NCBI GenBank assembly: GCA_027625915.1
Contig: JANTQA010000047.1
Coordinates: 19,592,001-19,656,000 of the forward strand
Length of the DNA: 64,000 bases
Origin: Anaeramoeba flamelloides
Taxonomy: Eukaryota > Metamonada > Anaeramoebidae
Direction: 5' to 3'
Shown in pieces: positions 1 to 64,000 of the stretch; positions within the stretch are counted from its first letter, which is position 1; each line of letters opens with the position of its first letter. The notes under the pieces are model-generated. The model saw nothing but the letters and a program-made list of their open reading frames with translations, ran no database searches and was not told the DNA's origin. The position numbers were made by a program, and so were the translations under genes.

Positions 1-475
1 AATGAAAATTAATAAATTTTCTCTTTATTTCTTAAATTGAAAAAAAACGCCGTTAGTTTTTCCAGAATTTAAAAGAATTGAGTAAGATCAAAGATTTTTC
101 TCTATTCTTTTGAATTTTGGAAAAGCGCCGTTAGGTTTTCTTGAGTTTTCTGTTTTATTTGTGAATTGTTCTAGACTTTAGTTAGGTTTTTTTGAGGTTT
201 TCTATTTTATTTCTGAAGTGTTCTAGGTTTTTTTTTGAGTGTTTCTATTTATTAGAAAATCAATAGATTTTCGTTAGGTTTTTTTTACTTTAGAAATAAA
301 CCGAAAATTTTAATAAATTTTCGGTTTATTTCTAAAGTAAAAAAAACCTAGAACACTTCACAAATAAATAGAAAACTCAAAAAAACCTAACGAAAATCGA
401 TAGATTTAACAAATAAAACAGAAAACCTCAAGAAAACCTAGGTACTCTACGGTACTCTACGGCACTCACTCTGAT
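1..475. repeat. composite hairpin repeat, copy 1
   Basis: This stretch is built from short palindromic modules. The clearest is a near-perfect inverted repeat at about 273-349, where GGTTTTTTTTACTTTAGAAA returns as its complement around a short AT loop. Other modules contain CGTTAGG, AACCTAGAACACTT and TTTTCTTGAGTTTTCTG, each also present in inverted form. It ends near 475 after repeats of GTACTCTACGG. Related copies lie at 4230-4505, 46820-47310 and 58860-59110. The left end is cut by the window edge. No reading frame is visible. Confidence 0.75.
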
Positions 476-769
476 TATTAATGGTAAATCAGTAATTTAG
501 ATGATAAAGAAAAAAAAATATTTTGGAATAGAGCAAGTTACAGATTTTTATTGCTTGAAAAAACAAAAAGAAAAATTAAAAAAAAAAAAAAAAGCAAGTT
601 AAAAAACAAAAAAAAAGGTTTTTCAAAGGTATTTGGTAAAAAATTTAAAAAAAAACCAACTGTCCATTTTTGTCAAGAACACTCAAAAAACAGACACGAT
701 CCTTTTATTTAAAATTTTGTCATTTAACTATTTCTAAGAAATCATGAAGGATTTGTTGAGAGGTAGTTG

Positions 770-975
770 CTTAGTATCTGTCTTTTTTTTCTTTTTGATC
801 AAATCTTTTTTGATCCTTCCAGTTTTTGTTTTTGTCTTTTCTTTTTATTTTCAAGTTACCCATACTGACTAGTTTCTATCCTTCCAGTATTAGTAGGTAA
901 CCACTTGATTTTTCTTCTTAGTAACTCTTCTTCCCAATAAAAGGAAAATTTAACAAGGAAAAAAATAGAAAAAAA
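770..975 (-). repeat. dispersed repeat R3, copy 1
   Basis: On the minus strand this matches 3620-3840 (minus) and 21195-21380 (plus). Shared segments include AAAATCAAGTGGTTA and an A-rich tail with AACTTGAAAATAAAAA. The minus strand has a coding look (EELLRRKIKWLPTNTGR), so it may be a scrap of a repeated protein-coding element. No family was recognised. The rest of 476-1114 is AT-rich with no other feature seen. Confidence 0.45.
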
Positions 976-1114
976 ATAAAAAAAAATTTATTTATATATT
1001 CTTGATTAAATAAAAATTATGAAAATATTTGTTTATAATTATTAATAAAATCTATAAAATGAAATAAATTATTAAAATTAAAATAATAAAATAAAATATA
1101 ATTACAACGAATAG

Positions 1115-1754
1115 ATATATTGGAAAGTTGATCACATTTTTAAAATTCAATAAAATGGGTACCTGGTTAGGAGTTATAAGTGATAATATATTGGTTTGTA
1201 TATATGATTTGATAAAAAGGGGGGTTAAGCAAACATTTACGCAGACTTCAAGTGTACAATGTCTTGAATTTTCAAATGATAATAATTTATTAATCACTAT
1301 TTGTAATGATGGAAGTGTGAATTTTTTTAAAATTCATCATAATCCAAATACAAATTATTTACGAAAGATCAAGCAAAACATTGATCCATTTTTCAAGGAT
1401 TATATTATGAAAGGAAAATATGTTTGCGGGTTTAACAAAGAAAATATTTTTATCGTTGTTTCAAGTGAAGGTTTTATTACAAAATATAAAATTAATACTA
1501 TATCTTGTGAATGCGAGAAAAAAAAATCCTATAGTTATTCAAAGAATGCTTCAATCAAAAAAGAGGATTATACAGACTCCTCTTCTGATTCTTCCACTCA
1601 ATTTGATTACGAATCAAATTTTTCTTCAAATAATGATTTAGAAATTGAATTAAACAATATCAATAAAGACGAGAACAAACATGAATCTTGGGTTATTAAC
1701 GGGGAGGGAAAGGGGGACGAGAAGAAGAATGATGAAAATAATGTTTATAATTAA
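1115..1754 (+). CDS. Atg18/WIPI-family (PROPPIN) beta-propeller, C-terminal exon
   Basis: This frame encodes the last two blades of a PROPPIN, the phosphoinositide-binding WD40-type propeller of autophagy (Atg18, WIPI). The strand pattern FLKFNKMGTWLGVISDN is followed by LEFSNDNNLLI and then GKYVCGFNKENIFIVVSSEG, which matches the family's ending (a K.ICAFG strand, then a VVCADG strand). The lipid-binding FRRG motif appears altered to IKRG. An acidic Ser/Asn-rich tail follows. The first ATG in frame is at 1155. The frame is open back to about 1101, with a possible acceptor AG at 1113-1114, so this is more likely a 3' exon than a complete gene. The other blades would lie upstream, perhaps outside the window. 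A truncated pseudogene is the alternative. Confidence 0.6.
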
Positions 1755-2557
1755 TATATAATATTATAAAATATTATTGATAATACAATATCCAAATATA
1801 TTTATTACTGTAAAATATAATATAAATAAAAATCTAATTCTTTATATTCAATATAAACATTAATTAATAATAATTATCAATTGAATTATATTGCTATATA
1901 TTTTTTTTTCAAACTCAAACAATTTATTTGAGAAAATTGTAAGTAAATAATTTTTAATAAATACCTAGAAAAAAGTGATTATGTAACAAAAAAGTTTAGG
2001 ATAGTATTCTGTAGTTAATGTGGAAAGATTTTGTAAAACCATTATTAGGCAAAGTTAGGAAATTTTATGGATCTTCGAATTTGGAATTCTAAATGGGTGA
2101 AATAGAAAGAATTTTACAAATAAATTATACTTTAGAAATGTTATTAAAAGTTATTTAAGAACACTTGAACTAATTTTTTAACAACGTTATTAATCTCATA
2201 AATTTCAAAAGACAGCTTGTCTCAATTGTTAATTTCTTTCAACACATAATTTGGTTCTTTGAACAAAATTATTAGTTCAAATAGAGTTCAAAAAAAAGTT
2301 CATCCTTTAAAGTGTACTGTTTGTAAATAGAATGAATTCCATTTCGTTATTAAAAACAATGCCAAAATCTAAACATGGTTTTTTGTTTTTGTTGGATTGA
2401 AATCAATCCTATTTTTTTAAAAATATAATTTAATTTTTTTGTCTCTTTTTTTTTGAAGAAAAAGAGAGAAGAGATCATTAATAAAAGAATTTTAGAAAGG
2501 TGAAAAAAAGAAAATACAAATCTAGGAAAAAAAAAAAATAAAAATTTTTTTTTATAG
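1755..2557. other. AT-rich intergenic DNA
   Basis: No gene or clear repeat is visible. The last part, 2440-2557, is rich in T and A and could be an intron ending in TTTATAG at 2551-2557. Confidence 0.5.
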
Positions 2558-2757
2558 CTACATCAAGTCAACAAATTTTTGAGGAATGTTCAAAATCAAT
2601 CATTGTTAAGAACACCAAGTGCGTTTCGGTTTTTTTTTATGAGTTTTTTCGAGAATTGGCTGACAAACGGGAAACATATGGGAGAAAAGATCTCATTGAA
2701 AAGTTGGACGATCTAGTTTTTCGCTGTAATATTTATTTAAATTTTTGTCTCCAATGA
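2558..2757 (+). CDS. possible internal or terminal exon, unknown protein
   Basis: After a T-rich stretch ending TTTATAG there is an open frame of about 65 codons that ends in TGA at 2755-2757. Its composition is coding-like, with varied amino acids and helical segments such as VSVFFYEFFRELADKRETYG and RKDLIEKLDDLVF. It has no ATG near its start, so it would be an exon joined to something upstream. A possible donor (GTAATA, about 2725) could join it in phase to an acceptor at about 2895 (TTTTTAG), giving DDLVF-RFRRVRSRVH. The protein was not recognised and the exon could belong to a decayed gene. Confidence 0.35.
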
Positions 2758-3031
2758 TAAAAATGTATAATTTAACTTTAATGTTTTCAATAATTCAGTT
2801 GTTAAAAAAAGATCCTTTCAAGTAAAATATCTTCAAAGTATCATTAAAATATAACAAATTATTTGTTTTTTTTTATTATTTGTTTTTGTTTTTAGTTTCG
2901 ACGAGTAAGATCCAGAGTTCATATAATAAATAGTATTAGTATTGTTTCATTTGTTCAACAGCCCCCTTGTTATTTTTTTTTTTCGTTTTGGATCCCCTTC
3001 CAGACTCAACATATTGATATTTTACTAGCAC

Positions 3032-3078
3032 TAAGATGATATTAATCGTCGTTCCTTGAAATCCACAATATCATCTTA
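3032..3078. repeat. small perfect inverted repeat
   Basis: TAAGATGATATT at 3032-3043 is repeated as its exact complement at 3067-3078, with 23 bases between. It may be a relic of a short inverted-repeat element or a hairpin. No role can be assigned. Confidence 0.5.
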
Positions 3079-3619
3079 TATCACTTCAAACAATATCATT
3101 TTTTTCTCTTCGAGCGGTCCAAACTCAGATTATAACAAGTTCATTATTTCCAAAACAAATCAATAAATACCGATATAAATTCTTAATATTTGAAATTTTT
3201 TTTTTATTTTGTGGTTTCTCAATAGGTAATGTTTCAATATATCAGTAATAGCATGTAAAAAAATTTATTTTTATTTATTTTTTTTTATTATCGAAGAAAT
3301 ATATATTACACTCTAAATGCCCTTTTATTTAATTTTCCTTAAAGGTATTATAGGGTCAAAATCATAGATTAATCCATTTTTAAAGGTAAAGACATACCTA
3401 ATTTTTTTTTTTTATCATTAAAAAGAAAAATTTAAAAAATTGAAAAGGAATAAAGAAAAAAAAAAAAATTAAAAAGGGTTTATGACTAATAATTGCTCAA
3501 AAATCAAAAAAAAACAATATTTTCTTTAATTAAGAACCCCCAAAATCATACTACCGTACTTTTAGTTATTTAATTGAATTTGATAAATGATCATGAATGT
3601 TCGTTTTGGGATTGTTGTT

Positions 3620-3840
3620 TTATTGTTGTTATTTTTTTTTTTTCTTTGATCTCATTGGCTTTAAACTTTTTAGATAATTTTTTGTGTTTTCTGTTTCTTT
3701 TTTCTTTTCATGTTACTCATCTGGTAGTATTTAAATATCTCAGTATTAATAAATAACCACTTAATCTTTTTCAGTTGTAACACTTGTTCTCTATATAAAG
3801 AAGATTCAGTCATGGAAAAAATGCAAAAAAAAATAAAACA
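3620..3840 (-). repeat. dispersed repeat R3, copy 2
   Basis: The minus strand matches the copy at 21195-21380 best. Both start with GCATTTTTTCCATG, then a TTCTTTATAT segment, then AAGATTAAGTG and a lysine-rich A-rich stretch. The third copy is at 770-975. The frames are broken in all three, so this is a relic of an unidentified repeated element. Confidence 0.45.
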
Positions 3841-3992
3841 AACAATTTTTTATTTTTTAATATGACTTTGAAGAATTTTTTCTTCAAAGGATCTTTTTCT
3901 CACAACTTAATTCTTGAAAAAAATGAAGTTGAATGTTAATTTGAATCTATAAAAGTAAAACCTTTATTTAAAATTCAACAAACACACACACT

Positions 3993-4009
3993 ATGCCATA
4001 CAAGTTTCG
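3993..4009 (+). other. possible orphan first exon
   Basis: ATGCCATACAAGTTTCG is followed directly by a strong donor, GTAAGT, and preceded by a C/A-rich leader (CAACAAACACACACACT) that looks like a 5' UTR. It would encode MPYKF plus two bases of the next codon. No second exon was found before the LINE relic at 4505-5100, so this may be a gene start cut off by repeat insertion, or chance. Confidence 0.2.
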
Positions 4010-4229
4010 GTAAGTCTCTATTTCCTCTTTTATTCCCCTTTTATTAGACTAGTTGATTAAAAATATTTGAAAACAATCAAATATAAAAAATATAAATAAC
4101 TGGTGTTCTTAATAGTTGCTAGTTTTGAAAATTCCTCTGTAAATTTCTTGACTTGATAGAGCAAAAATTTTTATTTTTTTTTTTATTTTTTTAAATTTAA
4201 GTGAGATTTAAAATTCCTCTTATTTATGT

Positions 4230-4505
4230 TAGGTTTTTTTTTAATTTGAGAAATAAATAGAAAATTGCATAAATTTTAGGTTTATATACAGAATTAATAA
4301 TAAAAAAACCAACGTTAGGTTTTCTTGAGTTTTCTATTTATTCGAAAATCGATAGATTTTATAAATAAAACAGAAAACCTCAAGAAAACTACCGTGAAAT
4401 TTTCCAGGGTTTAAAAGTATTGTTTAAAATCAAATAGATTTTACTCTATTTTTTTAAATTATGGAAAATCTTGGCGATACTTGATGGAACTCTACGGAAC
4501 TCTAA
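4230..4505. repeat. composite hairpin repeat, copy 2
   Basis: It shares the modules GTTAGGTTTTCTTGAGTTTTC, ATAGATTTT and the GGAACTCTACGGAACTCTA end with copy 1. It abuts, on the 3' side, the minus-strand LINE relic at 4505-5100. Confidence 0.65.
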
Positions 4506-5100
4506 AGCACTTCCCAAATTCCTAAATTTGAATTTAGGAATTGTTTTAAAAGTTTCAAAGACATTTTTATTATCAACTAAAGCTAATAAAGCTATTGTGT
4601 CTTGTTTATAAATAATATATAAAATATTATTATTTTTTTAAATTGAAAAATTATTTGTTTTTTATTTATGTATTTAGAGAAAGGGGTAATTAAAGAAAAT
4701 TGTATTAAATAATAAAAAGAGAAGAAAAAATTTAATAAATATATATATCTATATATAAAATAATTCTATGATTTGCAGTCCAAATTAAAAACTATCCACA
4801 TCCTGAATACACAGTAAGAACAAAAACCCGATAGAAAGATTATCTATTACATATAAAAATACCACAATCGGTGATTAATAAATTGGTATTCCACGACTAT
4901 CGAAGAGTGGGGGCACTGAGTGCCCAAAATTATATATTTTTTTACTATTACAAGTATTTTTTGTTTTCACTTTATTTTTATTATTTTTTCTTCATTACCT
5001 AAAGTAATAATTATTTTTTTTTAATTCAGAAAACCAGATTTTTCGATTATTTTCATAGGCTGGGCAATACCATAGAAAGTGAAAAAACTTTGTAATTTTT
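4505..5100 (-). mobile_element. LINE 3' end relic (non-LTR retrotransposon)
   Basis: Two blocks match the LINE at 44300-45966. Block 5010-5095 encodes, on the minus strand, the end of the cysteine-rich tail (AYENNRKIW). Block 4505-4660 matches its 3' untranslated end (CCTAAATTTGAATTTAGGAA and a TAATAAAGCT segment). Between them, about 4665-5005, lies unrelated DNA including repeat R4, so the relic has taken a later insertion. It is far from full length. Confidence 0.65.
4750..4945 (-). repeat. dispersed repeat R4, copy 1
   Basis: The segment around GATTAATAAATTGGTATTCC and CACGACT..GAGTGGGGGCAC recurs in inverted orientation at 58735-58850. Both copies sit a few hundred bases from a composite hairpin repeat, in the same relative order, so R4 and the hairpins may be parts of one larger element. 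Confidence 0.6.
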
Positions 5101-5334
5101 CAAGACTTTGAAAATCTTTTCGGAAGAGATCCTATTTGATTTTTCTTAAAAAAATATTTTTAAAAAAAGCAAGAACAATTTTTATTAATGAGAAAAACAT
5201 TTTCAAAAAAAAATTATTACAGTTAAAATCAAGTGAAAAATAAAATAAAAAATAAAATCAAATAAAATTTAATAAACATATTAGAATTATTAATAAGGAT
5301 TAAAATAAATTAAAAAAATAACAATTAAACTTTA

Positions 5335-7744
5335 TTAAATGATATTTATAATTTTTTGATATTTTGCAACGATATTGTTCATACCTAATTGCTTTGCCAT
5401 CAAATATTTAAATTTCAAGTTTCTAATATTTTTCACTAATTTAACAATTTTGGGTATTTTTTTATTTTTTTGGATATCCTTTTTCGAAAGTGTTATTAGG
5501 TTGACAATTATTTCATGATTTAAAAGGCTAAATTTTTGGAAGTGTCTTAAAAAAATGAAACTTTTATCGTATAAGGTATGATGATAAATAATTGAGGCCC
5601 ATATTTTGGGTGTATCCAAATGATAGTATTTGGCCAATATCATTGCGCCTTGATAGGACATAATTTCCCTTTTCATAGTTTTAATAATTTGAGTTTTTTT
5701 TTTCAAATTGATGATTTGGATTGAAGCCATTGCTATTTGTAGATAGATTAACTCCAACAAATTATAACACTGATCCAATTTAGAATTTATTTCGCCTGTT
5801 TGAAAGGCAGCTATGGCGTCTTCTAATATTCTTGAGATGTTGAGTAATTGCTTTTGGAAATTGGAAGTATCATTTTTTTCGTTTTTATAATTTATCTTCT
5901 GTAGGGACTCAATGCAATTTTGGTAATGCAATTTCCCCACTTCCTTCATTTTGAAAAATCTTGAATACACCCAAAATTGCTTTTCTTTATCCTCTGGGTG
6001 CTTTTTTTTCATATACTTTGATAGCGCATATTCAAGATGTGTTTGCAATTCATTTTTTCTAATTTTGCCAAGCATTATTTCAAATTGTTCATGCTCCCAT
6101 AGCACATCGAATAAATAATTCAATTCGTTATAATCTGCGATCTGTCTTAACAATTCTAGCAATAAATCAAATCTGTATCTTTCCACATAGACGGGTACTC
6201 TTGTTTTAATAAAATTTAAAACCTTTCTTGATCCAGATAAACAGCAGACTAGGCCAAAGCAATAATGCGCATGGATTAATAAAAGAACTTCGGAATTTAA
6301 AGGAATTAAATTAACTTTATTTAATACAATACTAAACAACTCAAACCCTAAGATCTTTTTGTCCGTCGCCAAATTTATTAATCTAGAAAATTCAATTGTC
6401 GACCAATTCAAATTCATTTGCTTCTTGATATTTCCCGTGTTGCTATCATTGCCATCATTCTTATTCTTATTATCCCTATCCTTTTTGTTGATTGTCATTA
6501 GGTTTGTTGGCGGTAGGGGGTTGTTATTATTAATGTTGTTATTATCGTTTTTAGTCATTATTATTATAAAAATATGCTTAGCTAATATTTTTGACAAAGT
6601 CTTTTTTTCAATTTTACGATGGAACAAAAAAGATTGAATTAATTTATAATTATTAATCTCGTTGAAAAATAATAATCGTAATATCCTGGAATTGTCGAGA
6701 GTTAAAATCTTTTCAAATCCCATTCCAATTATTTCTGAAATAATGAAATTTACTAAGATAAATTTACAATAATCTTGCCCACTTTTGAGCAATTTAATTA
6801 ATTTTTCCAACAAGATCTCCCGATCAATTTTATTAATATTAAAATTTTGGTCATATTTTTTTAATTTTTTTAAAATGTCATAATCATCTGAGGAATTTTT
6901 GATCAATTCAATAAAATTTATTGTTTTGTCTTTTGCTATTAATAAACAAATCCGTGTAATAATTACATTTTTGTATTTATAATTTAATTGCTTACAAATT
7001 TCTTCTACTTGATTGATTTTTTTATTATTTAACAAGCAATCTAAAATTTTGTTTAAAATTTTTTTATTACCAAACTTTTTAAAATATTTACCCATTAATG
7101 AATAATAATAATTTGGGTTTGTTTCAATATCATTATTTCCATCATTATCTTGATTATTATTATCATTATTAATATTATTATTATTATGATTATTATTATT
7201 ATGATTATTATTATTATGATTATTATTATTATTATTATCATCATTATTATTAGGATTTTCGTTGTTGTACTCTTCATTATTAATATTGAAAAAAGAATTA
7301 TTAGATTGTATAATTTTTTTAAATTCCATTGAAGGAATGGGTATACTTTCAATTAACCATTTTGGAATTGCTAACAAACCACTTTTTTTAAAAAAAGATA
7401 ATAAAATAATTTTGGTTTTAATATCTTCAAAAAATAATTTGGAAAATTCATTAGATATTTTATTAAACCAAAAAAGGCAATAATTCAAAAGTTTAATTAT
7501 TTCAATTTCATTTAATTTATTTTTAAAAAACTGGATTTGATAAAGAAAAAAATCACCAGCAAATTTAGGGCTAGAATTATTGGCAATAAAAATAGATTGA
7601 GAGATCGTCCAAAAAATTAATTTATTTTCAAAAAGTGTTTTTTTGTTTAATTTGATGATCTTTTTTAAATTATAAAAAATTTCTTGTAAAATTATTTCAT
7701 TTATTGAAGAGAAAACATTTGATGAAGAAACTGCTGTTAAAACA

Positions 7745-7832
<88 letters not shown>

Positions 7833-10800
7833 GTGAATAAATATTTATTATTGATTTAGCATCATTAAATCTATTTTCGTTGATTAAATAATTAAGAATA
7901 TTGTTTGTATGAAATTGGTTTTGAAAAAAATTCAATCCCAAATCTCGATTTATTTTAATAATTTGAAATAATTTTGAAAAATTTTTATGAAACTTGTATT
8001 GATTTAATAATTTTAATAATTTATATTTATTAATTGAATTAGTTCTTTTTATTAAAATTTGGATAATTTGGAAAGTGAATTTACCAATCAACAAATTGTT
8101 AGTATTATTATTATTTTTATTATTTTTAAAATTTATTAAATAATTTTTTAAAAAACGTTTTGCTTTTTCGAAACAATTAACTAATGAAAATCTGAAAAAT
8201 TTAATTAAATTCAATAAATTATTTTTCGGATCTAAAATTTCAAATATTTGGATTATATTAAAAAAATTTCCTGAATTAGAAATGATTATTAAGATTTCTA
8301 ATAATTCTAAAAGATTAAATAACGGTAAATCATGATTAACAATATCATTTTCATTGCTTTTTTTGATCTCATTATTCTTGTCATTATCCTGATCATTATC
8401 CTGATCATTATCCTTCTCATTATCATGATCATTATCCTTTTCATTATCCTTCTCATTATCATTATCATTATTCTGATCCTGATCATAATCCTGATTGTTA
8501 TCATTATTAATAATAATATTTAAAAGATTTTTTTTTTTTACTTTTAAATAATCAATTAATAAATTATATTTTATACAAATGAGCCAACAAATAATACAAT
8601 CAAATTTAGAAATATTAACAAAATTGCTGGCTATTAAACAATAAAAAGGATTTTTTTTTTTTAATGATTCTAATAAAAAAATTTTACCAATATTTAAATT
8701 ATTTATATAATTATTTCCATTGTTATTAACATTCACAGATTTTTTTGTATTATTCATAAAGATTAAAGAAAAGTTATTTTGAATTAAATTATTTTTTTTA
8801 AAAAATAATTTATTAAATAATAATAAATGGGATTTATAATTTGTTTTGACAATTTTAGCATTAATTAATTTTAAATTTTTTTTGAATGAAAAATTAGAGT
8901 AATAAATATAATTAAAAAAATATTTTAAATAGTTTGTTGATATTTGTGGGAATAAATTAATAAATTCAAATTCAAATTTAATATTATATAGTTTAGAGAA
9001 TGCAAATAACAATTTATAATTCAATTTTTTTGAGACTGTTGATTTAATTACCAATTTCAAATAATTATTAAGAAATTCTTTATTTGGATTATCCGTATTA
9101 AGATTGTTACTAGTATTACGATTATTATGAAGATTAATATTATTATTGGTATTAATCGTAAAATTAGGGTTATTTGGTAAAGTAATTAATTGAAATGTTA
9201 ATTGGATTGCGTTTTTTAGTGGGTTGTTGTTGGGATTAGTTGCCTTTAAATATTGATAAATTCTTTTACAAGATTCTAAATGGATAATAAAAGAGAATGG
9301 ATTAATATTATTTAATTCAAAAAACGTTAAACAAGAAGAAACAATTTTTTTATTGAATAAATTCGTTATTCCAATAATTTCAATAATTTTTTTATGTATT
9401 GCTTTATGCTTATTAGTGAAGTCTATTTTACATTCAAAAATCCTACCTTGATTTAAATAATATGATAAATCTAATTTTTCAATTTTTTTATAATTATTTA
9501 ATATATCATTATTTTTATTATTATTTTCACTTTCATTATCATCATTTTGGGTTTTAAAATAGTCATTTGTTGTAATGATATTATTTAATATTTTATTTAA
9601 ATTAATTTTATTTTTAATATTTTTTTTAAAAAAATTATTTAAGGAAGGAATATTTCCCATTAATAGATTTAGAATTAGATTCTTATAAGGTTTGTTTTTA
9701 TGAAAAAATATTAATTTTAAAAAATCTTTTGATGAATATAATAAAAGTGTAATTATTTGAAAAAAATTCTTATAATTATCATAAAGATTAAAAATATTTA
9801 ATCTCTTTACATTTAATATTTGTTTAAGATTTTTTATAGAAGCCAAATAAAGATCACCTTTATTTTTTATATTGATAAAAGCTACAAATGATTGAAACCA
9901 TATAGATTGGAAATTTTTATCATTAAAATTTAAATTTACAGGGTTGTAATAAGAAAAAAAACTTTTTAATAAAGAGACTTTTTGTTTTTGGATACAAAAA
10001 AATATAAAAAATTGTTTAAAATTATTTGATAAGGTAATTATTTTGTTATTGTTATTGCTATTTTTATTGTTATTGTTATTGTAATTTTCATTTTCATTTT
10101 CATTTTCATTTTCATTTTCATTTTCATTTTTGTTTTTGTTTTTGTTTTTGTTTTTGTTTTTGTTTTTGTTTTCTTTCTTGTTTTGATGTTTTTCTTTTTG
10201 GTCTTCATCCTTATATTTATTATCAACGAAATTGTCTTCTTTTGATTTATTATTATTAATTTTTGGAAATAAATTATTGGTTGACACTAACCAAAATAAA
10301 TATTTTATATTATTATGATTGTTTAAAAAAAGTATAAAATCATGTTGGTTTATTTCTTTAAATAAGATTTTTTTTATATAGATTGTAGAAAGGGCAATTG
10401 ATTTTGTTAATAATAAATTAAATTGAGTGTCTTTGAAATAGTTGTTTGGTATATTTTTACACCATTTTTTGATCCCATTAAAATTACCATGTATTAAATA
10501 ATATTTAAACAATATTCGCCAATACAGTTTAGGATTTGATTGTATTTGTTTTTGAATAAATTTTGGATAATCATTGACATTCTTTATCCCAATGCTTTCA
10601 AATAAGATAAATAGATAATCAGCAAATTTGAAATTTTGATACCAAATCATTCTTTGGTAAAAATTTTCATTTTCTATTGAAGAAGGAAAAGTTAAAATGT
10701 CTTCTTTTTGGAATTTCTTTAAGATAGGATCATTTAATAAATTTTCTTTTCTCATGGTTGGTGATAGATTTTGGTTTTTAAAATTCGTTTCCCAAATTTG

Positions 10801-12157
10801 GTTAATTTTTAATTCGTTTATTAATTTGAATTGCTTTAAAAAAAATTTGTTTAAATAATTATCTTGTGGATTATTTCTTTGTAGTTGGAAATTTTCCAAA
10901 ATTTTTAAGAAATTTTTAGAATTCTTTTCCTTTTTGAAGAATTTATTTTTTTTAATAATTGGAATTAAATAATTTCTTAAACTGTTATTACTTGTAATTA
11001 ATAAAACTTGTTTTAAATCATTATAAAAATCTCTACCAGAATTGAAAACAATTTTTTTAATTATTTGTAAATCTTTGGATAATAAATTTTGATAAATAAT
11101 TCTGATGATTAATTGATTATATAAATTTAAAAAATTCAAATCATCATTTGTATTGTCATTATCGTTTATATTTGCATTATCATTATAATTGATATTTTTA
11201 TTTTCATCCTCATTTATGTTGTTATTTGTTAATTGAAAGACTTTAAATCTCGAAAACATTTCAGAAATGTTATTATTTAAAATAAAATTTGTAATTATGG
11301 GAATTAAATCTTTTTCCTTTTGTTTATGAATTAAATCCCTTTCGTCTTGAAGAATATCAAATAAAAATTTATTTTTTCTTTCATTTTTGTTCCTTAATTT
11401 TGAATGTATGGATCCTATTTCATTGTATTTTATATCCCAAACGCGAAATTGAATTAATAATTTCATTAAAATAATTTTTTCTTTTAAAAAATTTTTATTT
11501 AATGTGATTTCATAATGTTCATTATTTAGACTTTTTAAATAATATTTTTTTTTTTCCTTTTGATTATATCTATTTCTTTTCTTTTTTTTATTATCGTTAT
11601 CATGTTCATAGTTGTTTTCATTAATTTTATAAATTAAATAATTATTTAAATTTATTAAATAATTAATTGAGATTTTGATAACTTTGATAAAAAAGGGATG
11701 CGAATAATCACTCTCAGAGGATTCTGAAAGAATTTCCAATAATTTATTAAAACATGGCAAAATTAATGAGAAATTAATTTTCAAAAGTATTAATTTAAAT
11801 AATTTTAAATCTTGATCTTTTATTGATAAATCAAATAATTGTAATAAAATATTTTGATTATTCCAATTATTTAATTCGCAGATCTTAAATACAATTTCTG
11901 GATCATATATCCTTGAAAAATTTTCAAGGATCGAGTTTTTTGTTTGATTAGAAACTAACAATGAGATTTTGTTTTTTTTTAAAAAACTTATTCTGTAAGT
12001 TTTTGAAAAGATCGGTAAATAATTTTTAATTTTCAGTAATTTATTTTTATTGTTGTTGTTATTGTTGTTGTTGAAAATGTTGTTGTTGTTGTTGTTGTTT
12101 TTATTATTGTCGTTGTTTTTATTGTTGTTGTTGTTATTATTGTTGTTGTTGAAAATT

Positions 12158-12193
<36 letters not shown>

Positions 12194-13668
12194 TTATTAT
12201 TATTATTGTTGTTGTTATTGTTGTTGTTGTTGTTTGATTGATAAATAAATAATAATGATTTTTTTTGCCCATTTTTTAATTTTTTCCCAAGAATAACTAA
12301 TTTATTTGAAATAAATTTCAAATTTTTGATTTCAAAATTTTTCTTTAATTTGCCAATCTTGATTAAAAAATTCTTTTTTTTTATTTGCCGTCTCTTTCGA
12401 AACCCAGTCAGATTGATTGGTATTTTTGAATTGTTCTTTCTGTTTGGGAACCACTGGGGGTATTTATAATAATAATTTTTTTCTTTTTTATGATACCATT
12501 GGATGGGTGTTCCATTTTTTTGGAATTTTAAATAATTTTCATCGATTTTATAGTGTATTTTTTTTAATAACATTTTATTAGGAATTAATTGCATATATTT
12601 ATTTCCATTTTCGGTTTCGAGTTCCTTTTCATTTCCGTTCTCTAATTCTATACTTTTGTTGTTAGTTTTATTCAAATCATGAAAGTTTTCTGTTGCATTT
12701 TCATCTACACTAATATCTTGATCGACATTAATATTTTCTTTTTGATTAATATTTTCATTTTTTTCTTTCTCGTTTCCCATTTCGATCTTGTTCTTAAAAT
12801 TGTCAATAAAAATGCTTTGTGTTTTGTCTTTGAATGAACAAACAAATTTCTCGAAATTTAAATTAAAAACATTCAGCCGATTATCGACAATTGCAATGGT
12901 TTTGTATTTTTGATCAATGGCAAAATATTTTGGGGTTGCAAGTAAGGGAGATTTAGGGAATTCTGTAATCAATAATAGCTCTCTGGTTGATATTTTCCAT
13001 ATCTCCAATTTATTTTTTTGCTCACAATAAGAAAAAAGATAATTGTTTGTTAGGGAACAAATGGAACTCTTTTGAGAAAGGTCAATTGTTTTGGTGTGGG
13101 AAAAACTGTTTTGGTGAACTTGAATAATAACTACAATTGAGTGATTGATTAAAAAAGCAATTTTGTCTTGAAAAATCTGACCGTGTAATAAAACTAAATC
13201 GTTGATTTTGGTGTTTTTTAAAGAACCAACATTGGTTAATAAATAGTTTTTTAATTCAAACCTTTCGAGATACAGAATTGCTGTTCTTTTGTTCTTCTTT
13301 TTTGATGGTTTCACCCATGTTAAATCCGAATCGTGAGGGTACTGTGATCGGTTGTCAATCGATCTCATACGGGTGATCACAGATTGCTGGCTTGGGTTGG
13401 TTAAGATTAACACATCTAATGTTGTGGAATTTACATGGCAAAAGATATAACTTGTATTATCAAAAATTACAGACTGGGTGCTCTTCACTTGGTTAATGTT
13501 GATTTTGGGCTTTTCTAAATTTGAGACAGTTTCCGTAAGTAGGTGTAATTTTAAACATTTCTCTTCCGTAAGATAAAAAAGATAATTCTGAAACAAGATA
13601 CCATAAAGTGATGATCCTAACCTGTTCGAGTTCTTTAATTTGTGTACAGTCAAAAAAAGATTCACCAT
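5335..13668 (-). CDS. SPG11: spatacsin homologue (SPG11-like), 2777 residues
   Basis: This is one uninterrupted frame with no introns. ATG at 13668 is the first possible start, because an in-frame stop lies 14 codons upstream. The last 330 or so residues match the conserved spatacsin C-terminal domain: LLELLRQIADYNEL, then LFDVLWEHEQFEIMLGK, LSKYMKKKHPEDKEKQFW, a helical LLELIYLQIAM stretch and a YQGAMILAKYYHLDTPKIW segment. Residues 1-470 are beta-strand-rich, as expected for the N-terminal propeller-like part. In animals spatacsin works with spastizin and the AP-5 adaptor complex in late endosome and lysosome traffic; the same role here is inference. It is longer than the human protein (about 2440) because of low-complexity inserts: poly-Asn near residues 480-540, a Lys/Asn/Glu stretch near 1170-1200, an Asp/Asn/Glu stretch near 1725-1775 and about 28 Ser near 1945-1975. 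Confidence 0.85.
7143..7252. repeat. ATT/ATG trinucleotide repeat within the SPG11-like gene
   Basis: A run of ATT units broken by regular ATG units encodes, on the minus strand, an Asn/His tract near residue 2150. The same DNA gives spurious Ile-only frames in other registers. Confidence 0.8.
7748..7831. repeat. (GAT)28 microsatellite coding poly-Ser
   Basis: A pure GAT run is read as TCA serine codons on the minus strand within the spatacsin homologue. It interrupts an otherwise helical region and is likely variable in length between strains. Confidence 0.9.
10088..10172. repeat. hexamer repeats within the SPG11-like gene
   Basis: Seven or eight TTCATT units are followed by about seven TTTGTT units. 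On the minus strand they encode Lys-Asn then Glu-Asn dipeptide runs. Confidence 0.85.
12045..12238. repeat. GTT/ATT repeat coding poly-Asn
   Basis: A nearly continuous trinucleotide tract encodes Asn runs broken by Lys, Ile-Phe and Asp on the minus strand. It separates the N-terminal propeller-like part of the spatacsin homologue from its helical body. Confidence 0.9.
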
Positions 13669-14520
13669 TTGACTGTACAGGCTTGTGTATTTGATAATAA
13701 AAGAATTAAATTAAACAAGAATGTCAAAAAAGAAAGAAAAAACAGAAAAAATGTTTTTTGGGAAATTAGAAAAAATTTAATATATTTCTCTTTTCAAAGA
13801 AGTCATTCCTTCAGACACACTTTTTTTATTATGCCACTATTATGCTTTATCAGAATTTTGTTCTCACTTGAAAATAGTGAATTTTAAATCAAATAGATAG
13901 GTTCTGAGAACTGTTTCTTTTTATTGACCTAACAATCAGATATTTTCATTATTGGTAACTTTCAATACCATTCTTATTTTGGACCTTGAATTTTGGAATT
14001 GACTTCTAAGAAATGATATTTTATTTTATTCAAGTCATTTTTCCGCTTGTTACAATTTATTGTTCTTCTTTGCTTTGTTATGTTTTTGTTTGAAAAAAAA
14101 AAAAAAAATTTTAAGGGATTAGCCTTAACCAACAGAGAAGTCCAAAATTAAATTATGTTTCTATTGAAGGTAAATCGTCTTAGTTCTAATTTACTCGATG
14201 GTATTTGAAAAAATCAATTTGTGAAATAAAAGAAAAGTTTTTCTCCTTATTGAATTCAAAATTATACTTTCTTAGTAATCAAAGATAATGTAAAAAATTT
14301 TTTCAAAAAATAATTAAACATTTGCTAATTTTTCATCTTCTTAATAACTTTACTTATAATAAATCTTATTGGTAAATAAGAGATCTACAAACCAACTTAT
14401 CAAATTTTAATAAAGAAATTAATCCAATTTTTTTTGATTTTTCCAAAACTATTCAAAAAAAATTAATTAAATATAATTTGTTTTAAACGAGTTATTTAGT
14501 TTTAAAAAGGTCTTTATAGT
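13669..14520. other. AT-rich intergenic DNA, promoter side of SPG11-like gene
   Basis: No gene is visible. The first 100 bases upstream of the minus-strand ATG must hold its 5' leader. No defined promoter element could be recognised. Confidence 0.5.
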
Positions 14521-14522
14521 AA

Positions 14523-14743
14523 CTATTTGTTGCAAAATAAATGGAACAAAAATTTTCATTCAGCTTTCCAAAAAAGGTTTGTTAAAATTATCTAAAATTT
14601 CAATTTTATAATTCAACAAAACCATTTAAATTATTAATCTCACTTCTAGAATTGGGGGATTTTGGTGGTTTGATTTAATTAGTTGAAAGGTGTTTTTGGA
14701 AAATTGAATTAAAATTTTGATCTTTTTATTTAGCAATTAACAG
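14523..14743. mobile_element. MITE family B, short copy
   Basis: The left arm CTATTTGTTGCAAAATAAA and the following ATTTTCATTCAGCTTTCC are mirrored at the right end (GATCTTTTTATTTAGCAATT then AACAG, followed by TA). The arms are imperfect and the centre is non-coding. The same ends occur at 25502-26581 and 40842-41069, where TA flanks both sides. Here only the right flank is TA. It looks like a non-autonomous, inverted-repeat DNA element. Confidence 0.7.
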
Positions 14744-15205
14744 TATACTCCTTAATTTTTAAATAAATCCCAATTGAAAATTTTTAACATATCAAAATTC
14801 AATCTTTGAAAAAAATCATCTTATTCAACAAATTCTCGAAGAAATATCAAATTACAACCATTCGCTAATCGAAATGTTAACAATTTTTTATAAATTACAC
14901 CCACAAAACTAAAAAATAACAATTATTAAAACTTTGAAATAAAGAATCGTGTTAAAAATTTTGGAGATGAGTACAATTAAAAAAAATACATTGGTAAATT
15001 TGTTGAAATTTTTATTAGGAACATTGATGGATTAAAGAGTTTGATACCATCGACTAATTTATTTTAAATCGAGTTTTTCAAAAGAGTACAACTTTAACCT
15101 AATATCATCTGTTTTGAAAAAAAAAATCTTTGATCAAACAAAACATGTTACTTAATTCATAAAAGGAAATGCTTACAAAAAACTTGAAGATGAAAAAATT
15201 ATTTA

Positions 15206-15368
15206 CTGGTATTTGAATAATAAATGGGATTTTTTTTCACTTCATTTTTAATTTCTCTTTTTTAAGAGAACATAGATCTAGAACCTCTTTCTTTAAGAAC
15301 TATATTTATAAAAAAAAAATATGGAAAAGGAAGTGAAAATTCTTTCCCATTTAGAATTCAAATACCAG
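15206..15368. mobile_element. MITE family F, copy 1
   Basis: TA precedes CTGGTATTTGAATAATAAAT and the complement, ending TTCAAATACCAG then TA, closes the element. Both arms continue into a TTTCACTTC / GAAGTGAAA pair. Other copies lie at 22354-22591 and 39018-39183. It is non-coding. Confidence 0.75.
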
Positions 15369-15553
15369 TATATATGTTACAAAAAAGCAAATTTATTTCC
15401 AATTTAGATGAAATTATCTCTTTGTGATTCTTTGGTTTTTTAGGGAAAATTATTATTTTCCAAATTTGGGCAAATTTTAACATTGTTAAAATTCTCAAGT
15501 TTATCAAAATATACAACTCATTCAAATATCTTGGCTGTGGGTATTTTACAACC

Positions 15554-15617
15554 TTTTTCCAGGTAGAGTTAGGTAGGTTAAGGTAAGTTATGTAGGTTTG
15601 GATGGTTTGGATGTTAG
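15554..15617. repeat. GGTTAGGT-like G/T-rich stretch
   Basis: Irregular repeats of AGGTAGG, AGGTTAAGG and GGATGGTTTGG stand out in AT-rich DNA. The complementary type of sequence (CCTACC, CCTAACC) occurs inside the foldback element at 19070-19200, so it may be a scrap of that element. Confidence 0.45.
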
Positions 15618-16146
15618 GTTCATTTTATATATTTCTTTTTGGGAATTTTGAAAAAACAATAAATAAGAGTGCAATTAGACTTTATATACACTTGTTTTAA
15701 TTGGTAAAAAATTCCCACTTACCTTTGTGTAGTTTAAAATGATGTTTACTCAATTTTTTAAAAATTATTTAGTTTTAAAGATTTCAAGATTTTGGATTTT
15801 CTACAATTTAAGTAATAAAATACTACTGTTCACAATAAAATCTTTTTGATTTTTCCTCCCAAAATCATTAATAACTAACGTACCAACGAAAAAAAAAATG
15901 AAGAAACTCTTCAAAAATCTGAAAACCCCCTATTTGACCAATTTTTAAAATTTAATAATATACTATATTTTAACTGTGTTAAAAAATATGAATTTATGTT
16001 AAGATGTATTTCGGATTATTTTAATAAAGTTGTTTTATACATTTTTTATTGTTTCTTCACTTCAAACAAATCAAATTTCAAAAAAAAAAAAATCAAGCAA
16101 GTTTAAAGGAATAATTTTAACTAAAAAAAAAATTAAATTACGAAAT

Positions 16147-17757
16147 TTATTTATTTTTTTTCTCATTTTCAATTTTTACCGCATCACTATTGCCTTCATA
16201 TTTTAATGTACAAACGTACCAAAAGAAAATGAATCCGATGATTACAAAAGAAAATTCGACAAAAAAACGATATTTTTCAAATTTAGGATAATTAACTGTT
16301 AATTTTTTTTTCTGTGTTGTGCTACCAGCCATTTCATTAAGATAAAACTGATAAGTTTCAATTGGCAGTTTTTTGTTTTTCCTATTTTCTTTAAGTGCAT
16401 TGCAAGATAATTTAAATTGGTTTTTGAATTTTGAAAGAACACTTTCAACTCGATCACATGCCATTTTTATGATATTGTCACCAATTCTGCTATAAAAATA
16501 AACATTTGGAAGAAGGATTTCGGTAGTTTTCGTGTCTGTAATAATTACATCACCAATATAATTCTCTAAGATATTTGTAATTTGGTTTCTTTTCTCATAA
16601 GTGAAAAAGGATTTCCCCGTAGAATATAATTGTATATTAGTTTGGTTGTTATAAATGCTCATAAATTTTTGTATAAAGTTGTTTAGTCCGTAGTGTAATA
16701 AAAGTAAACAGTTTTCTCTTTTCTTATTCTTTTTTGGGATCATGTGTAAAGTATTAAACGAGACAAACCAAGAATCAAAATTTGACGTATTATCATTTTT
16801 ATTGTTATTACCATTGCCATTTTGAGAAAATCTGGAATTGTGTTTGGTATCATCCATTTGGTTTCTATAAAAATGGTTGAGCATTATTAATTCGAACAAA
16901 AAATATTTTTCATATTTATTTGTAAACAAAAGATCAAGTTGATCTTGGTTTGGTGTGTTCAAAACCAATTTAATTCCATTAATTTTCTGTTTATAATTCG
17001 GATTTTCATAAATATTTTGTTGAGAAAGTATAAAATCATTTAAAATCCCAGAATTGTTCAAACTATGTAAAAGATCTTCAATTTTTGGCTTATTGAGCAT
17101 ATCGCTCTGAAAAGTTTCGTTGTCAGGGTTAAGAGATTCAATAAAATATACATTGTCATTGGGCAAATTGGAAAGGTTTGTTAAATTTGTTGACAATGGT
17201 AAACCCACACTAGCCAAGGCGATGCCAATACTCGAAGAAACAGAAAATGTTCGGATTTTCCTATTTCCATAGCGATCGTTCAGAGTTTGGGCAATACTTT
17301 TGGAAGAAATTGGAAACTCTTGGCGATCTAACGAACTAAGGTGATTGGTTTGGTGATCTTTAAATTCAAGGCCACTTAGAAATGTTAATAAATTCGATAC
17401 GTCTGTTGGACTTGATTTTTTTCTTTCAAAATTGAAACAAGATCTCTTTGACAAAAGTAAAGACGACAAATACGAATCAGGTGAGCTGCTTTGTAATTCT
17501 TTTAAATCGATCCCTTGAACATTAATCATTAAATTTGCTTTATTCCCAGGATCAAATTTGCTAATTTCATCAAGAAAATCACTTCTTGTTGCAGTTTTGC
17601 CTTTTATGTCAATTTTATTTGTGCTCATACAAAGCGAAGACTTGGGCTTGTATTCCTGTGTGTCGAAAAATAAATCTCCTTCAAAACAACCACACAGCAA
17701 CCCAAAAAATGTGAATCCAAAAAGAAGAAATAATTTGATTTTGGGTTCCATTGGCAT
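16147..17757 (-). CDS. ATP6AP2-like type I membrane protein with KKxx tail
   Basis: The 536-residue product has a signal peptide (residues 1-24, hydrophobic core LFLLFGFTFFGLLCG), a long lumenal domain with several N-x-S/T sites, one membrane helix (about 497-518) and a short cytosolic tail ending KKNK, a canonical dilysine ER-retrieval signal. Blocks along the lumenal part resemble the renin receptor ATP6AP2: LMINVQG near residue 77, VYFIESLN, LDLLF followed by a helix, and SIYNNQTNIQLYSTGKSF before ITNILE, in the same order as in that family. ATP6AP2 is an accessory and assembly factor of the V-ATPase. I matched it by eye only. If wrong, it is still clearly an ER-cycling type I protein. The ATG at 17757 gives a good signal peptide. 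No introns are seen. Confidence 0.5.
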   Translation of the reverse strand: MPMEPKIKLFLLFGFTFFGLLCGCFEGDLFFDTQEYKPKSSLCMSTNKIDIKGKTATRSDFLDEISKFDPGNKANLMINVQGIDLKELQSSSPDSYLSSLLLSKRSCFNFERKKSSPTDVSNLLTFLSGLEFKDHQTNHLSSLDRQEFPISSKSIAQTLNDRYGNRKIRTFSVSSSIGIALASVGLPLSTNLTNLSNLPNDNVYFIESLNPDNETFQSDMLNKPKIEDLLHSLNNSGILNDFILSQQNIYENPNYKQKINGIKLVLNTPNQDQLDLLFTNKYEKYFLFELIMLNHFYRNQMDDTKHNSRFSQNGNGNNNKNDNTSNFDSWFVSFNTLHMIPKKNKKRENCLLLLHYGLNNFIQKFMSIYNNQTNIQLYSTGKSFFTYEKRNQITNILENYIGDVIITDTKTTEILLPNVYFYSRIGDNIIKMACDRVESVLSKFKNQFKLSCNALKENRKNKKLPIETYQFYLNEMAGSTTQKKKLTVNYPKFEKYRFFVEFSFVIIGFIFFWYVCTLKYEGNSDAVKIENEKKNK

Positions 17758-18729
17758 TTTTTAAAAAAAATGATACAATAATTTTGTTGTTTTTTAAAAT
17801 TTTGAAAGATTTATAAGCTTGAAATTAATGAAAGTTTTATATTGTATTATCATTGAGTAATTATTTTTTATTATTAGTGTCTTTGATTTTGAGTTCTAAA
17901 GGATTCTGGTTTCGAAAAAGAATATTTGATTTTAAAATATAAAAATTACACATTTTATAATTATTTATATTAACAAAAGTTTAAAATCAAATCCTTTTGA
18001 TAAATAACCAATTTTTTTATGAACTCAGTAATAAACCTATCCAAAGTTCTTTAAAGTGGGGTTTCTATCGAATACTCAAGTTATTTTGTGATACTAAATC
18101 GATCTACTTATTTCAAAAAAAAAATTAGTTTTATAAATGTTTGTATAGAGTTTGGGAAAAAATAATTTTATTCTTGTTTTTTGATTGATTGAAGGGTGTT
18201 TTGAACAAGTAGTATTTAATTAATCAATTATCTAATAACCATTGTGAAAAAAATTTGGGTCATTAAAAAAAATTGGGTCAGTTAAAAAATTTGTTTTCTT
18301 TTTTTAAATAGTAAATATTAGCAAAACAATTTTCCTTATATTGACAATTAAAAATCTTGTCAGATATTATTCTCCAGTCAGGTATTTTTAACATGGTTAT
18401 ATTTGAAACAAAAGAAATATACCAAAAGTTAGATTTTATATTTCTCAGATATCTCAATCAAGATGGAGTATATATATGTAGTTAAAGAACTTTCTATTTT
18501 TTACTAAAAAAAAATTGGCAAAAGAAGAATACTATTTTCATATTTTATCGTTTCCTTCTAAGTTCCTTAATTGAATCTGATTGTTTATTTAGATTCAAAA
18601 TTATAACAACAAGGCTGTGTTTCACTTTTCAAAAAAAAAATAAAATTATTCAATATTTTTGTCTAATTATTTAAAAAATTTATAAAAAAATTTCTATTTT
18701 TTTTTAATCCAGAAACCTTGTTACTCATT
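17758..18729. other. AT-rich intergenic DNA
   Basis: No gene, RNA or clear repeat could be supported here. It includes the upstream region of the ATP6AP2-like gene. Confidence 0.5.
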
Positions 18730-18780
18730 TTTTAAATGTTGTGTTTTCTCAAAATTCAAAATAAATTTTGGGTAAATTTC

Positions 18781-19517
18781 TAAAAATGCGATTATTTGCG
18801 ATGCGATTATTTGCGAGAAAAACAAAATTTTTTTATTTGTTTCTTGTTTGATTTCTAAACTTACAAAATGTTGATATGTGCTGATAGTTTGTTATTTATA
18901 TCAAAAAAAAAAATTTGTTCAATAGAATAAAAAATATCAATTGGTCAAAAACGACAATTTTTATCCCAAAATGCAAATTTTGAAATTTTCAAAATTTGCA
19001 AATATTGGCTATTTATTTAACATTTTATGTATATATTTTATAGAGGTGGATTAGTATAATTTAGTTGAGTGACCTACCCCACCACACTCGTTCCTAACTT
19101 ACTCAAAATATCCTCCTAACCCTATCTAAAATAACCTACCGACCATACACAATTCAAACATTCTCTAACGTACCCTACCTACTCTACCATACCTACCCAT
19201 ATAAAAGGTTAAATAAAATGTTAAATAAAAAATAAAATATTAAATAGAATGTCAAATAAAAGAAAAAATGTTAAATAAAATGTTAAATAAATCGCAAATA
19301 TTCACAAATTTTGAAAATTTCAAAATTTCTATATTTGGTTACAAATTGACATTTTTGACCAATTGATATTTTTTATTCTATTGAACAATTTTTTTTTTTG
19401 ATATACACAACAAACTATCAGCACATATGTCAACGTTTTGTAAGTTTAGACCCGAACAAGAAACAAATAAAAAAATTTTGTTTTTCTCGCAAATAATCGC
19501 ATAGCAAATAATCACAA
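18781..19517. mobile_element. foldback element with long inverted arms (family G)
   Basis: The left arm, from GCGATTATTTGCGAGAAAAA through a segment with TCAATTGGTCAAAAA to TTTGAAATTTTCAAAATTTG, reappears inverted at about 19280-19517. The arms are about 240 bases and may run a further 40-60 bases outward with weaker match. Between them are a pyrimidine-rich segment with many CCTACC units (19070-19200) and tandem AAATAAAATGTT units (19205-19285). There is no reading frame for a transposase, so it is non-autonomous. Confidence 0.75.
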
Positions 19518-20585
19518 TTTTGGTATATTCCCCAATTTTGTCAACAAAAATTGCATTATACAGTAAGTTATCATTCAAAAAAATTAACCTACTTTATAAT
19601 GTACTTAATGGAAGCAACTTTGGGGGTTTTATCCCATTTTCTTATTCGAAAAATTATTTTCGAATTTTTGGGATCTGAATCATTTTTTCTAATTTTGCAA
19701 ATTTTTGAATCATTTTTTCTAATTTACTCAACTTTTTAATTTACTTTTTGAAATTTTTTTTTGTGTTTTTCTTTTTCTTTTTTTTTTGATCCTTTTTTTT
19801 TTTTGAAAGATGATTTCTTTTTTTTTTTTTCAAAGATCAAGTGGAAAAAATATAAAGATCTTAGAAATGAGAAAAAATCATTAGAAAATTGAGACTCTGT
19901 AATCCCTCGGCAAATGAATTTAATTATGAGTAAACAATCTTCTTGCTAACAATTTTTTTCAGTGAAACACTCAGTAATAAAAAATCATAAACACTTTTCA
20001 AAAATTGTGACTCGCTTTTATTTCTAGTTTTTGATTTTATTATTTTAATTTTTAAAATATCAGGTTTTTATATATTTGGAATGTTTTATAAGTGAATTAC
20101 AAATCAGATTTAATTATTTGTTTTTATTGATAACAAAAAGATAATTTTTTTTTTTTTTTCAATTTATTATTTCGGGTAAGTAACAATTTTTGAAATGGAG
20201 TTTATGATATTATTGCAGTTATCGGAATTTATTAAAATCTCTGAAGGGGGCAGAAATCTTAGAAATTTATTTATTATTTTATTTATTCACACATTGTACT
20301 TATATAGAGAATATTAAGCCCTATTTGAATACCTATAATGCTGATGTACTAATTGTTTAATTATACTTGACTTTGAATTAGTTCAAAATAAAGAAAGAAT
20401 TGCATAAAAATAAAAATAAAAAATAAAAAAATCTTTTATTATAATTGATTTTAAATGAAGAGATAATATCTTATCTGCATTTATGATAAGAAATTTTATA
20501 AACATACCAAATGATTTATTAATTTCAAAAGGTTGCTTTTTCTCAAAAAACCGTTGTTTCATTGTTTAATATTCCAAATAAAATC

Positions 20586-23500
20586 TTATTTGATTTTGTG
20601 AATACAATTTCTTGGTACATATCCTTTTTCATTTGTTTGAATGTTTTTTGCGTATATCCAATATTCGTTTACCTTTGCAATTCTTTCAAAAATATCATCC
20701 TTTTTGCAATTTATTTGATTATACTTGCTTTTTGTATTATCGTCAATAAAATTGTCCTTAATAGCCTTATATTGTTTAGCTAATTGAACATTTTCAGTTT
20801 TGATCACATAGTTATTTCTAAAAAATTAATAGTGAAGACAAAAAGTGAATAGTGGTAAAAATAAATGATGTTTGAATATTTAAATAATAAAATAGAAAAT
20901 TGTTAATGGTTAATGGATTAAAGGATTTATTCAAGTTGTTTTAATAAAGTGATGACTTTAAGTTTTATAAAATATGTTCGTGGTGCTGTTTTACTCACTC
21001 TTTAAAGCTATTTGAGTTGCTCTTTTTGAAACTTGGATTCCTGATTTTTTAAAAAATCTGTAATTTTTTGCTTTTTCTTTTTTCCAAAAAGCAAAATTTA
21101 AATATTTGAGAAATTCATTTTAAAAAAGGATTAAAAAAAAGTTTTTAAAAGGATCTTTAAAACAGCCTTAATTATTATAATTAATCTTTGATTTTTTTGC
21201 ATTTTTTCCATGGATGGATTTCTTTATATTTGAGGAAGAAGATCTACAAAGAAAAAAGATCAAGTGATTACTTTCTAATATCGAGATGCTGAAATAGAAA
21301 AGTATCAGTAACTTGAAAATAAAAAAGAAAACGCAAAGGAAAAATATCAGAATGTTGAAAGCAAATTAGATCAAAGAGAAAAAAAGAAATTATAACAATT
21401 AAAACAATGATACCCAAATGAAATATTCATGATCAATTATCAAACTAAATTAAATTAGCCAAAAGTATTGTGTATTTGATTTTGTGTGTAATTAATTAAA
21501 AATATAGCATTGAGCTTTTTATTTTATTTTTTACCAATTGCTCATTATAAACCTTTTTTAAATTTCTTTGTTTTTTTTTATTTTTTAAATTTCAATTTTT
21601 TTTTTTCTGTATTTTTTTTCAATTTTTTGTTTTTGCTTTTAAACCTAAAAAAAAAATTGGGTGTGTCTTTCACATGAATAATCGTGAAATTTATGATTCA
21701 ACACTTAAATTTCGTTAAATGAAATTTAAGTAAAATGGCATCTAGCGTGTAATTTACACTTCTTCCATCAATAATAAAAAAAAAACTAGTTGTATTTTCG
21801 GTATAATTTTCAAAATGTGAAAATAATTTGTCAAAAGAATATATTTGGTAAATTATTTAATTTTACAAGTTTAATTATTGAATTTTTTAGCAACTAATCT
21901 ACCTTCCAAGACAATTTTAAGAAAGATATTTTGTGACTTTGGAGTCTGAATATTGATGATTCCACCTTTAAATTTTGTTTCTAAAGTTAGTTTTTTTTCA
22001 ACAATTATTGAACTTTTTATTCATACAATGATCATTTTTAATTTATGGAGATCAACTTTTAGCATTATTTTACTAATTGAATTTCGAGAGACATATTTGA
22101 ACCATGGAACACTAATACAATTTACCTTCAATGGTCCCATGCTTTAATTTTTGGACTTCTCTGCTGTAGAAGCTAATTCCTTAAGGTTTTTCTTCTTGAT
22201 ATTTCAAACAATCAGAAAGAAAACGAAAAAAAAATAGCCATTTTCTTAAGTTTTCAACTTTCTTTTGAATTGTTTAAAAGAGTAGAAGTTAAATGCCTGA
22301 GTTTTTTTAAAGAATTCCAACATCAATTTATCATTTTTCGTTTTTTTGAGATACTGATATTTGAATAACCAAATGGGAATTCATTTTCATTTTCTATTTT
22401 TCTTTCCCTTTGCAAATAGAGGTTTCAAAGAAATAGATTGTAGACGATGTCTCTATTTATTTACTTGGTCCTTTTTTATTGATAAATTGGTATATTTTGG
22501 GTCAAATAACAATGGTAGGTGAAAGAATTATTTAGAAAAGAAAAAAAAATAATCATCTGAAATTTTATCCCATTTAAATTTTATATACCAGTAAATTCTC
22601 AGTTTGAACACCCCGTTCTTTTAACAGCGGGACTAAATGGTTAAATAATGTTTTAAATACCTTTTGAAATGAATTTAGTATTATTCTTTGTTTGTTTTTT
22701 GTTTTTTTGTTGGATTGGGTTCAAAAAATTCCTTAATAAAAAACTTTTTTTTATTTTCCTTTCATTTTTGGTAAAGCAGTTCCAACCCTACAGTGAAAAT
22801 ATAAGACATAGAAATTGATTTTCTATTACAAAATTTTATCATGTATGAAAAACCGTAAAAGGGTGACGAAAGTTTATCATAAAGTGTAAAATTTATAATG
22901 TAAGAAAAAAAATTATTTTATCCATTTTTTGATTCCTTTGGTTCCTTTGGTTCCTTTTGTTCCTTAGGTTCCTTTGGTTTTGGAAATTGACAAATAAATT
23001 AATAAAAAAAACTTACATTAATTCAGATCTTCAATTTCCAAAATTGTTAAAATATCAGGTTTTTACAATTTATATACAATGATCGAAAAATACTTTCAGG
23101 TTTCTGATTTATATGATTTCTGTGATTTCTTTTCTTTTGGAATTGTATTTTTTGACTTGTTTATTACAAAAAAAAAAATCTCTTAATGAAGTAAGAGATA
23201 TTGAATTTTTTATCTTAAGATATGAGAGAAATTGAATTTTTTATTTTATAAAACACAATTTTATAATCTACAATCAATTTTTATGTCTTATAAAATTTCA
23301 AGGTAGGTAGGATTGGAACGGCTGTAAAGACAAAAAAAAAAAGAAATTTACTAACTTTTGAATTTCATGAATTTCAAAACAGAAGGTAAAGATTATAGAA
23401 ATACATTTTCACAAAAGTTTAAACCTTTTTGAATATTTCTTAATGAAAAGGGATTTTTCACTTCTTAAGGAAGTAGCAACACCATAACAACCACTGAAAT

Positions 23501-26500
23501 TGAAATATGTGTTAGTTTATTAAAAATTATATTGGTGCTCTTAAGTTCTATATTCCCAAAAAATTTAAAAAAAAATGTAATTTTTTGATTTTTATTAATA
23601 TCAACAATTAAAATTTCAGAAAATTTATCTTAAAAAAAAAATTAAATTTGAAGAAATTTATTTTAATTTTTATATGGATATTATTTTTTGAGATATAAAA
23701 CTAAACCCTTTCACTTTGTATTTTCAGATTATGTTGATATAATAATTTTTAATTCTTTTATTATAGCCTAGATTGAAAAATATTTCAACAAATCCAAATA
23801 TTCTATAGATCTCAAAAAATAATTATAATAATAATTATGTTTTATCAAAATTCTATTTTAGGAAAAGAGAATTTCAGCTATAATTGATATTTCTTGTATA
23901 AAATTTTATTTAATAGGGTAAAGTTTTTAAAAAGTAATTCATTTTATTTGATAATATTCTTTTATTATTATTAAACAATTTTATGTTAATTAATTAAATT
24001 CCTTTTTTTTTTTTTACCTTACCTGAAATGTTTTTGTAACTTATTTATTATTAATAAAATAATAAACCACCTTTTGTTTTTATCTTACAAAAGTGCCAGA
24101 CTATTTTCTGGATAATTCTTTTGAATTTTATTAAATACAATTATATCCTTATTTTAGAAGTATTAAACTAAGATTTATTTAAACATTTTTTTACAATATT
24201 TACTCAACTTCAACTAATCAATTTAACAAAATATATCAGAACAATAAAAACAAAAAAAAAAAACTATTTCTATTACCTTCCCAATCTTTACAATTCCTTA
24301 TTTTGTGCATTTTAAAAAATACTTTAGATTCATAATAATTATTCATTTCCAAGCATAAGATTAATTTAGCATTTTTATTTCAATTACTAATCAGTTTGAG
24401 TAAAATGTGTAATTATTTGAAATTGTGAGATTCTATTCTATAAGAGTAAATTTAGCAAATCATGATATTGGTCTTCATACCAGTGTTAAAAATTAATTCG
24501 AATTTCAAACTTTGTAACTTTTCAAGTAATTTTTTCATATTTAGATTTCGAAAAATAATAATTTGATCAACACAAAGTTCCAAAAGAAACAATCAACTTT
24601 GAAAAATAAATTAAAAAAAACAAATTGAACCGATGATCAGATCAAAAGATATTTTTCTTGTATTTTTATACCTGGTTGATTGGATATTTACATCGATAAT
24701 ACTTTATAATTTTCGAATAATCCTTGAATCCCAACTTATTATTATATTAGATTTACTAACAATACAAATACCGTATAATAGAAATCATTTAAGTGTATTC
24801 TATATTTTTAATTCTCTTTAGTTAAAAAAAACACTTGACAGAATCATTTTTTTAAAAACCTCAGTTTAAATTCAAAATATTTCACAAAAAGGTTTAATAT
24901 AAAATGAACGATCTAAAGATTTTTTACCATTTCATTTTTTTTTTTTATGATCTAAGTACATATTGTTCCTTTTAAATTTTAGAGTAAGTTCAATTAAAAT
25001 ATGAGTATTATACCAGAAGTCGACACTTTAATTTTTTTTGAATTTACAATTGGATCTGAAAACTGTCTTGTTTATTTAGTTTGGTTTTGTTTGATTTTGA
25101 GTATTCAAAGTACTTGGTTTAAAAAGAATTTATTAGATTTTTTTTTACAACATAAAATAAAATGCCACAATAGAATGTTGAGATAAGAATAAAAGTTAAA
25201 CCATTTAACATTCTTCAAAGTAGATTAAACAAATCAACTTAACATTCTATTGTGGTAATTAATTTTACCTTTGAAAGATAAAATTAATAATTTTTTTTTC
25301 ATCAAGCACTTTAAATACGAAAAATCAACTATATACAGCCAAAGTAAAGTATGTTGTTTTCTAGTCTTCTTTAAAAATATTAGAAAGTGAAAATTTTGGA
25401 CTTTATGGTGTCTAGTCCCTTAAAAATAAAAAGTTAAAAAAAAAAAAAATGGAGTAATTTGGAAATAAACAAACCTTTACAATCTTATTTAAAAAATAAT
25501 ACTGTTAATTGCAAAATAAAAAGATCAAAATTTTCATTCAGCTTTCCAAAAAAAAAACACATTCAAAGAATTAAAATAAAACATCAAAGCTCCTAAATTC
25601 GAAAAGGGGTGAATGAACAACTTATTGTTGCTGAAAAAAATTGGGATGAGAAAAAAAAGTTGGACGATTATTTTGTCAAAAATTAAAAATTTAATTGTCA
25701 ACATTAGTAAAACTGATCAAAACCACCAGAATTTTTTGAAGATAATAAGAATCCAAATGGGGATTAAAGTCTTTTAAGAAGTATAGTATCCTACTTATTT
25801 TACTGTGATTTCAATTTCATCAAGATATTCTCAGAAGAATGTCTTAAAAATCAAATTCTTATTATAGAACTAAATCTTCACAGAAATGAAGAATTATCAC
25901 TGCTTTTTATCTTTGCCATTTTCAAATGTTATTTTAAAAATTAGTATTTCTTGTGTTAGTTCTTTGAATTTTAAATCGATTCCTTTGGGCCTTTAATCTT
26001 TAATCTTGATATTCAATGATATTTTTAAAAAAAAGAATAGATTCTTTTAAGATATACAATGAAAAATCGAAAAATCAGAAATTGGTGATTTTCACAATTG
26101 CTTTATCTTAACTAAAATCGAATTTTTCATAAGTTCTCACAAAATAATTCAGATTAAATATTAAGGATTATCTCTGAAAGTCTTAATTTGCCTGATATGA
26201 ATTACCCAAAAAATACACTTTTTTACTCATTTTTGCCACTTTTTACAATCAAAAATAAAGATATTGATTTTTAAGATATTCTATTTAAAGGACTTTGCGG
26301 AAATTGAAATGAAGAAAATCAAAGTTAGATACTATACTTCTGAAAAGCTTTTAATCCCAATTTGTATTCTTATTATCTTCAAAAAATTCTGGTGGTTTTG
26401 ATCAGTTTTACTAATGTTGACAATTAAATTTTTAATTTTTGACAAAATAATCATAACAATTTTTTTCCACAACAGTTAGGCTTGTTTAACAATTAAAAAT

Positions 26501-27426
26501 TTGAAATGTTACATGATTTATAAAATCTTTTATTTGGAAAGTCGAATGAAAATTTTGTTCCATTTATTTTGCAACAAATTGTAACTTAAAACAAACTCAG
26601 GTTTTGTGACAAAAATAAATTTATGTTTTTGATCGAAAAACACTTCCAAGACAACTTACAAAATAAAAAAAAAATAAAAAAATGAGAAGTGGGAAAATAA
26701 AAACACAAAGAAAATCTTTGTGAAACAATAAATGTGCACTTACGGAATTAACCCAATTTTCCCTGACTTGTTTTGGGCAATTAGCCAACCACTTTTGTGT
26801 GTTGCTTTCACAAGCAAAAATTCGTTTAATTTGAATCCTAGGTCAACTTCTTCAATTTTGTAAAAAGGCGCAATGGCTTGTACATAATATTCAGAAACAG
26901 GAAGGATCTTAAAACTGTTGTTTTGTTGTTGTTTATTGTCATGTTTTGGAAGTTTTTTGATCTCCTTTCGTTTGTTTTCTGTTTGTTTATTTACAGGCTG
27001 AAATTTGTTGACTTTTTGTTTGTTGGTAGTCTGGTTAATTTTGTTCTGTTTTTGGCCCCTCCTTATGTATTGTGGTTTTGGTTCCTTTTTCACACCAACT
27101 TTCTTCAGTTTTGCTTCTTGTGGGTTGATCCCAAAATAATTGTTTTTCTTTGCTTTGATTGTATCAAATTTGAGCTGGCGTTTTGGTAATTGCGGCGGCT
27201 TTCTACGACTGTTTGTTTGTATTCCCTTTTTCTCTGTTCTCTTCTTGTTTTGTCTGAAAAGCTTTGGGCTTTGTCTTTTTTGGTTTTGGTTGTTTGGTAA
27301 TTTTTTGGTGTTTGTGTTGGTAGTGCCGCTTGAAAAACTTGAATATCTTTTGTGGACTTGATGTGTTCTTTGAGGAAGTATGGGCTTGCTTTCGAATTGC
27401 TTTAATAACTCTGCAAATTGAGTCAT
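20586..27426 (-). CDS. two-exon gene encoding a basic protein with two SH3 domains
   Basis: Exon 1 is 27426-26744 and exon 2 is 20817-20586, giving 304 residues. Exon 1 ends ATT-CC at a GTAAGT donor. Exon 2 starts after TTTTTTAG with A-AAT-AAC-TAT-GTG. Joined, they restore the phase and complete an SH3 domain across the junction: GWLIAQNKSGKIGLIP-NNYV, the classic SH3 ending. A second SH3 (about 242-300) follows at once: YKAIKDNF, KKDDIFERIAK, YWIYAKN, EKGYVPRN. The first 175 residues are basic, disordered and Pro/Gln-rich. Such proteins act as adaptors binding Pro-rich partners; the partner is unknown. The 5926-base intron is filled with inverted-repeat elements, while the ribosomal genes nearby have introns of 150-430 bases. 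Lost exon pairing, giving two separate fragments, is the main alternative. Confidence 0.75.
21195..21380 (+). repeat. dispersed repeat R3, copy 3
   Basis: The plus strand matches the minus strand of 3620-3840 and 770-975, from GCATTTTTTCCATG through AAAAAAGATCAAGTG to the lysine-codon-rich tail. It lies in the giant intron of the SH3 gene. Confidence 0.45.
21703..21731. repeat. small perfect hairpin
   Basis: ACTTAAATTTC and GAAATTTAAGT form 11-base arms around a 7-base loop within the SH3 gene's intron. No function is assigned. Confidence 0.5.
22354..22591. mobile_element. MITE family F, copy 2
   Basis: TA-CTGATATTTGAATAACCAAA opens it and TTTAAATTTTATATACCAG-TA closes it. The family ends match 15206-15368. 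It lies in the SH3 gene's intron and is non-coding. Confidence 0.65.
22777..23324. mobile_element. MITE family D, long copy 1
   Basis: CAGTTCCAACCCTAC at the left mirrors GTAGGATTGGAACGGCTG-TA at the right, and the arms continue through AGACATAGAAATTGATT. The interior, including GGTGACGAAAGTTTATC and ATCTTCAATTTCCAAAA, matches the copy at 60398-60898, so the family is defined by more than its ends. It is intronic and non-coding. Confidence 0.7.
25165..25256. mobile_element. tiny inverted-repeat element
   Basis: CCACAATAGAATGTTGAGAT and TTAACATTCTATTGTGG are inverted arms about 50 bases apart. It resembles a miniature DNA element within the SH3 gene's intron. Confidence 0.55.
25502..26581. 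mobile_element. foldback element, family B, about 1.08 kb
   Basis: TA flanks both ends. The arms begin CTGTTAATTGCAAAATAAAA on the left and, inverted, GTTGCAAAATAAATGGAACA on the right, and run inward some 370 bases with recognisable matches (CAAAACCACCAGAATTTTTT, then CTTAAAAATCAA). The whole element could fold on itself. It has no transposase frame. Short relatives are at 14523-14743 and 40842-41069. It lies 160 bases from the donor of SH3-gene exon 1, inside its intron. Confidence 0.75.
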
Positions 27427-29358
27427 TTTTTGAAGTTTGGGCTAAAATAAAAAAATGAAAAAAAAATGGAAAAGAAAATATTTTTACTCTGTTTGAAAGA
27501 ATCCATATCAAACTCAGAACGAATTCACATGTTTTTGAGAAAATGGTCAATTAAAGTTCAAGTTTTGAAAAATTATTTAAAAAGGGGAATAGTATTTTTA
27601 CCTTTTACAAATTGTGAATTACAACTTGAATTTTTTTGAAAAAAAAATGGAAAAATATTTTTTTTTTGGGATTTATCTTGAAATTTCTTTTTTGTTTTTT
27701 TGAGTTAACTTGAAATCGGTTTTGTAACCCGATTTGTAGAAATATTCACAATTTTGTTAAGAAACAAGTTATACTTTATTTTTTTGTTGAGAAAAATAAA
27801 ATAAATAACCTCTGTTTTAAATTTAGTAATTTGCTCCAATTCAACATTTGATCCAAAGATTAGAAAATTTCAAAACTCACAAAAAACAATAAGAAAAGAG
27901 GTTGACAACAACGGTGAAACAAGTGAAAGATTCGTATATACACTTTATCGGACTGAATACTCATATTTTTTTTTTTTTTCAAAAGTAATAGAGTAATTCT
28001 TTACATAAGGATACAATTAAACACGATATGTGACTTCATTTATCGACTTGAGAGAAATGAGTTATCATTTTTTAAAAGAAGTTCATTTTTTCTAGTGAAA
28101 TTTTAATTAAAAAGATTTAGATTCTTTTTTGTTGATTTTTGGATTCAATCCAAAAGAATAATTTGCCAAATATTCAAATTTTTGAAGAAATCTCACTTTT
28201 AGTAATTTCCAAGAGTATGTAAGAAGTTGTAACATTTAATTTTTAATCTTATTTTAAAAAAATAAAATAAAAATAAATCAATTATTGAATCCTTGAAAAT
28301 CTAAAAAAATTGATCATCTTTTTGATATTCACAAATATTTATTACAATTTCTTGAAATATTAAAGATCAGGCAATATTATTTTTCAAGTGTTAAGAATAT
28401 AAACAAGGAATTATCATATAAAAATCAGTTAAATGATAATATCTATTTTTTTTTATTATCATTATTTATTTGAATGAGTTGTAGTTATTAGAAAATCTTT
28501 AAAAAATTAAGAAATAATTGTAAAGTCGATTGATAAATTTAATCCTTTGTGATATGAATAACTCATTGAAAAAAATTGAAATTGGGTTATTAATTATTAA
28601 CTAAAAATAATCAAATTAAATAATATTTATTTTGATAATAAGTTGAATTTTACAAGTTTAAAAAAAAGTATTTTGCAAGAATTTTTTATTTTCTTGTTTG
28701 TTTTTTTTGCACCTATTTTTATTTGTTCAATTTAAAGAAAAAATTGATTTGAACTGTTCTTTGAATTAAAAAATTAGATCTTTTTCAAGTTTAAAATAAT
28801 TATTGTATTTATTTTCAAATTGAGTAGATTTTTTACACTGGATTATTCCAAAATTTGGTGGTTTCTATTTTTAAATTGTATTTTTTGTACATTTCCTTTA
28901 GAAACCAAATAAGATTTCTTTCTTCTTTCAAAGAAAATAATTTTTTTTAAATAAATTAGAAATATGTTGAATTTTGAACTTTACAAAAAAACAGAAAAAT
29001 GATATCAAACCTTTTAAAAACACTTTAATAAATTTCTGAAAATAACTTTGAAATAAAGTTTGGTTCTGTCGTAATGAGATTTTTACACCATTTTTCAATT
29101 TAAAGATTGAGGTAAAATTTATTTGAATTTTGCTATTTTATGGACTTGAAGATTTTTTTTAGGTTATTAGTCCCTTAAAGGAATACAAATTTCATATTTG
29201 ATATTATTGTCTTAGATACCCATTTATTAAAAATCCTCTTATAGTCACGCCGATCAAGAATATAAATCAAAAGGATTCATCAAAATAAATTCCTTGATAA
29301 TTTTCATTTTTTTTTTATTAATTCTAAACATAATTCTAAAGAAACATAATTCTTTTAA
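27427..29358. other. AT-rich intergenic DNA between divergent genes
   Basis: The SH3 gene runs left and the uS17 gene runs right from this 1.9-kb stretch, so it should hold both promoters. No clear repeat, RNA gene or motif could be supported. Confidence 0.5.
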
Positions 29359-29635
29359 ATGACCGAACAAAACCAAAGAGCATTCCAAAAACAAAAAGGT
29401 GTCTTTGTTTCAGACAAAAGAAGAGTACTTGGAAGATGGGTCAAAGGAAAATCAAGACTTGTTAAAAAAATTGGATTAGGTTTTAAAACACCAAAAGAAG
29501 CAATTGAAGGAACATATATTGACAAAAAATGGTAACTATTTCTTTTTTAAATTCACACACAACACGCAACTCAATTTTGTTTTAAAAAAAAAAAAATCAA
29601 AAAACAATAATAACATTTTGCTTTTGAAAATTCTT

Positions 29636-29669
<34 letters not shown>

Positions 29670-30175
29670 ATTTTCGATCATTTTTTTTTTTTTTGTTTTT
29701 TTGAACAATAAAAACAGTCCATTTACAGGAAACGTAAGTATCAGAGGAAGAATCTTAAGAGGTGTTGTAATTAGCACAAAAATGGAAAGAACAATTATCA
29801 TCAGACGTGATTATCTTCACTATTTAAAAAAATATAACAGATTTGAAAAACGACATAGAAATCTTCCAGCCCATTGCTCTCCATGTTTCAAACATGTTAA
29901 ACCAGGTGACATTGTTACAATTGGTCAAACTAGGTAAATCTCTTTTTTTTTTTTTTTTTATATTATTATTTTTTCTTTTTTGTTTCCTTGGATTTACTTT
30001 TTGTTAATTTTTTTTTTTTATTTTTTTTTTTTTGCTTTTTTTTTTTTTTTTTTCTTTTATTATGTTGTAATTACCAAATTTTTATAGACCATTATCAAAA
30101 ACTGTACACTTCAATGTAATTAAATGGGAACCACAACAAGGTGTTGATGCTGTTAAACAATTTAGACAATTTTAA
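29359..30175 (+). CDS. RPS11: small-subunit ribosomal protein uS17 (RPS11)
   Basis: There are three exons: 29359-29531, 29718-29933 and 30088-30175. They join to 158 residues, the usual length for cytosolic RPS11. The start, [16 protein letters not shown], and the blocks [59 protein letters not shown] and [19 protein letters not shown] are diagnostic. The protein binds 18S rRNA in the 40S subunit. Introns are 186 and 154 bases, GT-AG, T-rich, with phases that restore Cys and Arg codons at the joins. An AATAAA at 30284-30289 lies about 110 bases past the stop and could be the polyadenylation signal. Confidence 0.97.
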
Positions 30176-30756
30176 ATTTGGATCAACTCTCATCATTAAT
30201 GGTGATCTTTAAATTACTTTTTCTTCTTTCTGAGATTTAAATTAGATCTAAAAATGAAATGTTATTCATTGAATAACCAAACCAATAAAAAAAAAAACTA
30301 ACCCAAAAGAATAAAGTTTCTTTATTTTTTTCTTTTTTTTTTACTTTATTTTTTCTTTTGTTCTTTCAGGACTCATTTGACAAAATTGAAAGAGAACAAG
30401 TTTTAAAAAAGTATCTCGTAAACAGTTTCAAATAAGAGACAGCAAATATATTGAACACTTTTTAAAAATTTCTGTGCTACACAACCCAAAATGACTTTAT
30501 TTAGTTCGATCACTAATAATTCATAAAAAATTGAGGATTTCTTCGTTTTAATCACACAAAGTTTAGTATTATTATTTTGAGATCTATTTGTGGAATACAT
30601 CTAAAGCTCCATTACATTTGTTTTAATCAACAAACTTTTGTCATTTTATATACAATTTGGTTACAACTAAATATAATTTACAGAAGTTTTTCAAATTGTT
30701 TATATCTTCCAAACAAATTACATCTCAATTATGGTTCTATTTTCTATAATTTGATA
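30176..30756. other. 3' region of uS17 gene and intergenic DNA
   Basis: It holds the likely 3' UTR (to about 30310) and then AT-rich DNA without a recognisable gene. Confidence 0.5.
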
Positions 30757-30891
30757 CAGTCTTTCCAAGGCTACCATAAAATTCTAAATAAAATACAATT
30801 GAGTTTTCTATTCTTATTTTCCATTTTCAAAAAATTCATAAATAAGAGTTATTATTCAAAATAAAATTTTATGGTAGCCTTGGAACGACTG
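30757..30891. mobile_element. MITE family D, short copy
   Basis: TA-CAGTCTTTCCAAGGCTACC and GGTAGCCTTGGAACGACTG-TA are near-perfect inverted ends of a 135-base element. It shares its ends with the longer copies at 22777-23324 and 60398-60898 but has a much shorter centre. Confidence 0.85.
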
Positions 30892-31039
30892 TATTTTTTT
30901 TCCACCTTAGAGAGAAAAACACATTGGTTAATATAAAAAATAAAGAATATAAAAACTTCATTGATTATGGAATGAATTCAAATTCCTGAAAAATAAATTC
31001 ATATTATTTTTTTCCTGAATAATTGATTTTGTGATAAGA

Positions 31040-31460
31040 ATTAGATCAATTGTATTGGTAATAATTCATTAAGGAAGTAGGTGCATTTGACCATTTTCTT
31101 TAAAAGTTTTAATTGCTATAACACTTACTGAAAAAAGATTTTTTGAGTACAACAGGCTATTGAAACTTTAAAACCAAAATACCATAGTTTTATTTGTGAA
31201 AAGAAAACGAAACCAAATGAAATCAGAGTTGAATCTTTAATGTATTTCAACATTTTTTAAATTCAATATTTGGTTTTATTAAATTATGTTTTGGATTGGG
31301 TGTCTATTATGGGGTGATTGGATTTAATAATGGAATAAACCAAAAAAAAAAAAAAAAAAAAATAGACCCAAGAATGTGTGAATTTTAAACAAATATTTTC
31401 TTTTAGAAGACTAAACAAGAAAGATCAACTTTCCAGAGAAACTTGTTGAAATTAAGAATT
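31040..31460 (-). repeat. dispersed repeat R2, copy 1
   Basis: The minus strand matches 48180-48640 (plus) over several blocks: TTTCAACAAGTTT, AAAGTTGATCTTTCTTGTTT, AAAGAAAATATTTGTT, TTGGTTT..TTCTTTTCACAAATA and the CTTACT/CTACTTCCCTTAAT type end. The order of blocks differs between copies, so it may be a rearranged mobile element. No frame survives and no family was recognised. Confidence 0.5.
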
Positions 31461-34400
31461 AAAAAAAAAAAATTCCAATCACAGTATATGTTAGAAGATT
31501 GTTTTTCTTTATCTTCTTCATTTGTAAAGTGGATAAACAAGTTATTTTCTTGAATTTCTTATACCCATTACAATTAATAATTTGACAAAACCATTTTTTT
31601 ACTTATTTGCTTTCAAAACTCTTTTTTCAAATAGTGTTATCAAATCAAGCAAAAAACAAAAAATGCTATTTCAATATTAAAAATAAAAAGGTGGTGAATT
31701 ATAAAAACCAAAATACAACAGCAATATTAAGTTTAACTCAAAGAAAAATAAAAGATTGTAAAAAAATTGAAATCAAAATTCAGTGTTATTTTTGCTTTTT
31801 AACATTTTACTGAAAAAGTAAATGTTTGAAAACCAAATAAATATATCCAATAAATCTATGCTTCGAAATAAGTATATAAAAAATCACATATCTTTTGAAT
31901 CAAATCTAAAATTTGATCAAATAAATGAATTATTAGAATTTGAATTCATTTTGGGAAATACTTTAGAAATTAAAATCAATAATTTATTTATTATTTTTTT
32001 TTAAAACAAAAGTATACCCCTTTTAAAATTAAAAATATATCAGAATAGAAAGAAATAATTATATCGAAAATTTGAAATAACATCAAGTAATAAATGAAAG
32101 TTTTGATTTAAAGTTTATTTTTATCAATTTTTGAATGATTAAGATTTAAATTTTTTTAATTGTTATATAAATCTCTTTGAAACTTGAGTAAATAAACAAT
32201 TCACCCTTTTATTTAAATAATCCAGGTTTTTTTTTCCAATACATGAATCTATATGATTTTGCTTAGAATAAACCATGAAACCTAAAAATTTTAAAATTTA
32301 CTTACTCTCTTAATATGCAATTCTGTGTTAAGGATATGAATTGGTTGTATATTGTAACAGAAAATTGAATTTTTTTTGATATTTTAATATAGTGATTCTT
32401 GCTTTTTTTATTTTTTTTCAGGGAATTTAATTGGATTTTATTTAATCCAAGATAAAAATTAATAATAGAATAAAATATATAAATTGAATATTAATAAAAA
32501 TATATTTGATATTTATTTGATCTTTTATTACCAAGTTATGAACCCTATACTGTTAAAAAATTATATACAAAAGTTAATTTACGATTAATTTTTTTTAAGC
32601 TATTTTATTAACACGATACTTATCTAAAAAAACTCAAATAATGAAAAAAAAATAAATGGTGATTAAATTTGCGTATGTCCTATATTTTCGGAATTCAAAT
32701 GAATCAAATAAAATCAAAGATTTTACCAAATTATTCGAATTTTGAAAAAGTTAAAGGCATTTTTTTTTTAACTTTTTGAAATAAACCGACACTTTCTGAC
32801 ATTTTCTGTTCATTCTAAAATTTAAAAAAAAAACTAACCAAAAATCGGAAAAAATATTTTTTCCAATTTATCAGAACAAATAATTCTTGAATAGCCCACA
32901 TAAAAGATCTATTATTTGAAAGATATTCAGCAAATTTAAAATACTTTTATATAATAAACCAAAATGAACTCTTAGCTATAAAGAAAAACATTTTCTAATT
33001 TTTTAATATTAAATTTCGAAAAAATATTACTAGAAACTGGAAAATTAGATTGTTCAACTTAAATTGTAAAATATCTTTAATAATATATATATATTTTTAA
33101 CGATCTTTTATTAATCAAATATATATATAATGATGGAAGTTATTAAAAAGCGAAAAATCAGTTAATATTTTTTTATAAGAAAAATTTTTTCATGATTGTA
33201 TAGAATGGATTTTTATTTTTAGAATTCTTTTTATAACATATAATTGTTCAATTGGAATTATAACTTTTCACATTATGATCCAAAGGAAAGAAAGGAAGTA
33301 TTTAATTTATAATTACTTTAAAAAAAATTAAAAACAATAGTTTTTTTTTTGTTGAGATATTAAAGTAGATAGGACATTCAAAAAAAAAATACCCCCTGCT
33401 TACCTGAAATACTTAATTGTTTTGCAGTATATTGTAATATAATAAATGTTTGTATTATCCTAACATATGTAATCTATTTTCTTGAAAATATTTTGTGAAA
33501 AAAATTGTTACGAAACAAAGATAAGAAGAAAAGAAAAGAAAGTGGGTAATAATTTTTTCAAAAATAAAAAAATTATAAAAAAATTAAACATTTAATTGAA
33601 AGGTTTTTTTAGTTATAAAATTGGTTTTTTATTTTTAAAGATGTTAGGTAACTCATTTTTAATAGAATACATTTGCTTTAATGGACTCAGTGAAAAAATA
33701 TTATTGTTTTTTTTTGATATTTTTTTCTAATTATTTCACTTAAATCTTTAGATAATTTTTTTTCAAAGTTTTTTTAGTTAGTAATTCTAAGTACTGAATT
33801 TTAAAAAAACTTATCATATGTTATTAAATTTAGTAAATCAAAAAATGGGAATGATTTAAAGATATTTACATTTAACAAAAAGTAAAAACAACACATAGAT
33901 ACATGAATATATAAAAAGTAATAAACTTTTTTCCAGAGAAAGAGGTACGATGTTATGGGTTGATTAAATCCATTTAAAGGGTTTGAAAAGAATATTAAAA
34001 GAAAAAAATATTTAGAAAATTTCGAACTGAAATAATTTTCTTCTTTTTTTACTTTTTTTACTTTTTTTACTTTTTTTTTAATAGTTTTTTTTTTTTTTTT
34101 ATTATTCATGGTCTTGAGACGCAAAGTAAAAAGAATTTATTCTAAAGCAATTGAAATATTGAAAATGATTCTAGAAATTCCATATTGATTATTATTAGAT
34201 ACTTTTTCGGAATTCAACCCAGATCAAAAGTAACAATTTCGTTTTTCTCAATGTGCTTAAAGAATTTACAATTTTCAATTTTGTACCAATATATCTATAA
34301 ATTATTTTGATTTACTTCAAACAGATATCATCTATTATCATACATATATTGTTATATTTATTTCTAATTTATTCTTTAAAGAGGCGATTATAAATAAATA

Positions 34401-34951
34401 ATTGATATTTGTAATTGTTTTGTGCCCCTTTTATAGAAAAAAAGGTTTAACAAAATTCCAAAGTCACTATAACTTTTTAGAAGAATCGAATTTGATATTT
34501 TAATCCAAATTTTAAACATTTTTAAAAATCATAATCATAAAGATTCTATTAGAAAAAAATAAAAATAAAACTCAAATAAGACTTTCATATCAAAAAAAAA
34601 TTTATATTCAAATGACAAAAACAATTACTTTTATTGTTTGATAATTTTAAAGGTGTTGGGAAATATTTTTCCTCTGAGTTCAACTTTATATCTTGTTTTC
34701 ATTCTGGAAAAACATGTATAATATGAATTAGTGAGTGAATTTTTTGAAAAAATATCAACTTTTCTTATTCTTTATTAAAAACTTTTCGAATTTCAGATCA
34801 AAAAATAAAATTTGTTTAACATAAAAACCCTGTTAACCTTGGGACTGCTGTATTATTTAAATATTTATGATTGATTTTGTTTGAATAATTAAAATTTATA
34901 TGGAATTTAAGATTAATTATTTTATAAATGTAGTGTAAATTAAATGTAATA
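31461..34951. other. long AT-rich intergenic DNA
   Basis: No convincing gene is visible. A short stretch near 32285-32360 resembles one end of repeat R2. Short frames at 31607-32004 and 33801-34124 have only local AT bias behind them and no recognisable motifs. Confidence 0.45.
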
Positions 34952-35308
34952 CAGCAATTTCAAACCTGGTGCGCACGATCTAACTTAACTTAAAATTTAA
35001 ATTTTCATTAAACTTTCTTTGAACTTCGAGATCTGTTAAAACTAAATTAAGATTAAAACACCAAAAATCAAGAATATCTAAATGACAAGCTTTGTAAACA
35101 ACTTTTCCATTTTTTTATTAAACTTTTTTGAAATTATTTTAAAAAAGATTACATTTTGTAAGGGATCTTGAATATTAAGGATAATACAAGAAGATTTGAG
35201 TCCAAAATAACAATCATCCTTTTCAATTGAAAAGAGTTTAAAGAAAGTTTAATGAAAATTTAAATTTTAAGTTAAGTTAGATCGTGCGCACCAGGTTTGA
35301 AATTGCTG
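34952..35308. mobile_element. MITE family C, well-preserved
   Basis: TA flanks a 357-base element whose ends, CAGCAATTTCAAACCTGGTG and its complement, are identical for about 68 bases, including the unusual GC-rich GTGCGCACGATC. Near-identical arms suggest a recent insertion. There is no coding capacity. The CAG ends and TA flanks suit a Tc1/mariner-type element moved by another copy's enzyme. Confidence 0.85.
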
Positions 35309-35619
35309 TATTTCGAGACATGAAAAAATAAAAAACTAAATAATTATGTTTCAATTTCTTATTTGAATAGATTTTTTGAAAATTAATAAATTCGATTGAA
35401 AAAAAAAAAAAAAAAAAAAAAAAAGTAGGAATTATTTAAAATTGATATTTGTTCTATTTATAAAATATAAATAAGTTTCACTTTATCAAAAGATAAAATA
35501 TGATCAAATTTAATTGGATTTTTTTTTCAGTAAAAAAAAATAAAGAAAATTTAATTTTTATGTTTTTAGATTGATTACTTTGTTTTGAGATAAAAATGAA
35601 ATATTTCTTTTTCTCAAAA

Positions 35620-37097
35620 TTAATTTTTTCCAGAGATGACTGGAAGGTCTTGGGCATGCTTTCCAATATCTTTAGAGTCTTCTTTTGGTGGGAATACAGT
35701 GATAACATCTGGTTGTTCAACGGAGACACCGATTTTACCCTCTGGATCGTATGGTTGCATAATTCTTACTTTGACACCAAACATACCTTGTTTCATCATG
35801 ATATGTCTAACGGCAATGTCAACCATATCCTCTGCTGGTTTACCGGCTTTCAACATGTATCCGTCTCTGAATTTGACTCCTCTTGCTCTTTGTCCTCTAA
35901 GCTTTCCTGCAACAGTGATTTCAATACCTCTGGCTCCTCCTTCCATTGCGAATCTCATGGCACCATAGCAAGCTCTATAGAATTTCATTTGAATTGTTAG
36001 TATTGGAATTATTAGTATTTTAAATTAGGTTGGATTGATTAAGATTCACAAATCAGATGAAAAATTTTGGGTGGATTAAAAAAAAAAAAATCAAAAAGAA
36101 CCTATTAAAAAAATGTTAATTGGTTCTTTTGAAAAAAATGATTCAAAAGTATCTCTAAACTTGATTACAAACTCCGTTTTACCTATTTTTGGGACTTTTT
36201 TAAAAAAAATCTTAAGTCACACTTCTTTTACAAACGAAAAAAAAGGCATACATAAAAAAAATAAAAAAAAAAGTAAAATAAAATAAAAAGAAAAGAAAAA
36301 GTAATTATAAAGAAAACAAACCTTCGAACTGGAAGACCAGCAAGTAATTTAAATTTGATTGATTCGGCTTGAGAAGCTGCTGATAATGATCTTCTTTCAA
36401 CACGATCTGCATATAATTCAATTCCACCTTCTTTAAATCCAAATCTTTTTTCAACAAGAGATGTTAATTCTCTAATTCTTCTTCCTTTTTCTCCTGTTAG
36501 AATCAGAATTGTGTTTAAAAGATTGAAAAAGTTTTTGGATCCCAAGAGTAGTTTTTGTATTGTTTTTAAAATTAGAAAAAGTTTTTTGATTTGTTTATTT
36601 GTTTGTTAATTTTTTTTCAAACACAACAGAGAATGAAAGACAAAACAAAAAAAGAAAAAAAAATAAAAAAAGCAAAAAAACATTTAAAAAAAAAACTTTA
36701 AAAACAAGTTTCTTTTTCAATTTTCAATTTTCTTTTTTCAATTTTCTTGTTTCTTTTTTCTTTTCTTTTTTCTTTTTTCTTTTTTCTTTTTTCTTTTTTC
36801 TTTTTTCTTTTTTCTTTTTTCTTTTTTCTTTTTTCCTTTATCTTTTATCTTTATTCTTTTTTGGGTAATTAACAACAAAGGTTTCTTGTTTACAACAAGT
36901 CCAAAAAGAAAATGAAACTTACCTAAAACTTTTTGTGGTGCAGTAGTTTTAAGAACAACATCTGTTCGTGAAGCTGTTACTCTAACATCTAAGCCAACAT
37001 AACCGTCTTCACCAATTTCTCTTTCAAAAAATTCACCAAGTTCTGATTTGAAGACTCCGTCACCAACAAATTTCTTTTTCTTTGAGATTTGTGTCAT
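35620..37097 (-). CDS. RPS3: small-subunit ribosomal protein uS3 (RPS3)
   Basis: There are three exons on the minus strand: 37097-36923, 36493-36322 and 35974-35620. They join to 233 residues. Diagnostic blocks: [25 protein letters not shown] joined to EKGRRIREL (KH domain with its GEKGRR loop), [24 protein letters not shown] joined to [21 protein letters not shown] and [18 protein letters not shown]. uS3 sits at the mRNA entry channel of the 40S subunit. The C-terminus is about ten residues shorter than in animals, in a part known to vary. Introns are 429 and 347 bases. The first holds a heptamer tandem repeat. Confidence 0.97.
36745..36837. repeat. CTTTTTT heptamer tandem repeat in uS3 intron 1
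   Basis: About a dozen units of TTTTTTC are arranged head to tail. It explains the lysine-rich and phenylalanine-rich frames on either strand here, which are not genes. Confidence 0.85.
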
Positions 37098-37745
37098 TAT
37101 TTGGTCTGATATAAAATAAGAATAATTGTTAAACTAAAAAAAATGATAAATGTTGAGATTCAAAAAGTTCAGAATAGCACCAAAATATATTCACATTATT
37201 TTTATTCATAAAATTTGTCCTTTTTGACATTTAACCAAATAAAAGATATAAATTAAGTAGATCAAAATTCAAATTCTTTTCAATTGAAAAGTTTTGACAA
37301 TTAAAACATGAAAAAACTTTAGAAAATCAGTTATCAACTTTAATATTTATAGTTTTATAAAAACAGTTCTTGTCTTTTGAAAGTAAATAAATATTTCTCA
37401 TTTGGATAACTAAAAGAGATTTGAAAGAATCAATGTGAAATATTTTAATACAGGTGTAGATATATTTTACCAATTTTTAGTGTGCCACTGCTTATTTAAA
37501 AATAAAACAATTAATTCTAATTATTACTTGAACCAAATATATAAAGTACCTTAATAAAATGAGGGGGCGGGGTATATCCACATGCAATATATTTTAGATA
37601 TCAATTAAAAAATTTATACTGAAAAATTCAAACACAGAATAAACATATTATTCAATTTCCCTTTTAATAATTCTATCAACTCAACTTTTCAAACAGTTCA
37701 TTAGTAGGAATATTTCAAAGATCAACTAATTTTACAAATTTACCA
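37098..37745. other. AT-rich DNA upstream of uS3
   Basis: This is the promoter side of the uS3 gene. No gene is visible and no specific motif was recognised. Confidence 0.45.
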
Positions 37746-38060
37746 ACAGTCCTGTACCATTTATGGGCACAGGAAAAATTAATATATAAGGCACAAAATT
37801 TTGTTCACTTCAGGGCAGAAATTTTTGATTTAAAGCACTTTCCCAATTTCAAGATATAATTTCACTGAATAATTACAGAGTTAGTTTGAGTTTTTCCTTC
37901 AATATGTATATATATATAGAATATTACATTATGAGTAATCTTGGAAATTTACACAGAAAAATTGTACCTTATTTTGACCACTTTGATTTTGTACCTTTAT
38001 AGGATTTTTTTGTGTGTTATTTCTTGATTTTTCCTGTGCCTTAAAAAGATACAAGACTAT
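37746..38060. mobile_element. imperfect inverted-repeat element
   Basis: CAGTCCTGTACC..GGCACAGGAAAAATTAATA at the left is mirrored by TTGATTTTTCCTGTGCC..GATACAAGACTATA at the right. The arms are about 60 bases with several mismatches. It is an older MITE-like relic with no coding. Confidence 0.6.
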
Positions 38061-39017
38061 AAGATTTAAAGCATTAAAATGCTTTATCCAAATATAAGGG
38101 AAAAAATTTGTAAAATGTAAAGTTTGATAAAAATTTTCAGACACCTATTTGAATTTATCAGTATCAAAAAAAATGAAAAAATTTGATCAAGAAAAAAAAA
38201 AAAAATAATCATTTCGATATCTAATCTAAACCATTAGATATAATTATTTACTTTTTTTTTTTTACTATGTTTTATTTTTAATTCTTAATTGAAATGTTTT
38301 TATTAGTAAATTTTTTATTAACCAATATAACTGCTTTTTGTAAAAGAATTTTGGAAAATAATTTTTAATCATCTTTTGATCAAATTAATCTAATTCAAGA
38401 TTCGGTTCAAGAAAAAAGGATATTTTTTAAATACCCTCTTTCAGAAATAAAGAATTGTTATATATGTTTATTTGATGATAAATTTATTTATTCACTATCA
38501 ATTTCTTTTAAAACCAAAATTATTAGGAATTTTGCTTGCAATTTTTTCATTTTTTTTTCTTTTTCTTTGAGTAAAACTTTTTGGAAATTATTTTGAAAAT
38601 TTCCATAATTTATTCATTTTTCATTTTAATCCTCTTTGTATTATTCTTTATTTCGGTTTATTTTGATTATAATATTTGAAAAAAGAATTAAGAAAATATA
38701 ATTTGCAAAAAAGGACTGTGGTTAAAATAATAACAAATAGAGATGGGTTAAAAATCAACCAGTGTTCCCTTTTTAACTCTCAACGATATTAAACTCTGTT
38801 TCATTCAAAGTGGCCCAAAGTTTTTTTCAAATATCAATTATTTTATATAATTGGCCTTTGAAGAACAAATAAGAAATAAGTAGAATAATACACATCAAAG
38901 AATTGTTGATATATGTCTGAAAGAAAACTAATTAATCAATATATTTTCTCAAAAATTGAAAAACTCAAATTCATAGGTCCCTATTCGGAAAAACACGATG
39001 TTCGTTTTGAACTTCTA
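38061..39017. other. AT-rich intergenic DNA
   Basis: No gene, RNA or clear repeat could be supported. Confidence 0.45.
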
Positions 39018-39183
39018 CTGGTATTTGAAAAATAAATATGAAACATTTTTCACTTCATTTTCCATACTTTTCTTTTAGAAACCAAGCCCTTAAACGGAGT
39101 GTGTTGGTATTTATGGCCACTATTTGAAAAAGCAAATGAAAACGAAGTGAAAATTTTTCACATTTATTAAAAAAATATCAAGA
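39018..39183. mobile_element. MITE family F, copy 3
   Basis: TA-CTGGTATTTGAAAAATAAA and the TTTTTCACTTC block are mirrored at the right end (GAAGTGAAAATTTTTCACAT, then TTATTAAAAAAATATCAAG). The right terminus is degraded compared with 15206-15368. Confidence 0.6.
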
Positions 39184-39479
39184 TCAAAGATCGAATAGAA
39201 TTGCAATAGAAATCAATAGATTTCTCAACAATCATTTACATGGTTTCAATAACCTTAGAATAACACATTTTTACCAAGTAACTGATGATCTTGAAATAAA
39301 AAAAATTTTTGCAACTGAAATTAGGTTTTAGATAAAAAAATCGAAAAAAATTGAAAAACAAAAATGTGAAAAAATGATTTTCATATTTTTCTAAAATCAA
39401 AATTTATTTCTAATTTGAAATAAAATTTTATTATTGTGATTCTTTGGAATGTTTTAGCAATATTAAAAATTTTGAATTT

Positions 39480-39610
39480 GAACTTACGTTGATTGTAATT
39501 TTTTTCTTCATTTTTTCATTTATAAAGTATTTTATTAAAAATGAAGATCTTTAGTGTTTGGTTCTGAAAAGAAAATTTTTGTTTAAAATACACACCTTCC
39601 TTATCTTTTT
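39480..39610 (+). repeat. dispersed repeat R2, partial copy
   Basis: GAAGATCTTTAGTGTTTGGT and AAAGAAAATTTTTGTTTAAA, then ACACACCTTCCTTATC, follow the order seen at 48210-48290. Confidence 0.35.
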
Positions 39611-40841
39611 TTTTTTTTAATATATTAAATTTTATCAACCAAAAGAAGTTCGATTTAACAATATCACTTTTGGTAGTAGGTCACTCATTGGGTATGGAGC
39701 AACTACACTATAAGTTGCTAGACCATAATTGTACACTTTCTATTTATATCTCTATCTTTTGATTATAAAGCTATTAAGAACAAGTTACCCAGATCATTCT
39801 AAACTTCATTTCAAAATCATTGGCACATTAAAAATCAAATTTAAAAAATAAATATTTTTAATAAATTGAACTTATCTATAAGAATAAAAAAAAATAATTT
39901 TAAAATCCAGTTCTAAAAATTAGAAATATATGTATTTCAAACAAAAATACAATAAAAAAAAAGTAAATAAAAATAAAAAAAACAATTGGGTAATTTATTA
40001 TGAAATTTTGTTTATTTTATGAATCTAGAGAAATGATTTTTTAAAAAATATTGATTTTAATATTAACAATCAGAACTTATCTAGTAATCCTATATATAAA
40101 CTTTATTTTTGGTAATTTGCCATAGAACTTAAGTCATCTATTAATAAAAAAATTACCAAGGAATAATGGAAAATGAACTATTTCTTATGTTTACTATCCA
40201 AACTAATCAAAAACCTAAAAAATCTCAAAGTGTTAGTATTACCTCAACAGATAATGTTGAAAAACATTGCCAGAGTTGAACAAAAAGTGTATTTTCAAAA
40301 GACTCCAAAAATTTGAAGGTAGCCCAAAAAAAAAAGTTTGAGGTAAAAAAAGTGTTTGGTATATTTTTTCAGGAACTAATTCAACACAAAGGAAAGAATG
40401 CTGTTGTCAAAACAATACATGAAGAAAAGTTTAATCCTAGTTCCAAAAATTAAATCGTGTTTCTTTTTTAGAGAAAACCTAGACACTTATCGATCAATGA
40501 AACTAAAATTAAGTCTGTTATTGGTTTCTAAAAGTATTATTACTTCAAAAGAAATTCTTTAAAATAAAAGGATCAAATTGGAAAATTTATCTCTCAAAAT
40601 GAGTTAACTTTAGAAACAATTTTTGGTAAAATCTAAAAAACCACAAAATATCAAAAAAAATGAGAAAATGATGAAAAAATTTCAACAAATCACATTCATT
40701 TTTTCAAATTTTTTTTACACCCACAAGGAAAATACCTTGAAAATTAATTTATACTAAGGTATTCTATTAGGTAGTGAACTAGATTTTACATTGGAACTAG
40801 AAAAAAAAAAGCATCGGATTATATTTTGAAACAAGAGTTTA
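39611..40841. other. AT-rich intergenic DNA with a possible decayed frame
   Basis: The stretch 40166-40455 (plus) reads as two short frames separated by a stop, beginning MENELFLMFTIQTNQK. It looks faintly coding but matches nothing recognised. Nothing else is supported. Confidence 0.3.
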
Positions 40842-41069
40842 CTGTCAATTGTAAAATAAAAAGATCAAAATTTTTATTCAGCTTTCCCAAAATAATCTTG
40901 TTTTCTTAGAATTAAAACTAAACCAAAGATCCCCAATTCCAAAAGGGAAATAAATAATTTAAGATTTCTGTTTAAAGATTTATAAATTTGAAATTGTAAC
41001 TTTGTTTTAACAAATCTTTTTTTGGAATGTTAAATGAAAATTTGGTTCCATTTATTTTGCAACAAATAG
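40842..41069. mobile_element. MITE family B, short copy 2
   Basis: TA-CTGTCAATTGTAAAATAAAA at the left and CATTTATTTTGCAACAAATAG-TA at the right are inverted ends, with GCTTTCC blocks just inside. The TA flanks are intact on both sides. It is 228 bases and non-coding. Confidence 0.75.
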
Positions 41070-41820
41070 TATTGGCTTTATAAACTTATTTTTTTGGGTA
41101 GTTGTAGTGAAAATAAAAGAGATTTTGAAAGTATGGTTTTGTTTTCAAAAACTTTTAATTCTCGAGCTTCTACATTTAAACGAATTTATTGTGTATTTAC
41201 ACATCTGTAACGAACAAAAATGCACTTCCAACTTCATAATGAGTTATTTCATTACATAAAAGTTCCAAAAAAGCATTATATAAAAGTGTTTAAAAATTAA
41301 GTCGAGATTTCTAAAAGAAAATTGGTGATTCGTAAAGAAAATGAGTTTTTTGAAGTGATTTTTGAAAATTTTCTCAATACCTTTTGAAACAACCTCAAAT
41401 ATCGTCATTACGTTTAACTCTTGAACCACATTTTCTCCAAAAACTCGTTATTTGAGAATTTTGGAGTTATAAAAAAAGTTGTAAATTTGATTGTTTAAAT
41501 TCTCAAACGAAGAGTGCCTTTATATGACACACCTTTAAACGTATAATTGTTTCTTTAATAAATCCAAAATATACCAAAATGTTATGTGAACCAGGAGGAG
41601 AAGTAATTGACACTGAAAAGCTGTGTAATTTCATAATGCTGGTTGTAAAAAGGAGTTATTTTTTAAACCACATGCCTATCTGCGAACATTTTTCTTGGTT
41701 GACTTTTTCTTTTTTTTTTTCTTGTAAATTTAAATTTCTTTTTCCAACCAAAAAAAAAAATAAACAAACACAAAACCTCTTCACATCAAAAAAAACTGAA
41801 AAATTTGATACGAATTCAAT

Positions 41821-44800
41821 ATGGAAACACAAAACTTATCAGTACTAGTTTCTCAAGGAAAAACAGAGATTGTCAAACAATTACTAGAAGAAAACCCCAA
41901 GAGTCTCAAAATAAACGAATATGATCGCTCTGGCCTAACTGCGCTTCACCATGCGTGCAAAGGCGAAATTGATTTAGTAAAATTGCTACTCAAGCACGGA
42001 GCAGATATTAACATTGGGAAATTAGAAGACGGCCATTTACCAATCCACGTTGCTGTGTTTTATGAACAAAAAGAGATCTTATCTTTTCTGTTAAAAAACG
42101 GAGCCGATCCCTTTTTAGAAGATTCCAAAGGGTGGACCATTTTAACATGGGTTGCCTTTAAGAATGTGGTTGAGTGCTTTCCTATTTTGGAAGAGAACCT
42201 GGAAAGTGAGGAGATCAAGAAATTAGTTTCCCAAAGAGATCGCAAGGGCAACACCCCGTTGCATTTGGCGGCCCTAACTAATGCGACGCATGTAGTCAAT
42301 GAGCTTACAAACTATTTGCCAAACAAAATCTCTTTGAATGAAAATGGCTTTGCGCCGATCCACAACTCCGTCTTGGCGAACAGCAAGGACGTTTTAAGGA
42401 TCTTTGTTAATATGTCGACAAATTTAGATATCATGACCAGCGTCGGCAAAACTTCTTTACACTATGCCACAGAATCAGAGAACATTGAGCTGGTGAAAAT
42501 TCTGATCCGCTCGGGTGCAAACACAGAGCTCAGAGATTTTGATGGGCTGACGGCATATGAGATCGCAAGGCTTAAAGGAAATAAGGTTCTTTGCGACCAA
42601 TTTCTCAGTTTAAAGGGAGACTCTTTGATCCACAAGGCAGCAAAAGAGAAAAACCAAAAAGAAGTACTTCGCATTTTAAAGCAAAACCCTTTAGAGTCAC
42701 AAAGTAAATCCTCTCTTTTATTTTGGAAAATAAATTATTTATTTTCTTGTTTTTTTTGTTTTTTTTTTCTTCAAACGAAAATTAAAAAGGAATCTAATCA
42801 AACAAAAAGCAGTCTTCGTTACGGCATTTTAAAAAAATATTAAGACCAAATTTACATGAATCTTTTATTTATCAAAAACAAAAAAAGGGAAAGACTTAAA
42901 AAGAAACTTTATTTTCAAAAAATCAAAATTTTTTTTATTATTAGCCTTATGGAAAATTGATAATCGCTTATACCAAACATAGTTTTATGTGCTTGGTAAC
43001 AGTATATTCAAAAAATTACTCGCGGGTCTACTATCAGAGTCTGGCTAAATTTTCTTGTAGTTTATTCCTGTGAATAATAAAATGAGAGAAATGTAAAAAA
43101 AAAAAAATTTAAGGATTTAGATTATTTTTTTATTCTTAAAATTGCTTCGGAAAATAACAGTTGATCATTTTCACGAGAAGACAGAGGATTGGAAACCCTT
43201 TACGCTAGACCAGAGATGGTCATTTAATTTCGAGCAGAACAATGATTATTGAGTTTTAATAAAAATAAATTTAGGCTAAATTCAAAAATACAATTACGAA
43301 AAAAGCCAAAAACGAATCCGAAAAATGGAAAATTAAATTTTCTTCCCGCACATTAGACGTTATTTTTTCCTAGACGGCTTAAGTGCTAACTTTAAAAGTT
43401 TTGTATTAGAGAATGAGCCCTGTTAAATAATAATCATTATTCAAAGAGAAAAAATTCGATCGTAAAAGTAATTGCGAATATACATCTTTCCATGTGAAAA
43501 AATTATTTCTAAATTTTTTTAATGTTTTTTTGATAAAATTGTGATTTTCCGAATCAATTAAACTCTTTTTCAAATAAAAGGGCACTAAAAAATTTCAAGA
43601 ATTATTCATAATTGAATCAAATTAATTGTATTATCATTCTAAAATCTAAGAAAGGCTTTAAAACATAAAAAAAACTCTCAACTGAATCTTTAAAACCCAT
43701 TAAAACAAAACAATAAAAAATAAAATTCAATATTTTAAAAATTGATATGCCCTTTTATTTGAAATGAGAAATCTCGTTTTGTAAATTGTAAAGAAAAAAA
43801 AAAATATAAAATCAATAACAACCTTTGAACAAGGCGAATTGAGAAAAAGTTCTTCACATTTTATTGATAATTCTTTACACGTCAAACTTTTGTTCTTTAA
43901 AGTCTCATTTTCAATATAAAGCCGTAATTCATCGGGTTCTTTTGTTGGAATGTTTTTTTCTTTATTTGCTTTTTTCTTTGTTACCTGCATCAATCCAATA
44001 ATGGTCTTTCATAATTCCTATTTCTAGCTCATTCGAAATCAAACTTAAACTGTTTCCATTTATAAACTGGTAGATTATTTCCAAATTGTTTTCTTCTTGT
44101 CTTGTTTTTTCATTTTCTAACTTTTCAATATCCGAAAATAAAAAAGCAAAAAATGAAAAAATGAATAATTAAAATGAAAACCACCAAAAAAGTAATTATC
44201 TTTTTAACAATCAAATTCGATGGTATTGATGATTTGAGAGGTGTGTCCTTTTGTTTGAAAAATAGTTTAGTTTTTTTTTTTATTTTTTTTATTATTTAAG
44301 GGAGGAGTTATTAGCCCCTCTTGTGTGCCCGAATTCCTAAATTTTTATTTAGGAATCTTATTAAAGACTCAAAGATAAGTTTATTATCCACTAAGGCTAA
44401 TAAACTTGATGAATCTTTTTTTATAATAATATTTTCAATATTATTATTTTTTAATATATTAGATATATTAATTTTTTTTTAATTCAGATATCCAGATTTT
44501 ACGATTATTTTCATAGGCTGAGCAATTCCATAGAAAATGGTCCAAATCTTCAATGATATCTAAATTATTTATTTTTTACATATCTCACAATATTTTGATT
44601 TATTTTTATTCATAACATAAGAGTATCTATTTAAATAATTTGTAAAATTTCTGAGTTTTAAAATTGAAGTTGAACCCTTCCATTTTAAATATCTTTGTTG
44701 TTTGTTTATTGTGTTATTTATTTGGATAATTTTTAAATATTTTTGGACTTTCCAGCTTGGGCTATTTTTCTAATTGATTAATTCTGAATTTATCCAATTC

Positions 44801-47800
44801 AATTTCTAATTCTTTTAAGTTATTTGATTGCCAGTTAATATTTTCAAATTCTTTTTCTCTAAAAGGTAGATAATTAATTAATTCATCAAAACCAAGGGTT
44901 TTTAATTTTTGTATTAATTTAAATCTTCTTTTATATATTGTTATTCTAACAGGATCAATTTTTGCTTCAGTTTTATAAATAAGCCTGGGTGAGTGTGGGT
45001 TAATTAATAAAAAATTTTGTAATTTTTTTATTAATCCAAGTATCAATATCTTTAAAATCTGTTTTTGTTAAATCAAATATTTCTAATCCATATAATAGTT
45101 GACTATGTAATACAGCTTTAAAAAATTGAATTTTTAATCCATTCGAAAAATTTTTTTGTTTTAAGATATTGATTAACTTTTTGAAATTGGTCTTAACTTT
45201 CTCAAGGTTAAACTTTAAATGAGTTTTTTTTATCAAGCCAAATACCAAGATATAAAATTTTCTTTGGAATTAAAGTTTTTTTCGTTTTATCACTATTTGG
45301 ATTCATTCCGAAATCTTTTATAATTTTAAAGATTTTTTCTAGTTGAAAATTTATTTTTATCAATGATCCTTTCATAAGCAAAATTAGATCATCTGCAAAC
45401 ATCTGAACATGTATTGCTAATGTTTTAATTTTTTCTAAGAGAAAATGAGTAATAAATCCAAATAATAAAGGAGATAATGGATCTCCTTGATAAACACCAA
45501 TTCCTTCTTTTGAATAATATGCAAGTAGATATTTTACAATAATTTCATTTTTAATAAATTTTTTTAATTGAATAATAAATCAATGAATGATGTATAGAGT
45601 CAAAACATTTTTGAATATCTATTGTAACAATATAAATATCTCCATTTTTGAATTCATTTTTTAACTTTTGATATTCATTTAATAAATTTAAAACTGCAAT
45701 TCTTGTATCTAATTTCTTCTTAAAACCAAACTGATTTTTTGAAACTAAATCCCAAGAATCTTGGATTCCAGCATATAATAATTTTAGAAAAAATCTTGGA
45801 AGAGTTTGATTAATTGAAATTGGTCGATAATTCAGCGGTATCCCTTCGTCCCCTGATTTATGAACGAACAATAAATTTCTTTTTTTAATAAATTTGATAT
45901 TTTTCTGAGAAATATCATTAATCCAATTAAAAAATATTTTTTGTATTGTCCTGAGAAATTTGTCATAAAAAATATTTTAGTTTTAAAAAAATTAGAAAAA
46001 CAATTAAAAAAATTATCAAAAATTTTATATTAAAATATTCTCAAGGAAAAGGACTTGGTATATTCCAAGGTGATCCATGATCACCTATAACACTTGCTAT
46101 TATTTCACATTTTCTTTCATTAAAAATTATACCATTAACAAATCATTGTCAAATGTTTGCAGATGATTTAATCTTAATTATAAAAGGGAATGAAAATCAA
46201 TTAAATTAAAAATTAATTTTAATATATTAAATAATAATTCAATTTGGATTAAAACCTAATAAAGACAAAACAGAAATTCCATAATATTTATCTAAAGGAT
46301 TAAATATTTTGGTATTTACTTGGAAAAAATTTCGCATTTAGTATATAATATAAAAAAAGGCAAAAAAAAACATATAAGAATTATAAACAATTATTCAATA
46401 ATAATTTTCTCAACAAATAATTTGAAAATTAGATTATTTTAATTTTTTATATTAAGTCAATTAACATATGGATAAGAAATATATATAATTATGAAATAAA
46501 AACAATAAATTATTTGAATTCTTGGATTAATTCATTTATTACTTGAATATGCAAAATAAACAGAAAAATATCAGTTCTTATTTATAAAACAGAATTTAAA
46601 TTCAAAAATATGATAATTTCAGTAAATAAATTGAAATTTAAATTCAAAAATAAATTAAAAAATTTGTCTCTGCCTTATCTTGAAAAATAAAAAAAAATTC
46701 AATTAAAGAATCAACAATAAAATCAATTGGAATTCAAAAAACTTAAAACTTCTTAAAAAAGAAATTTAAAAATTAGAATTATAATAAGTTGTTGAATTCT
46801 ACTGGTTGGAAATGTCGTTATGGTTTTCAAAATTTAAAAGAATTAAAAAATTAATATATATATTTTTCTCTATTCTTTTGATTTTTGGAAAACCACCTTT
46901 AACCTTTCTTGAGTTTTCTGTATATCATGAAAATCAATAGATTTTCGTTAGGTTTTTTTTACTTTAGAAATAAACATAAAATTTTAATAAATATTCTGTT
47001 TATTTCTAAAGTAAAAAAAAACCTAGAGCACTTCAAAATAAAATAGAAAACCTCAAAAAAACCTAGAGAACTTAACAAATAAAACAGAAAACTCTCAAGA
47101 AAATTGCAGTTAGGTTTTTTTTAATTTTCGAAATTAAAAGAAAATTTCAAAAATTGTCTTTTAATTTCTAAAATCAATAAAAATTGTCGTTATATTTTCC
47201 ATAATTTAAAAGAATTGAGTTAAATCAAAGATTTTACTCAATTCTTTTGAATTCTGTAAAACCTAGGTACTTGACGGAACTCTACTACACTTTACGACAC
47301 GACATAAGAATATTTTAAAAAAATAAAAAACCAAAATTCCTTATTTACAACCCAAAAATATTAAAGTTATTTTTCTTGACCCTTGTGAACCTACCAGAAA
47401 AGTATCACCATTAATGAAAAAATCACAATTTTATCAAATAAAAATGAAAAATTCAGAAATAATTTTTTTACATATGTTGTGTTATTGTTTTTTTTTTTTG
47501 TTCAAGATTGAAATCATGATCACTTTCATAAAAGTAAAGCGAATCAAACAAGAAGATGGTTTCTAGCACAAAGCCAATTATTTTGATATTTTTTTTTTGT
47601 TTTTTTTTATGTTTGAATTCTTCTTGAAAGGATTGTTTCAGAAATAAGAACTGTTTCTCATCCAGAGGGTTGGATTTACAGATTAAGTCAAACAAATATA
47701 TTTGCGATCATTCAATTTTTCAACATTGAGTTTTTGTTTTGATAAGTTTTTGATTCATAGTTTAAATGTACTAGTACTCTTTTGAAAATCTAACAGAGAT

Positions 47801-50800
47801 TCAATTTGATTATTATTGATTGTTTTCAAATACTAAACAATAATATTGATTGGAAAAGGGAAAAAAGTAATAAACTTTGTCTTTCTTAATTTTTGGTTTA
47901 TTTTCAGATAAATTAATAATAAAAATAAAAAAATATTATTCAGTAAATAAAAATATGCAATTTTCATTTAAAATTGTTGGTTTAATTTTGATTAATAATC
48001 ATTTAAAATTGAAAAAAAAAAAACAGTGTATTGTTGTATACTCATACTTTTTGTATTTTTAAAAACTTGTATTTGTTTCAATGGTTGTTATGGATTAAAA
48101 GAATGACATCACCAAGTTCAAGATGCATCTCTTTCGGTCATTTTCTTAAACATTTTGTTGAAATTTCTCTCAAAATCAATATAGATTTTTTTCATTATTG
48201 ATTTCAACAAGTTTTTTTGGAAAGCTGATCTTTCTTGTTTTGTATTCAAAAAGAAAATATTTGTTGTAAAATACACTCCTTCTCATGTATATTTTTTATT
48301 TGATTTACTCTTTGACTAATTTCAGTCATTTGTAGTTCCTCAATTCTCGATCTAAAACAGAATTTAATAAAACAAAAAATTTAATCAAAAAAATATTCAA
48401 AAAATCGAAAAATTAAAGATTCCCCTCTGATCTACATTTGGTTTGTATTTCTTTTCACAAATAGAGTAATGAATGACTTTTTCATTATAAAGTTTCAATA
48501 TCTGGTGTGGGACTCAAAAAATTCTTTTTTTCAGTAAAGTTGTATCTCATAATTAAAATTTTTAAAAATGGTAAAATGTACTTACTCCCTTAATACAATT
48601 CAATCCAATTTTGTGGTTGTTTTATAGCCTAATATATCTAACAAAATAATGATTTTGTAACCTTTTTTAGGTAAAAATTACTCATTTGAAAAATGAATAA
48701 AATAAACTAAAATCACCAATCTCTCAAAAAGAACCAAAGAGCGACACTTCTAAACTGACACAGTTGAATTCAAAATTATAATTAACAATGATTTTAATTG
48801 GGTCTGACTCTTTGGTGTTTTTTTTTTTTTTCTAAAAATGTCCTCTTTTTTTATTGTTGATTTTTTGAGATTGATCGTACCTCGCATGTTGATTGTTTTT
48901 TAATGGGTATTATGTACTCTGAAAAATTACCCAAATTTTTTTTTTCAAATTTCAAAAAATTATTTTTCACCCTAATGACTCTATCCTTAAAATCCATTTT
49001 ATTTTAAATCTAGAATACTGTGAATTGAAAAATAATAAAATCTAAAATTAAAAAAAAAAAATAATTATCAATCATTCAAAAAACAAATGAAAATAATTTA
49101 AAAAGTGTGTTAATTTAAATAAATCAAGAATCAAAATTACAAATATTTATAATTAAATTTTTGTTTTTTTAATTTTATTATTATTCAAATTTAACTTGCA
49201 CACACAAAAACAAAATTCAATTCCATAACAAAACAAATAAAAACTAACAATCACAAAAAAAAAAAAAAATTATTAAAACCAACGATAACAAATCCAAAAA
49301 AAAATAAACCAACAAATATTAAAAAAAAAATGAAAAAAACAAACAAACAAATATTAAAAATATAAAAAAAAAAATCTTATTTTTAGATATTGATAAATTT
49401 GGTAAAACGTCATTACATATCTCCGCAGAAATGGGTGACATATCAACAATAAAAATTTTATTAAATTATGGAGCGAATATTAATGCATTAAGCTTTACCA
49501 AAAATCCACCATTATACACTGCAATTAAGGAGGATCATATTGACACTGTAAAATTCCTAGTTAAAAAAGGGGCGGAAATTAATATTAACGAGCGTGATGA
49601 CGTAGTCTTGTCAGCGCTGCATTTAGCTGTTGAATGGGACAATTTACCAATTGTCAAATATTTGTTATCGCAGGGATCATTTATCAATGAGAGGATGAAA
49701 ATCCAAGAGGGCATCACTGCATTGATGATTGCTGTGCAAAGGCAAAACCGAGAAATCTTAAAAGAGCTGTATAAAAAGAAGAAGCAATCGAAAAAAAACT
49801 TTCGGCTGGACATTAACGGCACGGATAACCTTGGGAGGACTGCGCTGATCCATTCCATCACGAAGAAGGGCAAAGTTGCGATCCCCGAAGAGCTAATCGA
49901 TCAAGGAGCCGATCCCAACATCTTTGATAAAAGTGGCAAAACTGCACTCCACTATGCGATCATTGACGAGGCGCACGAGGTCGTAAAATCCTTGTTAAGC
50001 CAGGGCGCTGCGCCTCATTTGACGAAAAAGGGACTTCCGCCGATCCACTTGGCTGTTTTGCATAACAAAATGCTCAGCATTTCAAAGGCACTGCTTGAGA
50101 AGGCCGATTGCCATCTTGAAGACAGCGATGACAAGGGCAACACTGTATACCATAAGGCCGCGATGCTTGGGAAGAACAATTTCTTGGCGCATTGGCACAA
50201 GCAAAAGGCGAAAACAGAGTGGAGAAATAAGGAGGGCAACACTGTGCTGCACTGCGCATGCCAATCGAAGGGCAACGAAGCCGGATTTAAAATGCTCTTA
50301 AAGTTTGGGGCCCAGCCGTTGGTGACCAACCATAAGGGCCAAACGCCCCTGCACATTGCAGCGTCATATGGGAACACAAAGTATTGCGAGTTCCTAATTG
50401 AGGCACAATCAAATATTGACAATTTAGACACAAACGGCGATTCTGCGATAATGCACGCAGGCTACAATAAGCATTTCGAGTGCTATGAATTATTAAGAAA
50501 AATTGGCTCCAAGCCAAATCCACATCAACACCTAAGGAATAACGAAGACGAAAAGTTTCTAGATTATGTTATTAACAAAAAATTCCCATTAGAATATTTC
50601 GACCACACGGGTCTTTCTTGCATCCACTTATTGGTGTTAAACAAAAAATTGGATTTATTGAAAAAAGTTGTGCCATATATCGAAAACATTAATATCCCAG
50701 ACGAAAACAGTCAGAAAACAGCGATCCAAATGGCAGCAGAAACGGGTGATCTTGAAATGTGTGAAATTTTAATTCAAATAGGCGCAGAGGTCGTTAAATA

Positions 50801-52619
50801 TAGCGAGGGCCAACTGCCGCATTTATTAGCTGCAAAGGGGAAGCATACAGAATGTGTAAAGTTAATTAAAGATCATTTCAAAAGGTCCTTTGCCGTTTTC
50901 GAATTGTATGAAACCGAAAAAAACTTTGTGAATTTATTGGAAAAATTGAAGGAAAAAATCATGAAGCCAATCATTGAGGAGCAGCTATTAGAAAAGTCGA
51001 TACGGAGAACCATTTTCTGTAACATTGAAGAAATCATGGCAGTGAATAAAATTTTTTTAAATAATTTAGGCAAGAGACTCAAAAATTGGAATTCGCGATT
51101 GGGCGTTGGCGATATAATGATACAATGGGTACCAAGGCTAAAAGTTTATATCCAATATTCCAATAACTATGACAAGTCGATGCAAGCTTTGAAAAGGAGC
51201 AAACGGAATCAAGCCTTTTCCTCCTTTTTAAAAAACTTGTCAAACGACAAATCCCTAAACAGACAAACGGTAGACTCCATTTTAATTAACCCAATCCAGA
51301 GAATCAGCAGGTACCCGCTATTGCTCGAGGCCATCTTGCAAAAGACCAAGGATGACCATCCCGACCATCAAAAAATTGAGGAGGCGTTAAACCTGATGAA
51401 GCAGATGGCGTCGAATATAAATTCTGCTAAGGCCAAAAACGAAAATATCAAAAATATTAATACCATACAGAGAAGCTTAAAGGGTGGAATACCAGTAATA
51501 ATACCGACGCTGGACTTTGAACGAACCCTATTAAAACAGGGCGATTTGACAATTGCGCTCTTATTACAGCCAGCGGAAAAATACTTTAATGAATTGTATC
51601 AAAAAAATCTTCAAGAAATTAACGAATCATTATCCAAAAATAAGGATGATCCAAATAATAATAATGATGATGATGATGATGAAGATGACGATGATCGTAA
51701 TGGTAGCAATACAAAGAACAATAGCCGTAATAATGGCAATAGTAATAATGGCTTGAATAATTCGGATCGAAATCAAAATAAGAATCTGAATCAAAATAGT
51801 AACAAGCAAGACAATGTAATGGAAAGTGACTCCTTAAGCGACTCGCCATATTTGTCGACAAAAATTAGAAATTCCACAAAAAACCTTTCTGAAAAGGAAA
51901 TTGCGCGATTGTTTACAAAAAAATTAATCGAATCACAGTCACCGATATTTGAAATAGACAAATTAAAGGGCGTTGGGCAATTTTCGAAAGGGTACAATAC
52001 TCGCAAAATCTTGCTTTTTAACGATTGCCTGCTAATAACACAACAAAAAAAGGATAACCTTGAAGTGCAAGCAGTAATTAAATTGATCTCCACATTTTTG
52101 GAATCTGCGCCAACAGATACCAATTCAAAGCAAGAGACTCATAAATTCTTATTGTTCACAGAAAGCGGCACCTTTATTTTCTCTTCGACTAATAGAAGAG
52201 ATATTAAAAAGTGGAGATCACAAATCGAAGACGCAATTAAAGAGGCGCAGCATATTTACGAAGATAGCCAATACCAAATACTCCAGTTTGAAGACACCTC
52301 ACTTAGGCTAAGATCAGCATCAGATACAAGGGAAAGTGGATCGGAAAGCGACCCTGAAAAGGGGTTTGAAGTAAATGGCAAAACGATGAATGCCTATTGC
52401 GCATTGTGCTATTTCCTAGATGTATTTGAAAATAACCAAACGCCAATCGTTAGAGAATCGAAAATTTTCGGCTTTTACCAAAATGAAGATCGTTTTAAAT
52501 CATCGATCATTACTCGTTTAGAAAAAATGAAAAGAACAAAATCAATCAGCAATGAAAAAAATAGAATTTTGATAACAAAATTAAAAACACCGACACAAGA
52601 ATATATGTTTCAGTTATAA
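41821..52619 (+). CDS. ankyrin-repeat RhoGEF (DH-PH) protein with a 6.7-kb intron
   Basis: Exon 1 is 41821-42703 and exon 2 is 49387-52619, giving 1371 residues. Exon 1 ends CAA-A at a GTAAAT donor; exon 2 starts after TTTTTAG with AT-ATT-GAT. The join makes Asn and restores ankyrin register: AKEKNQKEVLRILKQNPLES then QNIDKFGKTSLHISAEMGD. About 20 or more ankyrin repeats fill residues 1-790. A DH domain follows (about 795-975; YETEKNFVNLLEKL, then NPIQRISRYPLLLEAIL, the conserved last helix). A PH domain starts KQGDLTIALL near 1010, is split by a roughly 130-residue Asp/Asn-rich insert and resumes at RKILLFNDCLLITQ (about 1160), ending near IKKWRSQIEDAI (about 1250). The last 120 residues are unrecognised. 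It likely activates a Rho-family GTPase, with ankyrin repeats as a docking surface. Reading exon 1 on to 42843 gives a poor low-complexity tail. Confidence 0.8.
43820..44139 (-). pseudogene. paired helix-turn-helix scrap, transposase-like
   Basis: On the minus strand two adjoining frames read as a first helical unit (IYQFINGNSLSLISNELEIG, then HYWIDAG) and a second (ELRLYIENETLKNK, then LTCKELSIKCEEL). The layout of two small helix-turn-helix units suggests the N-terminal DNA-binding part of a Tc1/mariner-like transposase. A frame change separates the halves, and no DDE catalytic part is visible downstream. It lies antisense within the ankyrin-RhoGEF gene's intron. The family assignment is inference. 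Confidence 0.3.
44300..45966 (-). mobile_element. 5'-truncated broken LINE (non-LTR retrotransposon)
   Basis: Read on the minus strand, it encodes a reverse transcriptase from its N-terminal fingers onward: KFLRTIQKIFFNWIND, GIPLNYRPISI, QNQFGF-like KNQFGFKKKLDTR, VTIDIQKCFDSI (catalytic motif A), VYQGDPLSPLLFGFITHFL, MFADDLILL (catalytic FADD), then PKKILYLGIWLDKK and a Cys-rich tail ending HFLWNCSAYENNRKIW. At least three frame changes break it. There is no endonuclease domain, so it is 5' truncated. A short 3' UTR ends near 44300. It sits antisense inside the ankyrin-RhoGEF intron. Confidence 0.8.
45967..46810 (+). mobile_element. second, older LINE relic in opposite orientation
   Basis: The plus strand carries the same reverse-transcriptase segment as its neighbour: GKGLGIFQGDP (then a stop) SPITLAIISHFL, and MFADDLILIIKGNENQLN, with KPNKDKTEIP following. 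Stops are frequent, so it is older than the minus-strand copy. Both copies include the FADD region, so this is not one element with an inverted 5' end but two insertions meeting head to head at about 45966. Confidence 0.7.
46820..47310. repeat. composite hairpin repeat, copy 3
   Basis: Modules shared with copy 1 include ACTTTAGAAATAAAC around an AT centre with its complement, CAATAGATTTTCGTTAGG, AACCTAGAGCACTTCA and a stem at about 47170-47262 in which AATTTAAAAGAATTGAG pairs with CTCAATTCTTTTGAATT. The end carries GGAACTCTAC units as in copies 1 and 2. It lies directly on the 3' side of the plus-strand LINE relic. Confidence 0.75.
48115..48640 (+). repeat. dispersed repeat R2, copy 2
   Basis: It matches the minus strand of 31040-31460 over TTTCAACAAGTTT, AAGCTGATCTTTCTTGTTTT, AAAGAAAATATTTGTTG, ATTTCTTTTCACAAATAGA and CTTACTCCCTTAAT. 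It lies in the last third of the ankyrin-RhoGEF intron. No protein family was recognised. Confidence 0.5.
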
Positions 52620-52733
52620 ATTTTATTTATTGATTTTTTTTCTTTTTTGTCTTTAGAATTATATTCTTGCAATTTCCATTTAAATGTTTTCTTTTTGATC
52701 TCTTTATTTCTTTAATTATTTCTTTTTTTCTTT

Positions 52734-52764
<31 letters not shown>

Positions 52765-53639
52765 TTCTATTAATATAATATCATTATTATTCTTTTTTAA
52801 ATGATAAAGTTTTATTTGAGTTAATTAGTTCAAATGACAGTTTCCCTAACAATAAAATAAATAAAGTATGACTTGTTATCAAAGTATAATAGGCCACTAC
52901 AATCTTTTATTTCATCCGATTTAAAGAGTTTTTGAGTGTTTTAAGGAACAGAGTTGATAATTTTGAATTTTTTTTATAGGTAAGATCTAAAATTAAACAA
53001 ATTTTTAATGTTGTGGTGAGAGAGTTTTTTTGAATGGTTGTTTAATATTCTATATTTTTATTTTGTTTAGAAAGCACAAAATATATGAAAAATGTATTTT
53101 CAAAGATAATCGAACACAGCTCTTAGTTTTTTTAATGCAACTTCCGGTTGCTTTTATTCATTAATTGAGTAGGCAAGTAATTGGGGAGTGAATAACGTTT
53201 TTTTTTATCAAATCTGTTTTGTTTAAGAGTAGTTGATTGAGTTATCATTTATTTTACTCAAATTTTTAATTTGTTATCAAGGCTATTTAAAAAGCGAAAA
53301 ATTGTAAACGACAATATTTTCTAGTTATTCGACTTATTATTTAATTTTTTTTACAAATAGTTCGATTAATAAGCCAAAATCTAAAAGATCTTTTATCTTC
53401 AGAAGAATTAATTGAAAAAAAAGAAATTGATTTTAGAAATAGGAAAAAGGGGAAATTTCAGAGTATGGTGTCGAAAAAGATTCTTGTTGTACTTTAAAGA
53501 AAATAATGAAAAGAGGGAAATATAAAATATATATAATTTAGAACAAATGATCCTGATTGGAACATTTTAGTATCTATTAAATTATTTAAAGAAAAATGAA
53601 ATAGTGTGATGTTCATGAAAGATTTATAAAGAAATGTGG
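52620..53639. other. 3' region of ankyrin-RhoGEF gene and intergenic DNA
   Basis: It contains a (TTGC) tetranucleotide microsatellite at about 52733-52763, seven to eight units. The next 850 bases are AT-rich with no gene visible. Confidence 0.55.
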
Positions 53640-53853
53640 ATCCAACTTCTTAAAATTTAACTTGTCATTGGTAAAAGAACAAACATCAATGAAATAAAGC
53701 ATACAAAAAAATCTCAAATTAATGTACAAAATTCAAATTCTAGAAAAATAATTTGTAAATAAAAAAAAATTCCAAAAAATGTGTCTTTAAATTTAGGTTT
53801 TTTTTGAGCTTAAATTCCGTTGAAAGTTTGTGTCTTAAAAGTGGAATTGACTG
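53640..53853. mobile_element. MITE family E, degraded copy
   Basis: The right end, GGAATTGACTG-TA with GTTGAAAGTTTGTGTCTTAA just inside, and the inner AAAAAAATCTCAAATTAATG block match 57783-57978. The left terminus is eroded. Confidence 0.55.
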
Positions 53854-54468
53854 TAATATTGTTAAAAATTTCTTTATTAATTGAGAAATTTAAGTTAATC
53901 TCTATAGTTATGGGGAGGAAAAAAATCAATTACCCCATTTTTCTACCAAATCTAACAACATGAATATTTTCAAAGTCGCCAATCAATCAAGTAAAAGATA
54001 GTAAAAATATCTTTTAAAAGAATAGAAAAAAAAAAATTTCTCAAATTATCAAAAATTGATTTATTTATCAACACATTTAGGAGTTTTTTTCATTTTTTGG
54101 ATTTCAACAAATTTGAAAAAGAATATTCTTTTTGTTTTCTTTGTAGTTTTCGTAATATATTAATTAATCACAATAATCTGAAGAAGTATTTTACAATAGC
54201 AACCAAAATGTTACTAAAAAATTTTTTTAAAGAATTAATTCAAAATAAAAATCTACATATTAAAGATATAAAAAATTTGATAACGACTTGAATCAAAATT
54301 AAAGTAATCGTAAAATTACATAATTTTTTTTTTTTTTTCATATGGGTTTTTGAATAAAAGCAACTACTTATAAACTCAAAATTATAAACTAAATGGAATT
54401 TTTATTCAAAGAATTTAATTAGTCTTTATAAATAAAAAAAAATTAAAATTGTATTATTATAAATGATT
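53854..54468. other. AT-rich intergenic DNA
   Basis: No gene or repeat could be supported. It separates two convergent genes (ankyrin-RhoGEF and the disordered protein). Confidence 0.45.
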
Positions 54469-56601
54469 TTATTTTCTTGATCTTCTTCTATCTGTGCTCC
54501 ATTGATCCACTGAATTTATTCTTCTAGTATTTTCATCTTTGGGATACCGATCTTTTTGATAATTTTCGGAATAATTTCTTGATCTTTCGTAATGTGGATT
54601 ATAATTATTATATTGGCCATATCGTGAATAATTTCTGGATTTATTATTCCTGGAAGGATGATAACTATTATTGTCTTTATGATTTCGAAGATTTGAAAAG
54701 TCTTTATATGTGGTATTTGAATTGATAAAAGAATTTATAGGGGATCTATAATTTTTTTCATTGGGAAAGGTACGTTCTTGATAACTGGGTTTTATATATT
54801 GCTTTCCATCATATCTTTTATAAGTATTCCATTCCTCATTTTTCCCCTCAAAATTCTTTTGGTGGAAATTATTTTTTTCGAGATAACTAATGTCGTTTTT
54901 CCTTGTGTGCTTTCCGGTTGCACTTGAAGAATATGTTCTATTATAAAAATTCGTTCTGGAATCTGAATAATTTGAATTTTTATAATTCTTATTTTCATAA
55001 GAATTATTTCCACGGTTCGAGTAATAATTATTTTTTTGTGATAGGTTTGAACTTTGATTTATATTGAAATTTCTATTTGGATGTGATTTATAAATAATAT
55101 CTCTTTCTTTCCTATTTCGGTCTTTTGGCGTTGATAAGGAGAATGTTGAAGAAGAGAAATTTGGTGATCTATTTTTCATGAATTCTGTATCTTTATACGG
55201 CGATTTTTTTTCGTAATTTTGTGAATAATGTTTTCTTTGTGGATAATGATGGTTTTCATTCCCATCGTTATAATTCATTGAACTATACCTTTTTGGAGGA
55301 GTTGTGGATTTATACCTTTCCTTCATATATGCACCTTCTCTTTCGTTTATAGATCCTCTGTTTAAATTCCTATATGAATTATTTAAATCTTGTCGGTCCA
55401 TTTCGATGTTTGGATAAGAACTATTAATTTTTGTTCTTTTGTATGTCAAGTCTTTTGCTATTCTTTTGTTATCATCATTATCTTCGTCAAGGTCAATAAT
55501 ACTATTTTTTCCATTCAGAAAATTGCTTTGCTTATTATTATTATTAGTAGTAGTATAATTTTCATTGTTGTCATTATCTGTTAGAGTATTATTATCATTC
55601 TCGTTCTCAGTTTCATCACTATTATCACTGTCGTCCTCATTTAGATCGAATAATTTAAATCTTTTCCCAGGAGCAAATTTTCTTTTTCTTTTTCTTTTAT
55701 TTTCAGAAGGTTGGCTTATCTGAAATTGTTGTTGCTCTTGCTTTCCAGAAGGCTCTTGATTTGTTTTTGATGACAATGTTATCTCTTCTGATTGCTTTGA
55801 TCCCAATCCTAATTGTAATTGATTTTCAATCGGCTGGCCTAACGTTTTTTGTGGTGTATTTGAACCAATCTCATGGCTAGTAGGAGGATATATTTCATGG
55901 GGCTGGACAAAACTTGGAAATAAAGATGTTCTAAATAAAGTGTCATATTGTTCGTTAATAAATTCTTTAAACTGTAAAAGATCTAACACTAAATTTTTTT
56001 GTGTTTTAAGGAAACTAAAAGAATCCGATTCACGGGAAATTCCGGTGCTTCCAGTGCCAATTAATTCCACAAAGGTCTCTAAAAGATCCAAGTCAAATAA
56101 AATATCAGAAAATAAAACGTTCTTGTTTTGAGATTTTTCATTTTTTTGAGGTTTGTCATAATTTGAACGGTAATTTAAATTTTGGTTGCTGGAATGTAAT
56201 TGTTGCCTTGACTTGTTGTTTTTGGGAATTGAATTTAAATCAGAAACAAGTTCTATCGTTTCCCAAGGGATCAAAATGCTTGGTGGGTTCCAATTGATTA
56301 TATTTTTTATCTTTCTTTTCTGTTCGTAATTATTCAAATATCGGGTTTTGTTGTTCGGGTTGGTGCTGTTGCCATGGTTGGGATTGGTGTTGTTGTTAAT
56401 TGTCGTAAATTTGATCTCTTCAAGAAAAGAAGGCGAATCAGGCGAAAGGTTCGTTGAATCATAACCAACACTTTTGGTATTTGCTTCTCGTTGCTTCTGA
56501 GTAAGGAATTCTTCAGTTTGATTTTTCCTTTGGGGTGCAAGTTGAAGATTCTTGTTGTTATACTCATCTAATTCTTGCCGATATTGAAATGATTCTTCGC
56601 T

Positions 56602-56635
<34 letters not shown>

Positions 56636-57045
56636 AGATGTTGCTTCTGCTGTTCTTCTTCTTCTTCTTCTTCTTTTGTTTTGTTTTTTTGAAAATCAAT
56701 TTCCTTGATTTCCCATATGTCTTTGTTCGTGAATTGATCATATGTGCTTTGTAACTCTTCAAAATAATATTTATTAAATAATCTTGATCGATTCCTTTTC
56801 AGCAAGGGTAATGAAATATGACTAAAAACAACTCTTTTGGTATTATTTCGGTTTTGAAGTTTTTGTTTTTCATTTTCTTCTTGTTCGAGATCAGAACGAT
56901 CAAGACGTAAAAATTGCTTTAAAAATCGATCGTTTTGTAACTTGTTTTCATTTGCTATTATTAATCTTCCAGAGACTTGGGGTGTGTTTGGTATATTAAC
57001 AGAAATTATTGAGTTGTTTGTGGTTTGTTGAGAAGAAGCATACAT
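54469..57045 (-). CDS. Q/N-rich disordered protein with Arg/Ser/Tyr-rich tail
   Basis: A single 858-residue frame starts at an ATG (MYASSQQTTNN). No known domain was recognised. An acidic EEEEEEE then poly-Gln tract (about residues 124-150) is coded by CTT and GTT repeats. A short conserved-looking segment, INWNPPSILIPWETIELVS (about 250-270), and LFDLDLLETFVELI (about 315) may be folded or binding motifs. A basic patch RKRKRKFAPGKRFK (about 460) looks like a nuclear localisation signal. Residues 560-858 are rich in Arg, Ser, Tyr and Asn and end TDRRRSRK, which recalls RNA-processing or condensate-forming nuclear proteins; that is inference from composition only. It may be complete as a single exon. 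Confidence 0.65.
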
Positions 57046-57594
57046 TTACCTTTCTAAAAAAAGGAAAAAATTAAAGAAAAATGATTTTGTAATTATTAAT
57101 TTTTTACTATAAAAATTCAAATTGCTATAAGAAACTTTTAAATCTTTTCAAAGCTTTCAGACACTTATAGAATCTCCACAAACCTTTCAAACACTTTCTA
57201 ATATTTATAATGCTGAAAAGCTTTAGAGAAAGTGGTATTATTTTATCGTTGAGAGAAAAATCATGTCAATACAATAAATTCCAATCCCTGTCACTTGAGA
57301 GAAATTAGTTTTCACTTGAGAGTTCAGATTTAGAAAAAATAAAAGAATAGACTAATTACTATTGTATAAGTGTGTCCATGTTAATAATTATACCTACCAA
57401 AAAATAAGAAATTCAACATTTTTCCCACTTGTTTTCTAATGTATTTTTAATATAAGTAGAAGAATATTCGATCTGATTACCGATTTTTCTCTTTGTTTCA
57501 TAAATCTTTCATTTATTGTTTTTAGTTCATATAAAATCTATTAATATGTCAGAGAATAAAAAAGTATGAAATTAGTTAATAGAAAAAAAAAAAT
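57046..57594. other. upstream region of the disordered-protein gene
   Basis: AT-rich DNA with some GAGAGAAA-type short repeats near 57250-57320. No gene is visible. Confidence 0.4.
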
Positions 57595-57691
57595 TCAGTC
57601 TGTTACTTTGATATTTATGATGAAAAGAAAGATTGAAAGTTGAAGTGAAAATATATTTATCATTTATTATTCACATACAAAGTAACTGGGA
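57595..57691. mobile_element. small inverted-repeat element
   Basis: CAGTCTGTTACTTTGATATT at the left is roughly mirrored by TTCACATACAAAGTAACTGG at the right. It is about 100 bases and non-coding. Confidence 0.45.
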
Positions 57692-57782
57692 TACACTATT
57701 TTATTGTTTGATCAAGGAACTTCAACATTAGATAGACACTTGAAACAAAACTGGCTTTATTTTGCTGTTGAATTTTTATTTA

Positions 57783-57978
57783 CAGTCAGTTTCAAATTTA
57801 ATACACAAACTTTCAACAAAATTTAAGGCGCAAAAAAATCTCAAATTAAGGCACATAATCCAAATTCTAGTAAAATCATTTGTATAAAAAAAAAATTCGA
57901 AATTTCGTACCTTAATTTGAGATTTTTTTGTGACTTAATTATTGTTGAAAGTTTGTGTCTTAAATTTGAAACTGGCTG
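57783..57978. mobile_element. MITE family E, intact copy
   Basis: TA-CAGTCAGTTTCAAATTTAA and TTAAATTTGAAACTGGCTG-TA are inverted ends. The arms continue through ACACAAACTTTCAACAA and CAAAAAAATCTCAAATTAAG. TA flanks both sides and the element is 196 bases. A degraded relative is at 53640-53853. Confidence 0.85.
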
Positions 57979-58734
57979 TATTTCACTATTTTTATACCTT
58001 TTTTTCAAAGTATTATAGCCATGAAAAATAATCTACTCTCTTTTTAATTGAATTTCTTTTTAAATTCACGAATTAGAGTTTTATAGCTAAGGTGAATAAT
58101 CAAGGGTTCAATTGTCTTGATAAATTCAGGGAATTAATTTCAATTATTTCTAAATTTTGTGCATTCCCACTTTTCAATCCAATGGTCTAATTTTATCAAG
58201 ATTGAAAAATTTTCAAATTGTATAAAAAGATTAATAAAAGGCAGTACAATATTAAAGACACCCAATAAACATTATTATAGTTTTCGATTCTCTTTTTTTT
58301 TTTTTGAAAATTATGAATTTTTATAAAGCAGAAAGTAAATTTTTTGATTTTTTTTATTTTTGATGTTTAACATTTTTACAAAGCCACTAGTTTCCATTTT
58401 CCAAATTTATTCAATAAATTGAAATATTTAAAGAATATTGGATTTTTATCTAGTAAAAATCAAATGAATTTAAAAAATTTATTCAACCTGTAAATTTTTT
58501 AGGTTCAGAAAACAAATAAGGTTTCCTCTTTTAATAAAAACTAAATAAAAAATTGAGTAATATTTACAACTATTTTTGCTTATTATCATTTTTTGTAAGG
58601 TTTTCTTTTCTCAATTTTAAAATTTCATAGTTTCTAAAAATATCAAGAAGAATAAAAATTATATATACATTATACTCAAATCTTTTTTTTTTTATTTTAG
58701 ATATAATAATTTTTTTAAAAAAAAAATCTAATTT

Positions 58735-58850
58735 TTAGTGCCCCACTCTTGGGAGTCGTGGAATACCAATTTATTAATCACAGTTTGTGGAATCTTTATT
58801 TATTACAAATAATCTTTCTATCTGGTTTATACCCCCCCTCCCCTATTTCA
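58735..58850 (+). repeat. dispersed repeat R4, copy 2
   Basis: GTGCCCCACTCTTGG, GTCGTGGAATACCAATTTAT and the following TCTTTCTATCTGGTTTATA are the complement of 4830-4940. As at that locus, a composite hairpin repeat follows on the same side. Confidence 0.6.
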
Positions 58851-58859
58851 AGGAGAAGT

Positions 58860-59110
58860 GTCGTCAAATGCCATTGAGTCCCTAGGTTTTCTTCAGGTAT
58901 TCTTTTTTGTTTGTTAAGTGTTCTAGGTTTTTTTGAGGTTTTCTATTTTTTTTTGTAAAATATATTGATTTTCCAAATAAACAGAAAACTCAAGAAAAGC
59001 TAACTATTGTTTTCCAGAATTCGAAATAATTTAGTAAAATCAAGGATTTTACACAATTCTTTCAAATCCTGGAAAACCTAACGAAATTTGATAATTTTAA
59101 ATTTGGTCAT
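58860..59110. repeat. composite hairpin repeat, copy 4
   Basis: Modules CCTAGGTTTTCTTCAGG, GTGTTCTAGGTTTTTTTGAG and a stem near 58995-59080 (TTTTCCAGAATTCGAAATAA against its complement around GATTTTA) are shared with copies 1-3. This copy is shorter. Confidence 0.65.
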
Positions 59111-59353
59111 CTAAATGATATAATATTTTTTTACCTTAATATTTTAATTATTTTTATTCTATTCTCTTTTTTATTTAGTAAATTTTCTTCGATTACTCCC
59201 TTCTTACAATAAATAAATAAATAAATATAATTTTTCAATCCAATACAATGATCTTTTGAAAAAAAAAGAAAAAACCAATAATAATATATGAGTTTTACTG
59301 GTTAGAGATTGGAAAAAAATTGATAATTGAAATAAATTTTATTTTTTCTTACA

Positions 59354-59571
59354 GGACTTTGAGATCTAAAATAGGGTTTCGACCTGTACACATCAAAAAT
59401 CGTTCTGGATATTTAATTTTTATTTGTGTTCTTGTTCTTTTTATGGTAATCTCAAGAAAAAAACAAGTAAGAGAACAAGTAATTCATATAAAATTTAAAC
59501 TCAAGTTATTTAATTTAAAAATAAAATGGGACAATGTGTACACATCAATACTTCTTTCATTTTTTTATTGA
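59354..59571 (+). CDS. possible terminal exon with a membrane helix
   Basis: After TTTTTTCTTACAG at 59341-59353 an open frame reads TLRSKIGFRPVHIKNRSG, then a hydrophobic helix (YLIFICVLVLFMVI), then a basic tail, ending at a stop at 59569-59571. Composition up to about 59440 is coding-like. An alternative donor (GTAATC) follows Met at about 59442. No upstream exon or homologue was recognised, so it may be a decayed fragment. Confidence 0.25.
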
Positions 59572-59982
59572 GTATTTTCAATGAATTATTTAGAATTAAT
59601 GATCACATTTAGATTGTCTAGAAATATATTATTTTATTTTAGGTTTATTAGATTTGAATTAGAAATTTTTAATTAAGGATAGGATGGAAAAAATATAAAA
59701 AAATGAAATTTTTCTTCAATTTAAATAAAAATATTATTAAAGGTAATTTACCATTTAAAGATAATAATATCAAGAACGTATAAACTAATTATACATTACC
59801 ACATAATTTTTTGGTTATTAAAAATCATTGGAGATAAAATACAACTCAATTTATCTAAACAGTAAAAAAAAATAAAAAATAATTGTATGAAAGAAATATT
59901 TTTAATATGAAGAGAACGATTGACTAATTTTTTGTGAAATATTTTCAAATAGTTTAAAAGCTGTCTATCAGGACTCTTTATG

Positions 59983-59984
<2 letters not shown>

Positions 59985-60021
<37 letters not shown>
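59985..60021. repeat. (AT)n microsatellite
   Basis: A pure AT dinucleotide run of about 18 units lies in non-coding DNA. The rest of 59572-60397 is AT-rich with no gene seen. Confidence 0.9.
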
Positions 60022-60026
<5 letters not shown>

Positions 60027-60397
60027 AAATCAAAAATAAAAGTATCCATTTTAAAAATTCAAATATTTTCATAACAGTAAATGAAATCATCAAATTTATG
60101 TTCATTTTACAAAAAAAAAATTATTAGTTTTTTAAACATGATACAATCCTGAATATTTCATATATATATATATGAATATGTTTTTCACATTTTGTTTCGA
60201 TTTCTTAAAAAAATTGATTTTATATTATCTTTAAGTTACAATAAGCTAAATTTGATAAAATATTGAATGGTTAGCTTTTATATAACATAACTATAGAATA
60301 AGTAAAAATACCAAATACATTATTCTATTCATTGAATCTTATTGATGTTTCCAACTTTGATAAAAAAAAAAAAAAATTGAATTAAACTATTTTATTT

Positions 60398-60898
60398 AGT
60401 TGTTCCCGTTTTGTAGTGAAAAAAATACACTATATAGAAATAGATTTTGTAAAAAAAATACATCGTGTTTAACTAACTGTAAAGGTGGTAGGAAAGTTTG
60501 GTATATAGAGTAAAATTTCTAAACAAAAAAAAAAAAATGATATCAATTTTTAATTTTTCTTGACAAAGAAAATAATAAAAAAAAAAAAAATAGATTTCAG
60601 ATGGATCTTCAATTTCCAAAAGAGGGAAAATCACAGTTTTACACAATTTAAAAACAATTCTCGAAAAATTCCTTCAAATTTCAAATTTCAGCGATTTCTT
60701 TTCTTTTGAAATTAAATTTTTATTTTTATTTTTATTTTTATAAAAAAAAAAAAGTTCTTTTTCTTATGATGTGAAGGAAATTGTAAAATTTCAACTTATT
60801 TTCAAAAAATTGTATTTTACATTTCATAAAATACAATTTCAAAATTGACAATCAATTTCTATGTATTATCTCTTTTCATGGTAGCGTTGGAACTCCTG
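60398..60898. mobile_element. MITE family D, long copy 2
   Basis: The right end, GGTAGCGTTGGAACTCCTG-TA, pairs loosely with TTGTTCCCGTTTTGTAGTGA at the left. The interior follows the copy at 22777-23324 block for block (ATAGAAAT..GATTTT, GGTGG..GGAAAGTTTGG, ATCTTCAATTTCCAAAA, GCGATTTCTTTTCTTTTG, CAATCAATTTCTATGTATTA). Confidence 0.65.
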
Positions 60899-61470
60899 TA
60901 TTATCTATGATTGTTATTATTATCTTTTCTTAAATAATTTACAAAGGTAGAAATAATAAGATTTTAATTTTTTTTAAAAATCAAAAACAATAAAGTAAAT
61001 CAATAAAAGCATTGTTGATAACACTATAAACAAAAAAATATATTAAAAAGAAAAATAAAAATTATCATAATTAATTTGAATTAAGAAATAAGAATAAAAA
61101 CTTATTGAAGAATTATTTATTGTAAAAAGATATATTTATTAAAAAAAAAAAAAAAAAAAAAATCTAAAAGAATTTTCTTTATAGAGTTATATTGAAAAAA
61201 TATATTTAAAAATGAAAAATATAGATCTTATAAAAAAAATTTTTTTTTTTTTTTTCGATCTAGATTATTTTGATTTAGAAAAAATAGTCGAGATATAAAT
61301 TTACCAAATAAAAAAAAAATAAAAAACGAATAAAAACAAAAAATAAATAGATTAAAAAAACAAAAAAAAAAAAAAATTAATAAGATAAAAAAAAAACAAA
61401 TAATAATAGCAAAGTTTAAAAATTTTTATAAATCTCAAACATTCATGCAATTAATAATTGTTCTTAAAAT
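60899..61470. other. AT-rich intergenic DNA with A and T runs
   Basis: It contains several homopolymer runs (A and T over 12 bases). This is the 3' side of the minus-strand gene that follows. No gene is visible. Confidence 0.5.
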
Positions 61471-62651
61471 TTAATATATTTTCTCGTTATCATCATCTTT
61501 TTCCCAATCAATGAGTTTTGTTGATGTTGCGTGGAATTTTTTTTTTTCATTTAAATTTGGTTTATCAAAAAGCATTTTTTCCATTGAAGAGGCTAAAGAA
61601 ATTTGTGTGAAATCTTTTTCTTTTTCTTTGTCCTTTTCATCATAATTCAAATCTGGTAACAACAAATTCTCGTTCTCGTTCCCGTTCTCGTTCCCGTGTT
61701 CATTTCCGTTATCGTTTTCGTTATCTGATTTATTTGGGAGAGAATAAAAGGTGGTTACTGAAGATTCAAATAAATCTGAATAATAGAGCCCTGATTCTGG
61801 GTTATAACTTTCGATATTTTCTGATTCCGAAAATAAATCTTGGCTGTCTACTGGAATTATGGGCGATAGACCATTTTCTAGTTGGTCTTGGTTGGTTTGG
61901 TTTTGTAATAACATTTTTGCGAGGTGGTAATTTTGATCATATTTTTCATCAAGGAATATATCAACGACTACATCTACTTGATCGAGATCTTCGTCACTAT
62001 TATATTCATATATGTTGTCATTTTCGTCATCATCTCTTTCTCCTCCTTTTTCTCTTTTCACCCCACCTTCTTCATCATCTTTTTCGTCTCCGTCTCCGTC
62101 GTTTTCGTCTTCTTCTTCGTCTTCTTCAATTTCCTTTTTATTTCGTTTTTTCTTTTGCTTATTATTTGGTGTGCTTTGAATGATCTTTGTTTCCTTTAAT
62201 TTATCATTTAATGAGTCTATATTGAATTCTTCAATTAATTTGTTATTCTCATTTTTATCAAAAACGAATTCCTTATTTAATGTCTTTTTCTTGTCTTGGC
62301 CATGATTATTATCCCCTTCACTATTCGATGAATATACGTCTTCGTATTCTCTAATTTCCTTCTTTTTCCTTTTCACCTTGCTGCTGGTATTACTGTTATT
62401 ATCAAATTCTTTAGAATCTTCTGAATTGTCAAAGCTTCCAAATCGTTTTTTTTTCAAGGAACTAAATTTAATATCTGACAACGAATCGGAAAAGGAATCG
62501 GAAAAGGAATCGGAAAAGGAATCGGAAAAGGAATCGGAAAGGGAGCCGTTAAAGGAATCTGAAAAGGAGCCCGATATTGAACCTGAAAAGGTATCAGAAC
62601 TTGAATCTAAACTTGAATTTATATTTTGATTTGCTTTTTTTGTTGAATGTT

Positions 62652-62652
<1 letters not shown>
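61471..62652 (-). CDS. acidic Ser/Asp-rich protein part, likely C-terminal half of the next frame
   Basis: The frame is open from a run of 29 A (62682-62654 on this strand) down to a TAA at 61471. It has no ATG near its start: it begins with Lys codons, then KANQNINSSLDSSSD, a repeat coding SDSF units (62485-62545), and then a disordered acidic body (EEDEEEDENDGDGDEKDDEE, DLDQVDVVVDIFLDEKYDQN) and an end reading LIDWEKDDDNEKIY. Lack of a start and its position immediately after the frame at 62619-63650 argue that both are one gene, separated by the length of the A run. No domain was recognised. The acidic patch could be an activation-type region, but that is only a guess. Confidence 0.5.
62485..62548. 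repeat. 12-base tandem repeat coding Ser-Asp-Ser-Phe
   Basis: About five units of GGAAAAGGAATC, with variants GGAAAGGGAGCC and GGAAAAGGAGCC following, encode DSFS units on the minus strand. Confidence 0.85.
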
Positions 62653-62684
<32 letters not shown>

Positions 62685-63650
62685 TCTCTTTTTCCTTTTT
62701 TTATTATAATTACTTTTATTAAATCGTTTTTCTTTTAATTTTTTCTTTTCCGTTCTTTCCCGTTTTTTCCGTTCTCGTTTTTTTCTTAATTCAGAATAGT
62801 CATGAAAACTTTTTGAATGTTTTGGATATAATTTATAACCAGAAAAGGTTTTGATTTTTTTTTTTTTTTTGGGAAATTTTTTACGAGTAACTCGTTTTTT
62901 TATTCTCTTTTTTTTCTTATTACTTTTGCTCATTACTTTAATTATTATTTTTTTTTTTTTGGGAGTTTTTTTATTGTCATTTTTGTTATTGTTATTGTTA
63001 TTATTATCATTATCATTATTATTTTTGTTATCATTTTCATTATCATTTTCATTATCATTAATATTTATTTTAACTTTGCCTTTAATTTTACCTTTGCTTT
63101 TACTTTTACTTTTATATTTGGAATTTGTTAAAATCTTGTTCAATGTTTGGTTTGATAACTTTTTTAATTTTTTTTTTGAATCAACTTTTTCAAAATGAAC
63201 CCTCCGCTTTCTAAATTGTCGCAACTTGTGTTTGATTCTTTGGATTTTTAGTAGGATGTCCTTTGGGTATTCTTCCAGTTTTAAATCGATCGATGTTTTT
63301 GTTGATGATTTGGTGGTATTTTTTTGAATTAATTCAATTACATTATCACATTTTGAACCATATTCTTGCTTTTTTTGATATTTTTCCCCCAATTTTTTAC
63401 TTAAATATAGAACTTTTTTTGCCAATTTCCTCCGGTAGTTTTTTGCCAAAATCAAATTTTTGATATATTTTTGAAGATCCGGTATTAATAACGATTGTTC
63501 AGATTCCCAATAAAGCAAATTCGTTTTGGGATCTTCAACCACTAAATTTAATAATTTATAAATCGACAAGACAGTGCAAACCCTTTGCTTTGAAAATTCG
63601 GTTTTTTCCGCCAAGCTTTCTCTTGAATATTGTTCTAATATTAGTTTTAA
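62619..63650 (-). CDS. E2F-like winged-helix start with Lys-rich body, N-terminal half
   Basis: The frame is open from about 63650 and has no ATG, so a short first exon must lie upstream, perhaps beyond the window. The first 50 residues, LILEQYSRESLAEKTEF then KQRVCTVLSIYKLLNLVVED and NLLYWES, follow the E2F/DP winged-helix pattern (LAEKL, then RRIYDVLNVLEALGLVEK, then I.W), though the RRIYD signature is replaced by QRVCT. A helical segment follows (SLLIPDLQKYIKNLILAKNY) and then a very basic Lys/Asn-rich body ending in the A29-coded lysine run. One base more or two fewer in that run would place the acidic part (61471-62652) in frame, giving a product of about 720 residues. The E2F-type reading is tentative. 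It could be another winged-helix nuclear protein. Confidence 0.5.
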
Positions 63651-64000
63651 TTAATTTTATTTTTTTTTATTATTTTCATAATATTTATGGTTTATTTAAA
63701 ATGAATTTGATTATTAAAAATGTTTGTTTCATTAAATTAAAAAATGTTTTTTTTTATAAAATTTTTAGTCTCTGATAAAAATTTCATGGTTTATAATTGA
63801 CTATAGTATAATGATAGTATTATATTAAATAAAAGAAATCTTATAATTGAAAAGTTCGTTTCTAACTATTGTAAATTCCACTGTAGATTTGAAAAGGATG
63901 TAATTTTTTTTTCTAAAATATTAAATTCAAAAATTGAATAAAAAATTAATTGAATCATTCAAATTGTAGTAAATAAATCCTTTGAAATCTTTTAATCTTT
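63651..64000. other. AT-rich end of window
   Basis: No exon could be identified. It probably includes an intron or the 5' region of the winged-helix-like gene. Confidence 0.4.

Follow-up and report, generated by a model that had tools for sequence, protein, structure and literature searches.

Spliceosomal introns enlarged by transposons are described from plants, animals and other organisms, and the activity of repetitive elements is named among the causes of intron size in PMC3058033. In such introns, as at the locus analysed here, a position is shared between copies and a difference in length is accompanied by repeats in the long copy. For Anaeramoeba itself, our literature search found no work on transposable elements. 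In the RNA mapping of PMC11550330, introns were allowed up to a length of 10,000, a setting that would not exclude an intron of 5.9 kb.

We analysed a window of 64,000 nucleotides from A. flamelloides (C48:19592001-19656000 of the 254-Mb, 76-contig genome), for which a preliminary description had proposed one SH3 gene with a long, repeat-filled intron. An acceptor scan with controls and, above all, paralogues with the same donor bear this proposal out. It is very probable that a single two-exon gene encodes a 304-residue protein with two SH3 domains, and that its phase-2 spliceosomal intron, shared with a gene family, was grown by repeats to 5.9 kb. From its domains, the product is probably an SH3 adaptor for proline-rich partners.

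Gene structure and the choice of acceptor

The exon and intron coordinates, the GT/AG borders, the restored Pro codon and the 304-residue product all agree, to the base, with those first proposed. In window positions the parts are as follows.

26744..27426, minus strand: exon 1, with a putative ATG start; further exons upstream are possible
20818..26743, minus strand: intron of 5,926 bp, GTAAGT...TTTTTTAG
20586..20817, minus strand: exon 2, with the NNYV end of the first SH3, the second SH3 and a TAA stop

Exon 1 encodes a basic, Gln/Asn-rich stretch of ~180 residues followed by most of the first SH3 through GKIGLIP. It closes with CC, with GTAAGT next, and the join CC|A rebuilds the Pro codon CCA, the intron being in phase 2 and separating the Pro from the final strand of the penultimate SH3. 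The two exons together measure 683 + 232 = 915 bases, or 304 codons plus the stop, and their open frames span 227 and 76 codons. With GT...AG borders, a good donor and a T-rich acceptor, the window intron has the sequence features of a spliceosomal intron; its A+T content is 77.7%, that of the exons 67%. No ATG-to-stop frame of more than 63 codons was found on either strand of the intron.

As the preliminary description had predicted, a domain search of the joined 304-residue protein returned two stretches of Pfam SH3_1 (PF00018; E 5e-13, 48.9 bits against a cut-off of 22.9), and residues 183-228 correspond to profile positions 1-47 of 48. Searched separately, exon 1 scores 21.2 bits, just below the cut-off, and exon 2 scores 26.5, above it. 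Pfam found no family other than SH3 in the joined protein and no further SH3 upstream of these two; the paralogues on C70 and at C24a (listed below) carry extra upstream SH3s.

To choose among acceptors we used an SH3 profile made from the 30 top PF00018 loci of the genome, which supplied 27 distinct sequences, and exon 1 was joined to each minus-strand AG at least 40 bases downstream (n=985). By total SH3 score the acceptor at 20817 ranked first of the 985 (40.6, against a mean of 25.8 with sd 1.37; next 35.2), and by best single domain it ranked second (32.7 versus 34.4 for the acceptor at 11480). Among 3,923 control acceptors the maximum was 35.5 on the plus strand (n=2,404) and 36.3 upstream on the minus strand (n=1,519). 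Restoration of NNYV, at first considered as proof of the join, was dropped as sufficient in itself after these control scans: completing the first SH3 is not decisive alone, because chance acceptors in AT-rich DNA supply similar ends (NNYI, RNYL or SNFT, and also KNYF). What sets 20817 apart is that it alone, among all acceptors tried, both completes the first SH3 and adds a second.

Left unspliced, exon 1 meets an in-frame TAA directly after the Pro of GLIP, and its SH3 would be without the last strand. A stop placed directly after the donor would suit partial splicing, in which some messages end in the intron and yield a protein short of both that last strand and the second SH3; AT-rich long introns often contain usable polyadenylation sites. 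Such messages would be compatible with the two-exon gene, and we regard them as unlikely; the shortened domain would be missing its final strand.

Paralogues that share the donor

When the genome was searched with the window protein, 54 candidates came up, with 19 matches at E up to 10 that included both exons of the window gene. The nearest relative of the window gene lies on C70, although identity in the first SH3 is just 42%. Its first half (C70:7209719-7210048) reaches query residue 229, where a TAA closes it, and its second half (C70:7207037-7207246) takes up at residue 229, the strand and order of the halves being as in the window gene; this paralogue thus has the whole split. The donor CC|GTAAGT and the acceptor AAATATAG would give GKIGIFP|ANYV across an intron of 2,475 bp (7207248-7209722), and no other of the 178 acceptors scanned at this locus scores as high (58.9; next 50.0).

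A genome-wide pattern consisting of a Gly codon, two NTN codons and CC|GTAAGT occurs at 9 places in 254 Mb, and the reversed pattern, used as a control, at 5. Six of the 9 places close an SH3-like stretch in frame, a count that is a lower bound because the pattern demands CCG and GTAAGT. The other three (C9:5417080, C48:1667459 and C57:3578490) were excluded, their upstream translation being un-SH3-like as judged by eye. The six same-donor SH3 genes are listed with the grade of their acceptors.

Window gene: acceptor firm
C70: acceptor firm; PF00018 match at the donor site
C24:17212959 (C24a): acceptor probable, intron probably 149 bp, predicted short exon 2 giving PKTFVKGI; PF00018 match at the donor site
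C24:8149408 (C24b): acceptor probable, intron probably 153 bp, predicted short exon 2 giving PKNFVKGI; PF00018 match at the donor site
C9:5465040: acceptor probable, intron probably 105 bp, predicted short exon 2 giving PKNFVAKI; weak SH3 match (E 0.04)
C1:9043644: expected acceptor reads TAC, not TAG; weak SH3 match (E 0.004)

By the pattern and the upstream translation, the codon and phase of the donor are common to all six. The weak matches at C1 and C9 were made by the C70 protein alone, and both loci are absent from the 150 scored PF00018 matches. At C24a, C24b and C9 the predicted second exon adds 7 residues to the Pro before its stop, a reading that appeared on loosening the motif (PK[TN]FVKGI and PKNFVAKI, each followed by the stop). 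It ranks first of 52 acceptors at C9 and second of 201 at C24a; C24a and C24b are close copies and do not count as independent. Another acceptor at C24a, at 858 (PNNHI...), was dropped when it proved not to be conserved in C24b, whose identity to C24a is 79% across the 1,047 bases that follow the donor. No SH3-like second half was found in the flanking stretches searched near the four paralogues other than C70. At C1:9043644, where TTTTTTAC stands before AAAGGATATATTTGTC, the odd sequence may reflect an acceptor without AG, a gene that is broken, a fault in the assembly or a misreading.

Downstream of both C24 SH3 genes we noted a conserved gene that by eye resembles a short-chain dehydrogenase. 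Because this gene follows each of the two, we infer that the C24 block of SH3 gene and dehydrogenase-like gene was duplicated.

Unsplit relatives exist as well. At C24:20607483 one open frame runs through GEIGIFP-LNCV into a second SH3, and at C37:7299299 a match of 29% identity also spans the junction without a change of frame. In a tree of 38 SH3 rows and 61 columns, the unsplit C24 domain groups with the six split ones, 7 rows in all, with an SH-aLRT of 92 that falls below the 95 mark. With the unsplit C24 row in the same group, a clade of the six split SH3s on their own is not rejected (p-AU 0.451), in a tree of so few columns that was also flagged for long branches that meet (the window with C70, and the C24, C1 and C9 rows with the unsplit one).

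Because the same donor position recurs across the family, the intron most likely predates the duplication of the SH3 genes and may have had a single origin. A bolder reading is that an SH3-array family keeps one ancestral intron at GIFP|NNYV, extended by repeats over a range from ~0.1 to 5.9 kb, which in the long-intron members separates an optional second SH3, and that intron length could tune the output of two-SH3 protein; we hold this to be distinctly unlikely.

It is very improbable that insertions broke the gene, with splicing lost and both halves left as relics. Such decay would fit C1:9043644, a member of the same family that seems to be without AG at the expected acceptor, and the window copy, which has no further upstream SH3s, unlike C70 and C24a. 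Relics should gather stops, however, and here the frames are open over 227 + 76 codons, the exons are 67% A+T versus 78% for the intron, and the signals at both splice sites look sound. It is exceedingly improbable that the exons are two genes, the first truncated, with one SH3 and its end at the TAA behind GLIP, the second a small one-SH3 gene of its own at 20586-20817. The in-frame TAA right after the Pro, which leaves exon 1 with an SH3 minus its last strand when unjoined, is as that reading would have it. Exon 2, however, lacks an in-frame ATG, and its frame is closed by a stop four codons upstream of NNYV, with just the three codons FFR in between, which excludes an independent ATG start; the C70 paralogue is broken at the same residue with its halves in the same order; and in the unsplit relative a single frame runs from GIFP-LNCV through a second SH3. 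In the two-exon gene that we favour, the spliceosome would still remove the window intron, because both frames stay open.

Repeats within the intron

Four repeat blocks account for 4,195 of the 5,926 intron bases (71%), with a remainder of 1,731. The genome was searched with the foldback and three intron stretches, and 40 candidates were scored for each, the window included. Elsewhere in the genome A, B, C and E thus have no fewer than 39 copies each, whole or partial, at the identities listed below.

21187..21782: repeat B (~596 bp), copies 77-81% identical, from 40 scored of 7,888 first-look candidates
22772..23327: repeat E (~556 bp), copies 72-84% identical, from 40 scored of 1,447 candidates
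23465..25423: repeat A (~1,959 bp), copies 80-87% identical, from 40 scored of 2,882 candidates
25500..25589: left arm of repeat D, a foldback interrupted by repeat C
25622..26478: repeat C (a foldback of ~857 bp), copies 79-90% identical, from 40 scored of 3,239 candidates
26487..26583: right arm of repeat D

Repeats A and E combine inverted terminal repeats, a target duplication and many dispersed copies, as MITE-like elements do, with their ends read on the window copy alone and not from an alignment across copies. The inverted ends of A are GGAAGTAGCAACACCATAA and GGGACTAGACACCATAA, with TTAA flanking both sides, and those of E are CAGTTCCAACCCTAC and CAGCCGTTCCAATCCTAC, with TAAAG on both sides. 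B and C have many copies, C and D are foldbacks, and no clear target duplication was seen for B, C or D.

The intron had been said to hold a 1.08-kb foldback element. The foldback is there and has two parts, the ~857-bp foldback C and, on either side of it, the arms of the smaller foldback D. An uninterrupted D of 234 bp lies at C9:3029721-3029954, and because its arms are just 52 bp apart, the comparison suggests that C inserted into D in the window intron. Outside the window, a copy of C lies within ~250 bp of D at all four sites at which D turned up (C9, C17, C76 and C24), a count that is partly a selection effect, the search having chosen places by C. C and D may thus belong to one composite repeat rather than form a nest. 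Among the copies of C that were scored, the closest is ~65 kb off on the same contig.

The C70 intron has a repeat of its own, of ~600 bp and with at least 39 other copies, and blastn (cut-off E 1e-5, low-complexity sequence filtered) found no match between the C70 intron and the window intron. The proposed sequence of events is that several non-coding repeats inserted into the window intron and swelled it to 5.9 kb, and that the intron likewise grew by insertion in the C70 copy and stayed near 0.1-0.15 kb in others. Growth by repeats, as put forward in the preliminary description, is well supported by the four blocks in the window and by the probable introns of 105-153 bp in three paralogues. 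That such growth hides the gene from automatic annotation, as that description also held, is a conjecture.

Comparison with long introns, SH3 adaptors and mobile elements

The size of the intron can be set against others of the window. The short introns reported for nearby ribosomal genes are indeed short (186, 154, 429 and 347 bp), but these genes are the wrong yardstick, and the SH3 intron is not exceptional, because the same window holds a probable intron of 6,683 bp (42704-49386, GTAAAT...TTTTTAG), which splits an ankyrin-RhoGEF-PH gene (by Pfam). On C33 and C1, relatives of the ankyrin-RhoGEF gene are divided within the corresponding part of the protein, their matching pieces being ~7.0 and 4.5 kb apart; long introns recur, and the SH3 gene is one example. 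On the opposite strand of the 6,683-bp intron we noted a reverse-transcriptase fragment (45208-45579, RVT_1, E 3e-12), of which 45551-45976 is by eye likely more.

Other genes of the window can be recorded here. A 2,791-codon open frame at 5335-13710 ends in a spatacsin C-terminal domain (PF14649, E 9.9e-55). The C-terminal domain of the RPS3 gene at 35620-37133 has 23 matches in the genome, which fits the great expansion of ribosomal protein genes stated for A. flamelloides in PMC11550330. The RPS3 and ankyrin-RhoGEF genes adjoin in matching relative orientation both in the window (35620-52619) and at C33:15464335-15475278, which suggests a duplicated block; the genome search with the SH3 protein listed no match on C33.

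Tandem SH3 adaptors share with the predicted protein the SH3 signature, including GLIP-NNYV, and the tandem arrangement of SH3s. They differ in that the joined protein has only SH3 families, and the solved structures that match it cover the first SH3. Twenty-two solved sequences match at E 3e-5 to 1e-3, among them NCK2, CSK, GRB2, CRK and Src (best, the NCK2 SH3 2fry_A, E 3.3e-5); these matches name the SH3 fold and not an orthologue.

The intron repeats resemble MITE-like and foldback elements in being short, in having no long reading frame and in their many copies, A and E with inverted ends and TTAA or TAAAG, C and D as foldbacks. They differ in that A-E are not assigned to families and no transposase is linked to them; TTAA duplications are reminiscent of piggyBac or Kolobok types.

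With respect to transposon-enlarged introns nothing essential differs, except that here the size series consists of paralogues within one protist genome. That repeat-rich large genomes carry long repeat-filled introns is expected biology. A within-genome series in which one intron position occurs at very different lengths lends itself to tests of gene finders on protist genomes rich in A+T and to the dating of repeat insertions. The split SH3 gene looks real, and it is a known kind of feature.
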